Assembly: GCF_003515065.1 (NCBI RefSeq) | Contig: NZ_QXGH01000010.1 | Location: 310,001 to 374,000 of the forward strand | Length of the DNA stretch: 64,000 nt | DNA from: Nocardioides immobilis | Lineage (GTDB): Bacteria; Actinomycetota; Actinomycetes; Propionibacteriales; Nocardioidaceae | Direction of reading: 5' to 3' | Shown here: in pieces, positions 1-64,000 of the stretch | Position numbering within the stretch: position 1 is the first letter of the stretch | How the letters are laid out: every line of letters begins with the position of its first letter | Program-made: the position numbers and the translations under genes | Notes under the pieces: model-generated | The model's input: the letters and a program-made list of their open reading frames with translations, nothing else | Databases searched by the model: none | What the model was told of the DNA's origin: nothing

Positions 1-1
1 G

Positions 2-598
2 GTCGTGATCGGGTCGATGAACCGCGGCGGCCTCGACGGCGCCAGCTGGACGATGGACGACCGGTTCACCGGATACGACGCGGAGAGCATCCGGGCCAAC
101 CGCCTCGAGGGCGGCAAGATGCTGCTGCGCATCGACGACCGCGACGCCAGCACCGCTGGCACCCTCGAGGGATGCGCCCGCGCCGTCAGCGAACTCGCCG
201 CGGCCGGCCTGATGGCCATGGTCGAACCGCTGCCCTACCACCGCAACGACGACGGCAGCCTCAAGCTGCTCAAGACCTCCCAGGCCCTGGCCCGGGCGAT
301 CACCGTGGGGTCCGCCCTCGGGACCACCAGCGCGCACACCTGGCTCAAGATGCCCTCCTGCGACGAGCCGGATGTCGTCTTCAGCGCCACCACCTTGCCC
401 TGTGTCGTCCTCGGCGGCGTACCTGGACCCGACCCGGGGGCCGACCTCGCGTCGTGGGGCCAGACCCTGGTCCAGCCCGCCGTCCGCGGCCTGGTCGTCG
501 GACGGGCGCTGCTCTACCCGCCCGACGGGAACGTCTACGCCGCTGTGGACGCCGCCGCCCAAGTGCTCCGTGCTGCGCACACCGAGGACGTCGCGTGA
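2..598 (+). CDS. Cgl0159-type (beta/alpha)8 aldolase-like protein of inositol catabolism, 5' truncated
   Basis: The reading frame is open at the left edge, so the N-terminus lies outside the window; the first visible codons read VVIGSMNRGG. The C-terminal 199 residues resemble the Cgl0159 / deoxyribose-phosphate-aldolase-like barrel proteins found in actinobacterial inositol (iol) clusters. Barrel-like segments are visible, including LLRIDDRD, MVEPLPY, TWLKMPS and a closing VRGLVVGRALLYP loop. Its stop codon overlaps the GTG start of iolB (GTGA), so the two are translationally coupled. The exact reaction of this family is not well established. The assignment rests on family resemblance plus the iolB-iolD context. 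Confidence 0.75.
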   Translation, partial: VVIGSMNRGGLDGASWTMDDRFTGYDAESIRANRLEGGKMLLRIDDRDASTAGTLEGCARAVSELAAAGLMAMVEPLPYHRNDDGSLKLLKTSQALARAITVGSALGTTSAHTWLKMPSCDEPDVVFSATTLPCVVLGGVPGPDPGADLASWGQTLVQPAVRGLVVGRALLYPPDGNVYAAVDAAAQVLRAAHTEDVA

Positions 599-1554
599 AG
601 CTCCATCGTCCCCACCCGTCCCTTAACGCGCCGGGGCACGTGGTCCGGCTGCGTCCCGCGGACGCGGGCTGGAGGTGGACCAGTCTCCAAGTTGTCCGTC
701 TGGGGCCGGGGCGCGATCAGATCGTCGAGACCGGCGACAGCGAGTGTTTCGTCCTCCCACTGGCAGGCAGCCTCACCGTCACGGTGGACGACCAGCGCGG
801 TACCAAGCTGGGGACGTTCGAGTTGGCCGGGCGGGAGAGCGTCTTCACCGCGGTATCGGACTTCGCCTACGTCGGCCGTGACAGCTTGGTCACTCTGACG
901 TCGGAGACCGGCGCCGAGGTAGCCCTGCCGGCCTCTCGCTGCGAACGCCGGCTGCCACCAAAGTGCGGCGCTGCCGCCGATGTGCCCGTCGAGGTGCGCG
1001 GAGCCGGCAACGCCACCCGCCAGGTGACCAACTTCGGCGTCCCCGGCGTGTGGGACCACGCCGACAAGCTGATCTGCTGCGAGCTGATCACCCCGCCGGG
1101 CAACTGGTCCAGCTACCCGCCGCACAAGCATGACGCCAGCGAACCCTGCCGGGTGATCAACGAGGAGATCTACTACTACCGGATCGCCGGCGCCGACCAG
1201 ATAACCCCGTCGCGGACCGGGTTCGGCTACCACCGCACCTACACCGGCCCTGAGCACGCCGCCGCGGGCCTGGCCCCGCTTGACGAGCTGATCGAGGTGC
1301 GGGACCACGACGTCGTCGTGGTCCCGCACGGCTACCACGGACCCTGCATCGCCGCCCCGGGCTATCCGATGTACTACCTCAACGTCATGGCTGGGCCCGC
1401 CCACGACCGGGCTCTCGCCTTCTGCGACGACCCGACCCACGGATGGGTCCGCGACACCTGGGCCGGGATGGAGACCGACCCACGCTGCCCGGTCACCTCA
1501 GCCAACGGCCGGCTCGACGCGCTCCACTCCAGCCCCAGGGAAAGGCACATTTGA
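595..1554 (+). CDS. iolB: 5-deoxy-glucuronate isomerase IolB
   Basis: IolB isomerises 5-deoxy-D-glucuronate to 2-deoxy-5-keto-D-gluconate in cytosolic myo-inositol catabolism. The 319-residue protein is slightly longer than typical family members. It carries the bicupin hallmarks: a metal-binding stretch with YPPHKHD near residues 174-179, a Glu-rich EEIYYYRI strand near 190, and a C-terminal VVVVPHGYHGPC motif. GTG at 595 is chosen because it overlaps the upstream TGA. A longer upstream extension in the same frame is arginine-rich antisense-like sequence and is rejected. It ends in TGATG overlap with iolD. Confidence 0.93.
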   Translation: MKLHRPHPSLNAPGHVVRLRPADAGWRWTSLQVVRLGPGRDQIVETGDSECFVLPLAGSLTVTVDDQRGTKLGTFELAGRESVFTAVSDFAYVGRDSLVTLTSETGAEVALPASRCERRLPPKCGAAADVPVEVRGAGNATRQVTNFGVPGVWDHADKLICCELITPPGNWSSYPPHKHDASEPCRVINEEIYYYRIAGADQITPSRTGFGYHRTYTGPEHAAAGLAPLDELIEVRDHDVVVVPHGYHGPCIAAPGYPMYYLNVMAGPAHDRALAFCDDPTHGWVRDTWAGMETDPRCPVTSANGRLDALHSSPRERHI

Positions 1555-3476
1555 TGATTCCCCAGTCTGGCCAGACTGACGATCAGACCGTCCGGCTAAC
1601 CACGGCCCATGCGCTGGTGCGCTGGATGCTAGCCCAGCGTTCCGAGCTGCTCGATGGCACCGAGGTCCCGCTGTTCGCGGGCGTCTTCGGGATCTTCGGG
1701 CACGGCAATGTCCTCGGCCTCGGCGCCGCGCTGTACGAGGTCCGCGATGAACTGCCCACGTGGCGTGGCTCGACCGAGCAGGGCATGGCGCTCGCCGCCG
1801 TCGCCTACACCCGGGCAACCGACCGCCGCCAGGTGATGGTCGCGACCTCCTCCGTCGGCCCGGGTGCCCTCAACATGGTCACCGCCGCTGGCGTCGCACA
1901 CGCCAACCGGCTGCCGGTCCTGCTGCTCCCGGGCGACACGTTCACCGGTCGTGCCCCGGACCCCGTGCTGCAGCAGGTCGAACACTTCGGTGACCCCACC
2001 ACGACGGTGAACGACGCCTTCCGCCCCGTGTCGCGCTACTTCGACCGGATCACCCGCCCCGAGCAACTCATCAGCACGCTGCCGCAGGTGGCGCGTGTCC
2101 TCACCGACCCGGCCGACACCGGGCCCGTCGTACTCGCCCTCCCTCAAGACGTTCAGGCCGAGCGCTATGACTTCCCCGTGGCCATGTTCGCGCCCCGGGT
2201 CCACCGCGTGCCACGCGCCCGCCCCGACGTGTCGTCTCTCTCGTCGGCAGCCGACCTGCTCCGCGAGGCGGAGCGTCCGCTGCTCGTCCTGGGCGGGGGC
2301 GTTCGCTACTCCGGGGCCGGCGCCGAGGGGCTCGCCTTCGCCGAAACCCACAACATCCCCGCCGTCGAGACCGTCGCCGGCCGCACACTGGTGCCCCACG
2401 ACCACCGGCTATACGGCGGCCCGTTGGGCATCATCGGCTCCACCTCGGCCAACAACCTCGCTGCCGCCGCCGACGTCGTACTAGCCGTTGGCACCCGACT
2501 GCAGGATTTCACCACCGCCTCGTGGACGGCCTTCGCCGCCGATGTCCGAATCATCACCGTCAACGCAGCTCGCTTTGACGCGGTCAAGCACGGTTCACAC
2601 GCAGTCGTCGGGGACGCCCGCGAGACGCTGGTCGAGCTGAGCGCCAGCCTCGGCGGCTGGAAGTCCGGGCCGGACTGGGCGGCGCGGGCCGCGGAGGGGA
2701 AGGCCGCCTGGGACGTCCACATCGATAGCCTGCGGGCCGGCGGCCACACCCCCGACGGTTCGCTGACCTACGCCCAGGTCACCGGCGTCGTGAACGACCT
2801 GAGCACCCCCGATGACTATGTGCTGACCGCCTCCGGCGGCATGCCGGGCGAGCTGCATGGCGGCTGGCGGACCGGCGAGGTCAAGCACGGATCCGGCCCC
2901 ACCTCGGGCGGCACCATGGACCTCGAATACGGCTTCTCCTGCATGGGCTATGAGGTCGTCGCCCCGTGGGGTGCCGCGATGGCCCGCCAGCAGACCCACC
3001 CCGACGGACTCGTCACGTCAATCTGCGGTGACGGCTCCTACCTGATGCTCAACTCCGAGCTCTACAGCGCCGCCTTCGCCGGCCACCCCTACGTCGCGGT
3101 CGTCTGCGACAACGCTGGCTTCGCCGTGATCCACCGGCTCCAGACCAACCAGGGGGCCAAGGGCTTCAACAACCTGCTGGCCGACTCCCGAGGCGACATT
3201 TCGGTGCGAGTGGACTTCGTAGCCCACGCCGCCTCACTCGGCGTCCACGTGGAGGACGTGCGCGAAAGCAATTCAGTCGACGGCCTCAGGGCTGCCTACG
3301 AGCGTGCCCGTGAGGCGGCTCGCACCGAGCGGCGTCCAGCCGTTGTCGTCTGCAACGTTCACCACGCGACCTGGACCGAAGCCGGTGCGTGGTGGGAGAC
3401 CGGCGTGCCCGAGTCGCTCTCCGGGCGGGCGTCCTACGACGAAGCCAAGCAACGGCAGCTGCGCTGGCTGGGTTGA
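1554..3476 (+). CDS. iolD: 3D-(3,5/4)-trihydroxycyclohexane-1,2-dione acylhydrolase IolD
   Basis: IolD is a thiamine-diphosphate enzyme that hydrolytically opens the inosose-derived cyclic dione to 5-deoxy-glucuronate. The 640-residue length fits the family. The N-terminal PYR domain has the FGIFGHGNVLGLG and EQGMALAAVAYTRA motifs, the latter with the activating Glu. The central domain follows, and the C-terminal PP domain has GDGSYLMLNSEL near residue 492 and a downstream DNAGF, together forming the ThDP/metal site. ATG 1554 overlaps the iolB stop. It is the last gene of the visible operon and no strong terminator follows it. Confidence 0.95.
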   Translation: MIPQSGQTDDQTVRLTTAHALVRWMLAQRSELLDGTEVPLFAGVFGIFGHGNVLGLGAALYEVRDELPTWRGSTEQGMALAAVAYTRATDRRQVMVATSSVGPGALNMVTAAGVAHANRLPVLLLPGDTFTGRAPDPVLQQVEHFGDPTTTVNDAFRPVSRYFDRITRPEQLISTLPQVARVLTDPADTGPVVLALPQDVQAERYDFPVAMFAPRVHRVPRARPDVSSLSSAADLLREAERPLLVLGGGVRYSGAGAEGLAFAETHNIPAVETVAGRTLVPHDHRLYGGPLGIIGSTSANNLAAAADVVLAVGTRLQDFTTASWTAFAADVRIITVNAARFDAVKHGSHAVVGDARETLVELSASLGGWKSGPDWAARAAEGKAAWDVHIDSLRAGGHTPDGSLTYAQVTGVVNDLSTPDDYVLTASGGMPGELHGGWRTGEVKHGSGPTSGGTMDLEYGFSCMGYEVVAPWGAAMARQQTHPDGLVTSICGDGSYLMLNSELYSAAFAGHPYVAVVCDNAGFAVIHRLQTNQGAKGFNNLLADSRGDISVRVDFVAHAASLGVHVEDVRESNSVDGLRAAYERAREAARTERRPAVVVCNVHHATWTEAGAWWETGVPESLSGRASYDEAKQRQLRWLG

Positions 3477-3767
3477 GCGCACGCGGGTCGGACGTGAAGA
3501 TCCACTGGCGTTCCCTCTGGCAGGTGTTGAGCCCCTTCCTTCGTGAGCCTCACTGACCAGGCCATCTGACTGCGGATCGCGCACTGGGCGACATAGCACT
3601 CACCGCGCCGTCAGCGAGAGCGCCTCGCGATGCGTCAGGGTCGCGACCGGCGGCGTCATACCGGTGCCCACAACTGGAACTGGTACATCCCCTAATCACA
3701 CTCCACGCCAGCCCGGACGCACCAAAGTGAAGCCCAAACTTTGGCCCGACGTTATGCGAGAAGAAAC
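3477..3767. other. Intergenic stretch without a recognisable gene
   Basis: Between iolD and the pntA fragment I see no reading frame with family resemblance. A short frame near the start continues out of the iolD end without homology, and no clear hairpin was found. Confidence 0.5.
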
Positions 3768-3882
3768 ATGATCATTGGAGTCATCAACGAGGCGCGCCCC
3801 GAGGAGGGTGTCGGCGACCCCGGCGACCGTCCACCAACTCATCAAGCTCGGCTACGAGATCTTGGTCGAGTCCGGCGCGGGG
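3768..3882 (+). pseudogene. Fragment of NAD(P) transhydrogenase alpha subunit (pntA), frameshifted
   Basis: ATG at 3768 opens MIIGVINEARPEE, then a +1 frame continues as RRVSATPATVHQLIKLGYEI followed by LVESGAG. This matches the conserved N-terminus of PntA / alanine-dehydrogenase-type proteins (usual form: I-G-V-x-x-E-R-x-x-x-E-x-R-V-A-x-T-P). The frameshift lies near 3800-3812. Only about 38 residues remain of a normal protein of about 370-510. At about 3882 the similarity stops exactly where a ParB-like fragment on the other strand begins. Confidence 0.7.
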
Positions 3883-4022
3883 ACGGGGGTGCCGACCTCG
3901 GCGGCGGCCACAGTCCGGCGCTGGCCGCGCAGCAGGAAGTTACTGCCCGTCCTCGTTGCGGTAGACCGTCACGGCCTCCAGCACGCCGCGCTCCTTGATC
4001 GGCGTGCGGAACTCCTCGGCCT
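3882..4022 (-). pseudogene. Fragment of ParB/Spo0J-type partition protein, frameshifted
   Basis: On the minus strand EEFRTPIKERGVLEAVTVYR then NEDGQ is followed, after a frameshift at a stop codon near 3940, by FLLRGQRRTVAAAEVGTPV. This is the ParB N-terminal domain pattern (SIKExGVLxPxxVRRxExG, then GxRRTxAAxExG). Only about 45 residues remain. ParB proteins of this kind in actinomycetes are usually plasmid- or integrative-element-borne, so this fragment points to past plasmid sequence. The call rests on motif recognition only. Confidence 0.65.
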
Positions 4023-4200
4023 CGGTGGCACGCCGTCTGGGTCGAGAGCTTCCTCCGCCGCCGCAGAAGCTCAGCAACCGACCGCCGCGGCGTCGACGGC
4101 GCGCCAGCGCTGAGCCAGCCGCGCTCGAGCACGGCACCGTCCGGTCGATCTGTTCGAAATCGCCCCGTTGCGCCGGAGGCCGCGGCTACTCTCAGGCGCA

Positions 4201-4235
4201 CGCCCCGATCCGGTACCCGGAGCCGGATCGGGGCG
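4201..4235 (+). terminator. Strong hairpin, possible rho-independent terminator
   Basis: CGCCCCGATCCGG at 4201-4213 pairs perfectly with CCGGATCGGGGCG at 4223-4235, giving a 13-bp stem with a 9-base loop. It is followed by only a short TTCT stretch, so termination is plausible but not certain. It lies between the parB and ssb remnants. Confidence 0.55.
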
Positions 4236-4263
4236 TTCTGGTGCTCGGGGCCGCCCAGGCCCC

Positions 4264-4281
4264 ATCAGTGCCGGCACTGAT
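4264..4281. repeat. Perfect 18-bp palindrome
   Basis: ATCAGTGCCGGCACTGAT reads identically on both strands. It lies in the plasmid-like scar upstream of the ssb fragment. It could be an old operator or iteron half; no regulator can be linked to it. Confidence 0.4.
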
Positions 4282-4470
4282 CGCCGCAGGTGCTCCGGCG
4301 ACCAGGGTGACTTGTGGGACGACGCGCGTCCGGCCGGATCTGAAAGGGGAGGGCCCCGCCATTTTGCGGTCGCCGGATTTGCGGCTAGGTGATCGCTGCC
4401 AGGGTCGATCCGAGCTGGGTGACTGCGGGATCCGTATCCGCGGTGTTCCGCAGTCACCGAGGAGGAATAC

Positions 4471-4917
4471 ATGTCATCCACCGTCACCTTCGCGGGGAAC
4501 CTCGCCGAGGACCCCGAGTTGCTTTACACCCACGACCAAGAGCCGTTCGTCAGTTGCCGGGTCCTGGTCAACCGCCGGATCCAGAACGAGGCGGGGGAGT
4601 GGGTCAATGACCTGCCCGATGGATCTCGTCGTACAGTCCCCAGACGAGCTGTCATCAAACAATCGGCTTGGCGCATGGCGCCTCCATCGTACAGACCGAC
4701 TAGCCGGTCGGTACGATTCTACGCCGGTCACCAAAGGGGTCAGGGATCGAAAACAACGCTCTGCTCCACTAAAGCAGCCGTGGGCCGCCTCACGTCCGCG
4801 GACGCCCGGAGATGGCACGTTGGGTGCTTCGCGGGCGGGAGCTTGCGACCGCCGCGCCTTCGGGAAGCGTCATCGGGTCCACTCAACGGTCCCGATCCAA
4901 GCGGGCAGGGTCGTTGA
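4471..4917 (+). pseudogene. Truncated single-stranded DNA-binding protein, chimeric C-terminus
   Basis: The first ~50 residues (SSTVTFAGNLAEDPELLY, then VSCRVLVNRRIQNEAGEWVN) match the OB-fold N-terminus of actinobacterial plasmid-type SSB proteins. After WVNDLP near 4617 the similarity stops and the frame continues for about 99 codons of unrelated, low-complexity sequence across an operator palindrome (4686-4717). A perfect Shine-Dalgarno (GAGGAGG) precedes ATG 4471, so a 148-residue chimeric product might still be made, but the DNA-binding fold is incomplete. Confidence 0.65.
4686..4717. promoter_or_regulatory. TetR-type operator copy A (orphan)
   Basis: A 32-bp palindrome with 14 of 16 paired positions: outer arms ATCGTAC/GTACGAT and inner core GACCGACTAGCCGGTC. 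It shares the CCGAC-N2-GTCGG core with the other copies in the window. It sits inside the chimeric tail of the ssb fragment and has no intact gene directly downstream, so it may belong to a lost gene. Confidence 0.6.
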
Positions 4918-5194
4918 CATGTTTGACCCCCGCTCGGGCGAACTTCGCTTTCCCGGCGCCGAACCAATGCTCCATCGGTGCATCGGCGACGTCTCACTGA
5001 GATCGATGACGGCTCGGCGAGGTTGAAGAGTTCGTGAGCGCAGCGGTGCTTCCCGGCGGCCCAGCACGCTCAGTTCCCCGATGCGGTTGCTCCCAGTAGC
5101 CGGTCCTCTGCGGCGCCAACGTGGCGGCGTAGGTGCTTGCCAGCTCGCGACTGACGACAGCGATGCGCTCTCTGTGGATCTCCTCGGGTACAGT
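4918..5194. other. Non-coding or decayed stretch upstream of the TetR gene
   Basis: Minus-strand frames show scattered, unalignable fragments that suggest a decayed gene, but no family can be named. No intact gene is supported here. Confidence 0.4.
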
Positions 5195-5210
5195 GACCGA
5201 CTACTCGGTC
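5195..5210. promoter_or_regulatory. TetR-type operator copy B, in front of the regulator gene itself
   Basis: GACCGACTACTCGGTC is palindromic at 7 of 8 pairs and lies 40-55 bases before the ATG of the TetR gene. This location suggests autoregulation and links this regulator to the other copies. Confidence 0.75.
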
Positions 5211-5249
5211 GGGTGGCCGAGCGTACCCTCGACGGGAAAGGGTGAAGCG

Positions 5250-5870
5250 ATGTCGACGATAACGGCCCCTGCTGGAGGTCGGAAGGCGCAGATCACGAGT
5301 GTGGCGGCGAGACTGTTCAACGAGCAGGGCTTCCACGAGACCTCGATGGAGGACGTCGCCAAGGCGGTCGGCATCAAGAAGCCCACGCTGTACCACCACG
5401 TCAAGAGCAAGGCGCAGATCGTCGCCTGGATTCACGACGAATGTGTCGAAGCTGTCGGCCCGCCACTGGAGAGCTATCTCAAGTCTGACTTCACAGCCTC
5501 AGAGATCCTGCGACGTGTCGCGATGGACATCTTCCGACTGCTGGAAGACCGCCCGGGATATCTGCGGGTGTACTTCGAGCACCACCGCGATCTCGACCCG
5601 CGGTCCCGGTCGCGGATCCGCAAGAAGCGCGACGAGTACTGGGCGAACGTGCGGCGGGTGATCGAGCGCGGCAACGAGTCCGGCGAGTTCAACGTTAGCA
5701 ACCCCACCCTGGCCTCTATGGCCTTTTTCGGGATGTGCAACTGGGGATATCAGTGGTATCGACCGGGAGGCTCGCGGTCGGCCAGCGAGATCGGGGACTA
5801 CGTGTGCTCGATCTTCCTCGCTGGAGCGCTCGCCCCGGGGACCGATCGGACGCCCGATCCCCGCCGATAG
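5250..5870 (+). CDS. TetR/AcrR family transcriptional regulator, candidate master regulator of the cluster
   Basis: This 206-residue protein has the TetR N-terminal helix-turn-helix: RKAQITSVAARLFNEQGF, then TSMEDVAKAVGIKKPTLYHH around residues 31-50 and VKSKAQIV. A C-terminal ligand domain (about residues 75-195) contains the EHHRDLDPRSRSRIRKKRDE segment seen in KstR-like and acyl-CoA-responsive TetRs. The ATG at 5250 follows GAAAGGGTGAAGCG. Its promoter carries the same palindrome found in front of seven other transcription units in the window, so I infer it is an autoregulated repressor that releases DNA on binding a pathway intermediate. The inducer is unknown. The earlier in-frame start would include the operator in the coding sequence and is rejected. 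Confidence 0.85.
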   Translation: MSTITAPAGGRKAQITSVAARLFNEQGFHETSMEDVAKAVGIKKPTLYHHVKSKAQIVAWIHDECVEAVGPPLESYLKSDFTASEILRRVAMDIFRLLEDRPGYLRVYFEHHRDLDPRSRSRIRKKRDEYWANVRRVIERGNESGEFNVSNPTLASMAFFGMCNWGYQWYRPGGSRSASEIGDYVCSIFLAGALAPGTDRTPDPRR

Positions 5871-6452
5871 TCCGAACGGGCGGCCGGCCACCCATTTCGA
5901 CGAGGACTGATTCCCATGGTCGACGGCGACGGCTACGTCTTTTGCTCCTCCTGCTCGTGCTCCTGCGAGGCGGAACCGATCCCTGTTATCGATGTTGCCT
6001 CCGGCCTTGCGGTCATATCCACCGTGCTCCGAGAGCTTGCCGGCTGGTGGACGCGGACGGTCCTGCGATCGCCGGAGGCCGCGACCCGGAAGCGGAAGCG
6101 GAGCAGCGATGCGTCCCGCTGAATGCAACACTTCTCGTTGACCCTTTTCGGGATCGGCTCCAACGGCCAGTGCGTGCTCGTCGTCGGCTGCCCACAACCG
6201 CGACCGGGTGTGTCCAGGGCGCGGGAGCGTGGCTTCGCGAACCTGTCTTCAACCACGCTGATCGTGTAGGCGGGAACGCGCGGGAGGGCCATCACGACAC
6301 GCATGAGTAGCGCCGGTGTGGCGCCCGGTTGCGCTCTCTTCGTTCGAGCGGCGGGTCGGCCCCGCGGGGCGAGCCGTGCGGCCAGCCGGCATGGATCGCT
6401 GTCAGGGCGCCGGGTATTCCGGGTGAGGTCGGGATCCCCTCGCGGACGAGTT
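5871..6452. other. Intergenic region between the TetR gene and the transporter operon
   Basis: No protein family is recognised. A short cysteine-rich frame at 5916-6122 (starting MVDGDGYVFCSSCSCSCE) has a weak ribosome binding site but no supporting homology and is not called as a gene. The right end holds the operators of the transporter promoter. Confidence 0.45.
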
Positions 6453-6466
6453 ACCGACCAGTCGGT
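6453..6466. promoter_or_regulatory. TetR-type operator copy C (distal site of transporter promoter)
   Basis: ACCGACCAGTCGGT pairs at 6 of 7 positions. It lies about 112 bases upstream of the livJ-like start and 81 bases from copy D. This spacing is compatible with two repressor dimers on about the same DNA face. Confidence 0.65.
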
Positions 6467-6531
6467 CTAGACGCTTGCGCGTCGTTTGTTCGCTTGACGT
6501 ACATCGGATCGTGCGCTTCAGTAGACCTAGT

Positions 6532-6549
6532 CGACCGACTGGCCGGTCG
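6532..6549. promoter_or_regulatory. TetR-type operator copy D (proximal site of transporter promoter)
   Basis: The 18 bases CGACCGACTGGCCGGTCG pair at 7 of 9 positions. The centre is about 31 bases upstream of the ATG of the substrate-binding protein, where a bound repressor would block transcription. Confidence 0.7.
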
Positions 6550-6571
6550 GGCACGCGAGAAGGGTCAATGC

Positions 6572-7696
6572 ATGAAGAAGCTGACTGGGATTCAGGAGAC
6601 TGCTGCGGCAGCGTCGCTGGCGCTCGCGGTGGCGGGATGCTCCGCGGTAGGCGGTTCAGACGGCGATACGTTCAAGTTCGCGGTCGTGACCGAGAAGACT
6701 GGTGCCTACGCCGACTACGGGCTCCAGTTGGAGGCAGGCGTCGAGGCGGCAGCCGCGGACATCAACGCTTCGGGGGACTACGACGTCGAGTTCGAGCCGG
6801 TCGTCTACGACTGCCAGAGCGACTCGGCGATCTGCGTCCAGTCCGCGCGCGAGGCCGTCAGCGCCGACGGCATGCCAGTGGTGATCGGGCCGATCGTGAG
6901 CGTCGACGTACTCCCGGCCGCGGAGGTCACGGAGCGGGCTGACGTGCCGCACCTGGTGATGGCGGTCCTGAACCAGATCACAGACGACTACTCCAACACC
7001 TTCCGGTTCAGCACCCAGAGCGACCGGAGCAACCAGACTGTCATCGAATACATCGAGGCGAAGCTCCAGCCCGACGAGACCGTAGCAATCGTCAACGCGA
7101 CGACCGACTTCGGCACAAGCGGCGCAGCACAGCAGAAGGAGCAGCTTTCCGAAATCGGGGTCGAGCCCGTGATTGAGATCGCGCACGATCCCGACCAGGC
7201 CGATTACACGCCGCTGATCACCCAGCTCAAGGAGGCCGACCCCACCTACGTCCTGTTGAGCGATTCCAACCCGGCTGACGTCGCGAAGCTCCTGCGTCAG
7301 GCCAAGGAACTTGGCCTGGAGTCGCAGTGGATCGGCGCCGATGCCTCGGGATCCATCGAGCTCGCCGGTGACGCGGCGGTGGGATACATGACGGTGTCGC
7401 CGTGGTTCCCCACCACTGCGAACAAGGAGTTGACCGACAAGCTCATCGCCCAGGGGATTGACACCCCGGGCTGGATCTCGGCCATGGCGTACGACGCGAC
7501 AATGGCGTTGGCCCAGGTTATTGATGAGAACGGAACCTCGAGCGAGGACATCACGGAAGGTTTGGAGTCCTTGTCGTTCGACGGCATCGCCAGGCAGGGA
7601 TGGAACTTCTCCTCCGAGGACCGACTGGGGCTCACTACGTCCCAGATCGCCGTGTGGAACGGTACCGAGTACGAGATCGTCTGGCCGGAGCGCTGA
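6572..7696 (+). CDS. ABC transporter substrate-binding lipoprotein, branched-chain amino acid (LivJ) type
   Basis: This 374-residue lipoprotein captures a small substrate outside the membrane for the LivHMGF permease. The N-terminus has Lys-Lys, a hydrophobic stretch and the lipobox VAGC with Cys23. The mature protein has the periplasmic-binding fold type I seen in LivJ relatives (FKFAVVTEKTGAYADYG, PVVIGPIVSVDVLPAAE, YTPLITQLKEADPTYVLL). ATG 6572 follows AGAAGGGTCA. It is the first gene of an operon downstream of two operator palindromes. LivJ-type proteins also bind aromatic and alicyclic carboxylates, so the name does not fix the substrate. The catabolic neighbours suggest the pathway substrate. 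Confidence 0.9.
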   Translation: MKKLTGIQETAAAASLALAVAGCSAVGGSDGDTFKFAVVTEKTGAYADYGLQLEAGVEAAAADINASGDYDVEFEPVVYDCQSDSAICVQSAREAVSADGMPVVIGPIVSVDVLPAAEVTERADVPHLVMAVLNQITDDYSNTFRFSTQSDRSNQTVIEYIEAKLQPDETVAIVNATTDFGTSGAAQQKEQLSEIGVEPVIEIAHDPDQADYTPLITQLKEADPTYVLLSDSNPADVAKLLRQAKELGLESQWIGADASGSIELAGDAAVGYMTVSPWFPTTANKELTDKLIAQGIDTPGWISAMAYDATMALAQVIDENGTSSEDITEGLESLSFDGIARQGWNFSSEDRLGLTTSQIAVWNGTEYEIVWPER

Positions 7697-7703
7697 GACC
7701 ACG

Positions 7704-8747
7704 ATGACCGACACTCTCACCCGGCCCCACTCGCCTCCCGTCCCGGGTCCGGGCGCCGAGCGTCGAGCGAGTCTGCTGGCAACGATGGCTGGCGCCGTCC
7801 TACTGATCGTGGCGGCGGCCGTGCCAGCACTGACCGACTTCTCCACGACGTATCTGATGGCCTACGTCCTCATCGTCGCGCTGCTGGGGCTCTCCCTGCA
7901 CCTCTTGATGGGGCTGATGGGGACCTTCTCTCTCGGACAGGCTGCCCTGTTCGGCACAGGTGCATACGCGGCGGTCGTTGTCTCCGAGGACGTCGGCCTC
8001 GACGGTGCGATCGGGTTCGTCCTGGTCGCGGCCATCGGGGCCCTCCTCGGGTTGGTGATGGGCGCAGTGACCCTGCGGGTCAGTGACCTCTACCTTGCGC
8101 TGACGACCCTGGCGATTGGATACATCCTCGAGAACGTCGTCCGCAACACGGACTGGCTCGGTGGGTCACAAGGACTAACCGGGTTCTACATCACGTTCTT
8201 CGGAAGGTCGCTCGACGATCCCCGCCTGCTGTGCTGGATCGGCCTGGGTGTGCTGACGCTGTTCATGATCATGATCTCCAGCATGCGCCGCAGCAAGATC
8301 GGCCGGGCGTTCATGGCGGTCCGCGAGAGCCCGATCGCCGCGCGCAGTATCGGTGTGGACGCCCGACGCTACAAGCTGTTGGGCTTCGCTATGGCCGGGG
8401 CGTTCTCGGCGATCGCGGGCGCCCTCTACAGCGCGTGGTCGCTGGTCGTGAACCCCTCAGTCTTCAGCATCGACCTGACGTTGTCGGTGCTCGCGATCGC
8501 CATCGTCGGCGGACTTCGATCGATGCCCGGGATCCTCGTGGTGGCCGCGCTGCTCACCTACTTCCGCAACTCCGCAGCGGACTTCGGGGTGGCTGACTAC
8601 GTCCTGCTCGTCTACGGCGCGCTCATCGTCCTCAGCCTGCGCTTCCTCCCGCTCGGGCTGGGCGGGCTGACGGGCTCACGGGCTGTCGCTCGCGTGCGGC
8701 GGCTCGTCGCGCACCGCTCTCGCTCCCGGGGCGGAGGAAGGGCATGA
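7704..8747 (+). CDS. livM: Branched-chain-type ABC transporter permease LivM
   Basis: This 347-residue inner-membrane permease is LivM-like, with about 8-9 hydrophobic segments. It carries the family signatures LLGLSLHLLMGLMGTFSLGQ near the N-terminus and the cytoplasmic loop FMAVRESPIAARSIGVD, which contacts the ATPases. ATG 7704 lies 7 bases after the livJ-like stop. The C-terminal basic tail (VARVRRLVAHRSRSRGGGRA) overlaps the start of livG by four bases. The longer upstream frame runs through the livJ coding sequence and is rejected. Confidence 0.92.
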   Translation: MTDTLTRPHSPPVPGPGAERRASLLATMAGAVLLIVAAAVPALTDFSTTYLMAYVLIVALLGLSLHLLMGLMGTFSLGQAALFGTGAYAAVVVSEDVGLDGAIGFVLVAAIGALLGLVMGAVTLRVSDLYLALTTLAIGYILENVVRNTDWLGGSQGLTGFYITFFGRSLDDPRLLCWIGLGVLTLFMIMISSMRRSKIGRAFMAVRESPIAARSIGVDARRYKLLGFAMAGAFSAIAGALYSAWSLVVNPSVFSIDLTLSVLAIAIVGGLRSMPGILVVAALLTYFRNSAADFGVADYVLLVYGALIVLSLRFLPLGLGGLTGSRAVARVRRLVAHRSRSRGGGRA

Positions 8748-9514
8748 CCGCACTTCTCGAGGCCACCGGCCTGATCCGACGGTGGGGCGGCCTCACGGCG
8801 GTCGACCGGGTCGACGTCTCCGTCGCCCAAGGATCGCTGCACGGACTGATCGGACCCAACGGCGCCGGCAAGACCACCTTGGTCAACATGATCACCGGCG
8901 TCGACCGCATCGACGACGGCCGCGTCAGGTTCCAAGGCGACGACGTCACGGGACTCGCCTCGCATCGACTCGCATCGAAGGGTATGGCACGTACGTTCCA
9001 GACCTCGCAGCTGTTCGAGGACGAGAGCGTCATCGACAACGTGATGGCCGGCAGACACGGCCACATCCGATACCGCTTCCCGCACACCCTCTTCTACACA
9101 CCGCGCGTCGTTCGCGAGGAGCGGGGCCACCGGACCGAGGTGTACGCCGTCCTGCGAGAGCTCGACCTCGCCGAGGACGCGCACCGGCAGGTGGCAGAGT
9201 TGTCCTACGGACGTCGCCGCCTCGTCGAGCTCGCCCGTGCGATCGCCAGCCAGCCGACCCTGCTCGTCCTCGACGAGCCCGCGGCGGGTCTTCCTGGGTC
9301 CGACGTGGACGTGCTCGGTGATGTCCTGCGGAGGCTCCGGGACAGCGGCTACACGATCCTCGTGATCGAGCACAACATCGGACTCCTCATGACCATCTGC
9401 GACCGGATGACGGTCCTCAGCGAGGGCAAGGTCATCGCCGACGGCGTCCCCGCCGTCGTTCGCGAATCGCCCGAGGTGATCGAGGCCTACCTCGGAAGGA
9501 ACGACGATGCTTGA
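8744..9514 (+). CDS. livG: ABC transporter ATP-binding protein LivG
   Basis: This 256-residue ATPase of the transporter has Walker A GPNGAGKT (residues 37-44), ABC signature LSYGRRR (153-159, usual form LSYGQQR) and Walker B LLVLDEPAAGL (173-183). The H-loop is in VIEHNI. ATG 8744 overlaps the livM stop (ATGA) and its end overlaps livF by 8 bases, showing translational coupling. Confidence 0.94.
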   Translation: MTALLEATGLIRRWGGLTAVDRVDVSVAQGSLHGLIGPNGAGKTTLVNMITGVDRIDDGRVRFQGDDVTGLASHRLASKGMARTFQTSQLFEDESVIDNVMAGRHGHIRYRFPHTLFYTPRVVREERGHRTEVYAVLRELDLAEDAHRQVAELSYGRRRLVELARAIASQPTLLVLDEPAAGLPGSDVDVLGDVLRRLRDSGYTILVIEHNIGLLMTICDRMTVLSEGKVIADGVPAVVRESPEVIEAYLGRNDDA

Positions 9515-10223
9515 ACTCACGCACGCCCGCATCGGATACGGACCGGTCACCGTCGTGGGGGACCTCAACCTGACCGTCGGTGACGGAGAATCCGTCTTCC
9601 TGATCGGCCCCAACGGGGCGGGAAAGTCCACAACTCTACGAGGCATCAGCGGTCTCAACGGACTCCAGGCGGGCACGATGACGTGGGACGGCCAGGACAT
9701 CACCCACCTTCCGGCAAGTCGTCGCGCTGCCCGCGGAATCGCCGTGGTGCCCGAAGGGCGCCACGTGTTTACGCAGTTGACGGTGCAGGAGAACCTCGAG
9801 GTGGCCGCGCGCGCTGTGAACCGCGCCGCAGTGCGTGAACGGATCGACGAGGTCTTCGACCTCTTTCCCCGGCTGCGGGAGAGACAGCACTCGTTCGGGG
9901 GACTGCTCTCCGGTGGCGAGCAACAGATGCTCGCGATCGGGCGCGCACTCGCCCAGCGGCCGCGCCTGCTCATCATCGACGAACTGTCGCTCGGGCTGGC
10001 GCCGGTGATCTATCAGCACGTCGGCGAGACCGTGCGTGAGCTCGCCGCAGGCGGACTGAGCGTGCTCCTCGTCGAGCAGAACGCGCGACTAGCGATGCGA
10101 ATCTGCAGCCGCGGCTACCTGCTCGCACACGGCGAAGTCGTCCTCGCAGGCACCGTCGAAGAGCTGGAGCGGACCGACGAGATGCGTGACCTGTACCTCG
10201 GTGGACTCGGAAAGGTCGGCTGA
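9507..10223 (+). CDS. livF: ABC transporter ATP-binding protein LivF
   Basis: This is the second ATPase of the transporter, 238 residues. Walker A is GPNGAGKS (34-41), then VVPEGRHVF, which is typical of LivF, signature LSGGEQ (134-139) and Walker B LLIIDELSLGL (154-164). The start overlaps livG and the stop lies 2 bases before livH. Confidence 0.94.
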   Translation: MLELTHARIGYGPVTVVGDLNLTVGDGESVFLIGPNGAGKSTTLRGISGLNGLQAGTMTWDGQDITHLPASRRAARGIAVVPEGRHVFTQLTVQENLEVAARAVNRAAVRERIDEVFDLFPRLRERQHSFGGLLSGGEQQMLAIGRALAQRPRLLIIDELSLGLAPVIYQHVGETVRELAAGGLSVLLVEQNARLAMRICSRGYLLAHGEVVLAGTVEELERTDEMRDLYLGGLGKVG

Positions 10224-10225
10224 CC

Positions 10226-11092
10226 TTGGAAACGTTCGTGCTCCTCCTCGCCGGCGGACTCGTGACCGGTTCGATCTACGCCTTGGTCGCCGCCGGCTAT
10301 GCGGTGCTGTACACCGCTACCGGATTTGTGAACTTCGCACTCGGTGCACAGGCGATGGTCGCCGGATACCTCACCTACGTCTGGTTCGACACGCTTCCCG
10401 TCATGCTGCGGATCGTGATCGCCCTGGCCGGCAGTGTCGTGCTGTCGGTCCTGTCGTGGGTGCTCATCTACCGCCGTGTCGCCGAGAAGGACATCCTCGC
10501 CGCTGTCATCATGTCGTTCGGATTCTCGATTGTTCTGGCCGAGGTCGTACAGCTCGCCGCGGGCGGAATCCCACGGCCCGCGCGCAGCCCGGCGGGCACC
10601 GAGGCGCACACGCTCGGGCCTCTGTCGATTTCGAGTCACAGCGTCACGGTGCTCGTGGTGAGCGCAATCTTGTTCACGCTGCTCGGTCTCGCCCTCTCGA
10701 GCCGGGGCGGACTGGCGATCCGCGCCATGTTCCAGGACAAGGAGATGGCAGAGACGATTGGCATCCCGACGAACCGAGTCACGCTGTGGCTCTTCGCAGT
10801 GTCGGGCATCTTCGCCGCAGCCGCCGGAATCCTCGCGGCGCCGATCCTGTCACTGAGTCCTCACATGGGGACGCGCCTTGCCCTCATCGCATTCGTCGGG
10901 GCGGTCCTCGGCGGACTCGGCACGATCCGCAGCGCCATTGCCGGCTCCGTGCTCCTGGGTCTCCTCGAAGCCTTCTTCGCCGGCTACATCTCTGCGGACT
11001 GGCGAGCGACCCTGGTGTTCGGCGTCTTCATCGTCGTGCTCGTGGCGAAACCAACCGGCGTTCTCGGTCGGGTGGCAGCGGTGAAGGTGTGA
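10226..11092 (+). CDS. livH: Branched-chain-type ABC transporter permease LivH
   Basis: This 288-residue LivH-type permease has about 8 membrane segments and the family motifs GLVTGSIYALVAAGYAVLY at the N-terminus and a conserved GLGTIRSAIAGSVLLGLLEA near the C-terminus. TTG at 10226 is the only start compatible with the tight spacing after livF. In most liv operons livH precedes livM; here it closes the transporter block and is followed 1 base later by the MmgE/PrpD gene. Confidence 0.92.
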   Translation: METFVLLLAGGLVTGSIYALVAAGYAVLYTATGFVNFALGAQAMVAGYLTYVWFDTLPVMLRIVIALAGSVVLSVLSWVLIYRRVAEKDILAAVIMSFGFSIVLAEVVQLAAGGIPRPARSPAGTEAHTLGPLSISSHSVTVLVVSAILFTLLGLALSSRGGLAIRAMFQDKEMAETIGIPTNRVTLWLFAVSGIFAAAAGILAAPILSLSPHMGTRLALIAFVGAVLGGLGTIRSAIAGSVLLGLLEAFFAGYISADWRATLVFGVFIVVLVAKPTGVLGRVAAVKV

Positions 11093-11093
11093 C

Positions 11094-12416
11094 ATGAGCC
11101 AATCAAGGACAGCCGCCCTGGGAGCGTTCGTCGCCGAGCTCAAGATCGACGACATCCCAGACGACGTCATGGAGACCGCACGCATCGCACTGACCCACAA
11201 CCTGTCCGTGGCGGCGGCGGGCGACCGGCTCGCTGAGGTCGCTGCACGGTGGGCGAGCCATCGACGAGGCGGCCGGGGTGCGCGGGCCTTCGTGTCGGGC
11301 CGCGAACTCGCACCCCCGGATGCCGCCTTCGTGAACGGGTGGCTCATCCATGCTCGAGCACAAGACGACACCTACTTTCCCGGCCTCACGCATGTCGGCG
11401 CAGCAACGACCCCCGCGGTCCTCGCTCTCGCAGAAGCGGAAGGCCTAGCACTGCGCGAGGTGCTAACGGCGATCGTCGCAGGGTATGAGGTGGCAGCGAC
11501 CGTCAGCCGCGTCGCCGCCGCGTCGACCACTGCCCACGGCTTTCGCGGCAGCGGCATCTACGGCGTATTCGGCGCCGCCGCCGGCTCGGCTCTGCTTCTC
11601 GGGCTCGACGCCGCAGGTTGCGCCCATGCTGTCGGCATCGCGGCCTCGATGGCGGCCGGTACCAACCAGACATGGGTCGACGGGTCGAATGAGTGGCAGA
11701 TGCAACTCGGCGCGGCGTCCCGCTCCGGTATGGAGGCCGCCCTCCTCGCCTACAGCGGCGCGACAGGCTCCACAGGTGCTCTCGAGGGCAGCAGTGGCTT
11801 CTTCAACGCATTCGCCAGAGACTCCGCCCTCGCTGAAGAGGTTGGTGAAGGGCTCGGGAGCCGGTGGGCGACCCGAGAGGTGAGCTTCAAGGCCCACCCC
11901 GTGTGCGCCATCTTGCAAGCTCCTGTCACCGCAGCAGCCGCGCTCGCCTGCACGCGGGCCGAGATCTCCGCAGCGACGCTGACTCTCACGCCGGCGGAGG
12001 CGCAGTACCCGGGCACGGACGGGGTTCCGCCGTTCGAGGACGCTGGTGCCGCCCTGATGAGCGCGCCCTATTGTGTCGCGACCGCGCTCACCCGGGGTGG
12101 CGTGACGGTCGACGACCTCTTCCGGTCGGCCGAGCCGGAGCGGATCGACACGACACGTCGCGTCAGGGTCGTCGCGGATCCGCATCTGGCACCTCGCCAA
12201 TTCGTCCTCGAGGTGACCTGGACCGACGGTCGTTGGGTACGCCTCGTCGGCGACGGCAGCACCGCGGCGTGGGGCCGTGACGATCTGAGCGCCAGTCTGT
12301 CTCGGCTCCAGCAGGAAGTGGCGGACGGCATCGACCTGACGGTTCTGGTCGAATGCGTCTTCGGCTCGCTCGACGCCCCTGCCGCCGATCTCGTGGGTGC
12401 CGTCGTGGCGCCGTGA
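11094..12416 (+). CDS. MmgE/PrpD family protein
   Basis: This 440-residue protein belongs to the family of 2-methylcitrate dehydratase, cis-aconitate decarboxylase and related lyases or epimerases. The family-typical segments AHGFRGSGIYGVFGAAAGSA and FKAHPVCAILQAPVTAAAAL are present, along with the NGWLIHARAQDD active-site region. Members act on carboxylated substrates without cofactors; the actual reaction cannot be assigned here. It is translationally linked to livH and precedes an acyl-CoA dehydrogenase, so it probably acts on the imported substrate or an early acid or CoA derivative. Confidence 0.85.
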   Translation: MSQSRTAALGAFVAELKIDDIPDDVMETARIALTHNLSVAAAGDRLAEVAARWASHRRGGRGARAFVSGRELAPPDAAFVNGWLIHARAQDDTYFPGLTHVGAATTPAVLALAEAEGLALREVLTAIVAGYEVAATVSRVAAASTTAHGFRGSGIYGVFGAAAGSALLLGLDAAGCAHAVGIAASMAAGTNQTWVDGSNEWQMQLGAASRSGMEAALLAYSGATGSTGALEGSSGFFNAFARDSALAEEVGEGLGSRWATREVSFKAHPVCAILQAPVTAAAALACTRAEISAATLTLTPAEAQYPGTDGVPPFEDAGAALMSAPYCVATALTRGGVTVDDLFRSAEPERIDTTRRVRVVADPHLAPRQFVLEVTWTDGRWVRLVGDGSTAAWGRDDLSASLSRLQQEVADGIDLTVLVECVFGSLDAPAADLVGAVVAP

Positions 12417-12506
12417 CCGGGGCGGCCAGCATTCGCCGCCGCGCTCGCCGCCAGAACCCAGCCCTCGCCCAACACCACCCCCATCGACAAACCGAAGGAC
12501 ACTGAA

Positions 12507-13667
12507 ATGGACTTCTCCCTGACGCCCGAGCTCGCCGACTTCCAGCGCCACCTGCACTCGTGGGTCGACAGCAAGCTGCCGAAGGCGGCAGCGCGCGAGT
12601 GGGAGGCGCGCGAGCACGAATACCCGGTCGAGCTCTGGGACCTGATGGCCGAACAAGGGCTGCACGCCGTCGGTTTGCCGGAAGAGTACGGAGGCTCTGG
12701 GGTCGACGTGCTCTCCCAGGTCATCATCGGTCGGGAGCTGTCGCGCACGCTCGGTGGGCTCGTCTGGATTTGGGGTCTGTCGTCGTTCTGCGCTCGATCC
12801 ATCGCCGAGTCGGGGTCGGAGGCCTTGAAGGCCGACCTGCTGCCACGTCTCGCCGGAGGCGAGATCAAGATCGCGATTGCCGTGACCGAGCCGTCCGGCG
12901 GAACCGACCTGCTCGGCAGCATGCGTACCACAGCGCGCAAGGTCGAGGGCGGGTGGCTGGTCCGGGGCCAAAAGATCTGGTCCACCGCGGCTCACGTTTC
13001 CGACTACCTCCTCGTCCTCGCGAAGTCCGACCCGGACGCCGAACGGCCGAGTCGCGGGATGACGTTGTTCCTGATCCCCAATCCGTCGAAGGGGCTGGAG
13101 ATCCGTCAGATCCCCAAGCTCGGGATGCGGGCCGTCGGGTCCTGCGAAGTCTTCCTCGACGATGTTTTCGTGCCGGATGAGTACATCGTCGGCGACGTGC
13201 ACGACGGATGGCGGGGCATCCTGACCAGCCTGAACAACGAGCGCATCATCGTCTCCTCCCTCTGCCTCGGCGTCCTCGACGGCGTGCTGGAGGACGCGGT
13301 CCAGTACATGAAGGAGCGTCACGCCTTCGGCCGGCCGATCGGCCAGTTCCAGGCCCTGCAGCACTACGTCGCCGACATGGCGATGTGGCAGATGCAGAGC
13401 GAGCTCGCGATCTATCGAGCCGCCTGGCTGCAGCAGACCGGCCAGGACGTAGGAACCGCGGCGACCATGGCGAAGGTGATCGCCTCGGACTATGCCACCA
13501 AGGCTGCCGACCTCGGCATCCAGATCCTCGGCGGCATGGGCTACGCCCAGGAGACGGACATGCAGAGGTACTGGCGCGACGTCCGCCTCTACCGGATCGG
13601 GCCGATCACGAACGAGATGGGCAAAAATCTCATCGCAGAGTCCTTTGGCCTGGGTCGGTCATTCTGA
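12507..13667 (+). CDS. Acyl-CoA dehydrogenase family protein, canonical catalytic Glu position not conserved
   Basis: This FAD-dependent acyl-CoA dehydrogenase is 386 residues, usual length. Family motifs are clear: AVTEPSGGTD, the substrate/FAD segment GQKIWSTAAHVSDYLLV, and the C-terminal QILGGMGYAQETDMQRYWRD. In medium-chain enzymes the catalytic Glu is in YxIYEGT. Here the aligned stretch is YRIGPIT (residues 362-368), placing Pro366 where Glu would be. Some subfamilies use a Glu elsewhere in the sequence, so activity is not excluded. ATG 12507 is preceded by GAAGGACACTGAA. It is the last gene of the transporter operon, with a 90-base gap after the PrpD gene. Confidence 0.9.
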   Translation: MDFSLTPELADFQRHLHSWVDSKLPKAAAREWEAREHEYPVELWDLMAEQGLHAVGLPEEYGGSGVDVLSQVIIGRELSRTLGGLVWIWGLSSFCARSIAESGSEALKADLLPRLAGGEIKIAIAVTEPSGGTDLLGSMRTTARKVEGGWLVRGQKIWSTAAHVSDYLLVLAKSDPDAERPSRGMTLFLIPNPSKGLEIRQIPKLGMRAVGSCEVFLDDVFVPDEYIVGDVHDGWRGILTSLNNERIIVSSLCLGVLDGVLEDAVQYMKERHAFGRPIGQFQALQHYVADMAMWQMQSELAIYRAAWLQQTGQDVGTAATMAKVIASDYATKAADLGIQILGGMGYAQETDMQRYWRDVRLYRIGPITNEMGKNLIAESFGLGRSF

Positions 13668-14003
13668 ATGACCGGCACGAAGGGTGCCGTGCGCCCGCGC
13701 ACATGGATCCTCACCCCACGCCATCGGACGGCCCGGTGAGCAGGATCTGGGCCGCACAATCACGTCCGGTGATCGATCATGGTCGCATGGGAAGCTCGCG
13801 ACCCGTTCGCCTCGCCCTGGCGGCGGTCGTTGCTGCGGTAGGCGGCGCCAGTCGTCGGTCGGCACACGCCGAACACTGCCCTGGGCCGTTCGAGGGCCAC
13901 GAGCGTCTGCCTCGCGTTCCTTCGGTTGGCGTCCTTCCGCACTCGCCGCCGGGAAGACTCCGCAAGACGGATCTGCCGGCGCTTCTTGAGGAGGTCAACG
14001 CAA
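13668..14003. other. Intergenic region with a weak hairpin
   Basis: A short stem (GGCAC/GTGCC around 13674-13688) immediately follows the acyl-CoA dehydrogenase gene and could help termination. Frames inside are arginine-rich and lack homology. GAGGAGGT at 13988-13995 is the ribosome binding site of the next gene. Confidence 0.4.
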
Positions 14004-15023
14004 GTGCTTGAGTCGCCGCCCGCGCGCATGCGGGCATGGATGTTCGAACGCACCGGGAACCCTCGCGAGGTGCTCGCCCTCCGGGACCTTCCGGTACCTC
14101 AACCCAGTCCTGGACAGGTGCTGGTCCGGGTCCGGGCGGCCTCGGTCAACTTCTCCGACGCCCTCATCGTCCGCGGTACCTACCAGCTCCGTCCACCGTT
14201 GCCGGCGGTCGCCGGGATGGAGGTTGCCGGGGAAACGCTAGGTGACGACCCGGCCACCGGCCTTTCGGCCGGCACACGTGTCGCGGGTCTGACGACCGGA
14301 CTGGTCGGGGCCTTCGCCGAGTACGCGGTGCTTGATCGGGCCAGTGTCTTCGCCCCACCGCCGAGCTACAGCTACCCGGAGGCCGCCTGCTTCCCCGTTG
14401 CGTTCCAGACGGCGTGGTTCGCCGTGCACGTCCGCGGCCGGGTCAGGGCGGGGGATGTCGTCCTCGTGCACGCGGCTGCCGGCGGCGTCGGGCTCGCCGC
14501 GGTGCAGCTCGCGCATGCCGCTGGCGCGCGGGTCATCGGAATTGTCGGGGACGAGGCGAAACGCGAGGTCGCGAAAGCGGCCGGATGCGCGGAGGTTCTG
14601 CTGCGCGGCGGGGACGACCTCGTCGGGCGCGTCAAGGAGACCGCGGGAGGCTCAGTCCACGTCGTGGTCGACCCGGTCGGCGGTGCTGCACATGCCGTCT
14701 CCGAGCGTGTGGTCGGCTTCGACGGCCGGATCGTGATCGTGGGATTCGCCAGTGGGCAGGTACCGGCGGTGAGGGCCGACCTCGCGATGGTCAAGAATTA
14801 CTCCGTCGTCGGGCTGCATTGGGGGCTGTACCGCGACAAAGCGCCCGACGTTGTCGTTGAGGAGTACCAGCGGCTCGTTGCGGTCGTGGGTGAGGCAGGG
14901 ATTCGCCCTGTGGTTTCGAGCGTCGTCTCTTTCGCGTGCGTGCCCGAGGCGGTGGCCGCCGTTGAGTCCGGCCAAACTGCTGGCCGAGTGGCGGTCGACC
15001 TGGGCCTTCCGACGCCTGCTTGA
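14004..15023 (+). CDS. NADPH:quinone oxidoreductase-like MDR family protein
   Basis: This 339-residue medium-chain dehydrogenase/reductase is of the zinc-free quinone oxidoreductase type. The N-terminal GroES-like domain has VRVRAASVNFSDALIVRG and PAVAGMEVAGET. The Rossmann domain has VLVHAAAGGVGLAAVQLAHA (AAxGGVGxxAxQ nucleotide motif). No structural-zinc cysteine loop is present. Family members reduce quinones, enones or enoyl-CoAs with NADPH. GTG 14004 is chosen for its strong GAGGAGGT site 8 bases upstream. It may be monocistronic: the next operon has its own operator. Confidence 0.88.
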   Translation: MLESPPARMRAWMFERTGNPREVLALRDLPVPQPSPGQVLVRVRAASVNFSDALIVRGTYQLRPPLPAVAGMEVAGETLGDDPATGLSAGTRVAGLTTGLVGAFAEYAVLDRASVFAPPPSYSYPEAACFPVAFQTAWFAVHVRGRVRAGDVVLVHAAAGGVGLAAVQLAHAAGARVIGIVGDEAKREVAKAAGCAEVLLRGGDDLVGRVKETAGGSVHVVVDPVGGAAHAVSERVVGFDGRIVIVGFASGQVPAVRADLAMVKNYSVVGLHWGLYRDKAPDVVVEEYQRLVAVVGEAGIRPVVSSVVSFACVPEAVAAVESGQTAGRVAVDLGLPTPA

Positions 15024-15058
15024 CGGCGCGTAGTGGGCGGACTAGTGTCCGTGGGTAT

Positions 15059-15076
15059 CGACCGACTAGTCGGTCG
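15059..15076. promoter_or_regulatory. TetR-type operator copy E, perfect 18-bp palindrome
   Basis: CGACCGACTAGTCGGTCG is an exact palindrome, 45-62 bases before the start of the crotonase gene that heads the large dehydrogenase-complex operon. It is one of the two perfect copies in the window and defines the consensus. Confidence 0.8.
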
Positions 15077-15120
15077 GGCTAGAAGGAGGCGTGTGCGGTG
15101 GCGGATGGTCAAGGAGTCAG

Positions 15121-15924
15121 ATGATGAGTGATGCTCGGATCGAGTTGGAACTGCGGCCAGGGGCTGCGCTGCTGACGCTGAACCGGCCAGAGCGCCTCAA
15201 CGCGCTCGACCCGCAGATGCTCGAAGAGCTGTTGGAGGCTCTGGGGACCGTGGCGCGCAGTGAGACCAATGCGCTGGTGCTCACGGGCCGCGGCCGGCTC
15301 TTCTCGGCGGGCGTCGATCTTGACACCCCCTTCTTCATGGAGCATGTCGACGACTCGTCCGTGTACTCGGGCAAGCGCCTGCTGGACTGGCAACACGAGG
15401 TCATCGAGGCGATCTACAACCTGCCGATCCCGACGATCGCTGCACTAAACGGCGACGCCTGCGGTGGTGGCGGTCTGGGACTGGCGATGGCCTGCGACCT
15501 GCGGTTCGCGGTGGCCGACGCGCGATTCTGGATGGTCCCCGGAGCACTCGACGTGGTGCAAGACTTCGGACTGTCCTGGCTGGTCCAGCGTCAGGTAGGT
15601 CCGTCCCGCGCGCTCCACATGGCATTGATGGGCTATCGCGTGACGGCCGAGGAAGCCAGGCACTGGGGCCTTGTCAACGAGGTGTTCGCAGACGCCGACG
15701 CTCTCAAGGCGGCGGTCGACGCGGTCCTCGGCCGGCTGAGCGAGCAGGGACCCGACGCCGTGCGAATGCTCAAGACGGTTGTCCGCCTCGGCGCGACCTC
15801 GAGCCTGCACGAGCAACTCCAGGTCGAGGCGATCGCGAACGGACTGGCATTCCAGTCCGCGGAGTTCACCGCCAAGAAGAAGGCCTACCTCACCAAGCTT
15901 GGAGCAGACCGTGATCGTGGCTGA
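15121..15924 (+). CDS. Enoyl-CoA hydratase/isomerase (crotonase) family protein
   Basis: This 267-residue crotonase-fold protein has an oxyanion-hole segment GRLFSAGVDLDTPF and the second motif NGDACGGGGLGLAMACDLRFA. The region holding catalytic Glu residues in classical hydratases (GALDVVQDFGLSWLVQRQVG) is divergent, so it may be an isomerase, hydrolase or ring-cleaving crotonase rather than a simple hydratase. ATG 15121 follows CAAGGAGTCAG; a second ATG is directly adjacent. It is the first gene of the operon under operator E. Confidence 0.88.
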   Translation: MMSDARIELELRPGAALLTLNRPERLNALDPQMLEELLEALGTVARSETNALVLTGRGRLFSAGVDLDTPFFMEHVDDSSVYSGKRLLDWQHEVIEAIYNLPIPTIAALNGDACGGGGLGLAMACDLRFAVADARFWMVPGALDVVQDFGLSWLVQRQVGPSRALHMALMGYRVTAEEARHWGLVNEVFADADALKAAVDAVLGRLSEQGPDAVRMLKTVVRLGATSSLHEQLQVEAIANGLAFQSAEFTAKKKAYLTKLGADRDRG

Positions 15925-17011
15925 GCCGCGGACGGTCGAGGCCGTCCCCGCGACGATGCGGGCAGCCCGTCTCCATGACGACGACGGCAAACTCGTGCTA
16001 CGGGTCGAGGAAGACGTCGAGGTGCCGCCCTGTAATGCGGAAGAGGTGCTGATCAAGGTACGCAGCTGCGGCCTGAACCAGGTCGACCTCCTGACTCGAG
16101 CCGGCCAGACCCCCCAGGCAGTACCGCTGCCGCACATCTCCGGGACCGAGGTGGCAGGGGACATCGTCGCCATCGGTGAGGGAGTCGACGACTCGGTCCT
16201 CGGGTCCCGCTTCGTCGTCGACCCCGTCCTCTCCTGCGGCAGTTGCCGGCCGTGTTTCCGGGGGCAGACCAACATGTGCCGCGAAAGCCGCATCTTCGGT
16301 GTGCAGACTCCGGGCGGCTACGCCGAGTACGTGGTGGCGCCGGCCCGCCAGGTGCTGCCCATTCCGGACACCCTGTCCTACGACGAGGCGACGGCCATCG
16401 CAGTCACCGGGCCGACCACTTGGCACATGATGCACACCCGGGCCCACCTGCGCGCCGGGGAGACGGTCCTCGTCATCGCAGCGGGGTCAGGCATCGGCAC
16501 CCTCGCCACCCAGGTCGCACATCACAGCGGCGCTCAGGTCGTCGTGACTGTGGGCGGTCCGGAAAAGGTGCGCCAGGCGCGGGACCTGCTCCCCGCCGAT
16601 CTCGTGGTCGACCATTTCGACCCCACGTGGCCTCAACAGGTCAAAGCGTTCAACGACGGCCATGGGGCAGACCTCGTCTTTGAACACGTCGGCCTCAGCA
16701 CGTGGAAGGGGAGCCTCGCCGCGATGGCACGCGGCGGTCGCCTGGTGACCTCCGGTGGCCACTCGGGTTTCGACGTCGACATCAACCTTTGGCACCTGTT
16801 CATCAAGGAGCACACGATCATCGGCTCCTACGCCGGTTCCCGTGACGACTTCCTCACGATCCTCGGCCTTGCCGCCCGAGGGATCGTGCGCCCGATCATT
16901 CAGCAGGTCTTTCCGTTGGAGGGCATCACCGACGCGCAACGACTCCTCGAGGAGCGGCGGGTGTTCGGCAAGTTGCTGGTGAATCCTCAGGCAGCGGGGG
17001 AGATGTCGTGA
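15911..17011 (+). CDS. Zinc-loop medium-chain alcohol dehydrogenase/reductase
   Basis: This 366-residue MDR protein has the four-cysteine structural zinc loop (CGSCRPCFRGQTNMC). At the usual catalytic-zinc Cys position it has Asn in GLNQVDLLTRAG, as seen in several MDR reductase/crotonyl-CoA-reductase-like groups. The Rossmann motif is VLVIAAGSGIGTLATQVAHH. It probably oxidises or reduces a ketone/alcohol or enone intermediate. GTG 15911 follows GGAGCAGACC and overlaps the crotonase end by 14 bases; ATG 15956 is an alternative. The stop overlaps the next gene's GTG. Confidence 0.86.
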   Translation: MIVAEPRTVEAVPATMRAARLHDDDGKLVLRVEEDVEVPPCNAEEVLIKVRSCGLNQVDLLTRAGQTPQAVPLPHISGTEVAGDIVAIGEGVDDSVLGSRFVVDPVLSCGSCRPCFRGQTNMCRESRIFGVQTPGGYAEYVVAPARQVLPIPDTLSYDEATAIAVTGPTTWHMMHTRAHLRAGETVLVIAAGSGIGTLATQVAHHSGAQVVVTVGGPEKVRQARDLLPADLVVDHFDPTWPQQVKAFNDGHGADLVFEHVGLSTWKGSLAAMARGGRLVTSGGHSGFDVDINLWHLFIKEHTIIGSYAGSRDDFLTILGLAARGIVRPIIQQVFPLEGITDAQRLLEERRVFGKLLVNPQAAGEMS

Positions 17012-17493
17012 CCGAGCCATCCCTGATCGAGCGCGTCTGGCGAGCGGCGAAGGACAATCTAGGCCTGTCGCGCCAGGCCGCCCTCGGCCGCATCGACCCC
17101 CTCCATCTCGAACGGTTCGCCGTCGCAGTCGACGGCAGCGTGCGCGAGGACGTCCGCGGGCTCGCCACACCTTTGTTCTTGTCGTCGGTTCTCGTCTGGG
17201 GTGCTGGGCCGGACGAGTCTGAACTTCTGCCCGACGGCAACGCCGCCGACCCCTTCTCAGGGTTCGACGTCGCGGGTCTTCGGCTGATGGCCGGCGGGCA
17301 GGCGCTCGTCTTTCACCGCGAACTCGTGCCCGGTGCGTCGATGACGGTCGAGGTCGAGCTCTCGGGTGCAGACCTCAAGCCCGCCAGCAGCGGACCGCTG
17401 CTCGTCCTGTCCGTTGATCGCAGGTACTTCGACGAGACCGGTCTCGTGATCGAGTGCCGGGAGACATTCCTGGGGCGGGAGGCCCTCGCATGA
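17008..17493 (+). CDS. FAS1-like/MaoC N-terminal hotdog domain protein (hydratase subunit 1)
   Basis: This 161-residue protein resembles the N-terminal, non-catalytic hotdog half of MaoC-type hydratases (FAS1-like dehydratase domain, as in mesaconyl-CoA hydratase and ChsH-type two-subunit enzymes). Visible features are ATPLFLSSVLVWG, a hydratase-like GGQALVFHRELVPG and a central hotdog strand pattern. It overlaps both neighbours. It probably pairs with the next gene product as a heteromeric enoyl-CoA hydratase that accommodates a bulky substrate. Confidence 0.75.
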   Translation: MTEPSLIERVWRAAKDNLGLSRQAALGRIDPLHLERFAVAVDGSVREDVRGLATPLFLSSVLVWGAGPDESELLPDGNAADPFSGFDVAGLRLMAGGQALVFHRELVPGASMTVEVELSGADLKPASSGPLLVLSVDRRYFDETGLVIECRETFLGREALA

Positions 17494-17900
17494 GCTTCGC
17501 TGACGTAGAGACCACACTGCCCGAACTCGAGATCTGCCCGACGGAGATTTCCCTCTTCCGATTCAGCTCGGTGACCTGGAACCCGCACCGTATCCACTAC
17601 GACAAGCCGTACGCCGCGACCGAGGGGTACCCAGGAGTGCTTGTCCAGGGCCACCTCCACGGGTGCTGGTTGATCTCCGCTGTCAACCGATGGTTAGGCG
17701 AGAAAGGCCGGATCGAGAGCTTCTCTTGGGAGAACCGGCACTTCGCGACCACCGGCGACACACTGACCGTGACCGGGCGGGTGGCCGCCGCGGACGGTGA
17801 CCTCCGGACGCTCGAACTGAAGACAAGCAACCAGGACGGCGTGGTGTGTGCTCCGGGGCGTGCCGTCGTCCGTCTGACCCGCGAGGAGGAAGTCGCATGA
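17490..17900 (+). CDS. MaoC-like hotdog hydratase, catalytic half (hydratase subunit 2)
   Basis: This 136-residue hotdog-fold protein has the hydratase-2-like active-site signature FSSVTWNPHRIHYDKPYA followed by EGYPGVLVQGHL. The NxHxIHYD variant is typical of HTD2/mesaconyl-C4-CoA hydratase relatives rather than the D-x-N-P-x-H form of MaoC proper. ATG 17490 overlaps the stop of the preceding half-domain gene. Together they equal one double-hotdog hydratase split over two genes. The reaction is inferred to be hydration of an enoyl-CoA. Confidence 0.8.
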   Translation: MSFADVETTLPELEICPTEISLFRFSSVTWNPHRIHYDKPYAATEGYPGVLVQGHLHGCWLISAVNRWLGEKGRIESFSWENRHFATTGDTLTVTGRVAAADGDLRTLELKTSNQDGVVCAPGRAVVRLTREEEVA

Positions 17901-18892
17901 CGATCGTCCACGACCCAGAGACGGGCATCGACCGGAACACCGCCATCGATCTGTACCGCAGCATGCGCACCATCCGTCAGTTCGAAACCACTGCCGGAGA
18001 TCTCTTCGCCGCCGGCAAGCTGCCCGGATTTATCCACCTGTCGATCGGGCAGGAAGCCGTCGCGGCCGGGGTTTGCGCGCCCCTTGAGGACTCCGACTAC
18101 ATCACGACCACCCACCGCGGCCACGGGCATTGTCTCGCCAAGGGTGGCCGGATGAGGGAAATGATGGGGGAGTTGTTCGGCCGCGAAGGTGGTTATGCCC
18201 TTGGGCGCTCCGGCTCGATGCACATCGCAGACAACTCTGTCGGGATCCTCGGGGCTAACGCAATCGTCGGCGGAGGCATCCCGATGGCGGTCGGCGGCGC
18301 ACTTGCCGCGAAGTTGACGGGCGACGGCCAGGTCTCGGTGTCATTCTTCGGCGATGGTGCGGCAGCCGAGGGGGTGCTTCACGAGTGCCTCAACATCGCG
18401 GCACTGTGGAAGTTGCCCATCGTCTTCGTCTGCGAGCACAACGGCTATGCCGAGATGACCCCGGTGAGCGTGCATCTGGCCAACCCAGATGTCGCAGCGC
18501 TCGCCGCCGTGTACGGGATTCCGGCGGTGAAGGTTAACGGCAACGACGTCGCTGCCGTACTCGCAGCGTCACACAAGGCCGTTGCTCGTGCCCGTGCCGG
18601 AGAAGGGCCCTCGTTCATCGAGGCGCGAACCAACCGATGGAGGGGGCACTTCGAAGGAGACCCCCAGAAGTACCGCCATCGCGACGAGCTCAACGTCATG
18701 AGTCAGCAAGACCCGTTGAAGATGTGGCACGCCACGCTGACCAGCGAGCACGGCCTCACGCGCGACGACCTCGACCTCATCGACGCTGAGATCCGCGACC
18801 GCGTGCTGACCTCGGCGGCCGAAGCAGAGGCGATGGCACCGAGTGACCCCGCCGGACTCACGCGACACGTATACCCGGAGGCTGCAAGATGA
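17897..18892 (+). CDS. Thiamine-dependent 2-oxo acid/acetoin dehydrogenase E1 component, alpha subunit
   Basis: This 331-residue E1-alpha protein has the ThDP motif FFGDGAAAEG (GDG at 152-154) and an Asn at 182 in CEHNGYAEMTP. It also has the TTHRGHGHCLAKGG and GRSGSMHIAD segments characteristic of AcoA-type E1 alpha subunits. With the next gene it forms the alpha2beta2 E1 that decarboxylates a 2-oxo acid or cleaves an acyloin and passes the acyl/hydroxyalkyl group to the lipoyl domain. The neighbouring lipoyl synthase and the short AcoA-like length favour an acetoin-dehydrogenase-like role, but the substrate is not known. Confidence 0.9.
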   Translation: MTIVHDPETGIDRNTAIDLYRSMRTIRQFETTAGDLFAAGKLPGFIHLSIGQEAVAAGVCAPLEDSDYITTTHRGHGHCLAKGGRMREMMGELFGREGGYALGRSGSMHIADNSVGILGANAIVGGGIPMAVGGALAAKLTGDGQVSVSFFGDGAAAEGVLHECLNIAALWKLPIVFVCEHNGYAEMTPVSVHLANPDVAALAAVYGIPAVKVNGNDVAAVLAASHKAVARARAGEGPSFIEARTNRWRGHFEGDPQKYRHRDELNVMSQQDPLKMWHATLTSEHGLTRDDLDLIDAEIRDRVLTSAAEAEAMAPSDPAGLTRHVYPEAAR

Positions 18893-19875
18893 CCGCGCTC
18901 AAGTACTGGCAGGCGATCAACCGCGCGCTGCACGAGGAGATGGCACGCGACGACCGCGTGCTGCTGATCGGTGAGGACGTCGCAGAACCCGGTGGACCAT
19001 TCGGGGCGTCGAAGGGCCTGCTGGAGGCGTTCGGCGCGGAGCGGGTGCGAGACTCGCCCATCAGCGAGGCCGCGATCGTCGGGACCGCTCTCGGAGCGGC
19101 CATGGCCGGCTATCGGCCCATCGTCGAGGTCATGTTCCTCGACTTCGTCACCGTAGCCATGGACCAGGTCGTGAATCAGGCCGCGAAGGTGTCGTACATG
19201 TCTGCCGGCAACTTCGCCGCACCCATGGTTATCCGCTCGATCTGTGCGAGCGGACGCCGCACCGGACCGCAGCACTCGCAGAACCTCGAGGCGTGGCTGG
19301 CTCATGTCCCCGGACTCAAGGTCGTGTGGGGCTCGACCCCCGCGGACGCGCGCGGCCTGCTGAAGGCCGCGATCCGCGACGACGGGCCGGTCTATGTGAT
19401 CGAAAGCCTCGCCGAGTGGTCGACCCGGGGGGAGGTGCCAGATGACGACGAGATCGTGCCGATCGGATCTGCCGCAGTGAGACGCGAGGGTGACGACCTG
19501 ACGCTCGTCACGTGGGGCGGCGCAGCGCCGCGCGCGGCCACGGCAGTAGAGCAGATGGAAGACGTGGGAGTCGAGCTCATCGACCTGCGGACGATCTCCC
19601 CTTGGGACCGTGACACGGTGCTCGAGTCGGTCCGCAAGACGGGCCGCCTGCTTGTGGTGCACGACGCAGTTGTCGAGTTCGGTGTCGGTGCCGAGATAGC
19701 CGCGACCGTCGCGGCAGAGTGCTTCGACGAACTCCGCGCGCCGGTGCGGCGCCTCGGCGCGCCGTACGCGCCGGCGCCCTTCGCGCCCCAGCTCGAGGCC
19801 GCCTACCTGCCGCAACCGGAGGACATCGCCTCCGCTGTGCTCGAGACCGTCAAGACCGTGAGGAAGGCATCATGA
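18889..19875 (+). CDS. Thiamine-dependent 2-oxo acid/acetoin dehydrogenase E1 component, beta subunit
   Basis: This 328-residue E1 beta subunit has the transketolase pyrimidine-domain segment LIGEDVAEPGGPFGASKGL, SPISEAAIVGTALGAAMAGY and the C-terminal LIDLRTISPWDRDTV motif. The AcoB/PdhB-typical GRRTGPQHSQNLEAWLAHVPGL region would use Gln-His-Ser in the active-site tunnel. It overlaps E1 alpha by ATGA and the lipoyl-domain gene by four bases. Confidence 0.9.
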   Translation: MTALKYWQAINRALHEEMARDDRVLLIGEDVAEPGGPFGASKGLLEAFGAERVRDSPISEAAIVGTALGAAMAGYRPIVEVMFLDFVTVAMDQVVNQAAKVSYMSAGNFAAPMVIRSICASGRRTGPQHSQNLEAWLAHVPGLKVVWGSTPADARGLLKAAIRDDGPVYVIESLAEWSTRGEVPDDDEIVPIGSAAVRREGDDLTLVTWGGAAPRAATAVEQMEDVGVELIDLRTISPWDRDTVLESVRKTGRLLVVHDAVVEFGVGAEIAATVAAECFDELRAPVRRLGAPYAPAPFAPQLEAAYLPQPEDIASAVLETVKTVRKAS

Positions 19876-20108
19876 GCGACATCGTGGTCCCGCAGTGGGG
19901 ACTGACCATGGAGGAAGCCACGCTCGTCGCGTGGTTGAAGGAGGTCGGCGACCACGTCGACGAAGGCGAGCCCATCGCCGAACTGGAGACCGACAAGACC
20001 ACTGCGGAGCTGGAGTCGCCTTTCGCGGGAACCGTCACAGAGCTCCTCGTTGAGGAGAACATCGACGTCGTGCCAGGTCAGGTCGTCGCGAGGCTGGCCG
20101 ATGACTGA
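19872..20108 (+). CDS. Free-standing lipoyl domain protein (E2 N-terminal part)
   Basis: This 78-residue protein consists of a single biotinyl/lipoyl domain. The lipoylation site is Lys42 within ELETDKTTAELESP. The conserved Gly-rich turns (GDHVDEGEPI, FAGTVTELLVEE) are present. It ends immediately after the domain; there is no peripheral-subunit-binding domain. The next gene, overlapping by 8 bases in another frame, encodes the acyltransferase catalytic domain, so the usual two- or three-domain E2 is encoded here as two separate polypeptides. Lipoyl synthase in the same operon would supply the cofactor. Confidence 0.9.
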   Translation: MSDIVVPQWGLTMEEATLVAWLKEVGDHVDEGEPIAELETDKTTAELESPFAGTVTELLVEENIDVVPGQVVARLADD

Positions 20109-20841
20109 GGCAGTGCGTGAGCTGGTCTACGACCGATTCCGCCGCACCACCGCGCGACGCATGACCGAGTCGGTGATCACCAAGCCCCAGGTCACCTTGC
20201 ACCGGCGCGCGGATGTCACGCGACTCGAGTCCAGTCTCGCCGGGGCGAAGGCACGCCATCATGACGCCGACCTGGGGTTCTCTGCGGCGTTGCTCGCCGC
20301 GATCGCGCGCGGCCTCCGCTCGAGCCGCGTCAACGGGACGGTGGCCGACCGAACAATCAGACTTCACCAGTCTGTGAACCTCGGGGTCGCTGTCGACGTC
20401 GCTGGTGCCCTCCTGGTGCCCGTTGTCCACGCGGCAGACCACCTGTCGGTGGCAGGTCTCGCAGCACGCACCCGCGAGCTCGCCGAGGTAGCACGCAGCG
20501 GCAGCCTGCGCCCGGAGCACGTGGAGGGGGCGACATTCACGGTCTCAAGCCTCGGGCCGTTGGGCATCGAACTGTTCTCGCCCATCGTCAACCCGCCGCA
20601 ACTCGCGATCCTCGGTGTCGGAGCGGTGCGGAAAGAGTTCGTCGTCGTTGACGGTCAGGTTGCCGAGACCCGCAACATCGGGCTCAGCCTGAGCTTCGAC
20701 CACGCCGCAACCGACGGCGCTGACGCGGCCCGCGCCCTCGGGGAGATCTGCCGGTCCGTGGAGCAACCCGACGGCCTCTTGTGGGTCGACGAAGCGTTGG
20801 ACGGCTCGCCCGGAGGACCGGTCGATCGCGCGCACGCTTAG
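20101..20841 (+). CDS. 2-oxo acid dehydrogenase acyltransferase, catalytic domain only (E2 C-terminal part)
   Basis: This 246-residue protein corresponds to the E2 catalytic domain. The active-site motif is SFDHAATDG (His201, Asp205) and the substrate channel segment is TFTVSSLGPLGIELFSPIVN. Neither a lipoyl domain nor a subunit-binding domain is present in this chain. ATG 20101 overlaps the end of the lipoyl-domain gene. It transfers the acyl group from lipoamide to CoA. How the free lipoyl protein, E1 and E3 are held together without a binding domain is unclear. Confidence 0.88.
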   Translation: MTEAVRELVYDRFRRTTARRMTESVITKPQVTLHRRADVTRLESSLAGAKARHHDADLGFSAALLAAIARGLRSSRVNGTVADRTIRLHQSVNLGVAVDVAGALLVPVVHAADHLSVAGLAARTRELAEVARSGSLRPEHVEGATFTVSSLGPLGIELFSPIVNPPQLAILGVGAVRKEFVVVDGQVAETRNIGLSLSFDHAATDGADAARALGEICRSVEQPDGLLWVDEALDGSPGGPVDRAHA

Positions 20842-20862
20842 CTGAAGTCTTGGAGGATTGAC

Positions 20863-22419
20863 ATGGACATCGTCGGGAACCGCACGCTGCGCGACCTTCT
20901 GGACGAACGGGTGGCCCGTTACGGCGACAAGCCGTTCCTCGTGTTCGAGGACAAGGACGGCAACGTCAGCGAGGCTACGTACTCTGCTTTCCAGACGCGC
21001 GTCGACCGGGTGGCCGCAGGACTGACCGACTTGGGGGTGGGGCCAGGCGACAAGGTGGCAGTACACCTCGCGAACTGCCCGGAGATCCTCGAGGTCTGGT
21101 TCGCGCTCGGCACGCTCGGTGCCGTGATGGTGCCGTCGAACACGGCCAACACGCCGGGCGAACTCGAGTACCTCCTCGACTTCTCCGGCGCCGTCGCGAT
21201 CGTCACCCAGCCGGCATTCCTGTCGACCGTGAGCACCGCCGTGGACGAGGTGCCAGCAGTCAGGCACCGCATCCTGGCCAGGACCGCCACCGCGGCACCC
21301 GGAACGCTGCTCCTAGAAGACCTGGTGTCCACCACGACTGTCGCTCCGCGGCCCAAAGTGAACAGCGAGGACGTCGTGCAGATGCTCTTCACCTCCGGGA
21401 CAACCGCGCGCCCGAAAGGCGTGCTGCTGACTCATGCCAATGCCCTACACGGGGGTGAGCGTGAGTCCCGCGGCCTGCTGCTCGACGACACCGACCGCTG
21501 TATGACCTCGTTGCCGCTGTTCCATGTCAACGCCCAGGTGATCACGATGTTGTCGAGCCTGACGGTGGGCGCCACATGCATTGTGCTGGAGGAGTTCCGC
21601 GCAACGAAGTACTGGGACCAGCTGCGTCGCCACCGCGCGACCCAGACGAGCCTGGTCGCCATGCAGGTGCGCACGCTTCTCGCGCAGCCCGAGAGAGAGA
21701 CCGACCGTAGCCACGCGCTTCGTCGCACGTTCTACGCCCTCAACATCTCGACCGAGGAGAAGGACGCGTTCCAAGACCGCTACGGCGTTGAGCTCATCAA
21801 CGCCTACGGACTCTCCGAGGCGATGACTCTGGCGACACTCGCACCGGTTTTCGGCCCCAAGAAGTGGCCATCGATCGGCAAGCCGCTAGTGGGCCGCACG
21901 ATCCGGCTGGTCGACCCCGACGGCAACGACGTGCCGGTAGGGACGGTTGGCGAGATCGTCATCCACGGCGTTCCTGGCCGCACCCTCATGAAGGGCTATT
22001 ACAGGAACCCCGAGGCCACTGCTGACGCGCTCCGCGACGGGGAACTCTGGACCGGCGATAACGCCTACGCCGACGATGACGGGTACTTCTACTGGTTCGA
22101 CCGGCGGTCGGACATGATCAAACGTGCCGGTGAGAACATCTCGACCGTCGAGGTCGAGTCTGTCATCGTCGAGCATCCCGAGGTCGCCGAGGTCGCCGTC
22201 ATCGGCGTACCCGACCCGCTGCGCGACGAAGCGGTCAAGGCAGTCCTTGTGCTCGAGCCGGGCAGCCGTCTGACAGCGGAAGACGTCCGGGAACACTGCG
22301 AAGGGCGGCTTGCCGCCTTCAAGATCCCGACAGTCATCGAAATCCGCGATGCGCTTCCCAAGACCTCGATCGGCAAGGTCGCGAAGGGTGAGCTCCGCAA
22401 GGAGGCGAGAACCGAATGA
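20863..22419 (+). CDS. AMP-forming acyl-CoA ligase
   Basis: This 518-residue ANL-family ligase activates a carboxylic acid to its CoA thioester using ATP. The phosphate loop is LFTSGTTARPKGVLLT (175-190). The A5 motif is INAYGLSEA, the A7/A8 hinge region GDNAYADDDGYFYWFDRRSD, and the C-terminal catalytic Lys is in the segment PKTSIGKVAKGELR. ATG 20863 follows TTGGAGGATTGAC. Located between E2 and lipoyl synthase, it probably activates the acid produced in this pathway. It may also supply the activity lost with the broken ligase at 44311-45454. Confidence 0.92.
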   Translation: MDIVGNRTLRDLLDERVARYGDKPFLVFEDKDGNVSEATYSAFQTRVDRVAAGLTDLGVGPGDKVAVHLANCPEILEVWFALGTLGAVMVPSNTANTPGELEYLLDFSGAVAIVTQPAFLSTVSTAVDEVPAVRHRILARTATAAPGTLLLEDLVSTTTVAPRPKVNSEDVVQMLFTSGTTARPKGVLLTHANALHGGERESRGLLLDDTDRCMTSLPLFHVNAQVITMLSSLTVGATCIVLEEFRATKYWDQLRRHRATQTSLVAMQVRTLLAQPERETDRSHALRRTFYALNISTEEKDAFQDRYGVELINAYGLSEAMTLATLAPVFGPKKWPSIGKPLVGRTIRLVDPDGNDVPVGTVGEIVIHGVPGRTLMKGYYRNPEATADALRDGELWTGDNAYADDDGYFYWFDRRSDMIKRAGENISTVEVESVIVEHPEVAEVAVIGVPDPLRDEAVKAVLVLEPGSRLTAEDVREHCEGRLAAFKIPTVIEIRDALPKTSIGKVAKGELRKEARTE

Positions 22420-22483
22420 GCCGTCGTGCCGATGCGCCGCCTTCGGCTCACCGCGGCCGAGCCGCCCAACGTGAGGACGCCAC

Positions 22484-23440
22484 GTGACGATCGCGCCCCA
22501 AGGACGCAGGTTGCTGCGCCTCGAGGCCCGCAATGCCGAAACCCCGCTCGAGAAGAAGCCCGAGTGGATCCGGAGCCGGGCGAAGGTTGGCCCTGAGTAC
22601 CTCGAGCTCACCGGCCTGGTGAGCAGCGAGGGCCTGCACACCGTGTGTCAGGAGGCGCGTTGCCCCAACATCTTCGAGTGCTGGGAGGACCGCGAGGCAA
22701 CCTTCCTCATCGGCGGGGGAAGGTGTACCCGGCGGTGTGACTTCTGCCAGATCGACACCGGCATGCCCGCCGCTCTGGACCGCGACGAGCCCCGCCGGGT
22801 CGCCGAGAGCGTGCGGAAGATGCAGCTGCGGTACTCCACCATCACCGGCGTCGCACGCGACGACCTGCCCGACGGCGGTGCCTGGCTATACGCCGAGACG
22901 GTCCGCCAGATCCACGCGCTCAACCCCGACACGGACGTGGAGAACCTCATCCCGGACTTCAACGGCAGCGACGCACTGCTGGCTCAGGTGTTCGAGTCGC
23001 GCCCCGAGGTGTTGGCGCACAACCTCGAAACGGTGCCGCGCATCTTCAAGCGGATCCGCCCGGCATTCCGCTACGACCGCTCCCTGGATGTCCTGACGCA
23101 GGCACGCGACTACGGCCTGATCACGAAGTCGAACCTGATCCTCGGCATGGGCGAGACCCGTGAGGAGGTCTCCGAAGCGCTGCGTGACCTGAATGCAGCA
23201 GGCTGCAACATCATCACGATCACCCAGTATCTACGCCCCTCCAACCGGCACCACCCCGTGGAACGGTGGGTCAAGCCGCAGGAGTTCGTCGAGCTCGCGG
23301 ACGAGGCCCTAACGGTCGGCTTCGCGGGCGTCATGTCCGGGCCGCTCGTCCGCTCGTCGTATCGAGCTGGCCGCCTCTACCAACAGGCTCTCAATGCGCG
23401 CGACACCGACCAGAAGGAGCGAGATGGCCTCCACGCATGA
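22484..23440 (+). CDS. lipA: Lipoyl synthase
   Basis: This 318-residue radical-SAM enzyme inserts two sulphurs into octanoyl groups on lipoyl domains. The auxiliary cluster Cys triad is C55-x4-C60-x5-C66 and the SAM cluster motif is C81-x3-C85-x2-C88 (CTRRCDFC). DDLPDGGA and the C-terminal RSSYRAG are also typical. It lies inside a catabolic operon rather than beside lipB, as in some acetoin (aco) clusters that carry a lipoyl synthase gene. It therefore seems dedicated to lipoylating the 78-residue domain at 19872. GTG 22484 follows GTGAGGACGCCAC. Confidence 0.94.
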
Positions 23441-24809
23441 CCTGGTGATTCTGGGCGGGGGATCCGGCGGATACGCCGCGGCCCTGCGCGCCAGCCAACT
23501 AGGGCTGACGGTGGCCCTGGTCGAGAAAGGCAAGCTGGGCGGCACGTGCCTCCACAGCGGATGCATCCCGACCAAGGCGCTCCTGCACGCCGCCGAGGTC
23601 GCCGACGCGGCCCGCAAGGCAGAGACCTTTGGCGTCCAGGCGTCCCTCGCGGGGATCGACATGAAGGCCGTCAACGCTTTCAAGTCAGGCGTCGTCGACC
23701 GCCTCTACAAAGGTCTGCACGGCCTGATCAAGTCGGCCGGCATCACCCTCGTCGAGGGCGAGGGCAAACTCGTCGCGACGCATGCCGATGGCGGAGGCAC
23801 CATCGAGGTGGATGATGAGCAGTACACGGGTCGCAACATCGTCCTGGCGACCGGCTCCTACGCGCGCACGCCGCGAGACCTGGATTGCGGCGACCGCGTC
23901 CTCACCTCCGACGAGGTGCTGGAGATGACCGACGTCCCCAGCAGCGTCGTCATCATCGGCGGCTCTGTCATCGGCGTCGAGTTCGCCAGCGTCTGGAACT
24001 CGTTCGGCACAGACGTCACGATCATCGAAGCTCTCCCCACGCTCGTGCCACTCGAAGACCCGGCGCTGAGCAAACAGCTCGAGCGAGCGTTCCGAAAGCG
24101 CAAGATCGCATTCAAGCCCCGCACTAAGGTCACCGGCGTCGAGCAGACCGACTCCAGGGTGACAGTCTGGCTCGAGGGCGGCGACACGATCGAGGCTGAC
24201 CTCGTGCTCGTCGCCGTGGGCCGCAGCCCGCGCAGCGAGGGCCTCGGCTTCGAGGAGGCCGGCATCGCAACCGACCGTGGCTGGGTTCTTACGAACGAGC
24301 GCCTCGCGACGAACGTCCAAGGAGTCTTCGCCGTCGGCGACCTCGTTCCAGGCTTGCAGCTCGCCCACCGAGGGTTCGCGCACGGCATCTTCGTGGCCGA
24401 GGAGATCGCGGGCATGAACCCCCGACCAGTCCTTGACACCGGTATCCCGCGCGTGACGTACTGCGAGCCCGAGCTGGCCAGCGTCGGTGTGACCGAGCCG
24501 CAGGCCAGCGAGAAGTACGGCGACAACAACGTTGAAGTCGTCGAGTACAGCTTGGGCGGCAACGGCAAGAGCCAGATTCTTCAAACCGCGGGCACCGTCA
24601 AGATGGTTCGGGAGAAGGACGGTCCCATCGTCGGCGTACACATGATCGGCAGTCGCCTCGGTGAGCAGGTCGGCGAAGCCGCCCTCATCGTCCACCGCGC
24701 GATGCTGCCGGACGACGTGTCGTTCATCCACGCGCACCCCACGCAGAACGAGTCCCTCGGCGAGGCCGCGCTCGTATTGGCCGGCAAGCCCCTCCACTCC
24801 CACCTTTGA
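23424..24809 (+). CDS. Dihydrolipoyl dehydrogenase (E3)
   Basis: This 461-residue FAD/NAD disulphide oxidoreductase reoxidises dihydrolipoamide. FAD motif [13 protein letters not shown] (11-23), redox disulphide Cys42/Cys47 in [18 protein letters not shown] motif [13 protein letters not shown] and the C-terminal catalytic His in HAHPTQNE are all present. ATG 23424 overlaps the end of lipA by 17 bases and follows AAGGAGCGAG. It completes the E1-E2-E3 set of this operon. A housekeeping E3 would be expected elsewhere. Confidence 0.94.
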
Positions 24810-25072
24810 TGCCCGGGCAGATGAGCGACGAGCGCGGCTACGTCCCTGCACCTGCCACCCGCGGACGGGCGAGACGCCGAGCGGCACGGGAAGGCCAGGC
24901 GTCGTGGGATCGAGCGCGGGCGCACGGGCACGGCCTCTCACATCGACATGCGAACGGTGGCGCCCCCGGGTCTTGACACGCCATCGCTCAAGGTGGCCGA
25001 ACAGGCCGGATTCAGTAGCCCGGCAAAGGCGTGCAGCTCGACCAGATGCGCCCCACATTCGAGAGGAACATC
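24810..25072. other. Intergenic region before the thiolase gene
   Basis: No hairpin, operator copy or gene was found. GAGAGGA before ATG 25073 is the ribosome binding site of the thiolase gene. The thiolase may be co-transcribed with the preceding operon or have an unrecognised promoter. Confidence 0.4.
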
Positions 25073-26257
25073 ATGACGACTGATGACAGAATTGTGATTC
25101 TGGACGGCGCGCGGACCCCGATCGGGAGCTTCGGGGGCGCCCTGTCAGGTGTGCCGGCGCACGAGCTCGGGGCCGCGGCGACGGTCGCTGCGCTGCAACG
25201 TGCCGACGTCGACGCAGCGGAGCCGTCGGAGGTCGTCATGGGCTGCATCGGCCAGGTCGGCCCCGACGCGTACAACGCACGGAGAGTGGCGCTCGCGGCA
25301 GGGATGCCCGAGCACGTGCCGGCGTTCACCGTGAACCGCCTGTGCGGCAGCGGCCTGCAGGCGGTCTGGTCGGCCGCTCAACAGATGCGATGGAACGGCC
25401 TCGATCTGGCCGTCGCCGGCGGCGACGAGTCGATGTCGCGGATGCCGTTCTACGACTTCGAGGCGCGGGCCGGGCGGCGTCTAGGCGATCGGACCTTGGT
25501 CGACGGGACCGTTTCGATGCTGACCGACCCGTTCGGCGGAACTCACATGGGGGTCACAGCCGAGAACGTGGCCGCGAAATACGCAGTGTCGCGCGAGGAG
25601 CAAGACGCTTTCGCGGTGGAGTCGCAGCGGCGCGCCGCCACGGATGCTGCCCGGTCCGCGTTCGCGGATGAGATCGTGCCCGTGGAACTGGGTGGCCGAC
25701 GTCCAGCGACGGTCTCGGTCGACGAGCACCCGAAGCCGGACACGACGATCGAGGTCCTGGCAGGCCTACGACCCGCGTTCCAGGCGGGCGGCTCGGTCAC
25801 GGCGGGCAACGCATCGGGGATCAACGACGGGGCCGCCGCGCTGGTGCTGGCCCGCGAATCCGTCGCCCGCGACAGGGGTCGTTCCGGGCTCGTCGCGCTC
25901 GAGCACGTCGCCACCGCTGCGATGGGGCCCGGGCTGATGGGTTACGCACCGGTTCTCGCGCTCAACTCGCTTTTCGACCGGACCGGTCTGCGGCCCTCGG
26001 ACATCGACATCATCGAGCTCAACGAAGCCTTCGCATCTCAGGCAGTCGCGGTACGGCGGGATGCGAAGCTTCCTGAGGAGCGGACGAACCCGTACGGCGG
26101 GGCAATCGCTCTGGGGCACCCCGTCGGCGCCACCGGCGCGATCCTGACCCTTCGCGTGGTCCAGCACCTGCGGCGCGGCGGCGGAGAGCTCGGCATCGTG
26201 ACGATGTGCATCGGCGGAGGCCAAGCCCTGGCCGCGCTCTTCCGTCGACTGGACTGA
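25073..26257 (+). CDS. Acetyl-CoA acetyltransferase (thiolase)
   Basis: This 394-residue biosynthetic/degradative thiolase cleaves 3-oxoacyl-CoA with CoA. The nucleophilic Cys91 is in VNRLCGSGLQ, followed by the NEAFA motif, the catalytic His in GGAIALGHPVGATGA and the second Cys in MCIGGGQ. ATG 25073 follows GAGAGGAACATC. It provides the last step of a beta-oxidation-like route formed with the acyl-CoA dehydrogenase and hydratases upstream. It converges on the Lrp-type regulator gene. Confidence 0.94.
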   Translation: MTTDDRIVILDGARTPIGSFGGALSGVPAHELGAAATVAALQRADVDAAEPSEVVMGCIGQVGPDAYNARRVALAAGMPEHVPAFTVNRLCGSGLQAVWSAAQQMRWNGLDLAVAGGDESMSRMPFYDFEARAGRRLGDRTLVDGTVSMLTDPFGGTHMGVTAENVAAKYAVSREEQDAFAVESQRRAATDAARSAFADEIVPVELGGRRPATVSVDEHPKPDTTIEVLAGLRPAFQAGGSVTAGNASGINDGAAALVLARESVARDRGRSGLVALEHVATAAMGPGLMGYAPVLALNSLFDRTGLRPSDIDIIELNEAFASQAVAVRRDAKLPEERTNPYGGAIALGHPVGATGAILTLRVVQHLRRGGGELGIVTMCIGGGQALAALFRRLD

Positions 26258-26346
26258 GCATGAGCGGACCCGCGAGCGCCGGCCCTGGCGCGAGTCCACG
26301 GCGATGCCCGACCGGTGGCTGTCGGATGCCATGGCTGCGAGCACAC

Positions 26347-26835
26347 CTATTGGTCCGACGCTGGCTCCGCCATCGAAAGAACGCAGGTGGATCGCATATG
26401 GATCCGCTCGGTGAGGGCGATCTCGGTGCGCGTCCGAACGATTCCGGGCACGTCGAGCAGGCGCTGAATGATGTCCTCCAAGTGATTGGTGTCTCTGGCC
26501 ACCACCCGGGCGAGCAGGTCCCCCTCACCGGCGATGGAATGCGCCTCGACAACCTCGTCCACCACTTGCAGGGCGTTGGTGACGCGCGCCAACTGGCCCT
26601 GAGCCAGGTGGATGTGCACGAACGCGGTCACAGGGTAGCCAAGGGCCGACGAGCTCACTTGTGGCGCGTAGTCCGTGATGACGCCGAGCCTCTCGAGCCG
26701 GCCCAACCGCGACTGGACGGTTCCCCGGGCCACCTCCAAGACGCGCGCGTACTCACGCATGCCGGCTTTCGGTCTGGTTGCCAGCAGCCGCAGGAGGGCC
26801 AGATCGAGAGCGTCAACCCGTTTGGTCCTGCTCAT
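26347..26835 (-). CDS. Lrp/AsnC family transcriptional regulator
   Basis: This 162-residue regulator has an N-terminal winged helix (DALDLALLRLLATRPKAGMR, then VARGTVQSRLGRLERLGVIT) and a C-terminal RAM ligand domain (AHSIAGEGDLLARVVARDTN, then LDVPGIVRTRTEIALTE). It is divergent from the AraC-type gene, with a 173-base shared promoter region. Lrp-type proteins respond to amino acids or related small molecules; the target cannot be inferred. No copy of the recurring palindrome lies nearby, so it probably forms a separate regulatory input. Confidence 0.9.
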   Translation of the reverse strand: MSRTKRVDALDLALLRLLATRPKAGMREYARVLEVARGTVQSRLGRLERLGVITDYAPQVSSSALGYPVTAFVHIHLAQGQLARVTNALQVVDEVVEAHSIAGEGDLLARVVARDTNHLEDIIQRLLDVPGIVRTRTEIALTERIHMRSTCVLSMAEPASDQ

Positions 26836-27008
26836 CGGGCCCCCGCGGGAACAGGACGGCCGTCAAACGCGTGCGTTCGCAGACCTTTCCTGCTGGATCG
26901 GAGGTGTTGTTGAGCCAATGGCCCAACCTCGAGGCGTTTTCTTGCCGTCGTCACACCTGCGCGCCAGAATCGGAAGTGGCGGAGGGGACAGGAACGGAGG
27001 ACACGGCG

Positions 27009-28034
27009 ATGACAGCAGTGTTCGCTGCGCCCGCAGGACCGACCGCGAGTAGACGCGATACCAGCCCCTCCGCCGTGCCCCGTGCGCGGGAGTTTCGGCA
27101 CACGACGGACCGCGATGAAGCGATCGACGTGATCACCGAGGTGTACGTACCCCACAACCTGGTCCTGCCGACCTGCGCCGTCGACATGACGCTTGCATGG
27201 ACGCCGCTTCGACACCTGGTCCTCGGCTATCTCTCCTATGGTGCCGAGAGCTACTTGATTGCGCCGAAGCTCGAGACCTTCTATCACGTCAACCTGACGA
27301 TCCGCGGTCGCACCGGTTCTCAGCGTGGCGCGGAAGAGGTCGAAACGGGGAACGATGTCGGCCTGGTGTTTCTCCCGTCCGAGCCCGCTACCGTCCACTG
27401 GAGCGAGGACTGCATGCAGCTGGCAATGAAGATCGATAAGGACGGGCTCGAGGCGGAGCTGGCCCGGTTGCTCAACCGCCAGGTGACCGTTCCCCTGCGA
27501 TTCGACCTCGCTCTGGAGCTGAAGAAACCCAAGGTGTCGTCCTTCGTCCGCGCACTGCAACACCTGCGATCCGAACTTGACGAGCCTGACGGGATCGTCG
27601 CCAGCCCCCTCGGCGTCGCGCAACTCGAGGACACCGTGATCACGAGCCTCCTGCTCGGCCAGCCGAGCAACTATTACGACGAGCTGCACTCGTCGGCGGG
27701 TAGCGCCTTGCCCCGGACCATAGCTCCGGTCGTCGATCTCATGGAGAGCGAGCCGGACAACCCCCGGAGCCTGGGCGCCTACGCCTCCGTCGCCGGCCTG
27801 AGCGTCCGGGCGCTGCAGGACACCTTCCGGCGCACGCTCGAGGTGACTCCGATGGAGTACCTGCGCGGAGTGCAGTTCGACCGCGTTCGCGCCGACCTCC
27901 TGGCCTCCGATCCTGAGACGACAACAGTGACTCAAGTCATGCACCGCTGGGGCTTCACCCACGCTGGCCGGTTCTCGACCAATTACCGCAAGCGATTCAA
28001 GGAACTGCCGAGCGAGACACTTCGTTGCCACTGA
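27009..28034 (+). CDS. AraC family transcriptional regulator
   Basis: This 341-residue protein has a cupin-like AraC-binding domain resembling the AraC-ligand-binding-domain-like regulators of aromatic catabolism (LETFYHVNLTIRGRTGSQRG, VHWSEDCMQLAMKID). The C-terminal double helix-turn-helix is clear: SLGAYASVAGLSVRALQDTF and TQVMHRWGFTHAGRFSTNYR. ATG 27009 is preceded by GGAACGGAGGACACGGCG. It probably activates a neighbouring catabolic promoter. The inverted repeat at 29804-29849 or the aldehyde dehydrogenase gene are candidate targets. Confidence 0.9.
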   Translation: MTAVFAAPAGPTASRRDTSPSAVPRAREFRHTTDRDEAIDVITEVYVPHNLVLPTCAVDMTLAWTPLRHLVLGYLSYGAESYLIAPKLETFYHVNLTIRGRTGSQRGAEEVETGNDVGLVFLPSEPATVHWSEDCMQLAMKIDKDGLEAELARLLNRQVTVPLRFDLALELKKPKVSSFVRALQHLRSELDEPDGIVASPLGVAQLEDTVITSLLLGQPSNYYDELHSSAGSALPRTIAPVVDLMESEPDNPRSLGAYASVAGLSVRALQDTFRRTLEVTPMEYLRGVQFDRVRADLLASDPETTTVTQVMHRWGFTHAGRFSTNYRKRFKELPSETLRCH

Positions 28035-28068
28035 CGTCCGAGACGGCGTGTGGTGGATCGGCACCGAC

Positions 28069-29544
28069 TCAGCCGATGGTGAACGGATCGCGCGTTGCAC
28101 CCGACAGTTCGACCCACGTGGCTCGCGTCTCGGTGAACTCGCGAACAGCATCTACGCCGCTCTCCCGACCGATGCCGCTTTGCCCGAACCCACCGAACGG
28201 CACGTTGGGGGCGACCACGCGGTAGGCATTGATCCAAACGGTGCCCGCCCGCAGCTGGCGTGCGACCCGGTGCGCTCGGCGTACGTCGACGGTCCAGATG
28301 CCGGCCGCCAGCCCGAACTCTGTCGCGTTCGCCATGGCGACGGCCTCGTCCTCACTGGTGAAGGTCGCCACGGCCAGGACGGGGCCGAACACTTCTTCGC
28401 GGTAGAGGGCAGAGTCGAGAGAAACGTTCGTCACAACCGTCGGACGCACGAAGTAGCCCTTCGTGTCGCCGCCCGGTCCACCGCAAGCGAACGACGCCCC
28501 CTCCGCCTTCGCCTGTTCGAGCATCGACGTGATCTTTGCGAGCTGCGTCTGGTTGTTGACCGGTCCCATCTCGGTCGCTTCTTCCGTTGGGTCGCCCAGC
28601 ACGATCGTCTCGGCGCGCGCCACCACGCGGCGGACGACCTCATCGTGCATGTTCTCGTGAACGAGCAGACGAGCGCCAGCCATGCAGGTCTGGCCGGTGG
28701 CGGCAAAGACGCCGGAGATGATCCCGTTCACCGTGGCCTCGACATCGGCGTCCTCGAACACAATTTGAGCAGACTTGCCGCCGAGCTCCAACGACACACG
28801 CGTGAGGTTCTTCGCGGCAGCGGCCGCCACGAGAGCCCCGGTGGCGGTCGATCCCGTGAACGCGATCTTGTCGACCTTCGGGTGCGCGGACAGCGCCTGT
28901 CCGACACGTGGTCCGTTGCCAGTCACGACGTTGAAGACACCTGGAGGGAACCCGGCCTCCTCGAAAAGCAGGGCCAGCTCCAGCGCAGTCACTGGTGTCT
29001 GGTCGCTTGGCTTGACGACGATCGTGCATCCGGCGGCAATCGCGGGCGCCAGTTTCCACACCAGCAGCATCAAGGGTGAGTTCCACGGCACGATCGCTGC
29101 AACGACGCCAACCGGGACCTCCTCGGTGTAGACGAGGAAATTGGGACGGTCCGACGGGATGGTGCTCCCTTGGATCTTGTCCGCAACCCCCCCGAAGTAG
29201 TCGAACCAGCTGGGCAGGTACGCCGTTTGAGTCGACATCTCACGGAGCAGCTTGCCAGAGTCACGTGACTCCAATTTGGCGAGACGGGCTGCGTCGCGGC
29301 GGAGGAGCTCGGCCAGTTTGCGCATCAGCGCGGCACGGTCGAAGCCCGTCATCGTGCCCCAAACTCCCGACAACGCGGTCCGGGCGCTCTTCACGGCCCG
29401 GTCGACATCGGCGTCGTCCGCATCGCCCACCTGTGCCCAGGTCTCGCCCGTGTACGGGTTCGCCGTCGGGTAGCGCCTCCCCGCGACCGGGCTGACCCAC
29501 TCACCGTTGATGAACAAGTCGTATTCGACGATGGTCGTACTCAC
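28069..29544 (-). CDS. NAD(P)-dependent aldehyde dehydrogenase
   Basis: This 491-residue ALDH oxidises an aldehyde to the acid. Catalytic residues are visible: Asn155 in VPWNSP, Glu254 in LELGGK and Cys287 in ATGQTCMAG. The cofactor motif FTGSTATG is present. GTG 29544 is chosen because GGAGGAGAGTCA precedes it; the longer frame upstream lacks homology. It converges on the AraC gene with only 34 bases between. It is divergent from the flavin reductase gene, with an inverted repeat in the shared upstream region. It may oxidise an aldehyde released by the E1-E2-E3 cleavage. Confidence 0.92.
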   Translation of the reverse strand: MSTTIVEYDLFINGEWVSPVAGRRYPTANPYTGETWAQVGDADDADVDRAVKSARTALSGVWGTMTGFDRAALMRKLAELLRRDAARLAKLESRDSGKLLREMSTQTAYLPSWFDYFGGVADKIQGSTIPSDRPNFLVYTEEVPVGVVAAIVPWNSPLMLLVWKLAPAIAAGCTIVVKPSDQTPVTALELALLFEEAGFPPGVFNVVTGNGPRVGQALSAHPKVDKIAFTGSTATGALVAAAAAKNLTRVSLELGGKSAQIVFEDADVEATVNGIISGVFAATGQTCMAGARLLVHENMHDEVVRRVVARAETIVLGDPTEEATEMGPVNNQTQLAKITSMLEQAKAEGASFACGGPGGDTKGYFVRPTVVTNVSLDSALYREEVFGPVLAVATFTSEDEAVAMANATEFGLAAGIWTVDVRRAHRVARQLRAGTVWINAYRVVAPNVPFGGFGQSGIGRESGVDAVREFTETRATWVELSGATRDPFTIG

Positions 29545-29936
29545 TGACTCTCCTCCGCAATCGGTGGGATGCGCGGTCGGGTTGGGTAACGGTCCGGTCC
29601 GCCCGATCAGCGACATGCGCGACGCCCCTTCTCCAGATCGGATGCAAGACCGCAGATCACCCGGAGCATCACACCGTCCGAGCCACGCTCTGGTCGGCCA
29701 GCGTGCGGAAACCGCACAGGGTGATCGTTTGCATACAGCACCGGGGACTATCGATGAGGGTAGGCATCCCATCCGTCACCCGATAGCCGAATGACGCTTC
29801 TTAACGTCCGCCTTGCGCTGGACGCAGCTGATCTGCGCAAAGCGGACGTCGCGGAGCCATCTGCGGATATTGCCCCGCCAAGCGGATCCGTACAGTCGGT
29901 GGAGTGAACTTGGTCACATCAGTGCAGCAGAGGCAG
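29545..29936. other. Divergent promoter region of aldehyde dehydrogenase and flavin reductase genes
   Basis: No gene is supported. The region contains a 15-bp inverted repeat at 29804-29849 but no copy of the CCGAC-N2-GTCGG palindrome. GTG 29904 would extend the flavin reductase by 11 residues and is the alternative start. Confidence 0.5.
29804..29849. promoter_or_regulatory. 15-bp inverted repeat upstream of flavin reductase
   Basis: ACGTCCGCCTTGCGC (29804-29818) and GCGCAAAGCGGACGT (29835-29849) are complementary except for one position, with a 16-base spacer. The two half-sites are 31 bases centre to centre, about three helical turns. It may be the target of the AraC protein or another regulator, or an mRNA leader hairpin. 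Confidence 0.5.
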
Positions 29937-30419
29937 ATGTCGGTCACCCCCGAACTCATGCGCGAGGCCCTCGGGGCCTTCTGCACCGGAGTCGTCGTGG
30001 TGACCGCTGTCGGTGACGAGCCGCTCGGGTTTACTTGTCAGACGTTCGCGTCACTTTCGCTCCAACCACCACTGGTCTCCTTCAGCGTCGCTCGAACGTC
30101 GAGGAGTTGGCCTCGCATCCGGGAAGTCGGGGTCTTCGCCGTCAACGTCTTGGCTCATGATCACCAACACATCTCCTCACAGTTCGCTCAGTCGGGCGTT
30201 GATAAGTACCGCGGGGTCTCGTGGGAGTCGGCACCGCTTGGGTCACCTGTGCTGGAAGGCGTACCGGCGTGGGTCGAGTGCGTCCTGTGGCGGGAACTGG
30301 ATGGCGGTGACCACACCATCGTTCTCGGTGAGGTCACCTCCGTGGGACACGACGTCGCTCGCCACCCGTTACTGTTCTTTCGCGGTGCGTACGCCGAGAC
30401 CTCTTGGCGCACTCAGTGA
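29937..30419 (+). CDS. Flavin reductase family protein (monooxygenase reductase component)
   Basis: This 160-residue FMN-binding split-barrel protein is of the HpaC/HsaB type: FCTGVVVVTAVGDEPLGFTC, then QTFASLSLQPPLVSFSVART. The flavin/NADH-site sequence VNVLAHDHQHISSQFA and the C-terminal HPLLFFRGAY are typical. It supplies FADH2 or FMNH2 to a monooxygenase such as the LLM protein (31553-32683) or the one at 50125. ATG 29937 is favoured for the usual family N-terminus. The next gene overlaps its stop codon. Confidence 0.87.
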   Translation: MSVTPELMREALGAFCTGVVVVTAVGDEPLGFTCQTFASLSLQPPLVSFSVARTSRSWPRIREVGVFAVNVLAHDHQHISSQFAQSGVDKYRGVSWESAPLGSPVLEGVPAWVECVLWRELDGGDHTIVLGEVTSVGHDVARHPLLFFRGAYAETSWRTQ

Positions 30420-30967
30420 CCTTCGACCTTCGGGTCCTTGGGCTCATTGGCAGTCCAGGAGCCGGTGGGTTCACCTCCCAGGTGGTCGATGCTGTCCTGG
30501 CAGGCAGTCGGAGCGCGGGCGCTTCGGCCTTCGCGTATGAGCTCTGTGACGGCGACCAGGACGGCGCCGCCGCACAGGTTCAGCGCGCAGACGCCATCGT
30601 GTTCGGCTCCCCAACCTATCGGGCCTCCCACACCGCGCTCGTAGCGTCTCTGTTGGAGCGATTAGAACGACGAACGCCTCCGGAGCGAGGCGGACCGTTG
30701 GCTGGGAAAGCCGCTGCAATCGTCATGACTGGCGCGTCCGACTGTCATTTCCTGGCGACCGAGAAGCTGCGGACCACTCTGAGTTGCTTCTTCGCAGTCC
30801 AAGTGCTCGCACCGTCTCTCTACGTGGGCCAGACCAACCGCCAGACGGATCGTGCTCTCGACGAGGCGTCGCGCATCACGGCAGCCCTCCACGGTAAGGC
30901 CCTCGTGGAACTCTCCCGAGCGGTAAGGGCCGGCAGCGCATTGCAGAGCCTTGCCCCAATTGTTTGA
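30416..30967 (+). CDS. NADPH-dependent FMN reductase-like flavoprotein
   Basis: This 183-residue flavodoxin-fold protein has an N-terminal phosphate loop GLIGSPGAGGFTSQV and the FMN motif FGSPTYRASHTALVASLLER. Members (SsuE/MsuE type and relatives) deliver reduced FMN to two-component monooxygenases. GTG 30416 overlaps the upstream TGA (GTGA), coupling it to the flavin reductase gene. It is probably a partner for the LLM monooxygenase encoded on the other strand. Confidence 0.83.
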   Translation: MTFDLRVLGLIGSPGAGGFTSQVVDAVLAGSRSAGASAFAYELCDGDQDGAAAQVQRADAIVFGSPTYRASHTALVASLLERLERRTPPERGGPLAGKAAAIVMTGASDCHFLATEKLRTTLSCFFAVQVLAPSLYVGQTNRQTDRALDEASRITAALHGKALVELSRAVRAGSALQSLAPIV

Positions 30968-31025
30968 CGGGTTCGGCGGTAGCCGTGCGGGCAAGGTGAT
31001 GCCGGCTAGTCCCGTACGCTCTGGA

Positions 31026-31048
31026 AGGCCAGGCCAGGCCAGGCCAGG
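31026..31048. repeat. AGGCC 5-mer tandem repeat
   Basis: Four consecutive AGGCC units plus a partial fifth follow one another. Such a tract is prone to slippage. It lies in non-coding sequence, so a functional role is not evident. Confidence 0.7.
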
Positions 31049-31195
31049 TAGGCGGCAGGCGTTCGGTCAGTAGCTTAGCTAGGGATCGCGAAAGGGAAAC
31101 ATGGGTACTCGTTTTCGATCAGCGTCAGTGAGGCCCGAAAAACTGACCCCGAAGCGATGAGGCGGGGCCATGTCAAAAGTGTTCCGACGTTGGCC

Positions 31196-31327
31196 TCAAA
31201 GTACGTCCCGCGCAGACATCAGAACGACGACGTCTTCCGGCGGCAAGACAGCGGTCAGTACCGTGACCGCTTCGCTGGTAACTTCGGGACCGATCTCGTC
31301 GCCAGAAATAGTCGCAACCCTTGCTGG
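31196..31327 (-). pseudogene. N-terminal fragment of an isopropylmalate/isocitrate/tartrate dehydrogenase-like gene
   Basis: The minus-strand frame reads ARVATISGDEIGPEVTSEAV followed by TVLTAVL. This matches the conserved N-terminus of beta-decarboxylating dehydrogenases (I-P-G-D-G-I-G-P-E-V). Only about 28 residues align before the frame diverges and stops at 31196. It is a relic; no catalytic part remains. Confidence 0.5.
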
Positions 31328-31552
31328 ACTCGAATGAGCATTGCTGATGTGGCGACGCACAGCATTCGAGTGAAGGGACGATTCTTGTCGGACGCGGGGG
31401 ATTGGCTCCCTGTGCCCGCGCCAGAACTCCGGCCCGGGCAGTAACCAACTCGCCTCACCTCCCCGCGGCCCTAGCAGACGAGGCGCTTCAGCGCACCGCT
31501 CGACACCACGTGTGCGGCCGGGAGCCGGACGTCGCACTCAACGCAGGCCTCG

Positions 31553-32683
31553 TCAGTGCCGCAGGCCTGCCTCCTTGAGCAGCGGCATGATGTTCTCGTT
31601 GAAGTGTCCTAGCTCAGGCAGGTAATCCAGGAACCCGACGACGATTCCATCCAGCCCCGCCTCGGATGTCTTCAGGAACTGCTCGGCCACCTGCTCTGGC
31701 GTGCCGACAAAGGTCATCCCGCCCCAGCCAAGGGCGAACTGAGTCCTCAACTGACGCACCTGCTCGGCGTCGCCGTAGGACTGCCCCTCAAGACCAAACA
31801 CCTTGGTCAGGTAGTCGATCGACTTCCAGTCGATGCCGTCGACAAGCCGTTGATAATCACGCTTCGCCTCGGCCTCGGTGTCCCGGCAGACGATCGAGGC
31901 GTACGTCATGGTGCTGATGTCGCGTCCGTACTCGGCCGCTTTCGACCTGACCGCCTTGACGGCCTCGGCACCCATCTCGAACGACCCCATGCCGATGAAG
32001 TTGATGTCGACGTGCTTGGCGGAAAAGTCGAGGCCCGCAGCCGAGCTTCCCGCGTTGATCAGAACCGGGTACGGCTTCTGGATCGGCTTCGGCTTCCCCT
32101 GGACGTCCTTCAGGTTGAAGTACTCACCCTTGACGTCGAACGGCTCGTCCTCAGTCCAGAGCCGCTTCACGATGCTGAGCCACTCATCTCCGAACTGGTA
32201 GCGAATGTCGTGCTCCCGCTGCTCACCGCCAAACATCTCCATCTCGGGCCGGAACCACCCCATCACGACATTGAGTCCGAACCGGCCGTTGGCGATGTGA
32301 TCGATGGTTACCGCCTGCTTTGCCGCCGCCACTGGGCTGACCGTGGGCACGTGCGAGGTCGAGCAGACCACGATGTTCTCGGTCGCTTCCGCGATGGCCG
32401 CCGCCCATGTGTATGTTTCGTAGCTCTCGCCCGCGAAGTCGATGTCGCCCCCGAATCCACGCCACCGGGCGACCGGCACGAGCACCTCCATCCCCATGGC
32501 ATCTGCGGCTTGGGCAATGCTCTTGGTGTGGGTCCAACTGAGCTCATAGGAAGTTGGCGCCGACGTGGCCATCATGGCGTTGCTGGTATTGAACGAGAAC
32601 AGACCCAGCTTGAGTTTCTGGTCGTTGAACAGCGGGTGATCTGCCGCACGCAGGGTCTCCACGCGATCTGCAGTCATGCTCAT
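31553..32683 (-). CDS. LLM-class flavin-dependent monooxygenase
   Basis: This 376-residue TIM-barrel monooxygenase is of the luciferase/alkanesulfonate/RutA group. Family motifs are LKLGLFSFNTSNAMM, GFGGDIDFAGESYETYTWAA, STSHVPTVSPVAAAKQAVTI, GRFGLNVVMGW and NAGSSAAGLDFSAKHVDINF. It uses reduced flavin from a separate reductase. The FMN reductase and flavin reductase genes nearby (29937-30967) are the likely suppliers. ATG 32683 is chosen for GGAGAGAGGCTGAC just upstream. The substrate cannot be read; homologues oxidise sulfonates, pyrimidines or ketones. Confidence 0.9.
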   Translation of the reverse strand: MSMTADRVETLRAADHPLFNDQKLKLGLFSFNTSNAMMATSAPTSYELSWTHTKSIAQAADAMGMEVLVPVARWRGFGGDIDFAGESYETYTWAAAIAEATENIVVCSTSHVPTVSPVAAAKQAVTIDHIANGRFGLNVVMGWFRPEMEMFGGEQREHDIRYQFGDEWLSIVKRLWTEDEPFDVKGEYFNLKDVQGKPKPIQKPYPVLINAGSSAAGLDFSAKHVDINFIGMGSFEMGAEAVKAVRSKAAEYGRDISTMTYASIVCRDTEAEAKRDYQRLVDGIDWKSIDYLTKVFGLEGQSYGDAEQVRQLRTQFALGWGGMTFVGTPEQVAEQFLKTSEAGLDGIVVGFLDYLPELGHFNENIMPLLKEAGLRH

Positions 32684-33071
32684 GTCAGCCTCTCTCCACG
32701 GAAGTGGGCGATTCACGCCCGACCCGGCGACCGTAAGAAGTGAGCCGCGTCACCCGATATCCCTTCTGCGCCGGTCCCAAGCCGTTTCGCGACGACCGCA
32801 CTCGACACCGGACGCCCGTGAGCACCGGTTCTGGTTCCAACCACAACCATCCGCGCGCCTGCCGAGACCGCCGCGTCGACACCGTGCTGACGCCTTGCCT
32901 TGGTGGCCGGCGCCTGCGGAACACAGACACCGGGCATCTGGCCCACCGTGCCTCGGTCTGGCTCGCGAAAACTGGGCCATGGAACCAGTGGGCGAGAAGT
33001 GCGCTGGGCTGACGGTCCACACTCGAGCCGAAATGCACGCGCACCACTGACAGTTCGAAGGGCACCCTTTG
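32684..33071. other. Divergent promoter region of the LLM monooxygenase and the large oxidoreductase
   Basis: Several arginine-rich frames cross this stretch in all directions but none resembles a known family. No copy of the recurring operator was found here. Confidence 0.45.
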
Positions 33072-36000
33072 ATGACGACGGAGCAGCACCTCTCCGCGAC
33101 GAGCGCCATGGTCGACCTTCGAGACCGCTACGTTGCGACCGCCGGCAGAGTGCAACTCACCGGAATACAGGCGCTTGCACGACTCCCGATCGAGCAGCAC
33201 CGCCGCGACCAGGCGGCGGGTCGTCGGGTCGGCACGTTCATCTCTGGATACGAAGGCTCACCGCTGGCCGGGTACGACCTCGAACTAGGACGCCATAGCG
33301 ATCTGCTCAAGGCGAACGACATCGTCTTCCTGCCAGCTCTCAACGAAGAATCAGCTGCGACGGCGGTCCAAGGCAGCCAACTTGCCACGACGTTCGCCGA
33401 CGCGACGCGCGACGGCGTCCTCGGCATTTGGTATGGGAAGGCCCCCGGGCTGGACCGGGCAACCGACGCGATTCGACACGGGAACCTGATCGGCGCCGAC
33501 CCCGGTGGTGGCGCCGTCCTGTTGGTTGGGGACGACCCGGCCGCTAAGTCGTCTAGCGTTCCATGCTCGTCGGAACTGGCCCTCGCAGATCTCTGCGTCC
33601 CATTTCTCTACCCGGCTGACAGCCAGGACATCATCGAGTTGGGACTTCACGCGATCGAACTCTCACGGGTCTCCGGCCTGTGGGTCGGGCTCAAGATCGT
33701 CACGGCGGTCGCCGATGGGTCCTCCACTGTCGATCTAGGGGTCCGGCGTGACGATCCCGTCATCCCACGAGGTTCGAAGAAGCACGTCCCGACGGCAAAG
33801 TTGCTCCAACCAAACCTTGGCCCTCTCGAACGCGACCTGGTCACGACGCGGCTACGGCTTGCACGCGAGTATGCGCGCGCGAACGGTCTCAATCGTCTCG
33901 TTGGACATGGGCAGGCCGACCGGATCGGAATCGTTGCCGCCGGCCGCACCTACCGTGACGTTCGGGCCGCACTCGAGCGGCTGGGGATCGATGGCGGCCA
34001 CCTGGGTGCCAGCCCGGTCCGGCTCCTGCGCGTCGGCATGCCGTTTCCGCTCGAGGAAGACACCGTCCGCGAGTTCGCTTCGGGGCTGGACGAGATCCTG
34101 GTGATTGAAGAGAAGCGGTCCTTCCTCGAAGGCGCCATCCGCGATGTGCTGTACGGCAAACCGGACGCCCCCAGGGTCACGGGCAAGACAGATTCCGCCA
34201 ATGGCGATCTGGTACCGGCTTACGGCGAGCTCGATGCGGACCTGATCCGCCCACTCCTCGCCCGCCGCCTACAGGCCAACCGTATCGAGGTCGATCCGCC
34301 GCCGGGCGCAGTGCAGCACACCGGCGAGGGTCGCAACCTGTTGCCGATCGTGAAGAGAGCACCGTACTTCTGCTCCGGTTGCCCTCATAACACCTCGACC
34401 AAGCCCGCAGGCGACTCACTGGTCGGTGGCGGCATCGGATGTCACGCGATGGTGCTGATGATGACCGAGGACCAAGTCGGTCCCGTCACCGGTCTATCGC
34501 AGATGGGAGGCGAAGGGCTCCAATGGATCGGGATGGCGCCGTTCATCGAGCGACGGCACTATGTTCAGAACCTCGGGGATGGCACGTTTGATCACTCAGG
34601 CTCGCTGGCCATTCGCGCCGCAGTCGCGAGTGGCGTCAACATCACCTATCGCCTGTTGTACAACTCTGCCGTCGCGATGACCGGCGGCCAGCAGGTCGTC
34701 GGCGCCAAGGGTATTCGTCAGGTCGTCGATCTCCTGCGAGCCGAAGGCGTGGCACGAGTCATCGTCACCACCGAGGATCGAAGCCGGTACCGAGGCGTTC
34801 GAATGCCGTCAGGCGTGCAGGTCTGGGATCGCCGGCGTATTCAGCAAGCTCAGGACACCCTCGCGGCCGTGCCTGGTGTCACTGTCCTGGTTCATGACCA
34901 GGAGTGCGCGAGCGAGAAGCGCCGGAAGCGGAAGCGAGGTCTTGCCGAGACACCTGCGATGCGCGTGCTGATCAACGAACGCGTGTGCGAAGGATGTGGT
35001 GATTGCGGTCGAAAGTCGAACTGCCTGTCGGTTCACCCCGTGGCCACGGATTTCGGACGCAAGACCCAGATCCACCAAGCTTCGTGCAACTTCGACTACT
35101 CCTGCTTGGAGGGTGACTGTCCGGCCTTCGTGACGGTGGTAGCCGACGACAGTCGCGGCAAAGCGCCGACCATCACTAACACGTTGACGGCGGACGAGAT
35201 CCCACCTCCTACCCCAGTCGTTCCATCCGATGCATTCGGTGTCCGGCTCACCGGAGTCGGTGGCACCGGAATCGTGACACTGTCGCAGGTACTCGCGACG
35301 GCGGGCCTATTGGCGGGATGGACCGCGCGATCACTGGACCAGACGGGACTCGCGCAAAAGGGAGGGGCGGTCGTCTCCGACATCCTCTTCAACCGTGCGG
35401 GGGCGGACACCACCAACAAGCTCGGTGCCGGAGAGTGCGACCTCTATCTGGGTTGCGACCTTCTCGTGGCTGCGGATCCGACCTACCTCGCAGTCGCCGC
35501 ACCGGACCGCACAGTTGCCGTGCTGTCGACAGCAGCCGTTCCCACGGGCCACATGGTTACGGATCCATGGGTGTCGTTCCCCGACGTCGAAGCGACGGCG
35601 GGCCGGGTCATCGCACGGTCTCGGCCAGGCGCACTCGCGTTCGATGCCCGTGAGATCGTGCAGGGGCTTTTCGGCGATGACCAGTTCGCGAACTTCTTCC
35701 TCGTCGGGGTGGCCTTCCAGGTAGGAGCAATCCCGCTTCCGGCCACCGCCGTGGAGGATGCCGTCCGGCTCAACGGAGTCGCGGTGGACATCAACCTCCA
35801 GGCGTTCCGCCGCGGTCGCCAGTATGCAGTCGATCCACGAACAGTTCGCGACCTCCTTCCCGCGCCAGGCTCAGCCCCGCGTGAGGACGCCGAGAGCGAA
35901 CTTGAGCGGCTGCTGCGAACCAGGTGCATCGACCTGACCGCGTACCAGTCCGCCAGCTACGCGGCACGATACGAAGAAGCGGTCGAGTCGATTCGCCGCC

Positions 36001-36539
36001 GCGAGAATGAGGTCATGCCGGGGTCGACCGCACTCTCTGAAGCCGTTGCACGCAACCTCTACAAGCTAATGGCCTACAAGGACGAGTACGAGGTCGCCCG
36101 CTTAAGCCTCGACCACACATTCGAGGAGGCGGTCGAGCGCCAGTTCGGTCAGGGCGCGAAGGCCTTCTACAACCTCCACCCCCCTGTGCTTCGTGCCCTC
36201 GGCATGACCCGGAAACTCCGTCTCGGGCCGTGGTTCAAGGGGGTACTGCGTGTCCTTTCGGCACTGCGAGTGCTCCGCGGAACGGCATTCGACCCGTTCG
36301 GCTACGCCAAGGTGCGTCGAGTTGAACGCGAGCTCGTCCGCGAATTCCTCGCCGTGCTCAACGTCTTGATCCGAGACCTGGCGGTGCACAACCTAACTAG
36401 AGCGGTCCAGATCGCTGCTCTGCCGGATTTGGTCAGGGGATACGAGGAGATCAAGATGGCAAATGTGATCGACTACCGCACTAAGCTGAACGGCCTCCTA
36501 AGCGAGTTCGAGACGCTCGGAACCGGAAGCGTGCGCTGA
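33072..36539 (+). CDS. Indolepyruvate ferredoxin oxidoreductase family protein (fused, 1155 residues)
   Basis: This large fused enzyme is of the aerobic-type indolepyruvate:ferredoxin oxidoreductase family, which oxidatively decarboxylates 2-oxo acids to acyl-CoA. The N-terminal pyruvate-ferredoxin-oxidoreductase-like domain starts ISGYEGSPLAGYD. A thiamine-diphosphate region has YFCSGCPHNTSTKPAGDS and GGGIGCHAMVLMM. Iron-sulfur cysteines occur as CEGCGDCGRKSNC around residues 639-651 and CNFDYSCLEGDC. The C-terminal gamma domain has GVGGTGIVTLSQVLATAG and GLAQKGGAVVSD. ATG 33072 directly follows a TTG. It is probably monocistronic. It gives the island a second route for 2-oxo acid oxidation besides the E1-E2-E3 complex. 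Confidence 0.9.
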   Translation: MTTEQHLSATSAMVDLRDRYVATAGRVQLTGIQALARLPIEQHRRDQAAGRRVGTFISGYEGSPLAGYDLELGRHSDLLKANDIVFLPALNEESAATAVQGSQLATTFADATRDGVLGIWYGKAPGLDRATDAIRHGNLIGADPGGGAVLLVGDDPAAKSSSVPCSSELALADLCVPFLYPADSQDIIELGLHAIELSRVSGLWVGLKIVTAVADGSSTVDLGVRRDDPVIPRGSKKHVPTAKLLQPNLGPLERDLVTTRLRLAREYARANGLNRLVGHGQADRIGIVAAGRTYRDVRAALERLGIDGGHLGASPVRLLRVGMPFPLEEDTVREFASGLDEILVIEEKRSFLEGAIRDVLYGKPDAPRVTGKTDSANGDLVPAYGELDADLIRPLLARRLQANRIEVDPPPGAVQHTGEGRNLLPIVKRAPYFCSGCPHNTSTKPAGDSLVGGGIGCHAMVLMMTEDQVGPVTGLSQMGGEGLQWIGMAPFIERRHYVQNLGDGTFDHSGSLAIRAAVASGVNITYRLLYNSAVAMTGGQQVVGAKGIRQVVDLLRAEGVARVIVTTEDRSRYRGVRMPSGVQVWDRRRIQQAQDTLAAVPGVTVLVHDQECASEKRRKRKRGLAETPAMRVLINERVCEGCGDCGRKSNCLSVHPVATDFGRKTQIHQASCNFDYSCLEGDCPAFVTVVADDSRGKAPTITNTLTADEIPPPTPVVPSDAFGVRLTGVGGTGIVTLSQVLATAGLLAGWTARSLDQTGLAQKGGAVVSDILFNRAGADTTNKLGAGECDLYLGCDLLVAADPTYLAVAAPDRTVAVLSTAAVPTGHMVTDPWVSFPDVEATAGRVIARSRPGALAFDAREIVQGLFGDDQFANFFLVGVAFQVGAIPLPATAVEDAVRLNGVAVDINLQAFRRGRQYAVDPRTVRDLLPAPGSAPREDAESELERLLRTRCIDLTAYQSASYAARYEEAVESIRRRENEVMPGSTALSEAVARNLYKLMAYKDEYEVARLSLDHTFEEAVERQFGQGAKAFYNLHPPVLRALGMTRKLRLGPWFKGVLRVLSALRVLRGTAFDPFGYAKVRRVERELVREFLAVLNVLIRDLAVHNLTRAVQIAALPDLVRGYEEIKMANVIDYRTKLNGLLSEFETLGTGSVR

Positions 36540-37519
36540 GTGCGTGGGGCGTGGCTCCGGTCCGGCGACAACGGTGCCGTGAACGTTTCGCCGCCCTCCC
36601 GCAGCGAAGGATGTCGACGACCGCCTGGCCTGGATCACCTGCCAGGGTGTGAGCGCCGGCCCAAACTGAACCCGGAGCGTCCGCCGAGAAACTGGTCCCT
36701 TTCGCTCCCCTCGGCACAAGCGAGCCGAGGCGAGCGAAGGGTGCAGTTGACAGTGGAGGACTGGGCCGAGATCCGCAGGCCGCACCGTGCCGCGATCGGG
36801 TATCAAGGACGATTGCCAGGATGTCGAGGTCTCGCGGAACACGATGCGTGCCGCAGTCGCCTCGGACGCCCCGCCGAGGCATCAGCGGAAGTCGGCTGGG
36901 TCAACGGTAGGCGGGTTTGAGGACGCGATCCGCGAGCAGTTGGCGCTGGTGCCGGCGATGCCCGGCCACGGCGATCGCCGAGCAGATCGGCTCGACCCGT
37001 GGCATCACGTTGTTCACCCTCCTCGTGCGCCGGTACGTCTCCTTCTACCGCTATGACACACCTGCTCCGCGTGCTGTACCGGCCCCATTGGTCGGTCAAC
37101 GACCGGCTCAACTACTCCACCCAGACCAAGAAGACCGCCGGTTGGGACGCGGACCGCAACGCGGGCCTGGCCGTCATGGAGACCTCGCTCCGCCCCAGTC
37201 TTCTTGATATCCGCAGGCGCCTTGAGCGCTCGGACTCGGAGGGAGTCGAGGGCTACCGCGTCCCGACAGATGACCATCGACCCGATGATGGCACCCGCAC
37301 CCGGAGCTCGTCAGTGGCGTTCCGTGGGGTCAGTGCGGAGATGGTGCACGGTTTGTTTGAGACGCCCGGTCCACACGGAGGCTGAGGCGGGGGACTCCGC
37401 GGCCAAGGTCTCGGGCGCCGACCTGAGGCTCCTGGACCGCGGACACTCGCGAGCGCTCGACGATCCCGAGCGAATGACGGAGGCGGTCTGATACCTGCCC
37501 CACCGGATCATAGAATCAT
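36540..37519. other. Decayed mobile-element region
   Basis: This region carries an IS21 IstA remnant (36745-37020). After it, a frame at about 37054-37185 reads RLNYSTQTKKTAGWDADRNA; I do not recognise its family, but it looks protein-like and is cut at both ends. The rest up to the SDR gene shows no recognisable gene. Confidence 0.5.
36745..37020 (+). pseudogene. IS21-family transposase istA, N-terminal fragment with frameshifts
   Basis: Successive frames read LTVEDWAEIRRPHRA, then VSRNTMRAAVASDAPPRHQR, FEDAIREQLALVPAMP and, in a third frame, AIAEQIGSTRGIT. Together they form the N-terminal HTH and linker of IS21 IstA (usual text: VEDWAEIRRLHRAEG, ISRNTVRxALxS, TVIAERIGW). At least two frameshifts are present and the catalytic DDE domain is missing. 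No istB was found. Confidence 0.75.
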
Positions 37520-38221
37520 TCAGCTGAATGCAACCCCACCGTTGACGTCCAACACCACCCCGGTGGCATAGCTGGCGTCGGCCCCCAGCAGGAACAGAAT
37601 GGGTCGCGCGATCTCCTCGGGCGAGGCGAACCGTCCGATCGGGAACATGTCAGTCTTGTAGCCGCGACCGGCGATCATTGGCGTGTCGATGGGCCCAGGC
37701 GCGACGCCGTTGACGCGCACGCCGTGCTGCATCTCGTTCTTCGCGATGGAGCGGACCATGGCGAGCAGGGCGCCCTTGCTCGCTGAATAGTGCGCGCCGG
37801 CAAGCACACCCCCGATGCGACCCGCGAGCGAGGCGACGCAAACGACGCTGCCGTGTGACTCGCGCAGGTGGGGCATAGCGGCCTGGACGCACCACAGCGT
37901 GCCCGCCACGTTGACGCCAAGCACGTGGTCGACGTCATCGGGACGGAGGTCGTCCAGGGCGATGTCGCGGCCATAGACGGCTGCGGACGTGATCAGCCCG
38001 GTCAACCCACCCGACGCAGCGAAAGACCCGAAGAGCGCATGCGCCTCGTCCCGGTCGCGCACGTCGCACTGGGCGTACTCATACCCAGGACGGGCGTCGC
38101 CTCCCTCGCCGTGAATGTCGACGCCGAGCACCTGGGCTCCTCGGTCGAGCAGCAGCGAAACTGTGGCCGCGCCAACGCCACTCGCGGCGCCGGTCACGAT
38201 GACTCGCTCCGGGTTGGTCAT
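37520..38221 (-). CDS. Short-chain dehydrogenase/reductase
   Basis: This 233-residue classical SDR has the NAD(P) motif TGAASGVG (10-17), catalytic YSASK, the Ser region VCVASLAG and the C-terminal PGPIDTPM. The usual NNAG stretch is replaced by ITSAA. ATG 38221 follows GAAGGAGAACC. It lies downstream of hyuB with a 73-base gap that contains a 12-bp hairpin. It may form the ketone substrate of the HyuAB-type carboxylase from an alcohol. A 14-bp palindrome CATTCAGCTGAATG overlaps its stop codon. Confidence 0.9.
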   Translation of the reverse strand: MTNPERVIVTGAASGVGAATVSLLLDRGAQVLGVDIHGEGGDARPGYEYAQCDVRDRDEAHALFGSFAASGGLTGLITSAAVYGRDIALDDLRPDDVDHVLGVNVAGTLWCVQAAMPHLRESHGSVVCVASLAGRIGGVLAGAHYSASKGALLAMVRSIAKNEMQHGVRVNGVAPGPIDTPMIAGRGYKTDMFPIGRFASPEEIARPILFLLGADASYATGVVLDVNGGVAFS

Positions 38222-38239
38222 GGTTCTCCTTCGTGAGTT

Positions 38240-38279
38240 GCGGTGTGGGGCCGGCGTCGGTGCACCTGCCCCACACCGC
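38240..38279 (-). terminator. Intercistronic hairpin between hyuB and SDR genes
   Basis: GCGGTGTGGGGC (38240-38251) pairs perfectly with GCCCCACACCGC (38268-38279), giving a 12-bp stem with a 16-base loop. No T-tract follows on the minus strand, so it may be a partial terminator or an mRNA-processing/stabilising structure that lowers SDR expression relative to the carboxylase. Confidence 0.5.
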
Positions 38280-38294
38280 GGCCCGGGTGACCGC

Positions 38295-40244
38295 TCAGGC
38301 GAGCCTGGAGCGGAGATCCGCGGTTGCCTGCTCGTCCACCGAGATGCCTTCTGGGTCAAGGTCCGGATCGCCGAGAACGACGACACCGTAGCTCCGGGCA
38401 GCACCTTCGACACTGACGTAGCCGTTCCGCACGTCCCGGAGGACGCGCTCCGACTCGCGCGAGGTCGCCGCGCCCCATCCACCGGCGCCCGCAGTTCGGT
38501 AGCGCCAGACCGCGCCGGGTCGCGTGCGCCAGACCTGCTCTTTTCCGTAGTGGAAGAAGGTGCCGTCCTCCGCGGCCAGGTCGAGCGTCTCGGGGTCGAG
38601 GGTCCCGGCCACCGGGGTCGAGACCGCGTACACGGTCGAGTCGGTGGGGAGTTGCCCTCCGTTTGAGAGCACCTGGTCCTCGACAGCGTCGAACAGCCAG
38701 ACACCCGTTCGGGTGCCGTTGCTTCCGCCGTTGATGCCGAAGCCCACCGAGTCCTTGACCCGCAACGGGCTCGTCCAGTGTTCGCTCGCGCGGCGCCAGA
38801 GAGTGTCCTTGACGACGGCCGCGCCGCCTCGGTTGAATCCAGCGCCGGCGCTGTCAACTGCGTACTCCTTGCGGAGGACGAGGACGGGGAGATCGGCCTC
38901 GATGGCCTCAGTCGCCGGGTCTAGGTTGTTGGCGAGGTAGATGACCTGGTAGCTGTCCCCGTCGCCGTACTGGGTTCCGGACCACGGGCCGTGCTCGCCG
39001 CCGCATTGACCGGTGGTCACCCACGGCACTCCGTCCTCGGTGACCCCGTTGCCGTTGTGCAGGCTGAGCGAACCGTAGTCGCCGCCGATCGCCCGGTCGC
39101 CGAGCGCCTCCTGGAGGGCGTCGAAGATCGCGGCGACGATGACACACGAGCTCTCCCAGAACATGAAGATGGCACCGTCCGGGGGAGTGGCACTCACGAT
39201 GGTGCCTGCAGGCAAGACGACGTCGATCGGGCGGTAGGTCCCGCTGGTGAAGGGCGTCTCGCGGTCGATCAGCATCTTGAGCGCGATGCCAACCGCGGTC
39301 TTCGAATCCAACACGCTGCCGTTGATCGACGTCCGTGCCTGGGGTGAGGAGCCGCTCAGGTCGACCTCGATGCGGTCACCGACCTTGGTGATGTCCACCC
39401 GGATCAGGTACTCGATGTCAGAGTCGATGCTGTCAGAGTCGATGCATCCCGAGCTCGAGTACTTCCCATCAGGAACGGTGCTCAGGGCCGTGCACATGGC
39501 CTCAGCCGAGACGTCGCATGTGTAGCGCACGGACCCGAGGAAGGCGTCCACGCCGTACCTCTCGACCGACTCGGTGATGAGACGCTCGGCGAGGTCCAGG
39601 TTCTGGCGGATGGTGGTAATGTCGGGCATCACAAGCGCTCCGAAGCGCGCGTTGTCGAGGAACAGATTGAAGGTCGACCGGACAGGCTTGCCGCCGGCGT
39701 ACAACAGTTGCGGGGACACGACGAGCCCCGTCTCGTACACATCGCGCTTGGTCGAGCTAAAGCCCGCGGGGACGATGCCGCCCATGTCCATCTGGTGAGC
39801 GCGCAGCGACACGAAGGACACGATCCTTCCGTCGTGGAACACGGGGCGGACGAACAGGACGTCGTTGACGTGCGTGCCCGTGCGGTAGGGGTCGTTGCAG
39901 ATCAGCACGTCCCCCAGGTTCAGGTTCTCGGGACCGTACTCGATGACGGCGTTGCGCACGCCGTCGCACATCGTCCCGAAGAAGGCGGCGAGGCTGTTAC
40001 TGACCGAGCACATCGGGTAGTCGAGCTCGGGGGGACCGTGGACGGTCGCGGCGAAGTCGTACCAGTCGCGCAGGATCGCCGAGAATGTGTTGTTGAGCAA
40101 CTGCCCACACATGTGGTCGACGACGTACCGCAAGCGTCCGGATACGACGGTCGCCGTGAACCTGTCCGCCTGGTACAGCTCCTCGAACTGGGCTTCGCTG
40201 AGGTCGCGTAGCCGAGTCTCGGATGTGGTGATGGTCGTGGTCAT
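38295..40244 (-). CDS. Hydantoinase B/oxoprolinase/acetone-carboxylase-alpha-like protein (HyuB family)
   Basis: This 649-residue HyuB-family protein is longer than typical hydantoinase B (~550-600) and nearer to carboxylase subunits. Visible motifs are DMGGIVPAGFSSTKRDVYET, the metal-site region CNDPYRTGTHVNDVLFVRPV and GQCGGEHGPWSGTQYGDGDS. In acetone and acetophenone carboxylases this subunit acts with a HyuA-like ATPase subunit to carboxylate an enol phosphate. ATG 40244 lies 3 bases after the hyuA-like stop (same strand). The 75-residue zinc ribbon in the same operon favours a carboxylase over a hydantoinase, but this is inference. Confidence 0.87.
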   Translation of the reverse strand: MTTTITTSETRLRDLSEAQFEELYQADRFTATVVSGRLRYVVDHMCGQLLNNTFSAILRDWYDFAATVHGPPELDYPMCSVSNSLAAFFGTMCDGVRNAVIEYGPENLNLGDVLICNDPYRTGTHVNDVLFVRPVFHDGRIVSFVSLRAHQMDMGGIVPAGFSSTKRDVYETGLVVSPQLLYAGGKPVRSTFNLFLDNARFGALVMPDITTIRQNLDLAERLITESVERYGVDAFLGSVRYTCDVSAEAMCTALSTVPDGKYSSSGCIDSDSIDSDIEYLIRVDITKVGDRIEVDLSGSSPQARTSINGSVLDSKTAVGIALKMLIDRETPFTSGTYRPIDVVLPAGTIVSATPPDGAIFMFWESSCVIVAAIFDALQEALGDRAIGGDYGSLSLHNGNGVTEDGVPWVTTGQCGGEHGPWSGTQYGDGDSYQVIYLANNLDPATEAIEADLPVLVLRKEYAVDSAGAGFNRGGAAVVKDTLWRRASEHWTSPLRVKDSVGFGINGGSNGTRTGVWLFDAVEDQVLSNGGQLPTDSTVYAVSTPVAGTLDPETLDLAAEDGTFFHYGKEQVWRTRPGAVWRYRTAGAGGWGAATSRESERVLRDVRNGYVSVEGAARSYGVVVLGDPDLDPEGISVDEQATADLRSRLA

Positions 40245-40247
40245 GTC

Positions 40248-42293
40248 TCAGGCCTTCCTGATCCGGATCTCGCCGAGGCGGCCGAGTCGCCCGACCTGGC
40301 CGCGCGGGATGAAGGTGGTTGAGGTGTCCTCACGGATGACCGCCGGACCGGCAATCTCGTCGTCGACGCTCAGGTCAGTGCGTCGGTATGCCGTTGCTGT
40401 CACGTCTTCGCCGTAGAGGTAGCGCAGCGTGATGTCCTCGCCCTCGAGGACGGCGCCGGCCGCCCGCTGCGGCGCATCCTGATAAGTGACCTTGGGGGTC
40501 TCGAGCCGCGCAGAGACGCGGAACGAGACGCCCTGGACCGGCATCATCTCGAACGCGCTGCCGGAGCGTGACGCGTACACAGTGTGGAAGTTGGCAATCA
40601 TCGCGGCGATGGACTCCTTGTCGAGCTTCCCGCTCGGCACCTCGACCAACGGTGTCTCCCATGTCTGTCCGACCAAGCGGCCGTCGTACGTCCTTGAGAA
40701 CGTCACGCCCTCCGCGTCGTCGGGAAGCTGCTTGCGCAGTTCGCTCTCCATCCGTTCGTAGAGGCCGTTGATGTGGTCGACGGCGTTTCCGTCGAGCAGG
40801 GTGTAGGAGCTCGCCACGGCGGAGTAGACCAGGTCGGTGCTGGTCAGGCCGACGGCCGAGAACAGGCCCGGGTTCGGGGGCACGACGACCTCCTTGGCGT
40901 TGACGAGGTCGAGAGCCGCGGGCAGGAGCATCGGCCCGGCGGCGCCGAAGGCCATCAGGGAGAAGTCGCGAGGGTCGAGTCCGTGCTTGACGGCGATATT
41001 GGTGACGCCCTCAGCGATGTTGTTGACGCCGATGGCGAAGGCCTGGCCCACGCGGGCGTCGATGTCGAGACCGGACGTCAGGGAAGCGAAGGAGTCGAGC
41101 GCGAGATCAGAGTCGAGCCGCTTCCCGCTGGCGAAGCCGTCCGGGTCGAGGATGCCGATCAAGAGGCACGCGTCGGTCATGGTCGGCTGGGTGCCGCCCT
41201 GCCCGTAGCAGGCGGGACCGGGATCGGCGCCCGCACTGCCGGGGCCGACCTTCAGCTCTCCGAAGGCGTTGACGGTAACCAGGCTGCCGCCGCCGGCGCC
41301 GATGCTGGAGATCTCGTTTGAGAGCGCGTTGACGACCAGGTCGTGCTCGAGCTCGAAGGTGGTGAGAACGAATGGGTCCCCGTCCACCACGACGCTGATG
41401 TCGCTAGACGTGCCGCCGACGTCGCAGCAAAGGAGGTTCGTTGCATCGATGAGCTTTCCGTAGTGAGAGCTGGCCATGGTGCCGGCAGCCGGGCCGGCGA
41501 AGACGATGCGGAAGGGCTTATGCATCGCGACCTCGACCGGGAGCAGCTCGGCGGCGCAGTCGGCGAAGTTGAGCTGGCCCGTGAAGTTCTGAGCTCGTAG
41601 GCCGGCGTTGAGCCGGCGCGCGTACTCGGTATAGATGAGCTTCATGAGGACGTCGATGACTGTCGTCGACGCTCGCGCGAACTCCTTTGCTAGTGGCGAC
41701 ACCTCGCTCGAGACCGACACCGGAACATCTCCCAGGATCTCGTGCGCCAGCTCGCGCAGGAGCTCCTCGTGCACGGGGTTGATGTAGGCATTCAGCAGGC
41801 AGATGGCCACCCCTTCGACGTTGCACCTCGCGAGCAACTCGAGCTGCGCACGAGCGTCCGCCTCGTCGAGCGCGGTCATCACCAACCCGTCGGCCGTGAC
41901 GCGCTCCCGGACGCCGCGACGCAGGTAGCGTTCAATGATGGGACGGTCGGCGTCCCCGAAGGACCGGCGCCACGTGGGGTCCGTCAAACCCTCCTGCGGT
42001 CGCCAGGTACGCCCGATGTCGAGGATGTCCCGATGCCCGTTAGTGGTCAGAAACCCGATCTTTGGGAGATTGCGCGTCAGCACAGCATTGAGTCCGTGGG
42101 TGCTCGCGTGATTGAAGTGCGTGATGTCGCTGACGCCCAGCTCGCGGGCGCCGTCGAGGACCGCTGACTCGGTGTTGCCGTAGATGGTTGGGACCTTGGC
42201 GACATGGATCTGGCCGTCGCGCACAGCGACGACGTCGGTGAAGGTACCACCCACATCGACGCCGACGATGGCGGCGGAGCTGTCGACGCTCAT
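40248..42293 (-). CDS. Hydantoinase A/acetone-carboxylase-beta-like ATPase (HyuA family)
   Basis: This 681-residue ASKHA-fold ATPase has phosphate-1 motif VGVDVGGTFTDVVAV (DVGGTFTD at 12-19) and a second motif LLCCDVGGTSSDISVV. The GGGSLVTVNAFGELKVGPGS and GADPGPACYGQGG segments are family hallmarks. It phosphorylates a carbonyl-derived enolate, or a hydantoin/oxoproline amide, for the HyuB subunit. ATG 42293 overlaps the zinc-ribbon gene's end by four bases; an in-frame extension upstream overlaps that gene and is rejected. It belongs to the operon driven from operator F. Confidence 0.89.
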   Translation of the reverse strand: MSVDSSAAIVGVDVGGTFTDVVAVRDGQIHVAKVPTIYGNTESAVLDGARELGVSDITHFNHASTHGLNAVLTRNLPKIGFLTTNGHRDILDIGRTWRPQEGLTDPTWRRSFGDADRPIIERYLRRGVRERVTADGLVMTALDEADARAQLELLARCNVEGVAICLLNAYINPVHEELLRELAHEILGDVPVSVSSEVSPLAKEFARASTTVIDVLMKLIYTEYARRLNAGLRAQNFTGQLNFADCAAELLPVEVAMHKPFRIVFAGPAAGTMASSHYGKLIDATNLLCCDVGGTSSDISVVVDGDPFVLTTFELEHDLVVNALSNEISSIGAGGGSLVTVNAFGELKVGPGSAGADPGPACYGQGGTQPTMTDACLLIGILDPDGFASGKRLDSDLALDSFASLTSGLDIDARVGQAFAIGVNNIAEGVTNIAVKHGLDPRDFSLMAFGAAGPMLLPAALDLVNAKEVVVPPNPGLFSAVGLTSTDLVYSAVASSYTLLDGNAVDHINGLYERMESELRKQLPDDAEGVTFSRTYDGRLVGQTWETPLVEVPSGKLDKESIAAMIANFHTVYASRSGSAFEMMPVQGVSFRVSARLETPKVTYQDAPQRAAGAVLEGEDITLRYLYGEDVTATAYRRTDLSVDDEIAGPAVIREDTSTTFIPRGQVGRLGRLGEIRIRKA

Positions 42294-42517
42294 GCGATTG
42301 CAATCCCCTCGCTGGTCAGGGAGACAGGACCCAGCAGCGACCACCGCGTCCGCTCGACGGAGTGCAGGCACGTTTGGCACTTCACGACCTTGAACCAGCC
42401 TCCCTCGCTGAGGACGGGGTAGGCCGTCAGCGAAGCCTCACCACATCGGTCGCAAGTGCCTTCGACGGGCGTTCGTTCGACCACCGGACCGGTGGTGGCA
42501 TGCAGGTGAGTCGTCAT
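42290..42517 (-). CDS. Small zinc-ribbon protein, possible third carboxylase subunit
   Basis: This 75-residue protein has two CxxC knuckles, Cys22/Cys25 (TCDRCGE) and Cys47/Cys50 (KCQTC), spaced like a rubredoxin-type zinc ribbon. ATG 42517 has an excellent ribosome binding site (AAGGAGCTTGCG). It is the first gene of the operon, overlaps hyuA by ATGA, and lies 32 bases after operator F. Acetone carboxylases have a small zinc-containing gamma subunit beside HyuAB-like chains; this short protein may play that role. No enzyme activity can be inferred from it alone. Confidence 0.8.
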   Translation of the reverse strand: MTTHLHATTGPVVERTPVEGTCDRCGEASLTAYPVLSEGGWFKVVKCQTCLHSVERTRWSLLGPVSLTSEGIAIA

Positions 42518-42540
42518 CGCAAGCTCCTTTGGCACTAGTT

Positions 42541-42558
42541 CGACCGACGGGTCGGTCG
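42541..42558. promoter_or_regulatory. TetR-type operator copy F (carboxylase-like operon)
   Basis: The 18 bases CGACCGACGGGTCGGTCG pair at 8 of 9 positions, with only the central GG unpaired. It lies 24-41 bases upstream of the minus-strand zinc-ribbon start, at the promoter of the hyu operon. Confidence 0.78.
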
Positions 42559-42651
42559 GTAGCCAAGCATGTGAATGCGGTCACCTGTCAAGGGCCAGTC
42601 ATGCCGACGGGCGCGGCCTTGCGGGAAGCAAGCTGGCGCCCTAGGGTTCTC

Positions 42652-42669
42652 CGACCGACTAGTCGGTCG
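42652..42669. promoter_or_regulatory. TetR-type operator copy G (SDR/crotonase operon), perfect palindrome
   Basis: CGACCGACTAGTCGGTCG, identical to copy E, lies 111 bases from copy F. The divergent region therefore carries one site for each direction. Its distance to GTG 42778 is about 117 bases; it is closer (51 bases) to an alternative ATG at 42712. Confidence 0.8.
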
Positions 42670-42777
42670 TTTGGATCCACGGAATGTCACACGTGTTGCG
42701 TGGAGTCGCGCATGGAGCGGAGGCCACTTGCACAGGCTGCCAACCAAGGACATCACTCGAAGGGAGATCGGTCGCTG

Positions 42778-43554
42778 GTGAAGGATCACGTCGCGATAGT
42801 GACCGGAGCCGCAGGCGGTATTGGCCGGGCGATCGTGCGTCGACTGGCTGCAACGGGGGTTCGAGTTGTGCTGGTCGACAGGGACGCCGGTGGGACTGCA
42901 ACTCTGGCCGCTGAGGTCGGGGATCAAGCCTTTCCAGTGCCGGTCGACCTGACCCACGACGGCGCCGTCGACACCATCGTGGACTCGACGATCGAACACT
43001 GGGGTCGGGTGGACGTGCTGGTCAACAACGCCGGAACGTCCGCGCATGGCCCACTGGTGGACGTGCCCCGAGAAGTACTCGAGCGCGAGATCGCCGTGCA
43101 TGTCACCATCCCATTTCTCCTGATCCAGCGTGTCGCACGTCCGATGATCACGGCTGGCTACGGACGCATCATCAACATCAGTTCCGTGGCGAGCCTGATC
43201 GGTCCGTTGGACCTGTCGCCGTACGGCGTCGCCAAGACTGGCCTCAATGGCGTGACCAGGGCTGCAGCCACCGAGCTCGCGCAACATGGGATCACCGTCA
43301 ACGCGCTCGCCCTCGGACCCATCGCCACGGACCTCCTGCGGTCCACCTGGCCACCCGACCAGTTGGCGGCCCGCGCAGAGCATCTGCCGGCACGACGGTT
43401 GGGGGAGGTAGACGAGGTCGCCCACGCCGTCCAGTTCTTGTGCAGCCCGCTCTCGGGCTTCATCAACGGCGCGGTCCTCCCCGTTGACGGCGGTTCGGTA
43501 GCTGCTGGCGCGTACATGGTGGAGCAGTACCGTCGCTGGAACGCGCACTCATGA
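42778..43554 (+). CDS. Short-chain dehydrogenase/reductase
   Basis: This 258-residue classical SDR has the cofactor motif TGAAGGIG (9-16), VLVNNAGTSAH, the Ser-containing IINISSVAS and YGVAK as the catalytic Tyr/Lys. The C-terminal GFINGAVLPVDGG is typical of the 3-oxoacyl-reductase-like group. GTG 42778 (VKDHVAIVTG) gives the standard N-terminus and follows GGGAG at a longish 11 bases. ATG 42712 would add 22 residues and has the operator at a more usual distance. It overlaps the crotonase gene by ATGA. Confidence 0.88.
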   Translation: MKDHVAIVTGAAGGIGRAIVRRLAATGVRVVLVDRDAGGTATLAAEVGDQAFPVPVDLTHDGAVDTIVDSTIEHWGRVDVLVNNAGTSAHGPLVDVPREVLEREIAVHVTIPFLLIQRVARPMITAGYGRIINISSVASLIGPLDLSPYGVAKTGLNGVTRAAATELAQHGITVNALALGPIATDLLRSTWPPDQLAARAEHLPARRLGEVDEVAHAVQFLCSPLSGFINGAVLPVDGGSVAAGAYMVEQYRRWNAHS

Positions 43555-44318
43555 GACTGGTCACTGTCGAGTACCGAGCTCGGGTGCTCCATGTGCGGAT
43601 GTCGTCGCCACCGGTCAACGCCTTCAGTGCGGCCTTCTTCGATGACCTGCACGCTGTACTTGCCAGTGCTGGACCGGAGATCGGCGCCGTCGTCATTAGC
43701 AGCACGGTGGAGCGGGTCTTTGCTGCCGGCGGTGACATTCCATTCATGGCGAGAGCTGATGAGCCGACCTCCGAGAACTACGTTCGTCGTTGCCAAGAGG
43801 TCTACGGGCTGCTGGAACGGCCTGAGGTGGTGTCGATCATGGCCATCGATGGCGCCTGCCTCGGTGGCGGGCTGGAGCTGTCGCTGGCCGCCGACATTCG
43901 CATCGCCTCGCCCAGCAGCCGACTGGGGCTACCGGAAGTCTCGCTCGGAATCCTCGCAGGGGGAGGCGCGATCCATCGTCTCGTCCGCGCCGTCGGGCAG
44001 GGTGTGGCACGCGACCTCCTGCTGACCGGAGAGCCGATCAGCGCGAAGCAGGCGCATATGTGGGGTTTGGTCAACCGCCTCGCTGCCGATCCTCTCGCCG
44101 CCGCGCTCGCCCTGGCAGAGAAGGTCGGGTCGTTCTCTCCTGAAGCGGTTGGAGCCACCAAGGTGCTGGCACTCTCGGCCTCTACTGACGAGTTCGAGGA
44201 CGGACTGCGCGACGAGCTGGCGAGGTGGGTCGAGGTGCGACGCGGCGCTAATGCGCAGGAGGGTTTGGACGCGTTCGCGCAGAGGCGGGCCCCACGGTTC
44301 GAGCGCCGCCATGCATGA
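43551..44318 (+). CDS. Enoyl-CoA hydratase/isomerase (crotonase) family protein
   Basis: This 255-residue crotonase has oxyanion motif RVFAAGGDIPFMAR and IDGACLGGGLELSLAADIRI, followed by LGLPEVSLGILAGGGAIHRL. The Glu of the PEVSLG stretch is at the position of the first catalytic Glu of classical hydratases. It is translationally coupled to the SDR before it and to the broken ligase after it (stop/ATG overlap region). Confidence 0.9.
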   Translation: MRLVTVEYRARVLHVRMSSPPVNAFSAAFFDDLHAVLASAGPEIGAVVISSTVERVFAAGGDIPFMARADEPTSENYVRRCQEVYGLLERPEVVSIMAIDGACLGGGLELSLAADIRIASPSSRLGLPEVSLGILAGGGAIHRLVRAVGQGVARDLLLTGEPISAKQAHMWGLVNRLAADPLAAALALAEKVGSFSPEAVGATKVLALSASTDEFEDGLRDELARWVEVRRGANAQEGLDAFAQRRAPRFERRHA

Positions 44319-45454
44319 CGGATGGGCGAAGCGGCCCACCGAAGTTCTGCATGGCCGTCTCTGGGGCCGCGGGGTAGTCGATCCCGATCGCCCGGTATTG
44401 ACCGTCATCGGAGATCGCACGTTCACTGCGGCCGAGCTCTGGAAGAGCGTCGATGAACGAGTCGCCGAGCTCGAGGGAGCCGGGTTGCGGCGCGGAGACA
44501 GGCTATGCCTTTTCCAGGACAACAGCGCTGACATGATCCTGGATTTGCTCGCCGCCTTCAGGCTCGGCGTGGTGGCGTCTCCGCTGAACACCGCTCTCCG
44601 CGGTGCCTCCCTCTCCTCGGTCGTGGCTGAGCTAACTCCCTGCGTCGTTCGCCCGGGCCGGGACCACACTGATGCGGCGCGCAGGGCAGTCGCAGGCATC
44701 GAGGGCGTGGCGTTCTGGCCAGTCGGCGAAAGCGTGTCGTCTTGGCTCGCGCCGGCTCGGGACGGGGCGTCAAGGCACGGCATGCACGAGAGCGACCTCG
44801 CCGTCATCCTCTTGACGTCCGGGACGACCGGGCATCCCAAGGGTGTGATGTGGGCCGCACGGTATGGCCCTCGGCGTGGCCGAGCACACCACCTGGGTCA
44901 TGGGTTACGACGACCGGGACACGATCTACACGTGTCTTCCTATGTTCCACATCAACGGGCTCTTCTGTGCCCTGTATGCGGGGCTCATCGTCGGCGCGCA
45001 CGTCGTTGTGGCGCCACGCTTCGGCCTCAGCTCCTTCTGGGACGACATCATCGATCACGAGGTGACGGCTGGTACACATATCGGGGCCGTGACAACGAGA
45101 TGTTGCGGGTGTCGGGGGAGAATGTCGCCCCGACCCAGGTCGAAGCCGTGCTTCTGCGCCACGTAGGAGTGGCCGAGGCTTGCGTGTACGGATTGCAGAG
45201 CGACCTGGGCGAAGACGTCGTGGTGGCGGCCGTCGTCCCGGTGATCGACGTGGACTTCGATCTCGCTGAGCTGCGGGCTGGCCGAGTCGGAGCTCCCCTA
45301 TTTCGCCGTGCCGCGCTATCTCTGGGTGGTCGACTCGCTCCCCAAGACCGAGACCTCAAAGGTTCGCAAGTCGCTACTTGTCGAGCAGGGGCTGACCGAG
45401 GAGCACTGGGACGGCGGTCGCCTGCGGCGGTCCGATGTACGCAGGGTGCCGTGA
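44311..45454 (+). pseudogene. AMP-forming acyl-CoA ligase, disrupted by frameshifts and an internal deletion
   Basis: ATG 44311 opens MHDGWAKRPTEVLHGR and the frame is ligase-like to LTSGTTGHPKGVMWAA (the A3 phosphate loop). Then a different frame carries VMGYDDRDTIYTCLPMFHIN, and after about 45065 the first frame resumes with GDGWYTYRGRDNEMLRVSGE. A final frame gives PYFAVPRYLWVVDSLPKTET and the stop at 45452-45454. About 150-200 codons between HEVTAG and GDGWYTY are missing compared with intact ligases. The protein cannot be functional; the ligase at 20863 may substitute. Confidence 0.85.
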
Positions 45455-45584
45455 GGACACCTCCAGTGGCGATGAGCGCATCGCATGTGTGACGAGCCGT
45501 GCGAACCTGGCTTGTGAGTTAGCCGCAACTCAGGAGCAGGGCAAACATCGGCGAGCCGCGCCGCCAATCGCTGGTGCAACTGCT

Positions 45585-46151
45585 CTACAGATTCTCCTGG
45601 AGTTCCTCGAGCTCGTCGAGGAAACACGCCGCCGCCAGTTCAACCATCGGCTTGTGGGGCGACGCCGTGTGGTACTCGCCGCGGAAGTAGAGAAGCGGTG
45701 TGCCCTCCTGCCGAGCGGAGAGCCGGCGGACCTCGACGAGAACCAGGATGTGGTCTCCGGCATCGACCTCTGCGGCGATCGTGCACTCGAGGGCGGCGAG
45801 CGCACCGTTCAGCACCGGATGACCGCCTGCTTCGCCTGGCTCCCACTGCACCCCCTGCCACTTGTCCGTACCGCTGCGAGCGAAGCCAGCGCTCAAATGA
45901 CGTTGTTCTGCGTCCAGCACGTTGATGACCAGTCCGTCAGCGGTTCGCAGGACGGGAAACGTACTGGACCCGCGACCGACGCAGAACGCGACCATGGGCG
46001 GATTGACCGAGACGCTGAAGAAGGACTGGCACGTCATGCCCACCGGCTTCCCATCGATACAGGCGGTGAGAACTGTGATCCCGGAGCAGAAGTGGCCGAG
46101 CACGCTACGGAAGAGTTTCGCGTCGATGCCAGTCTCCAGCGACACGTCCAT
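45585..46151 (-). CDS. Flavin reductase family protein (monooxygenase reductase component)
   Basis: This ~188-residue FMN-binding split-barrel reductase is similar in type to the one at 29937: SVLGHFCSGITVLTACIDGK, MTCQSFFSVSVNPPMVAFCV, then a VINVLDAEQRHLSAGFARSG stretch and LLYFRGEY. ATG 46151 gives the usual family N-terminus, but no clear ribosome binding site precedes it; ATG 46193 and TTG 46220 are alternatives. The operator copy H lies upstream, so it is probably part of the TetR regulon. It may supply reduced flavin to the monooxygenase at 50125. Confidence 0.83.
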   Translation of the reverse strand: MDVSLETGIDAKLFRSVLGHFCSGITVLTACIDGKPVGMTCQSFFSVSVNPPMVAFCVGRGSSTFPVLRTADGLVINVLDAEQRHLSAGFARSGTDKWQGVQWEPGEAGGHPVLNGALAALECTIAAEVDAGDHILVLVEVRRLSARQEGTPLLYFRGEYHTASPHKPMVELAAACFLDELEELQENL

Positions 46152-46286
46152 GGCGGGACTCGATTCGCCCGCTTGAGACTTCCGCGAGTGCATGACCGGG
46201 GAGGAGGAAGATCCGTTCAAGGTTCCTTGCCGCCAATCTTCTCGATCTACGGCGTCGTTTGGGCAGATGCGTTGTCGTCACGACGC

Positions 46287-46312
46287 CACCCGACCGGGTA
46301 GTCGGTCGGGTG
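46287..46312. promoter_or_regulatory. TetR-type operator copy H (flavin reductase promoter)
   Basis: A 26-bp palindrome pairing at 11 of 13 positions, with extended arms CACCCGACCG/CGGTCGGGTG. It lies about 135-160 bases upstream of the flavin reductase start on the minus strand. Confidence 0.72.
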
Positions 46313-46725
46313 AATGTAACACCGGCGAAATCGGGTGGTCAAGGACGTGCGGCGGATGCCCTGCCGTTGTCAACCTCCTGGCGAGAACAGTTCGGCAGGG
46401 GTGTGGCGCCAGCGACCCTGCCCTGAAGCAGGTCTTGGCTGCCGGACAGCCGGAGGAGTCCAGGCTGAGCGCTGGCTTCGGTCATGGCTGAGGTCTTGAC
46501 GTTGGCCGGAGGTTCCGGCACGGGATCGTGTGCATCTCCACGAGATCGACGGGAGATGTCTGGTGACCTTGAAGGACACGGACAAGCTTGAAGGCCACGG
46601 ACAAAGACGTCGGGTGTGGATCCCAGCGTCTGCCCCGCGGTCGCGTCCGGCCTCGAGCGAACGACCGGGGTCGCGAGCTGGCGAGCATCGACGACAGACG
46701 TGCGCCGGCCGGTCAAGTCCCGTGG
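46313..46725. other. Non-coding region between operator H and the IS256 element
   Basis: No protein family was recognised in any frame. Stretches such as two ACGGACAA repeats near 46578-46606 hint at older insertion debris. Confidence 0.4.
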
Positions 46726-47976
46726 GGTGGTGTACGAGGTGATCCCTCGGTTGGGCATGTCGGTCAGGCCGTGAGGGCCTGCAGTTCGGGCTCGGTCACC
46801 TCCTCGGGATGGGTGGCGGTGTCGAGTGCCTGGGCTCGGGCGAGGACGTCGAGTCCGAGATGGCGGCGGCCTTCTGCCCACTCGTCGTGCTGCTCGGCCA
46901 GGACCGCGCCGACGAGCCGGATGATGCTGGCGCGGTCGGGTAAGATGCCGACCACGTCGGTGCGGCGTCGGATCTCGCGGTCGAACTGGGCGTGCACGGC
47001 CTCGGCGTCGGGCTGGTCGTAGATGGAGTGCAGCAGCGCCTTGACCCAACCCCAGCTGCTCTTCGGGGTCGCGGACATCAGGTTCGCGGCGTAGTGGGTG
47101 CGGCAGCGCTGCCAGGCCGCGCCGGGCAGGGTTGCGCCGATCGCCGACACCAGACCGGCGTGCGCGTCGGACGTGACGAGCTTGACCCCGGTCAGGCCGC
47201 GGGCGGTCAGGTCGCGGAAGAACGCCAGCCAGCCGGCGCCGTCCTCACTCGAGGTGACCTGCACGCCGAGGATCTCGCGGTGCCCGTCGGCGTTGACGCC
47301 GGTCGCAACCAGCACGTGCACCGGCACCACACGCCCGCCCTCGCGGACCTTGAGCACCAGAGCGTCGGCGGCCACGAACGTGAACGGCCCGGCGTCCTCC
47401 AACCGGCGGGTGCGGAACTCCTCGACGTGCTCATCGAGCTCCTTGGCCATCACCGACACCTGGCTTTTCGACAGGCCGGTGATTCCCAGGGTCTGCACGA
47501 GCTTGTCCATCCGGCGGGTGGAGACACCGAGCAGGTAACAGGTCGCGACCACCGACGTCAGTGCTCGTTCGGCACGCTTCCTACGTTCCAGCAGCCACTC
47601 CGGATACAGCGAGCCGGTGCGGAGCTTGGGCACCGCGACATCGAGGGTCCCCACCCGGGTGTCGAGGTCGCGGTGCCGGTGGCCGTTGCGGGAGTTGACC
47701 CTCTCCGGTGTCCGTTCGCCGTAGCCGGCGCCACACACCGCATCGGCCTGCGCGCCCAGCAGCGCGTTGACGAACGTGGTGAGCAGGTCACGCATCAGAT
47801 CCGGGCTCGCCTGGGACAGCTGCTCGGTCAGGAACTGGGCAGGGTCGATACTGGGTACAGCGGTCATCGCGGTGTGTCCTTCTTCGAGTCGGTTTTCGCA
47901 GATCACTCGAAGGATCCACCCGGTGGCCGCGCCTACGTTGGAGGCACGCGCTCACTCAGGTCCGTCGTACACCACT
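46726..47976 (-). mobile_element. IS256-family insertion sequence
   Basis: An intact transposase gene is bounded by imperfect terminal inverted repeats. The left end has GGTGGTGTACGAGG at 46726-46739. The right end, read inward on the minus strand, has AGTGGTGTACGACG from 47976. They share an 11-base core GTGGTGTACGA at 46727-46737 and 47965-47975. I could not find an 8-9 bp target duplication in the flanks, so exact ends are approximate. It sits between operators H and I. Confidence 0.8.
46764..47867 (-). CDS. IS256 family transposase
   Basis: This 367-residue DDE transposase of the IS256 (mutator-like) type starts MTAVPSIDPAQFLTEQLSQA. Characteristic segments are NGHRHRDLDTRVGTLDVAVP, a first-Asp region FTFVAADALVLKVREGGRVV, LVTSDAHAGLVSAIGATLPG holding the second Asp, the CRTHYAANL motif and the C-terminal LVGAVLAEQHDEWAEGRRHL. 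ATG 47867 follows GAAGGACACACCGCG. No frameshift or stop is visible, so it is probably active. Confidence 0.93.
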   Translation of the reverse strand: MTAVPSIDPAQFLTEQLSQASPDLMRDLLTTFVNALLGAQADAVCGAGYGERTPERVNSRNGHRHRDLDTRVGTLDVAVPKLRTGSLYPEWLLERRKRAERALTSVVATCYLLGVSTRRMDKLVQTLGITGLSKSQVSVMAKELDEHVEEFRTRRLEDAGPFTFVAADALVLKVREGGRVVPVHVLVATGVNADGHREILGVQVTSSEDGAGWLAFFRDLTARGLTGVKLVTSDAHAGLVSAIGATLPGAAWQRCRTHYAANLMSATPKSSWGWVKALLHSIYDQPDAEAVHAQFDREIRRRTDVVGILPDRASIIRLVGAVLAEQHDEWAEGRRHLGLDVLARAQALDTATHPEEVTEPELQALTA

Positions 47977-48390
47977 CTGCTGGACTCCACTCGCCGGCCC
48001 CGGCGTCGCTGCACCAAGAGCGCCTGATCTCGATTGGTTGCGTGTGGCTCAGGCTCGCTCGTACCCGCCGTAGCACATGTCTATGCCCTGTCGCATAGCC
48101 AGAGTGGACGCGAACCCAAGCAAGCGTTTGGCCGCGGCTATGACGATCTCGAACGTGCTTTGGCCAGGGGAGTCTGGACCCGACGTCTGCCCGGCAGCGA
48201 AGTCTCTGGCGAGCCCTGCCGGGCCTGCTGCGTCGACCGTTGACACCGGGAGGGCAACGGGCTAGCGTGACGGAGAACACCCGACCGGCTAGTCGGTCGG
48301 GAGAGCGAAGACTAGGTCAGCACGGCCGCCACTCGCTTGCGATGGTGCCGGGGCCATCAAACTCCAAAACTTCTACCTACTGGAGATCAC
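47977..48390. other. Upstream region of the aldehyde dehydrogenase gene
   Basis: No gene is supported. It contains operator I and a likely ribosome binding site CTGGAGATCAC just before GTG 48391. Before the IS256 insertion this region probably faced the flavin reductase promoter. Confidence 0.45.
48280..48301. promoter_or_regulatory. TetR-type operator copy I (aldehyde dehydrogenase promoter)
   Basis: A 22-bp palindrome pairing at 10 of 11 positions with core GACCGGCTAGTCGGTC. The centre lies 100 bases upstream of the aldehyde dehydrogenase start. Confidence 0.75.
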
Positions 48391-49887
48391 GTGACTATCG
48401 AGACAACGTCTATCGGAGCCGCTCAGGCCAAGAACCCGAAGGTTCGCGAGTGGCTGGAGTCGCTGACCCCGGGCCTCCTCATCGGAGGAAAGTGGGTCCC
48501 TGCTCAATCAGGCAAGACTTTCGAGTCGATCAACCCGGCGACGGAGCAGGTACTGACTCACGTCGCCGAAGCCGACGCGGCGGACGTCGACGAGGCGGTC
48601 CGGGCGGCCCGCGCCGCGTTCGAAGGTCCGTGGTCCCGCACGAGTCCGCACGAGCGGGGCGCCTACCTTCGACGGCTGGCCGGCCTGATGGAGGCTCACG
48701 CTGACGAGCTTGCGGAGCTAGAGACCCTCGACAACGGCATGACGATCGGCACCGCCCAGGCTTTCGTCTCTCAGTCGATCGAGAGTCTGATCTATTTCGC
48801 CGGAGCTGCCGCTCACGTGAGCGGGCACACCCAGCCCTCGGCTCCCACGTTCTTCAACTACACCGTTCGTGAGCCGATCGGCGTCTGCGCCGGCATCACG
48901 CCGTGGAACGGGCCGCTCCAGATGGCCATCTGGAAGATGGCGCCCGCGATCGCGGCCGGCAACACCGTGATTCTCAAGCCGGCCGAGCAGACACCCCTGT
49001 CTGCCCTCCGGTTGGGCGAGTTGGTGATGGAGGCCGGGATCCCCGACGGCGTGGTGAACGTCCTCACCGGATTCGGGCCCGGCGCCGGCTCGGCAATCGC
49101 TTCCCACCCTGGCATCGACAAGGTCGCTTTCACGGGTTCAACCGAGGTCGGCAAGCAGATCCTGCAGGCGTCCACAGGGAACCTGAAGCGCGTTTCGCTG
49201 GAGCTCGGCGGGAAGTCCCCGAACATCGTGTTTCCGGATGCCGATGTCGAAAAGGCCCTGCCGGCTTCGATGGCTGCCTTCTCGGTTCTGTCGGGTCAGG
49301 TCTGCGTGGCTGGGACCAGGCTCTTCGTGCAGCAGGACTTCAAGGACGAGTTCGTCGATCAGCTGGCAACCTTCACCTCGGGGATCAAGGTCGGCGACCC
49401 CTTTGACCCCGAGACCACGATGGGTCCGCTCTCTTCGAAGGAGCAGTTCGACCGGGTGCAGGGCTACTTCTCGGTTGGCAAGGACGAAGGAGCGACCGCA
49501 CGCGTTGGTGGCGGCACCATCGGTGGCACCGGCTACTACGTCCAGCCCACGATCTTCGACGGCGTGACGCCCGACATGCGGATCGCGCGCGAGGAGATCT
49601 TCGGTCCCGTCGTTTCTGTCATCCCGTTCTCCGACGAGTACGACGCAGTGCTCCAGGGGAACGACACGAACTACGGCCTCGGCGCCGCGGTCTGGACTAG
49701 CGACGTGAGTCGCGCGCTGACCGTGGCTCGCCAGCTGAAGGCCGGAATGGTCTGGATCAACAATTACCTGACCACGGACCCGACCATGCCGTTCGGCGGA
49801 TACAAGGAATCAGGCATCGGCCGGGAGCAGGGTCCGAACTGGTACCACCAGTACACCGAGGAGAAGGCTGTGTTCATCAGCCTGTAG
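48391..49887 (+). CDS. NAD(P)-dependent aldehyde dehydrogenase
   Basis: This 498-residue ALDH has Asn173 in ITPWNGP, Glu271 in LELGGK and nucleophile Cys305 in SGQVCVAGTR. Cofactor motif FTGSTEVG and the C-terminal PFGGYKESGIGRE are typical of betaine/phenylacetaldehyde-type ALDHs. GTG 48391 fits the usual N-terminus. It is about 45% similar in motif pattern but clearly distinct from the ALDH at 28069, so two aldehydes or two conditions may be served. A strong terminator follows, making it a single-gene unit under operator I. Confidence 0.93.
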   Translation: MTIETTSIGAAQAKNPKVREWLESLTPGLLIGGKWVPAQSGKTFESINPATEQVLTHVAEADAADVDEAVRAARAAFEGPWSRTSPHERGAYLRRLAGLMEAHADELAELETLDNGMTIGTAQAFVSQSIESLIYFAGAAAHVSGHTQPSAPTFFNYTVREPIGVCAGITPWNGPLQMAIWKMAPAIAAGNTVILKPAEQTPLSALRLGELVMEAGIPDGVVNVLTGFGPGAGSAIASHPGIDKVAFTGSTEVGKQILQASTGNLKRVSLELGGKSPNIVFPDADVEKALPASMAAFSVLSGQVCVAGTRLFVQQDFKDEFVDQLATFTSGIKVGDPFDPETTMGPLSSKEQFDRVQGYFSVGKDEGATARVGGGTIGGTGYYVQPTIFDGVTPDMRIAREEIFGPVVSVIPFSDEYDAVLQGNDTNYGLGAAVWTSDVSRALTVARQLKAGMVWINNYLTTDPTMPFGGYKESGIGREQGPNWYHQYTEEKAVFISL

Positions 49888-49894
49888 GGCCCAG

Positions 49895-49921
49895 GGCCCG
49901 GGCCTCCAAAGGGCTCGGGCC
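49895..49921 (+). terminator. Rho-independent terminator after aldehyde dehydrogenase
   Basis: GGCCCGGGCC (49895-49904) pairs with GGCTCGGGCC (49912-49921), giving a 10-bp stem with one G-T pair and a 7-base loop, 8 bases after the stop codon. It is followed by a short TTCC. Confidence 0.7.
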
Positions 49922-50124
49922 TTCCGCCGCTCGGCAACGGGGGCCTCCACCCGCAGCCGACCAGCAGACCGTCCGAAGACGCGGTTCTCACCGTCGAGCT
50001 CAGAACGCTGCGGTGCAGTAGGAAGAACAGCAGTTGAGTCAGCTACAGCCACCCACATCGGATGTAGCACACCCAAGATCACGGCATTCAACGATGGGGC
50101 CGTGACTCAGAGAGGAACACACGC

Positions 50125-51390
50125 ATGACGCAGGACACCGCGGTTCACACCGTTATGGAGGAGACGGCAGGTACTCCCGCTACCGCGCCGGTCTCAAACC
50201 CCGGCTTTGCGCCGGAGGCCCGCGCAGAGCTCGTTCAGCGCGCAGCTGAGCTCGTTCCACTGCTGCTGAAGAACGCCGACTGGGTGGACCAGAACCGGCG
50301 GGTGCACCCCGAGAACCTCGAAGCCTTGAAGGCGTCTGGCATCTTCAGGATGTGGGTCCCCAAGCGCTACGGCGGCTACGAGGCAGACATGCGTACCCAC
50401 ATCGACGTCACTCGCGAGCTGGCGCGTGGGTGTGCGTCAACGGCGTGGGTCGTCGGACTCATCACCTCCTGCTCGTTCAACGCAGCGCTGTTCTCGCGCC
50501 AGGCGCAGGATGAGATCTTCGGTGTCGACCCGGACGCCCGCGTCGCCGGGGCTCTGGATGGGGCAGGCACGGCGCGGAAGACGCCGGGTGGCTGGACGGT
50601 CGGCGGCACTTGGGGGGTCGCGAGCGGCTGCCTGCACTCTGAGTGGATCGCTCTCGCCGCGCCGATGCTCGACGACGACGGCAACATCGTGAACCTCGGC
50701 TTCTTCCTCGCTCCGATTGGTGAAGTCGAGATCAAGGACACCTGGTACACCGTCGGCATGCGAGGCACGGGGAGCAACGCGATCGCTGCGCCGGACATCT
50801 TCGTGCCCGAGCACCGTGCGGTGGCTCTCCTTGGACCGGAGGGCTTCATCGACCAGAGGATTACCAACGATGAAGCCGAGGTCCTTTATCGCGTGAAGCT
50901 TGGTTCGATGGCTTCGCTCGCAGAGATCGGTCCCCAGCTCGGACTTGGAGCCGCTGCCCTGGAGACGGCCCTGGAGCAGGTGCACAAGCGGAAGGTCTCG
51001 TACACGATCTACGAGCGCCAGATCGACGCAACGGCGACGCACCTCGACCTCGCCCGCGCATCGACCATGATCGACGCAGCGCAGCTGCTCGTGTACAGGG
51101 CTGCTGCGGACGCCGATGCCGCAGCCTTTGTGAACCAGGACCTGGATCTCCTCAACAGGGGCCGAATCCGTGCCGACTGCTCCTATGCGTCGTGGACTGT
51201 GCGCCAGGCCGTCGACATTCTCATGATGATGTGCGGGGCCGGAGGGATGGCGCAAACGAACAGGCTCCAGCAGATCTGGCGTGACCTTTCCACTGTCACG
51301 CTTCACGCTCTCATGCGTCCGGCGGTGACGGACGAGGTTTACGGCCGACTCTTGTGCGGGCTTCCTGCAACGGTCACGCCCGTCCTCTGA
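50125..51390 (+). CDS. Acyl-CoA-dehydrogenase-fold flavin monooxygenase (group D, HsaA/HpaB-like)
   Basis: This 421-residue protein has the acyl-CoA dehydrogenase fold but resembles the oxygenase components of two-component flavin monooxygenases. Typical segments are SGIFRMWVPKRYGGYE, GCASTAWVVGLITSCSFNAA, KTPGGWTVGGTWGVASGCLH and DTWYTVGMRGTGSNAIAAPD, with the C-terminal RLQQIWRDLSTVTLHALM. Such enzymes hydroxylate phenols or related rings using reduced flavin from a partner. The flavin reductase genes at 45585 and 29937 could supply it. No operator copy lies directly upstream; GAGAGGAAC is the ribosome binding site. It ends in a strong terminator. Confidence 0.88.
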   Translation: MTQDTAVHTVMEETAGTPATAPVSNPGFAPEARAELVQRAAELVPLLLKNADWVDQNRRVHPENLEALKASGIFRMWVPKRYGGYEADMRTHIDVTRELARGCASTAWVVGLITSCSFNAALFSRQAQDEIFGVDPDARVAGALDGAGTARKTPGGWTVGGTWGVASGCLHSEWIALAAPMLDDDGNIVNLGFFLAPIGEVEIKDTWYTVGMRGTGSNAIAAPDIFVPEHRAVALLGPEGFIDQRITNDEAEVLYRVKLGSMASLAEIGPQLGLGAAALETALEQVHKRKVSYTIYERQIDATATHLDLARASTMIDAAQLLVYRAAADADAAAFVNQDLDLLNRGRIRADCSYASWTVRQAVDILMMMCGAGGMAQTNRLQQIWRDLSTVTLHALMRPAVTDEVYGRLLCGLPATVTPVL

Positions 51391-51395
51391 GAGAC

Positions 51396-51438
51396 CTGCT
51401 CAGCGGGGTCCCGGGAGGCTCGGAACCCCGCTGAGCAG
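51396..51438 (+). terminator. Strong terminator hairpin after flavin monooxygenase
   Basis: CTGCTCAGCGGGGT (51396-51409) pairs perfectly with ACCCCGCTGAGCAG (51425-51438), a 14-bp stem with a 15-base loop, starting 5 bases after the stop codon. Confidence 0.75.
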
Positions 51439-52096
51439 CCCCCGTTCCTTGGTTGTTCCGCCGAACGCGGCTCGGCCAGGGTCAGTGCACAACGCCAACG
51501 GAGCGGGCAGAGCCCCATGACTGCGGGCTGTCCGCGCAAGGGTTACCGGCACGCCGGTCGGCTGTAGCCGGGAAGTTGTGGTTCGCCAGCCCAATCGCCT
51601 GGAAGCCTTTCCTGTTACCACGCGGGGATATGTCGATCTCGAGTCCACGTCGCTTGGTCGATGCGCGGGCTAGAAATGTCGACAATTGTGTTGAACGAAT
51701 TCCGCGATCCTGTCGACCCGTCGAGCGCGAATCAGCACCAAGGCGATCACGTCGTCGGCCGGCAAGTTCGTCGTGAGGTACATGGCCCCGCTCCGCATGA
51801 GAATGTATTGACAGCCACTGGCCCTTATGCCAAATTGCTGTCAGCCTCGACCCGACCGACTAGTCGGGTGGTTTCCCGCTAATGACTGGTCGGAGACTAG
51901 TTGCGCATCGTGATCCGATGTCCGCGAATGGTCCTCGGTGTCAATCGTCCTTTTCAGCAGGTCCGCCAAGGAGCCCACTGGGACTTCAGCAATCCGAGTC
52001 GCAGTTCCGCCGCGACCCTCCAAACACCGAGTCTGCGCAGCCGGATCGATCGGATTGGTCGACGATCGGGTGTCTTGCGGACGCTAAGGAGAAATC
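51439..52096. other. Intergenic region upstream of the membrane protein gene
   Basis: No intact gene is seen. A plus-strand frame ending near 51811 reads ARISTKAITSSAGKFVVRYM then APLRMRMY; it looks like the C-terminal end of a lost protein, family unknown. Operator J (51852-51871) and the AAGGAG site before ATG 52097 are the other elements. Confidence 0.45.
51852..51871. promoter_or_regulatory. TetR-type operator copy J (membrane protein promoter)
   Basis: The core CCGACTAGTCGG is a perfect 12-bp palindrome (51856-51867) and flanking CC/GG pairs extend it, with two mismatched pairs between. It lies about 235 bases upstream of the membrane protein start, the most distant of the set. Confidence 0.65.
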
Positions 52097-53257
52097 ATGA
52101 CAACTACGTCCGAGTCCACCTCCAGAGGCGAAAGCGAGCGCGTACCTGCCTTCGGGCGTGCCACGCCAGCGGTCGCCATCGTTTCGATCCTCGTCGTCTC
52201 GGTCGGCTCCTGGTGGCTGATAGGCGACCCGGAGTGGAGCGTGGTAGGCGCGAAGGTGGCCACCCCGGAGGAAGCGGCGAGTAAGTCAGCCATCGTCAGC
52301 TGTGTGCTGTTCTGGGTGATCATGATGCACATCTTCACCGGATTCACCTTCGGCAACTGGCCATTCTCGAAAGTGCGTCAGCCGCTGTCCGGCCTGCTCC
52401 AGGTGGTCGCCGACATTGTGCTCGGAATCCTCGCTACCTTGCTGTGGACCAGGGGAGTGGGACACTGGGATCCGACGTTCTCCGCGACCATCGTGGGTGG
52501 CGCTGGCTATACGGCGGCCGCGTTCATCGTCTTGATCGGGTTCTTTGCCTATGCCTTCTTGCCCACGGCCGTTGCTGGCTACCCATTTGAATCAGTGGAG
52601 GGACCGCTCGCGAACGTCGGGCAATGGCTACTCGGCGCGTTCCTAACCACAATCGGCGTCGTGACTCTTGTCTACCCCAACTTCAACGCGCAGCTTGCGC
52701 CGAACGCGCCTGTGTCTCTTTCGACCGCCGTCGGGTGGACCTACTCGAGCATCGTGGTCGTGATCGTGTGCGGCATGCTCCTGCAGAACGCGCCGTGGGC
52801 CGGCATCGCGAACCGGCACCTGAGAAGCGTGGCTGCACTTTCGATCGTCCTCGGCGGTGGCTATGTCGTGATGCTGATTCTCCAAGCGGTTCTGGGCCTG
52901 ATCGTGCCCGCGTTTGTGAAGGACGCGCCGACCTACCTCAGTGAATTCGAAACTGCACAACTCGGCGTGTGCATCGCCGCATGTGCACTCGTTGCCGGGC
53001 TGCTGATGAGCCCATCGACGAACAAGTCGGTTGCAGCGAGCCGTGGGTTGCGAACCGCTGTCGTGGTCGCCGCGGGAATCCTGATCTACGTGGCCCTCAT
53101 GAGGTTCGTCGGCGTGAGGGTGCTCCACTTCCCGGCGATCGATGGCAGCTATGGAGGCAACCCGCTGCTGTGGGTCAACTGGACGATCCTGATCGTCCTT
53201 TGGCACTCAGTCGCCTTTGGCGGAACGCTGGCAACCCGGCGTAGCCGAGGAGTCTGA
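52097..53257 (+). CDS. Multi-pass membrane protein of unknown function (about 10 TM segments)
   Basis: I do not recognise the family. The 386-residue protein has about ten hydrophobic segments, for example AVAIVSILVVSVGSWWLI near residues 26-43, AIVSCVLFWVIMMHIF, VVADIVLGILATLLW, AAAFIVLIGFFAYAFL, SSIVVVIVCGMLL and LVNWTILIVLWHSVAF-like sequence at the end. Both termini are predicted in or near the cytoplasm with a short polar N-tail. No Walker or redox-binding motif is seen. A TetR-regulon operator lies upstream and a terminator downstream, so it is a single-gene unit that may transport a pathway substrate or product. Confidence 0.85.
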   Translation: MTTTSESTSRGESERVPAFGRATPAVAIVSILVVSVGSWWLIGDPEWSVVGAKVATPEEAASKSAIVSCVLFWVIMMHIFTGFTFGNWPFSKVRQPLSGLLQVVADIVLGILATLLWTRGVGHWDPTFSATIVGGAGYTAAAFIVLIGFFAYAFLPTAVAGYPFESVEGPLANVGQWLLGAFLTTIGVVTLVYPNFNAQLAPNAPVSLSTAVGWTYSSIVVVIVCGMLLQNAPWAGIANRHLRSVAALSIVLGGGYVVMLILQAVLGLIVPAFVKDAPTYLSEFETAQLGVCIAACALVAGLLMSPSTNKSVAASRGLRTAVVVAAGILIYVALMRFVGVRVLHFPAIDGSYGGNPLLWVNWTILIVLWHSVAFGGTLATRRSRGV

Positions 53258-53293
53258 TCAAAGCCCTGGCGGCAGAAAGTGCCAGTCGTCTTG

Positions 53294-53336
53294 GTGGCGG
53301 CCTCACTTCCTGGTCTTGGAAGACTGAGGCCGCCAC
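53294..53336 (+). terminator. Terminator hairpin after membrane protein gene
   Basis: GTGGCGGCCTCA (53294-53305) pairs perfectly with TGAGGCCGCCAC (53325-53336), a 12-bp stem with a 19-base loop. It lies 37 bases after the stop codon and at the edge of the IS110 remnant. Confidence 0.65.
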
Positions 53337-53344
53337 AGGCGACC

Positions 53345-53560
53345 GCTCAAATGCACCCCGGTCGACTCCATCCCGACCAGGGCGATCCCCGCGGTGACAA
53401 GCCAGTCCCGAAGTGCCAGCAATTGTCCGGTGGTGGTGGCTGACGTGCGTGCCTCACGGCGGATCTTCTTGCGCTGGCTACCCTCCACGCGCACGTGGTC
53501 TTCACAACGTGGCCTTGCCGATGTCGATACCCGCACCCCGGGGTGGGATCACCTTTCTTT
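53345..53560 (-). pseudogene. IS110-family transposase, N-terminal fragment with frameshift
   Basis: Minus-strand frames read AGIDIGKATL in one phase. After a stop or shift they read VRVEGSQRKKIRREARTSAT, then TTGQLLALRDWLVTAGIALV and GMESTGVH. This is the RuvC-like N-terminus of IS110 transposases (GIDVGK, then RTFxTTxxxLLALxDWL, then MESTGVYW). The remainder of the transposase is missing. Confidence 0.75.
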
Positions 53561-54717
53561 ATTCCTCCTCCGGACGCTGAAACTCGAACCCAGGAGGGCC
53601 CACGCGGACGGACGAGGTGCACTCACTGCTCAAGCAACATCACGGGCCCCTGAAGGCCGCCTCAGTGTCAAGTTTGAGGACGACGGGCTCGTGACACCGG
53701 TCCGTAGCTACGTCACCCAAGCCGCCCGCCAATTCTCTTCCTGGGCGCCCACAGTCAGGCTCCATCATCAGTTACAGATGGTTGGCGCATCGAACAGATC
53801 GTCAGCTCCGCTGAGCCGCGTGTGGCGAAGCCCAAGGAGCAACCGGACCAAGTGCACACAGGCAGGCCCCTCGTCTCGGCTTGCAGGCCCCCCATGGACG
53901 CGCCCCATGGGTAAAGCGCAGCGTCATGAAGCCGTTGTCCTGGCAGGTCACCCACAACTGGCGCTCGCCAACGCGCGGTCGGTCCGGGGCCAGGTATCGG
54001 ATGGCGACTTCCGGTGAGCGGGAGACTTGCTGCCCCCGATGCCGTCGGGTTCTTCAATGTCCTGGTCACCCATCTAGGGGAGGGGCTGCGAGTTCGGGGT
54101 TCCGCCAGCCCGCAGTTCTCGAGAGGAGCGTTGCAGTGAACTGCTTGGGACGCGTTGCGGGGCTGCCGCGATCGGCGCACTCGCCGCCCAATTTTGTACG
54201 TCAGCAGGAGGACGTGAGCGTGGGGCTTGACCGCAAGATTGCATTCACCGCCGGCGTCTGGGGCCTGATCGCCGTCTGGCTGCCAGTTCGCACCCGGGCC
54301 ACCAGCGTCAAGCGGAGTGCGGCTGACGCGGATCTTGGCGCTAGATCATCCAGATCGTCAGCGGGTGAGAGTGTGGGCGCGGACGTTTCGCCGTGTGAGT
54401 GCCCGGAAGCCTTCCATGAACTCGGAGTGCACCGCCCCGGCTATGAACCTCCCGACAGCGCGCTGCCATACCCGGATGCGAAGGACCGGGCATGAACCCC
54501 GCCACAGGAGGCAAGACCGGAACCAGTAGCCCGACACTCGGCGATTTGCAACAAGGCTGCGGCCAGGGCGAGCGCCGTCAACGCGCGCCACGTTCCCTCG
54601 AAACCCGGTGTCCCGTGGTCTATGCGCAAGCGCACACCCGCGTGGAAGAGCGGGCACAGCGCGACCGTTGCTCTCTGCCCCCTTGACGAGACCTACCTCA
54701 GCGAGGCACCTTAGATT
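53561..54717. other. Long stretch without a recognisable gene
   Basis: Frames of up to about 200 codons exist on both strands but are rich in Arg/Ser/Pro, lack family motifs and have poor start signals. I interpret the stretch as decayed insertion debris plus the distal promoter region of the beta-helix protein. Confidence 0.5.
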
Positions 54718-54748
54718 CTGTATCCGGGATCCTGGATCCCGGATACAG
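54718..54748. promoter_or_regulatory. Perfect 31-bp palindrome upstream of secreted beta-helix protein
   Basis: CTGTATCCGGGATCC (54718-54732), a central T, then GGATCCCGGATACAG (54734-54748). Every position pairs. It lies 85-115 bases before the start of the beta-helix gene. The GTATCC/GGATAC arms resemble GntR-type operators; a GntR gene is not in the window. Confidence 0.65.
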
Positions 54749-54832
54749 ACGTCGCGGGGCGAATGCTCGTCGGCGGCGCAACTCGAGTCTGGCCTTGAGC
54801 GTCACCTACTACTTCAGATCGGGCTTAACCAA

Positions 54833-57007
54833 ATGAGATCCTTCCATGGTCGAGAAATGCGTTTGAGCGGCCTTCTGTGCTGCGTAGCTGTGATGGTTTG
54901 CGCGCTCGTGGTCCAGCCGGCCGCGTTAGCGCGAGGGGCGGCTGCGAGCCCCGAGTTGCCGGTCAGGGCATCGGGTGCGAGCCCCGAGTTGGTCAGCGCA
55001 GCGAGTGTCGGCACCGGGTGTAGCTCGTCGCCTAACACCACGTGCCGACTCTTCGTTTCGCCCCTAGGGAGAGACTCCTGGCCGGGCACGGAACGACAGC
55101 CGTTCGCCACCGTGCATCGCGCGCAGCGCGCTGTGCGCGCGATTAACACGCAGTCGGACGCCTCCATCGTGGTGACTTTGGCGGATGGTACCTATTACTT
55201 GCAGCGGCCGCTTGAGCTCACGGCCGCGGACTCGGGAGAGCCCGGTCGGCCTGTCGTCTGGCGCGCCGCGCCGGGCGCCAGGCCGGTCCTCAGTGGCGGG
55301 CGCGAGATCGGGGACTGGAGATTGTTCCACGCGGGCCGCGGAATATATCGTGCGCGCTTCGCGGGGGAGACGCGACAGCTGTTCGTCGATGGCGAGCGCG
55401 CGGTGCGCGCCCACCAGACAGGATTCAACCGGGACGAGTTCACGAAGACCGAGACCGGCTTCGAGGTCGAGGGCTCGGCGGCCAGGGTACTGGCCGGCTT
55501 GGCGCGACCAACGGATGCTGAGTTTGTTTCGTGGTATCACTGGCGGATGCATCGCTGCGGCGTCGCTGGAATTGAGATGCGCGGCGAGGGCGACTCACTG
55601 CGAGCGATTGTGACGCTGGATCAACCGTGCTTCTCCAACGCCAACCTCACGGCTTACTACCCGAACGCGTGGAACATCGGCTCTCCGAACTTGATCGAGG
55701 GCACCCTCGAGTTCCTGGACGAACCCGGTGAGTGGTATCTCGACAAGGACAACGGCTGGCTCTACTACAAGCCGCGCCCCCACGAAGATGTTCGGGCCGG
55801 CGACTCCGAGGTGATCGCGCCCGTCCTCGAGACGTTGGTCGCGGGCCGCGGCAAGATCGACGCTCCAGTCCACGATATCCACTTCGTCGGGCTCACCTTC
55901 GCCGACGCGACCTGGCTGCACCCAAGCTCGCCCGCGGGGTACGTACCCGACCAGACGATGTTCCGGTTCCCCGACGACGGCGGCGACAAGCAGCCCACCT
56001 GGGCTCACCCGTTCGAGGTGGAGCGCACCCCGGGTAACGTGCGCTTCAGATTCGCCCACCGAATCAAGTTTGTCAACGACCGCTTCACTCGCCTGGGTTC
56101 GGTTGCCCTAGATTTCGATACCGGCAGCCAGAACAATTCCGTGATCACGAGTAAGTTCACCGACCTGTCCGGTACGGCAATCCAGCTTGGGGGTGTCGAC
56201 CCGGCGGACCATCACCCTTCCGATGACCGCCAGGTGACGCGCGACAACCACATCGCCGACAACTCGATCACCCATGTGGGGTTGGACTACTACGACGGGC
56301 TCGGGATCTTCGTCGGCTACACGACGCGTTCGAACATCGAGCACAACTACCTTGCCCACCTGCCCTATAGCGCCATCTCAGTGGGATGGGGCTGGGGGCT
56401 GACCGACCCCGGCGGCCACCATGCGGTCGACAGCTGGACGAACCCCCCGCGCGAGAACGCCGGTTGGCCGGTCTACCAAACGCCGACCACGAGTTCCGGG
56501 AATCGCGTCGCGGCAAACCGAATGCACGACTATATGAACGAGCTAAGCGACGGGGCCGCCGTCTACGTTCTCGGCGCCCAAGGTACGTCATTTGCTAGAG
56601 GGATGACCATCGAGGAAAACGTCGCGACGGAGCAGCATGGCCCGATGCACATGTTGTACTCAGACCTCGGCAGCCGGTACCAGACTTGGCGCCGCAACGT
56701 CGTCGTAAGCGCGTCCAAACCCCACGCCGCAGTCTTGACCGCCGAGCTGCTGCTGGGCGTCCCACGAACTGACCTCATCGAGGCAGTTCAGGGCGGCCCG
56801 CTCACGGCTGCGGGAGGGTGGGGCCCGTACGGTGACCTGCGCTACCACGGCAACTACTGGACTCCAGTGGGAGGTCCGTTGTTCTTGTGCTGCTCGACAT
56901 CCGGAACCGGCGGCGACCCGGTGAACGTCGAAACACGGGACAACACAACCATCCTGACCCTAGACCAGGCCCCGCGGGAGATCGTAGACGCTGCCGGGCC
57001 GCGTTAG
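54833..57007 (+). CDS. Secreted right-handed parallel beta-helix protein
   Basis: This 724-residue protein has a signal peptide (LSGLLCCVAVMVCALVVQP, cleavage near ALA-RG around residue 34). The mature part begins CRLFVSPLGRDSWPGTERQP, the DUF1565-type opening that leads into a parallel beta-helix. It contains FATVHRAQRAVRAINTQ, VTLADGTYYLQRPLELTAAD, and helix-rung repeats such as NNSVITSKFTDLSGTAIQLG and NHIADNSITHVGLDYYDGLG. Such proteins act on polysaccharides outside the cell (lyase or glycosidase). The catalytic residues cannot be assigned. ATG 54833 is used; ATG 54857 is also possible. It is unrelated in function to the catabolic genes around it. Confidence 0.82.
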   Translation: MRSFHGREMRLSGLLCCVAVMVCALVVQPAALARGAAASPELPVRASGASPELVSAASVGTGCSSSPNTTCRLFVSPLGRDSWPGTERQPFATVHRAQRAVRAINTQSDASIVVTLADGTYYLQRPLELTAADSGEPGRPVVWRAAPGARPVLSGGREIGDWRLFHAGRGIYRARFAGETRQLFVDGERAVRAHQTGFNRDEFTKTETGFEVEGSAARVLAGLARPTDAEFVSWYHWRMHRCGVAGIEMRGEGDSLRAIVTLDQPCFSNANLTAYYPNAWNIGSPNLIEGTLEFLDEPGEWYLDKDNGWLYYKPRPHEDVRAGDSEVIAPVLETLVAGRGKIDAPVHDIHFVGLTFADATWLHPSSPAGYVPDQTMFRFPDDGGDKQPTWAHPFEVERTPGNVRFRFAHRIKFVNDRFTRLGSVALDFDTGSQNNSVITSKFTDLSGTAIQLGGVDPADHHPSDDRQVTRDNHIADNSITHVGLDYYDGLGIFVGYTTRSNIEHNYLAHLPYSAISVGWGWGLTDPGGHHAVDSWTNPPRENAGWPVYQTPTTSSGNRVAANRMHDYMNELSDGAAVYVLGAQGTSFARGMTIEENVATEQHGPMHMLYSDLGSRYQTWRRNVVVSASKPHAAVLTAELLLGVPRTDLIEAVQGGPLTAAGGWGPYGDLRYHGNYWTPVGGPLFLCCSTSGTGGDPVNVETRDNTTILTLDQAPREIVDAAGPR

Positions 57008-57068
57008 TCGACCGCGCTCTGAGAGCGGCAGGAGAAGGGAAGTACGAAAAGGCTTCCGACTTCCTCGG

Positions 57069-57108
57069 CTCCCTGCTCTCGCGAACAATGGTTCGCGAGA
57101 GCAGGGAG
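57069..57108. terminator. Perfect 18-bp hairpin between convergent genes, probable bidirectional terminator
   Basis: CTCCCTGCTCTCGCGAAC (57069-57086) pairs completely with GTTCGCGAGAGCAGGGAG (57091-57108) around an AATG loop. It lies between the ends of the beta-helix gene and the PaaX gene, which converge, and could terminate both. No T-tract is present. Confidence 0.65.
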
Positions 57109-57240
57109 ACCGGCCGACGTCCCGCGCCAACTACAGTATGCGAAATTCGAACAGGGAGGACTGCTTCAGGGTCGAAAACCTGGTCGAAGCGATTTTCCTC
57201 CTCCGCACAACGGCCGGTTCGGATCGACATACCCGAGGGT

Positions 57241-58068
57241 TCAGACTGACGTGATGCTCTGAAAGTGGCGCAGGGCTTCGGGCTCGAGGATGTTAAACGC
57301 TTGGATAAAGAGTTGGTGCGCGTTGAAGGCTGGCCAATCGGGCGGCAAGAGTTCCGGCGGTAGACCGGGGTCGCGAAACGGAAACCTGCGGTATTCGTGA
57401 ATCAGTTCAGTCCGTTGGATTAGGGCATCCCTTCCGACGAGTCGTGGCGCGATCTCGTCGATGAGGGTTTGACACTTGTCTCCGAATGCCTGGTAGTCGC
57501 GACCCAGCGACGTCAGATCCCAGCAAATCATCGCTCGTTCGATGTCGGTTCGCCTTCCTCCGCCTTCCACTTCGAAGAGGTCGAACCAGATGGAGTCCTC
57601 CGCAGCGAGCGCTTGCTCGGCCTCCTCGAGTCGGTTGTGGGCCGAGATCCAGGTCGAAGGGGCAAGCTGGCCGAAGCCGAGCCAGGATAATTCAGTCTTG
57701 AGCCGGTTCCGGATTGCCCGCTGGCTCTCCGGGACGCTGAAGATGGCCATGTACCAGCGCCCGTGCCATGGCGTGGTTGGTGGCCCGCTCATGATTCGTT
57801 CGAGGCCTGAATCGAGAAGTTCCCACCCCTTTTGGGACGGCTGGTAGACGCTGGTCCGGCCGTTGCGCTCGATGGTGAACCATCCCTCTCGGGCGAGGCG
57901 GGACATCACCACTCGTGCGGAGTCGGCGGGGACGCCGAATGCGCCGAGAACGGGCGTGAGTTGGCGCAGTGAAATGCGTCCCCCTGTTCTTCGCACGTAG
58001 TCGCCGAAGATGTCGAACACCACGGAGCGGGCTCGCATGGGTTGCCCGTCGCCCAGGATCGCCGACAA
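57241..58068 (-). CDS. PaaX family transcriptional regulator
   Basis: This ~275-residue regulator has the PaaX N-terminal winged helix (MRARSVVFDIFGDYVRRTGG, LGAFGVPADSARVVMSRLAR, EGWFTIERNGRTSVYQ) and the central and C-terminal domain with WHGRWYMAIFSVPESQRAIR and RNRLKTELSWLGFGQLAPST. PaaX proteins repress aryl-acetyl-CoA or related aromatic-CoA catabolism and respond to CoA thioesters. TTG 58068 is chosen because AGGAGGACTCACG precedes it; GTG 58086 is an alternative. Its likely targets are the gentisate/salicylyl-CoA genes beyond the broken aldehyde dehydrogenase. Confidence 0.87.
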   Translation of the reverse strand: MSAILGDGQPMRARSVVFDIFGDYVRRTGGRISLRQLTPVLGAFGVPADSARVVMSRLAREGWFTIERNGRTSVYQPSQKGWELLDSGLERIMSGPPTTPWHGRWYMAIFSVPESQRAIRNRLKTELSWLGFGQLAPSTWISAHNRLEEAEQALAAEDSIWFDLFEVEGGGRRTDIERAMICWDLTSLGRDYQAFGDKCQTLIDEIAPRLVGRDALIQRTELIHEYRRFPFRDPGLPPELLPPDWPAFNAHQLFIQAFNILEPEALRHFQSITSV

Positions 58069-58119
58069 CGTGAGTCCTCCTGTCACCGTCTATCGACCTG
58101 CTTTGTGACGCCACAACGC

Positions 58120-59290
58120 CAGCGGCACGTGACACTACGCTCCGTGGTACCTCGAATGCGACCCGGTCTGCTCGTCGACAGGATCGTCACGAAGAGGCAT
58201 AGTCCGTACTCGTTGTCGTTGGCCCAGGTGTGGGTCTGCTCTTCGCAGTCGTAGGCGACGACGGGCATGTTCGGACCGATCTGCTCGCTGGAGGCGCTCC
58301 AACGTCGTGGTCGACGTGGGGGAGCACATGGTGAACATTGCGCCACGTGCCGGGGTCGAGCCCTTCTCCGGGGTCGACGACTCCCCGACGCACTGTCCTT
58401 CTCGGCGGTAAGCTCCACCACTCGGTCGCATCGAGCCTTGTTGTTGAGGGACCGGCGGACGTTTCTGGTTGAGTGCGTGTCCGACCTTGTGACCGGTGAT
58501 GCGGTCGCAGAGGGCATGGACGAAGGTGTCGTCGTAGGGTCTCGGCACGTAGACCAGCTTGACGGGAAAGCAGATCTGCGTGGTGCCGGTGTAAATGCCG
58601 GGGAGCATCGGGTCAAGCGTGAGCTCGATGTCAGCGTTGCCGAGAACGATGTCGGGGTCGTTGCCGCCAGCGCAACCGACCCTGCGGGTGAGCGGGGCGA
58701 GGTGATCGCCTGGCTGACCTCGGTGTCGCCGATGACTACGTTGATGACGCCGTCGGTGTCCTCGGCTGTCGCGCGCTTGAGCAGGAGAGTCATGGCTGCG
58801 TGTGCGAACGGCGACGGCTTGAGGACGAGGGTGCTTCTTGGGGCAGCTGCGAGCACCAGCTTCGTCATGGTGAGGACGACGGGCATGTCCCAGGGAGGAT
58901 TACCTGGACCCACGCGGCGGGGGACCACCTCGATACTGATGGTCAACTCGTCTTCGTCATAGGTAGCGGGGCAGAGCAACTGCTCGGCCAGGCTCGCGGT
59001 GTGCTGCAAGCACGCCGCTGCCGAGCAGGAAGTCGGTCTGCGCCTCCGAATGAACGCGGCCGTGGTCGCAGAGGAGGAGCAGGAGCGAGTTCCGCGGCGC
59101 TTGCGGCCATGATCTCGGACGCCCTCGTGAGGGCGGGGACGCGGTCGGAACGGGAAAACACGGTTCCGCGTAGTGAGGGCCTTGTGGCGTGGCGAACGGG
59201 CGCGGTCGACGTCTGCGGCCGCGCCGAGGGCGCCGCGGGTTGCCGCGGTACCGAGCCAACTGGGTCCATGTGCGCGCAGAGCTCGTGGAT
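58120..59290 (-). pseudogene. Aldehyde dehydrogenase pseudogene with multiple frameshifts
   Basis: Minus-strand frames retain ALDH pieces: PWDMPVVLTMTKLVLAAAPR then STLVLKPSPFAHAAMTLLLK and a GVINVVIGD stretch like the VLKPSPFTP and GVxNVVTGD motifs. In other phases there are VPRPYDDTFVHALCDRI and ANDNEYGLCLFVTI. The catalytic LELGGK and Cys regions are scrambled. A 405-codon open frame spans much of it but is a mosaic of true and shifted sequence, so I do not call it a gene. Confidence 0.75.
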
Positions 59291-59398
59291 GTCGAATCAT
59301 CGATGAGGTGGTCGACGTGGTTGCTGTGAACCCGTAGGCTCAGTCGCCGGACGCCAGATCATTGGGAGAGTCCGGCCTAGCGTTCGTCGGCGCGCGGA

Positions 59399-60442
59399 TC
59401 AGTCGACCGGCCGCTCGCGGTAGAAGCCGAGGGCTCGCTGAGCAGGCTCGTCGGTGTAGGACATGAGGGTTGCATCGCCGGTGGAGGCGTTGACGTGACG
59501 ATGGGGAGCCCACGCCGGGATGGCGAAGACGTCCTTGGGGCCCCACTGCAGGACGGTGCCACCGACCTCGGTGCGACCTTCGCCGGCCACGACGTGATAG
59601 ATCGTGCTGGACGTGTGCTGGTGGGCGCGCCCGTCGAATCGTGCCGGAAGGCGTGAGATCCGGCAGGACATCGTCGGCATGACGGGCCCGCCGGTGTGGG
59701 GGTTCGTGTACTCGAGCATGATGCCGTCGTACAAGCTGCCGGTGGCGTCGTCGCTGATGCTGGTCAGCGCCCTCTCGGTCTCGGTCCACGGATAGTTGCC
59801 GATCGGCGAGTTCACGGGGTTCCGCGGCACCCACGTCGGGTTGAGGCGACCGTGAATGAACTGCCGGCTGGAGAGGTCGTCGGGCGTGGCAGGCTTCTGC
59901 AGGCGTTGGCCGTAGAGTTCGAAGAAGCCGGCCTCCATGGCATTGGTCAGGGGGTAGTCCAGGCCGTCAAGCCACATCATCGGGCCGTCGCCCTCGTGGT
60001 AATGGTCGTGCCAGTGCCACCCGGGGGTGAGCAGGAGGTCGCCGGGATGCATATGCACGCGCTCTCCATCGACGGTCGTATAGGCGCCTTCGCCCTCGAT
60101 GATGAATCGGAAGGCGTTCGCGGTGTGCCTGTGTGCCTGTGCCGTTTCGCCCGGCAGGATGATCTGGATTCCGGCATAGAGGTTGTTCACCGTTGCAGGC
60201 GGCTCGGTCATCCCTGGATTGACCAACATGAGAACCCGTCGCTCGGCCTCCTCCAGAGAGAGCGCGTCCGCGAAGTGGAGCATGTGAGGACGTAGCCGTT
60301 GGTAGCCCCACAGGTAGGGGACAGCGCGGCTACGCGGCTCGCTGTCGAAGATCGCGCCGTAATAGCGCCACAGCGGCGATGCGCCAAGCTCCTCGATCTC
60401 GGCGTAGTGGTCGGTGTCCGGACGGCTGCGGCTCGCGGTCAT
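59399..60442 (-). CDS. Gentisate 1,2-dioxygenase-like bicupin
   Basis: This 347-residue bicupin cleaves gentisate (2,5-dihydroxybenzoate) to maleylpyruvate. The first cupin has PGETAQAHRHTANAFRFIIE, with His residues as Fe(II) ligands, and HPGDLLLTPGWHWHDHYHEG. The second cupin has AHQHTSSTIYHVVAGEGRTE and DVFAIPAWAPHRHVNAS. ATG 60442 follows AAGGAGAGGCGAC. It is divergent from a salicylyl-CoA-5-hydroxylase-like gene, as expected for the salicylate-gentisate CoA pathway. A 1-hydroxy-2-naphthoate dioxygenase relative cannot be excluded. Confidence 0.88.
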   Translation of the reverse strand: MTASRSRPDTDHYAEIEELGASPLWRYYGAIFDSEPRSRAVPYLWGYQRLRPHMLHFADALSLEEAERRVLMLVNPGMTEPPATVNNLYAGIQIILPGETAQAHRHTANAFRFIIEGEGAYTTVDGERVHMHPGDLLLTPGWHWHDHYHEGDGPMMWLDGLDYPLTNAMEAGFFELYGQRLQKPATPDDLSSRQFIHGRLNPTWVPRNPVNSPIGNYPWTETERALTSISDDATGSLYDGIMLEYTNPHTGGPVMPTMSCRISRLPARFDGRAHQHTSSTIYHVVAGEGRTEVGGTVLQWGPKDVFAIPAWAPHRHVNASTGDATLMSYTDEPAQRALGFYRERPVD

Positions 60443-60513
60443 GATGTCGCCTCTCCTTGTCTCCACGCAGTGAGTTTCGTAGTGGACGAAAGCACACCTC
60501 TATTGAAACAATC

Positions 60514-60532
60514 CCTTGACCGATCGTCAAGG
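60514..60532. promoter_or_regulatory. Inverted repeat in the divergent gentisate/hydroxylase promoter
   Basis: CCTTGAC (60514-60520) and GTCAAGG (60526-60532) are complementary around a CGATC spacer. The sequence TTGACCGATCGTCAA is a typical TetR-family operator shape and differs from the CCGAC-N2-GTCGG set. It also contains a TTGAC that could be a -35 element. The regulator is not certain; PaaX or an outside TetR are options. Confidence 0.55.
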
Positions 60533-60576
60533 TTATGTTTCGCTTTGGTCGTTCGCGAGCTCCCAGGAGGTTTGTC

Positions 60577-62361
60577 ATGAAGGTCTCGATCGTCGGCGGA
60601 GGTCCAGGTGGCCTCTACCTGGCCAGCCTGATTCGCGAGCGCACACCCGGCGCCAGTGTGGAGGTCTTCGAGCGGAACGAGCCGGAGGCGACGTACGGCT
60701 TCGGGGTCGTGTTCAGCGAGCCCACCTTGCGCAACCTGGTCGCCGGGGATCCCGGCGGCTTCGACGCGCTCTTCGCGACCTCGCGCCGCTGGCCAGGCAT
60801 CGACATTCGGATCAAGGGCCGCAGCTTTCGAGCCGAAGGCAACGGGTTCGCTGCCATCGAGCGGCGCACCCTGCTTCGTGCGCTGCTCGACCGGGCGCGC
60901 GCCGCGGGCGCCGTTGTACACAGCGCTCGCGACGTCGCACCCGGTGACCCTGTGCTCGCCGACGCCGACGTCGTCGTCGTGGCAGACGGCAGTAACAGCT
61001 TGTGGCGACGCTCCCACGAAGCCACGTTGGGCGCCAGCGTCGAGCAAGCGACCGCGAAGTTCATCTGGTTCGGCTCTACCAAGGTCTTCGACGGCATGAC
61101 ATTCCTTTTCGAGAAGAATGCCGACGGCTGGTTCGCGGTCCATGCCTACCCATACAACGATAAGAGAAGCACCTTCGTGGTGGAGACTGATCAGGCCACG
61201 TGGCAACGGTCTGGTCTTGACGCCTTCGACGTAACCCAGCCCCCGGGGCTCTCGGACGAGGGCAGCGCCGCCTATGTCGAGAGGCTCTTTGCCAAGCACC
61301 TCGACGGCGGCCGCATGATCCTCAACAACTCACGTTGGGCGAACTTTCGCACGGTGCGGACCAACCGCTGGCGCATCGACGGGCGGACAGTCCTGCTCGG
61401 CGATGCTGCGCATACCGCCCACTTCTCCGTCGGTTCCGGAACCAAGATGGCCCTTGAGGACGCGCTTGAGCTTGCCGGCCAGATCGATGCAGTCGCGGCC
61501 GGCAAGGACCTGCAGACCGCACTGGCTGACTATGAGCGGATCCGGCTCGCCGACGTGCGGCGAATTCAGAGCCTTGCCCGCCCCAGCCTGTCATGGTGGG
61601 AGCACTTCGGTGAGTACGCGACGGCCTTGGCGCCATCTCAGTTCGCCTTCCACTTCCTGACCCGGAGCGGCCGAGTCGGCCGACGGCGACTGGCCGACGG
61701 CGACCCAGGGTTCATCGCCCGAACGGTTGCCGACATCGCCGGCGACCCCTCCCGTGACGGACTCCGGATGAGCTACCTGCTCGGGTGTGAGCCATTCGTC
61801 GATCGGGTCGTCGCACTCGACGCAGGTCAACACGCTGCCACGGTCGACGCCGGCAGGCTGACGTTGCCCGACCTCCGCGGCGGTGTACCGGCCGGAGGCT
61901 ACGCCACGGTGGCGTCCGCACCCGGGCTGCCCAAGATCGTCTGGACATGCGCCCCGACGCGTCTCGACGCGGTCTCTGCGCACGTCTCCGATCTGGTCAC
62001 GGCGACGGAGCCGAACGCCGTCGTGGTCGTCGAAGCGGCACCGCCCGGTGATGACGCGGGCGGCTATGCCGAAACGGCGGTGGCTCAGCGCCGAACGAGT
62101 GAACTTCTCCGACTGCGCCATGGCCACGCAACCATAGCCGTGCTGGCCGGGCCCGACGCGGACCTGGCGGAGTCCTTGGTCCTAGCCGGCCGGGCAGACT
62201 TGGTCGCGGTACAGGCATCCGACGTCGACGGCATGCTGATGGTCGGTGACCAGACGTGCGCAGAGTCCCCGGATCCACCTTTTGACTCTCCGGCGCACGT
62301 CGGATCAACGCCGGGAGAGCGGCAGATGCTGACCGCCGACGCTCGCGAGATTCAGCGATGA
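60577..62361 (+). CDS. Salicylyl-CoA 5-hydroxylase-like FAD monooxygenase with a shortened OYE-like C-terminus
   Basis: This 594-residue flavoprotein hydroxylates a CoA-bound aromatic such as salicylyl-CoA. The FAD motif is VSIVGGGPGGLYLASLI (3-19), followed by EVFERNEPEATYGFGVVFS. The second FAD motif is VLLGDAAHTAHFSVGSGTKM. The family's bifunctional members are about 770 residues with a C-terminal old-yellow-enzyme barrel. Here only an end resembling that barrel remains (residues about 525-570: TIAVLAGPDADLAESLVLAG then RADLVAVQ), so the barrel is reduced. ATG 60577 follows AGGAGGTTTGTC. It overlaps the ligase gene by ATGA. Confidence 0.88.
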   Translation: MKVSIVGGGPGGLYLASLIRERTPGASVEVFERNEPEATYGFGVVFSEPTLRNLVAGDPGGFDALFATSRRWPGIDIRIKGRSFRAEGNGFAAIERRTLLRALLDRARAAGAVVHSARDVAPGDPVLADADVVVVADGSNSLWRRSHEATLGASVEQATAKFIWFGSTKVFDGMTFLFEKNADGWFAVHAYPYNDKRSTFVVETDQATWQRSGLDAFDVTQPPGLSDEGSAAYVERLFAKHLDGGRMILNNSRWANFRTVRTNRWRIDGRTVLLGDAAHTAHFSVGSGTKMALEDALELAGQIDAVAAGKDLQTALADYERIRLADVRRIQSLARPSLSWWEHFGEYATALAPSQFAFHFLTRSGRVGRRRLADGDPGFIARTVADIAGDPSRDGLRMSYLLGCEPFVDRVVALDAGQHAATVDAGRLTLPDLRGGVPAGGYATVASAPGLPKIVWTCAPTRLDAVSAHVSDLVTATEPNAVVVVEAAPPGDDAGGYAETAVAQRRTSELLRLRHGHATIAVLAGPDADLAESLVLAGRADLVAVQASDVDGMLMVGDQTCAESPDPPFDSPAHVGSTPGERQMLTADAREIQR

Positions 62362-64000
62362 GCCCGGTCGAGCCGCCAGCACAGGCGGAGATGACAAGGC
62401 GGGGTCTGACACGGTTGTTTGCTCCGAAGTCGATCGCCGTTGTGGGCGCCTCCGCGGATCCAGAGAAGGCGGGCGGAGCTCTCATGACGGTATTGGCGGG
62501 ATTCCCCGGGGCGATCTACCCCATCAACCGGAGCGCGGACATGATTGGCGGCAAGACCGCCTACCCTGACGTGGACTCGACGCCGGAGCCCGCCGATCTC
62601 GCGATCGTCGCGGTGCCACCGTCGGCAGTGTTGGGTGTCCTCGAACAGAGTGCCCACGCCGGCGTCGGCGCCGCGGTGATCTGCACCGGCGGATTCGCCG
62701 AGGCGGGTGAGGAGGGCGCGGCACTCCAGCACCAGATCCACGAACTCTCTCGTCGGACCGGATTGCGCGTCCTCGGCCCCAACACCTCGGGCTTCGTAGC
62801 TCCCTGGCAGCTCGTGCACGCAACCTTCATGCCCGGCGTCGCCGAACTACGCCCGGGCCACGTGGCGATCATCGCCCAGAGCGGCGGCGTCAACCTGGCC
62901 GCCTCCTTCATGACCGCACAGCGTGGCCTCGGGCTGAGCCTGGCGGTTGGTATCGGCAACGCCGTCGATGTCGACTTCGCCGATGTCCTCGACCACGTCG
63001 CGTCCGACCCGACCACACACGCCGTCGCGCTTCACCTCGAGGGAGTCGCAGACGGTCGACGCCTGATGGCGGCGATTCGCCGTACCGCAGCCATAAAACC
63101 CGTCGTGGCCATGAAGGTAGGCCGATCCGACATCGGTGAGTTCGCGCAGTCCCACACCGGCGCGATGGTCGGAGATTGGGCCGTGGCCAAGGCCGCCCTG
63201 GAACAGGCAGGCGCCGTGGTCGTCGAGAACCTCACCGACCTGGTCGATGCCGTCGCCGTCCTGTCGACCACCCGCATGCGGCCCGGCGCCCGGTCGGGCA
63301 TAGGCATCGTGACCGGCCAGGCAGGTCCCGGTCTGATCATCACCGACGCGCTGGCCGCGGCTGGCATCGATGTGCCCGCACTCTTGCCCGAGACGAAGTC
63401 GGTCATCGAGTCACTGCTACCGCCGCTGACCTATCAGGCGAATCCGGTGGACACCGGCCGGCCCGGAGAGACTTTCGTCGAGATCCTGCAGGCGGTCGGC
63501 AACGACCCTGGCATCGACGGCATGATCGTCTACGCGCTCCAGGAGCACGGCACTCGCGACCTTGTCGAGACCCTCGAACGCGACGCCCACTCGCTGCCTC
63601 CCACCGTTTTCGTGACCGGCGGCCCCGGAGCCGAGATTGCCTCGCAGCGCGCCCAGTTGGCAGACAAGGGCATCTGGACGGTCGACGCCCCGGATCGCGG
63701 CGCTTTCGCCATGGACTGCCTCGTGACCGACGCCCGCGTCCGGCACCTGCACGCGGCAGCCGTTGACGAGCACGCGGGCGATCAGAGCACGAACCGCCCA
63801 GGCGCCGAGGAAGCCGCGATGCAGATCGAGGGACTCACCGGACACGGCAACCTCGACGAGGCTCAGGGCAAGGCAGTGCTGCAGGCCATCGGATTCGCCA
63901 CACCCAGACGGGTGGTCTGCGATGAGACCACCGACGTCGAAGCCGCGTTCGTTCGGCTTGCGAAGCCAGTCGTGGTCAAGCTCCTCGATGCCGAAGTGAC
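62358..64000 (+). CDS. NDP-forming acyl-CoA synthetase (acetyl-CoA synthetase ADP-forming type), 3' truncated
   Basis: The frame is open to the right edge, so only the first 547 codons are seen. The N-terminus has the CoA-binding Rossmann domain: RLFAPKSIAVVGASADPEKA, YPINRSADMIGGKTAYPDVD, DLAIVAVPPSAVLGVLEQSA and AAVICTGGFAEAGEEG. The second domain has GPNTSGFVAPW and the IIAQSGGVN, SHTGAMVGD and VGIGNAVDVDFADVLDH segments with the phospho-His region. An ATP-grasp start, EAQGKAVLQAIGFATPRRVV, follows near the edge. It activates an acid to its CoA thioester with ADP formation. Coupled to the hydroxylase gene, it may make salicylyl-CoA or another aryl-CoA. Confidence 0.9.
   Translation, partial: MSPVEPPAQAEMTRRGLTRLFAPKSIAVVGASADPEKAGGALMTVLAGFPGAIYPINRSADMIGGKTAYPDVDSTPEPADLAIVAVPPSAVLGVLEQSAHAGVGAAVICTGGFAEAGEEGAALQHQIHELSRRTGLRVLGPNTSGFVAPWQLVHATFMPGVAELRPGHVAIIAQSGGVNLAASFMTAQRGLGLSLAVGIGNAVDVDFADVLDHVASDPTTHAVALHLEGVADGRRLMAAIRRTAAIKPVVAMKVGRSDIGEFAQSHTGAMVGDWAVAKAALEQAGAVVVENLTDLVDAVAVLSTTRMRPGARSGIGIVTGQAGPGLIITDALAAAGIDVPALLPETKSVIESLLPPLTYQANPVDTGRPGETFVEILQAVGNDPGIDGMIVYALQEHGTRDLVETLERDAHSLPPTVFVTGGPGAEIASQRAQLADKGIWTVDAPDRGAFAMDCLVTDARVRHLHAAAVDEHAGDQSTNRPGAEEAAMQIEGLTGHGNLDEAQGKAVLQAIGFATPRRVVCDETTDVEAAFVRLAKPVVVKLLDAEV

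Follow-up and report, generated by a model that had tools for sequence, protein, structure and literature searches.

A HyuA-HyuB gene pair preceded by a small VdcD-like zinc-ribbon protein in Nocardioides immobilis: a possible new ketone carboxylase

Introduction

VdcD, also referred to as subunit D or zinc-ribbon activator, is needed for the activity of VdcC and binds it tightly, and its known partners are UbiD-type hydroxyarylic acid decarboxylases, according to those sections of PMC8379154 that deal with these proteins. A small zinc subunit is likewise part of acetone carboxylase, where its role is described as not clear in a passage of PMC5543143. No paper on a trio of HyuA, HyuB and a VdcD-like protein was among those listed from the open-access literature searched. 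Here we describe such a trio in the window, i.e., the whole 64-kb stretch of Nocardioides immobilis DNA that was analysed.

The gene trio and its distribution

The trio lies on the minus strand and comprises the genes for a small, VdcD-like zinc-ribbon protein (42290-42517; 75 aa, with Cys22, Cys25, Cys47 and Cys50), a HyuA-type ATP-binding subunit (40248-42293; 681 aa) and a HyuB-type subunit (38295-40244; 649 aa), directly 3' of which, on the same strand, an SDR dehydrogenase is encoded (37520-38221; 233 aa). The ATG of the small gene is preceded by AAAGGAG, and its TGA is shared with the HyuA ATG in the sequence ATGA at 42290-42293, which is the overlap that the earlier note had described. 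Pfam matches of HyuA are Hydant_A_N (E 8e-37) and Hydantoinase_A (E 9e-62), and that of HyuB is Hydantoinase_B (E 3e-107).

The small gene is a genuine gene and no chance open reading frame. The protein with two CxxC motifs that the earlier note placed at the head of a HyuA-HyuB operon is real, a relative being present ahead of HyuA in all 24 other loci that could be checked. A homologous small gene is found immediately 5' of HyuA in 20 of 21 related loci (in one of them, L025, ahead of a truncated and split HyuA) and in 4/4 related plasmids; at the 21st locus, L018, the contig begins within HyuA and the upstream region is absent. The order small-HyuA-HyuB is kept in 24/24 testable relatives, which belong to Actinomycetota, Chloroflexota and Bacillota and include one Burkholderia plasmid. 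Within a 396-genome sample of the phylum, the small-protein profile matched at E <=2e-35 in exactly three genomes, the same ones that carry the HyuB clade, the profile having been built from the three small proteins then known, i.e., from those same genomes; eight more raw matches had E values of 0.0017-0.01. A profile of the small protein had no match in 24 of the 26 control generic HyuAB loci examined. Short same-strand ORFs with two CxxC motifs occur within 1.5 kb in four of these 24 loci and look by eye like chance frames, and weak plasmid matches to the small protein were seen in Salinibaculum (E 0.6) and Shinella (E 0.4). Rhodococcus rhodochrous GD02 also carries a relative (L066). The acetovanillone carboxylase of this strain was considered for this reason and set aside, because the enzyme described in the relevant part of PMC8461187 is a biotin-type carboxylase and thus says nothing about the trio enzyme.

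The small protein and its relatives

The spacing CxxC-21-CxxC is found in 15/15 zinc forms of the small protein. All four cysteines are absent from 10 of the 25 small proteins, and these ten carry a 12-residue insert; the YPVxSEGGW...K stretch is retained even in the Cys-less proteins. The four-cysteine ribbon reported earlier is therefore present in the window protein, but its cysteines are not a conserved core of the family. A single loss of the zinc site fits the tree, with modest support. As a whole subclade does without it, the zinc site cannot be a signature of the chemistry, and the ten Cys-less relatives with their insert, together with one loss, make the role of zinc look structural rather than catalytic. 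A fold search with a Cys-less model gave nothing at E <0.8 and no ribbon among the best 50 matches listed.

Judged by its sequence, the small protein most resembles VdcD. In hhalign, its family matched ten VdcDs with probabilities of 92.7-92.8% (P 4e-7), against 31-33% for FmdB and 8-28% for DUF6510 as control ribbons, and 6.4-8.5% for Acx/Apc gamma (the small subunit of acetone and acetophenone carboxylases). In the same test, values of up to 40% are obtained when other ribbon families are compared with each other, and the match to VdcD is lost (2.9%) when the Cys-less forms are taken by themselves. The likeness is confined to a ribbon of about 36 residues, in which the CxxC spacing is 21 in eight of the ten VdcDs and in the zinc forms of the window family, and 23 in the other two VdcDs. 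The commonest NCBIfam match of the family is the VdcD model NF041205 (7/18 small-protein members, best E 2e-4); the window protein itself was matched by no NCBIfam model. The phmmer E value for the VdcD relation is 0.11, and in Foldseek ShVdcD ranks 4 and 6 with prob 0.51 and 0.47, which are weak matches with E >1 (1.3-1.4). A profile of all 18 small proteins retrieved no VdcD chain from the PDB, only two xylanase chains, and the top PDB phmmer matches of P0001 (SAKe chains) were rejected as six-fold repeat artefacts. DUF6510 gave the best Pfam match of the window protein (E 0.002, below cut-off), but was discarded as closest relative on its hhalign values. In VIA-align, RNA-polymerase- and TFIIS-type ribbons head the structural list, with Z up to 4.5; that Acx/Apc gamma is absent among the best 50 matches listed proves nothing.

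PF08882, the Acx/Apc gamma family, does not match the small protein, has no match in the genome of the window at E 1e-4, and differs in its Cys spacing (46-52 vs 21), and the identification of the small protein as this subunit was rejected. The analogy with acetone carboxylase gamma drawn in the earlier note thus survives in part: there is a conserved zinc-ribbon partner of HyuAB that was not found in the 24 control loci, but by sequence it is not gamma.

Phylogeny and metal site of HyuA and HyuB

In both trees the HyuA and HyuB of the trio form their own deep, long-stemmed clade on the side of hydantoinase, N-methylhydantoinase and caprolactamase. Starred branches separate this clade from the Acx/Apc rows and their PDB anchors, both for HyuA (a tree of 78 rows with SH-aLRT as the only support measure) and for HyuB (67 rows), where the support of the clade is 100/100; L018 (contig too short), L025 (HyuA incomplete, in split frames) and one L160 fragment were left out. 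Membership among the acetone and acetophenone carboxylases, for which the earlier note had proposed phylogeny as a check, is not supported: the placement on the hydantoinase/oxoprolinase side is the outcome that the note had named as refuting, although the clade sits outside any characterised hydantoinase group. The best PDB matches of both subunits are hydrolases, and against the NCBIfam CapA and CapB equivalog cut-offs of 1000 bits the two subunits score 347.8 and 186.9 bits.

The HyuB metal ligands His125, Asp128 and His150 occur in 24/24 clade HyuBs, and Asp63 is present, by eye, in the window protein and the 23 relatives printed; this Asp(Glu)/His/Asp/His site is common to Acx/Apc and the hydrolases. 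An acid/base role has been proposed for Tyr136 of CapB in caprolactamase, in a part of PMC8453981. The corresponding position is Phe in 24/24 clade members, and also in 6/27 hydrolase-like rows, where it varies, and it therefore fails to discriminate as a hydrolase marker. The length of HyuB, which the earlier note had taken as distinctive, does not set it apart, and a gamma-wrapping function of its long C-terminal arm was rejected, because CapB of caprolactamase and N-methylhydantoinase possess this arm too.

Gene neighbourhood

A palindromic operator-like site, ACCGACGGGTCGGT (42543-42556), lies ahead of the small gene and another, ACCGACTAGTCGGT (42654-42667), between the divergent operons. 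On the plus strand follow a divergent SDR dehydrogenase (42778-43554), an enoyl-CoA hydratase family protein (43551-44318) and an acyl-CoA ligase remnant (44314-45492), which is shortened, with ligase pieces in two frames. A site of the same kind (15061-15074) is found directly ahead of a crotonase that heads dehydrogenase-complex, ligase and thiolase genes. The putatively co-regulated genes there (15091-26257, plus strand), named from the ORFs scanned, which are a subset of that stretch, are ECH, ADH, E1 alpha, E1 beta, E2, acyl-CoA ligase, E3 and thiolase. Four of the genome's 13 operator-like sites fall inside the window.

An SDR and an acyl-CoA ligase are both encoded within 7 kb at 13/21 clade loci, counted without the near-duplicates L013, L014, L027 and L028 and the short L018, vs 0/26 generic HyuAB loci, six of which (L097-L102) have a flank of only about 2-4 kb; the SDR and ligase profiles derive from genes next to clade members and may favour clade loci. 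Merged to 14 lineages, the counts are 11 for SDR, seven for ligase and six for both. L019 and L025 have neither. Dehydrogenase genes and genes of CoA-ester metabolism make up most of the neighbours scanned, and FMO-like flavin monooxygenases are found near some clade loci. The SDR and ligase neighbours and the operator-like sites shared with the thiolase operon fit a route from ketone via beta-keto acid to CoA ester. The new ketone carboxylase suggested in the earlier note is, in such a neighbourhood, a sensible guess, but one that lies outside the Acx/Apc clade.

Proposed function and rival explanations

The reading that we prefer, while holding it with somewhat less than even confidence, is that the trio forms one ATP- and metal-dependent enzyme with a non-catalytic ribbon subunit, most likely a ketone carboxylase that feeds the ligase and thiolase. 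HyuA would activate the substrate (or bicarbonate) using ATP, and HyuB would finish the reaction at the metal held by Asp63, His125, Asp128 and His150, while the ribbon would be a tightly bound subunit that holds or activates HyuA and HyuB, as VdcD does for VdcC. The adjacent SDR would convert a secondary alcohol to the ketone, the trio enzyme would most likely carboxylate this ketone to a beta-keto acid, and acyl-CoA ligase and thiolase would pass the latter to central metabolism. The trio with its conservation, its clade, its gene neighbours and the loss of the zinc site is evident in the sequences; we infer the subunit role of the ribbon from similarity, and the carboxylation and its substrate only from the gene neighbours. 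It is conceivable, if rather doubtful, that a VdcD-type ribbon was recruited by an unrelated, ketone-carboxylating HyuAB, a zinc gamma arising separately from that of Acx/Apc, and that one sublineage dropped the zinc and kept the subunit via a helical insert.

A serious rival, which we consider a real if lesser possibility, is an ATP-dependent hydrolase: the trio would open the ring of a cyclic amide, imide or ester, or of a strained cyclic ketone, and the resulting acid would be ligase-activated and beta-oxidised, with the ribbon still structural. Both trees strongly support a clade on the hydrolase side, nearer N-methylhydantoinase and caprolactamase than the ketone carboxylases, and the PDB matches agree with such an enzyme. 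Some FMO-like flavin monooxygenases produce lactones, and genes of this kind lie near some loci. Also counting against a ketone carboxylase, SDR and ligase would equally suit a hydrolase with an activated acid product, both are missing at two loci, and the window trio has only a broken ligase next to it. The hydrolase is opposed by the failure to find the small protein in the 24 generic hydrolase-type loci, by the lack of the SDR-ligase pair in all generic loci, by the Phe that replaces CapB Tyr136 (for what this variable position is worth) and by the scan of 39 window proteins, in which no aminotransferase was found, the neighbour tally listing 25 of 52 families.

The resemblance to VdcD would also suit an aromatic or phenolic acid (de)carboxylase in which ATP replaces the flavin chemistry of VdcC and the small activator is of the same type, and aromatic decarboxylation has been guessed for another HyuAB in the published discussion of PMC10470539, as far as that part of the paper goes. 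The window Pfam matches are to HyuA and HyuB, however, and the scanned neighbours are of the CoA-ester and dehydrogenase kind; we regard this reading as improbable. HyuAB and UbiD are separate protein families. Equally improbable is that the small protein works on its own, as a zinc-ribbon regulator or chaperone, and is merely co-transcribed: the RNA-polymerase- and TFIIS-type ribbons at the top of the structural list speak for it, but the small gene adjoins HyuA in 24/24 loci, overlapping it or lying close by, and the protein has been kept where the zinc site was lost, both of which argue against it. A true acetone or acetophenone carboxylase with a divergent gamma subunit has in its favour the same three kinds of part and a small gene that precedes alpha, as for apcB-apcC in the gene order given in PMC5214803, but is already disfavoured and very improbable, given both trees and the PF08882, Cys spacing and hhalign results.

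Should the trio enzyme prove to carboxylate ketones, it would represent a second origin of biotin-free ketone carboxylation within the HyuAB superfamily, and should the ribbon activate its partners as VdcD does, two (de)carboxylase families that are unrelated would have small ribbons in common as a means of control. The family is moreover a natural experiment: named strains in culture hold orthologues of the enzyme that have the zinc site and others that lack it.

Comparison with known systems

CapAB, N-methylhydantoinase and 5-oxoprolinase are on the nearest side of both trees, give the best PDB matches and share the HyuB C-terminal arm, but they consist of two subunits, or of these fused, and have no small partner, at least as portrayed in the pertinent text of PMC5214803, and the trio scores far under the CapA and CapB cut-offs. 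AcxABC and ApcABCD(E) likewise have HyuA- and HyuB-type subunits, a small four-Cys zinc subunit and the HyuB metal-site residues, and an acyl-CoA ligase is encoded near 4/11 Acx/Apc loci. The window trio differs from them in belonging to a separate, well supported clade, in a small protein unrelated in sequence and Cys spacing, and in gene order, which is small-HyuA-HyuB as against alpha-beta-gamma in Acx and alpha'-gamma-alpha-beta in Apc; no alpha-prime or epsilon gene was seen in the trio. Compared with VdcD, BsdD and ShdD, the window family is paired with HyuAB, with no UbiD-type VdcC gene next door, its C-terminal tail is, by eye, not proline-rich, and it has a YPVxSEGGW core motif and the Cys-less relatives. 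What it shares with these activators is a length of about 75 residues, the CxxC-21-CxxC pattern, a probable three-stranded ribbon and a gene adjoining that of the catalytic subunit.

A Conserved Three-Gene Locus

The small zinc-ribbon gene lies at 42290-42517 on the minus strand. Its 75-residue product carries the cysteine pairs Cys22/25 and Cys47/50, and an ATGA overlap joins the end of the gene to the start of HyuA, as an earlier note had described and as the window sequence bears out. The genes for HyuA (681 aa) and HyuB (649 aa) lie closely spaced downstream, with one for a 233-residue SDR after them, and the window proteins strongly match the Pfam families of HyuA and HyuB. The operon is adjoined by a gene for a 1156-residue indolepyruvate ferredoxin oxidoreductase family protein (33069-36539, plus strand), and the Pfam scan of the window also revealed a Mutator-family transposase (46764-47906).

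The trio is genuine and conserved; it represents a three-gene variant within the HyuAB superfamily, of which no description was found in the literature searched. A GTDB contig scan with the HyuB alignment yielded 21 loci, from Amycolatopsis, Prauserella, Sciscionella, Pseudonocardia, Thermocatellispora, Solirubrobacterales, Acidimicrobiia, Thermogemmatispora (Chloroflexota) and Aneurinibacillus (Bacillota). The small gene directly precedes HyuA in 20 of them, the exception (L018) being a contig that begins inside HyuA, and also in all four plasmid relatives of 57-59% identity (Burkholderia arboris, two Rhodococcus opacus and one R. rhodochrous), beyond which plasmid matches fall to 29% identity. 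A search of 24 of the 26 control HyuAB loci with the small-protein profile gave no match as good as E 0.1. In the Thermocatellispora locus L025 (5308-6998), the HyuA that follows the small gene is missing its N-terminal region and is divided between frames.

The locus is rare among kin, since the small protein was found in only one of the 145 kin genomes searched, the own genome, where the window HyuA has one match at E 1e-5 or better. Of 396 genomes sampled from the phylum, three had a HyuB at E 1e-60 or better; a profile of three small proteins, built from these same three genomes, recovered them at E 2e-35 or better, with eight weak matches elsewhere (E 0.0017-0.01).

Phylogenetic Placement of HyuA and HyuB

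A HyuA tree of 78 rows (SH-aLRT only) recovers the clade as one group (support 100, stem 1.29) on the N-methylhydantoinase/caprolactamase side, opposite the PF08882-linked acetone (Acx) and acetophenone (Apc) carboxylase rows, their PDB anchors and one hydantoinase-like long row. The HyuB tree (67 rows) agrees, with the clade at 100/100 and the Acx/Apc side, again including one hydantoinase-like long row, separated at 100/99. The trio was proposed earlier as a possible ketone carboxylase akin to Acx; the right gene had been picked out, but the reasoning was partly wrong. Both trees place HyuA and HyuB away from Acx/Apc. The window proteins also score far below the NCBIfam cut-offs for caprolactamase and acetophenone carboxylase.

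HyuB-type metal ligands are known from published descriptions of Apc-beta (PMC5214803) and the caprolactamase subunit CapB (PMC8453981), and are common to carboxylases and hydrolases alike. His125, Asp128 and His150 are present in 24/24 clade HyuBs, and Asp63, read by eye, in the window protein and 23 relatives among the rows listed. The clade's own signatures are Phe162 (24/24), Gln (17/24) or Met (7/24) at position 151 after the metal His, and a QCGGEHGPW loop found in all 8 clade rows listed, which differs in members of the L006/L007 type.

Gene Neighborhood and Proposed Chemistry

Within 7 kb of the 21 clade loci, profiles made from the clade's own neighbors detected an SDR at 18, an acyl-CoA ligase at 14 and both at 13, versus 5, 2 and 0 at 26 generic HyuAB loci and 1, 4 and 1 at 11 Acx/Apc loci. 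When we merged the clade loci into 14 lineages, the counts were 11, 7 and 6. Other neighbors, named from representative proteins, recur as well: TetR regulators at 10 loci, fused E1 dehydrogenases at 7 and carboxymuconolactone-decarboxylase-like proteins at 5; FMO-like monooxygenases and crotonases also recur. In the window, the ligase adjoining the trio (44314-45492, plus strand), located after a divergent SDR and crotonase, looks broken, its pieces lying in two frames and the whole being far shorter than its relatives; a second ligase (20863-22419) has both AMP-binding domains.

The motif CCGACYNGTCGG has 9 matches at 5 places in the window, versus 0.27 matches expected, and ACCGACNNGTCGGT occurs at 13 places genome-wide, versus 1 for the reversed control, four of them in the window (6453, 15061, 42543 and 42654). 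At these same positions stands the palindromic operator-like site ACCGACnnGTCGGT, before or between several catabolic operons, its core alone recurring at 51856. Downstream of site 6453 come genes for an ABC importer, MmgE/PrpD and acyl-CoA dehydrogenase, and site 15061 lies just before genes for ECH, ADH, E1 alpha, E1 beta, E2, acyl-CoA ligase, E3 and thiolase. With part of the intervening ORFs scanned, the operons bearing the four putative sites may form one regulon, and the neighborhood suggests carbon-skeleton breakdown via CoA esters.

In enzymes of this type, HyuA makes a phosphorylated intermediate at the expense of ATP and HyuB finishes the reaction at a metal. The most economical route, given the nearby SDR, ligase and thiolase, would lead from an alcohol to a ketone, a beta-keto acid and a beta-ketoacyl-CoA, followed by thiolysis; we give such ketone carboxylation somewhat less than an even chance. 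The trio may instead encode a ring-opening hydrolase, a slightly less likely but serious candidate, which accounts for the same neighbors and fits the trees better, and for these reasons we keep the two readings close. In Aneurinibacillus (L017), a beta-keto acid cleavage enzyme (BKACE; 11482-12339, plus strand) is encoded near the trio, past a divergent sigma-54 activator, and would suit the next step from a beta-keto acid.

The Small Zinc-Ribbon Protein

Among 25 small proteins, all four cysteines are present in 15 and none in ten (seven Amycolatopsis-type and three Rhodococcus), which carry a 12-residue insert at the position expected for the first knuckle. Both forms (18 aligned) keep Tyr33, Val35, Gly39, Gly40, Lys46, Leu51, Ser53, Arg56 and Gly63. 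AlphaFold2 models, described separately, show the window protein (mean pLDDT 77; block means 85-96 across residues 11-60) as a ribbon with three long strands and one short. One cysteine-less protein (mean pLDDT 84) is modeled with three long strands, two short C-terminal ones and, where the insert lies, two short helices. The cysteine-less rows group together (84/70) in a joint tree of HyuA+HyuB, where the window is their sister (89/87); this fits, with modest support, a single loss of the zinc site. We conclude that zinc is probably a structural staple of the small protein, outside the chemistry. It is quite likely that the ribbon is a subunit of the enzyme.

Its proposed equivalence to the Acx/Apc gamma subunit, which in Acx is reported to show homology to Yippee-like domains (PMC5543143), is rejected: 21 residues separate the cysteine pairs in 15/15 zinc-form proteins, versus 46-52 in the PF08882 domains with two CxxC pairs (6/12), and hhalign gave only 6.4-8.5% against 12 gamma domains. 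In two comparison loci, L062 (7020-9422, minus strand) and L063 (7005-8933, minus strand), a PF08882 domain occupies the C-terminal end of HyuB's open frame, which suggests HyuB-gamma fusions; in L063 most of its cysteines are gone.

The small protein is probably a distant relative of VdcD, the zinc-ribbon activator subunit of a UbiD-type decarboxylase. VdcD (NF041205) was the commonest match in an NCBIfam scan of 18 small proteins (7/18, best E 2e-4), with other ribbon models at E 8e-4 and weaker; the window protein itself matched no NCBIfam model. Searching PDB with the Thermogemmatispora protein (L012), phmmer ranked ShdD (7ae7) first (E 0.11), and the all-member profile did not find it; in Foldseek, 7ae7/7ae5 ranked 4th and 6th and had the highest probabilities among the 50 matches listed, but with E above 1. 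Hhalign against ten VdcDs reached 92.7-92.8% (P 4e-7), versus 31-33% for 20 FmdB and 8-28% for 6 DUF6510 controls, and as high as 40% between other ribbon families. This kinship is not proven, because the two proteins share a stretch of some 36 residues and ribbons readily converge. According to the account in PMC8379154, ShVdcD (Cys3/6/28/31) binds VdcC tightly and is needed for activity, and its cysteine spacing equals that of the trio's small protein.
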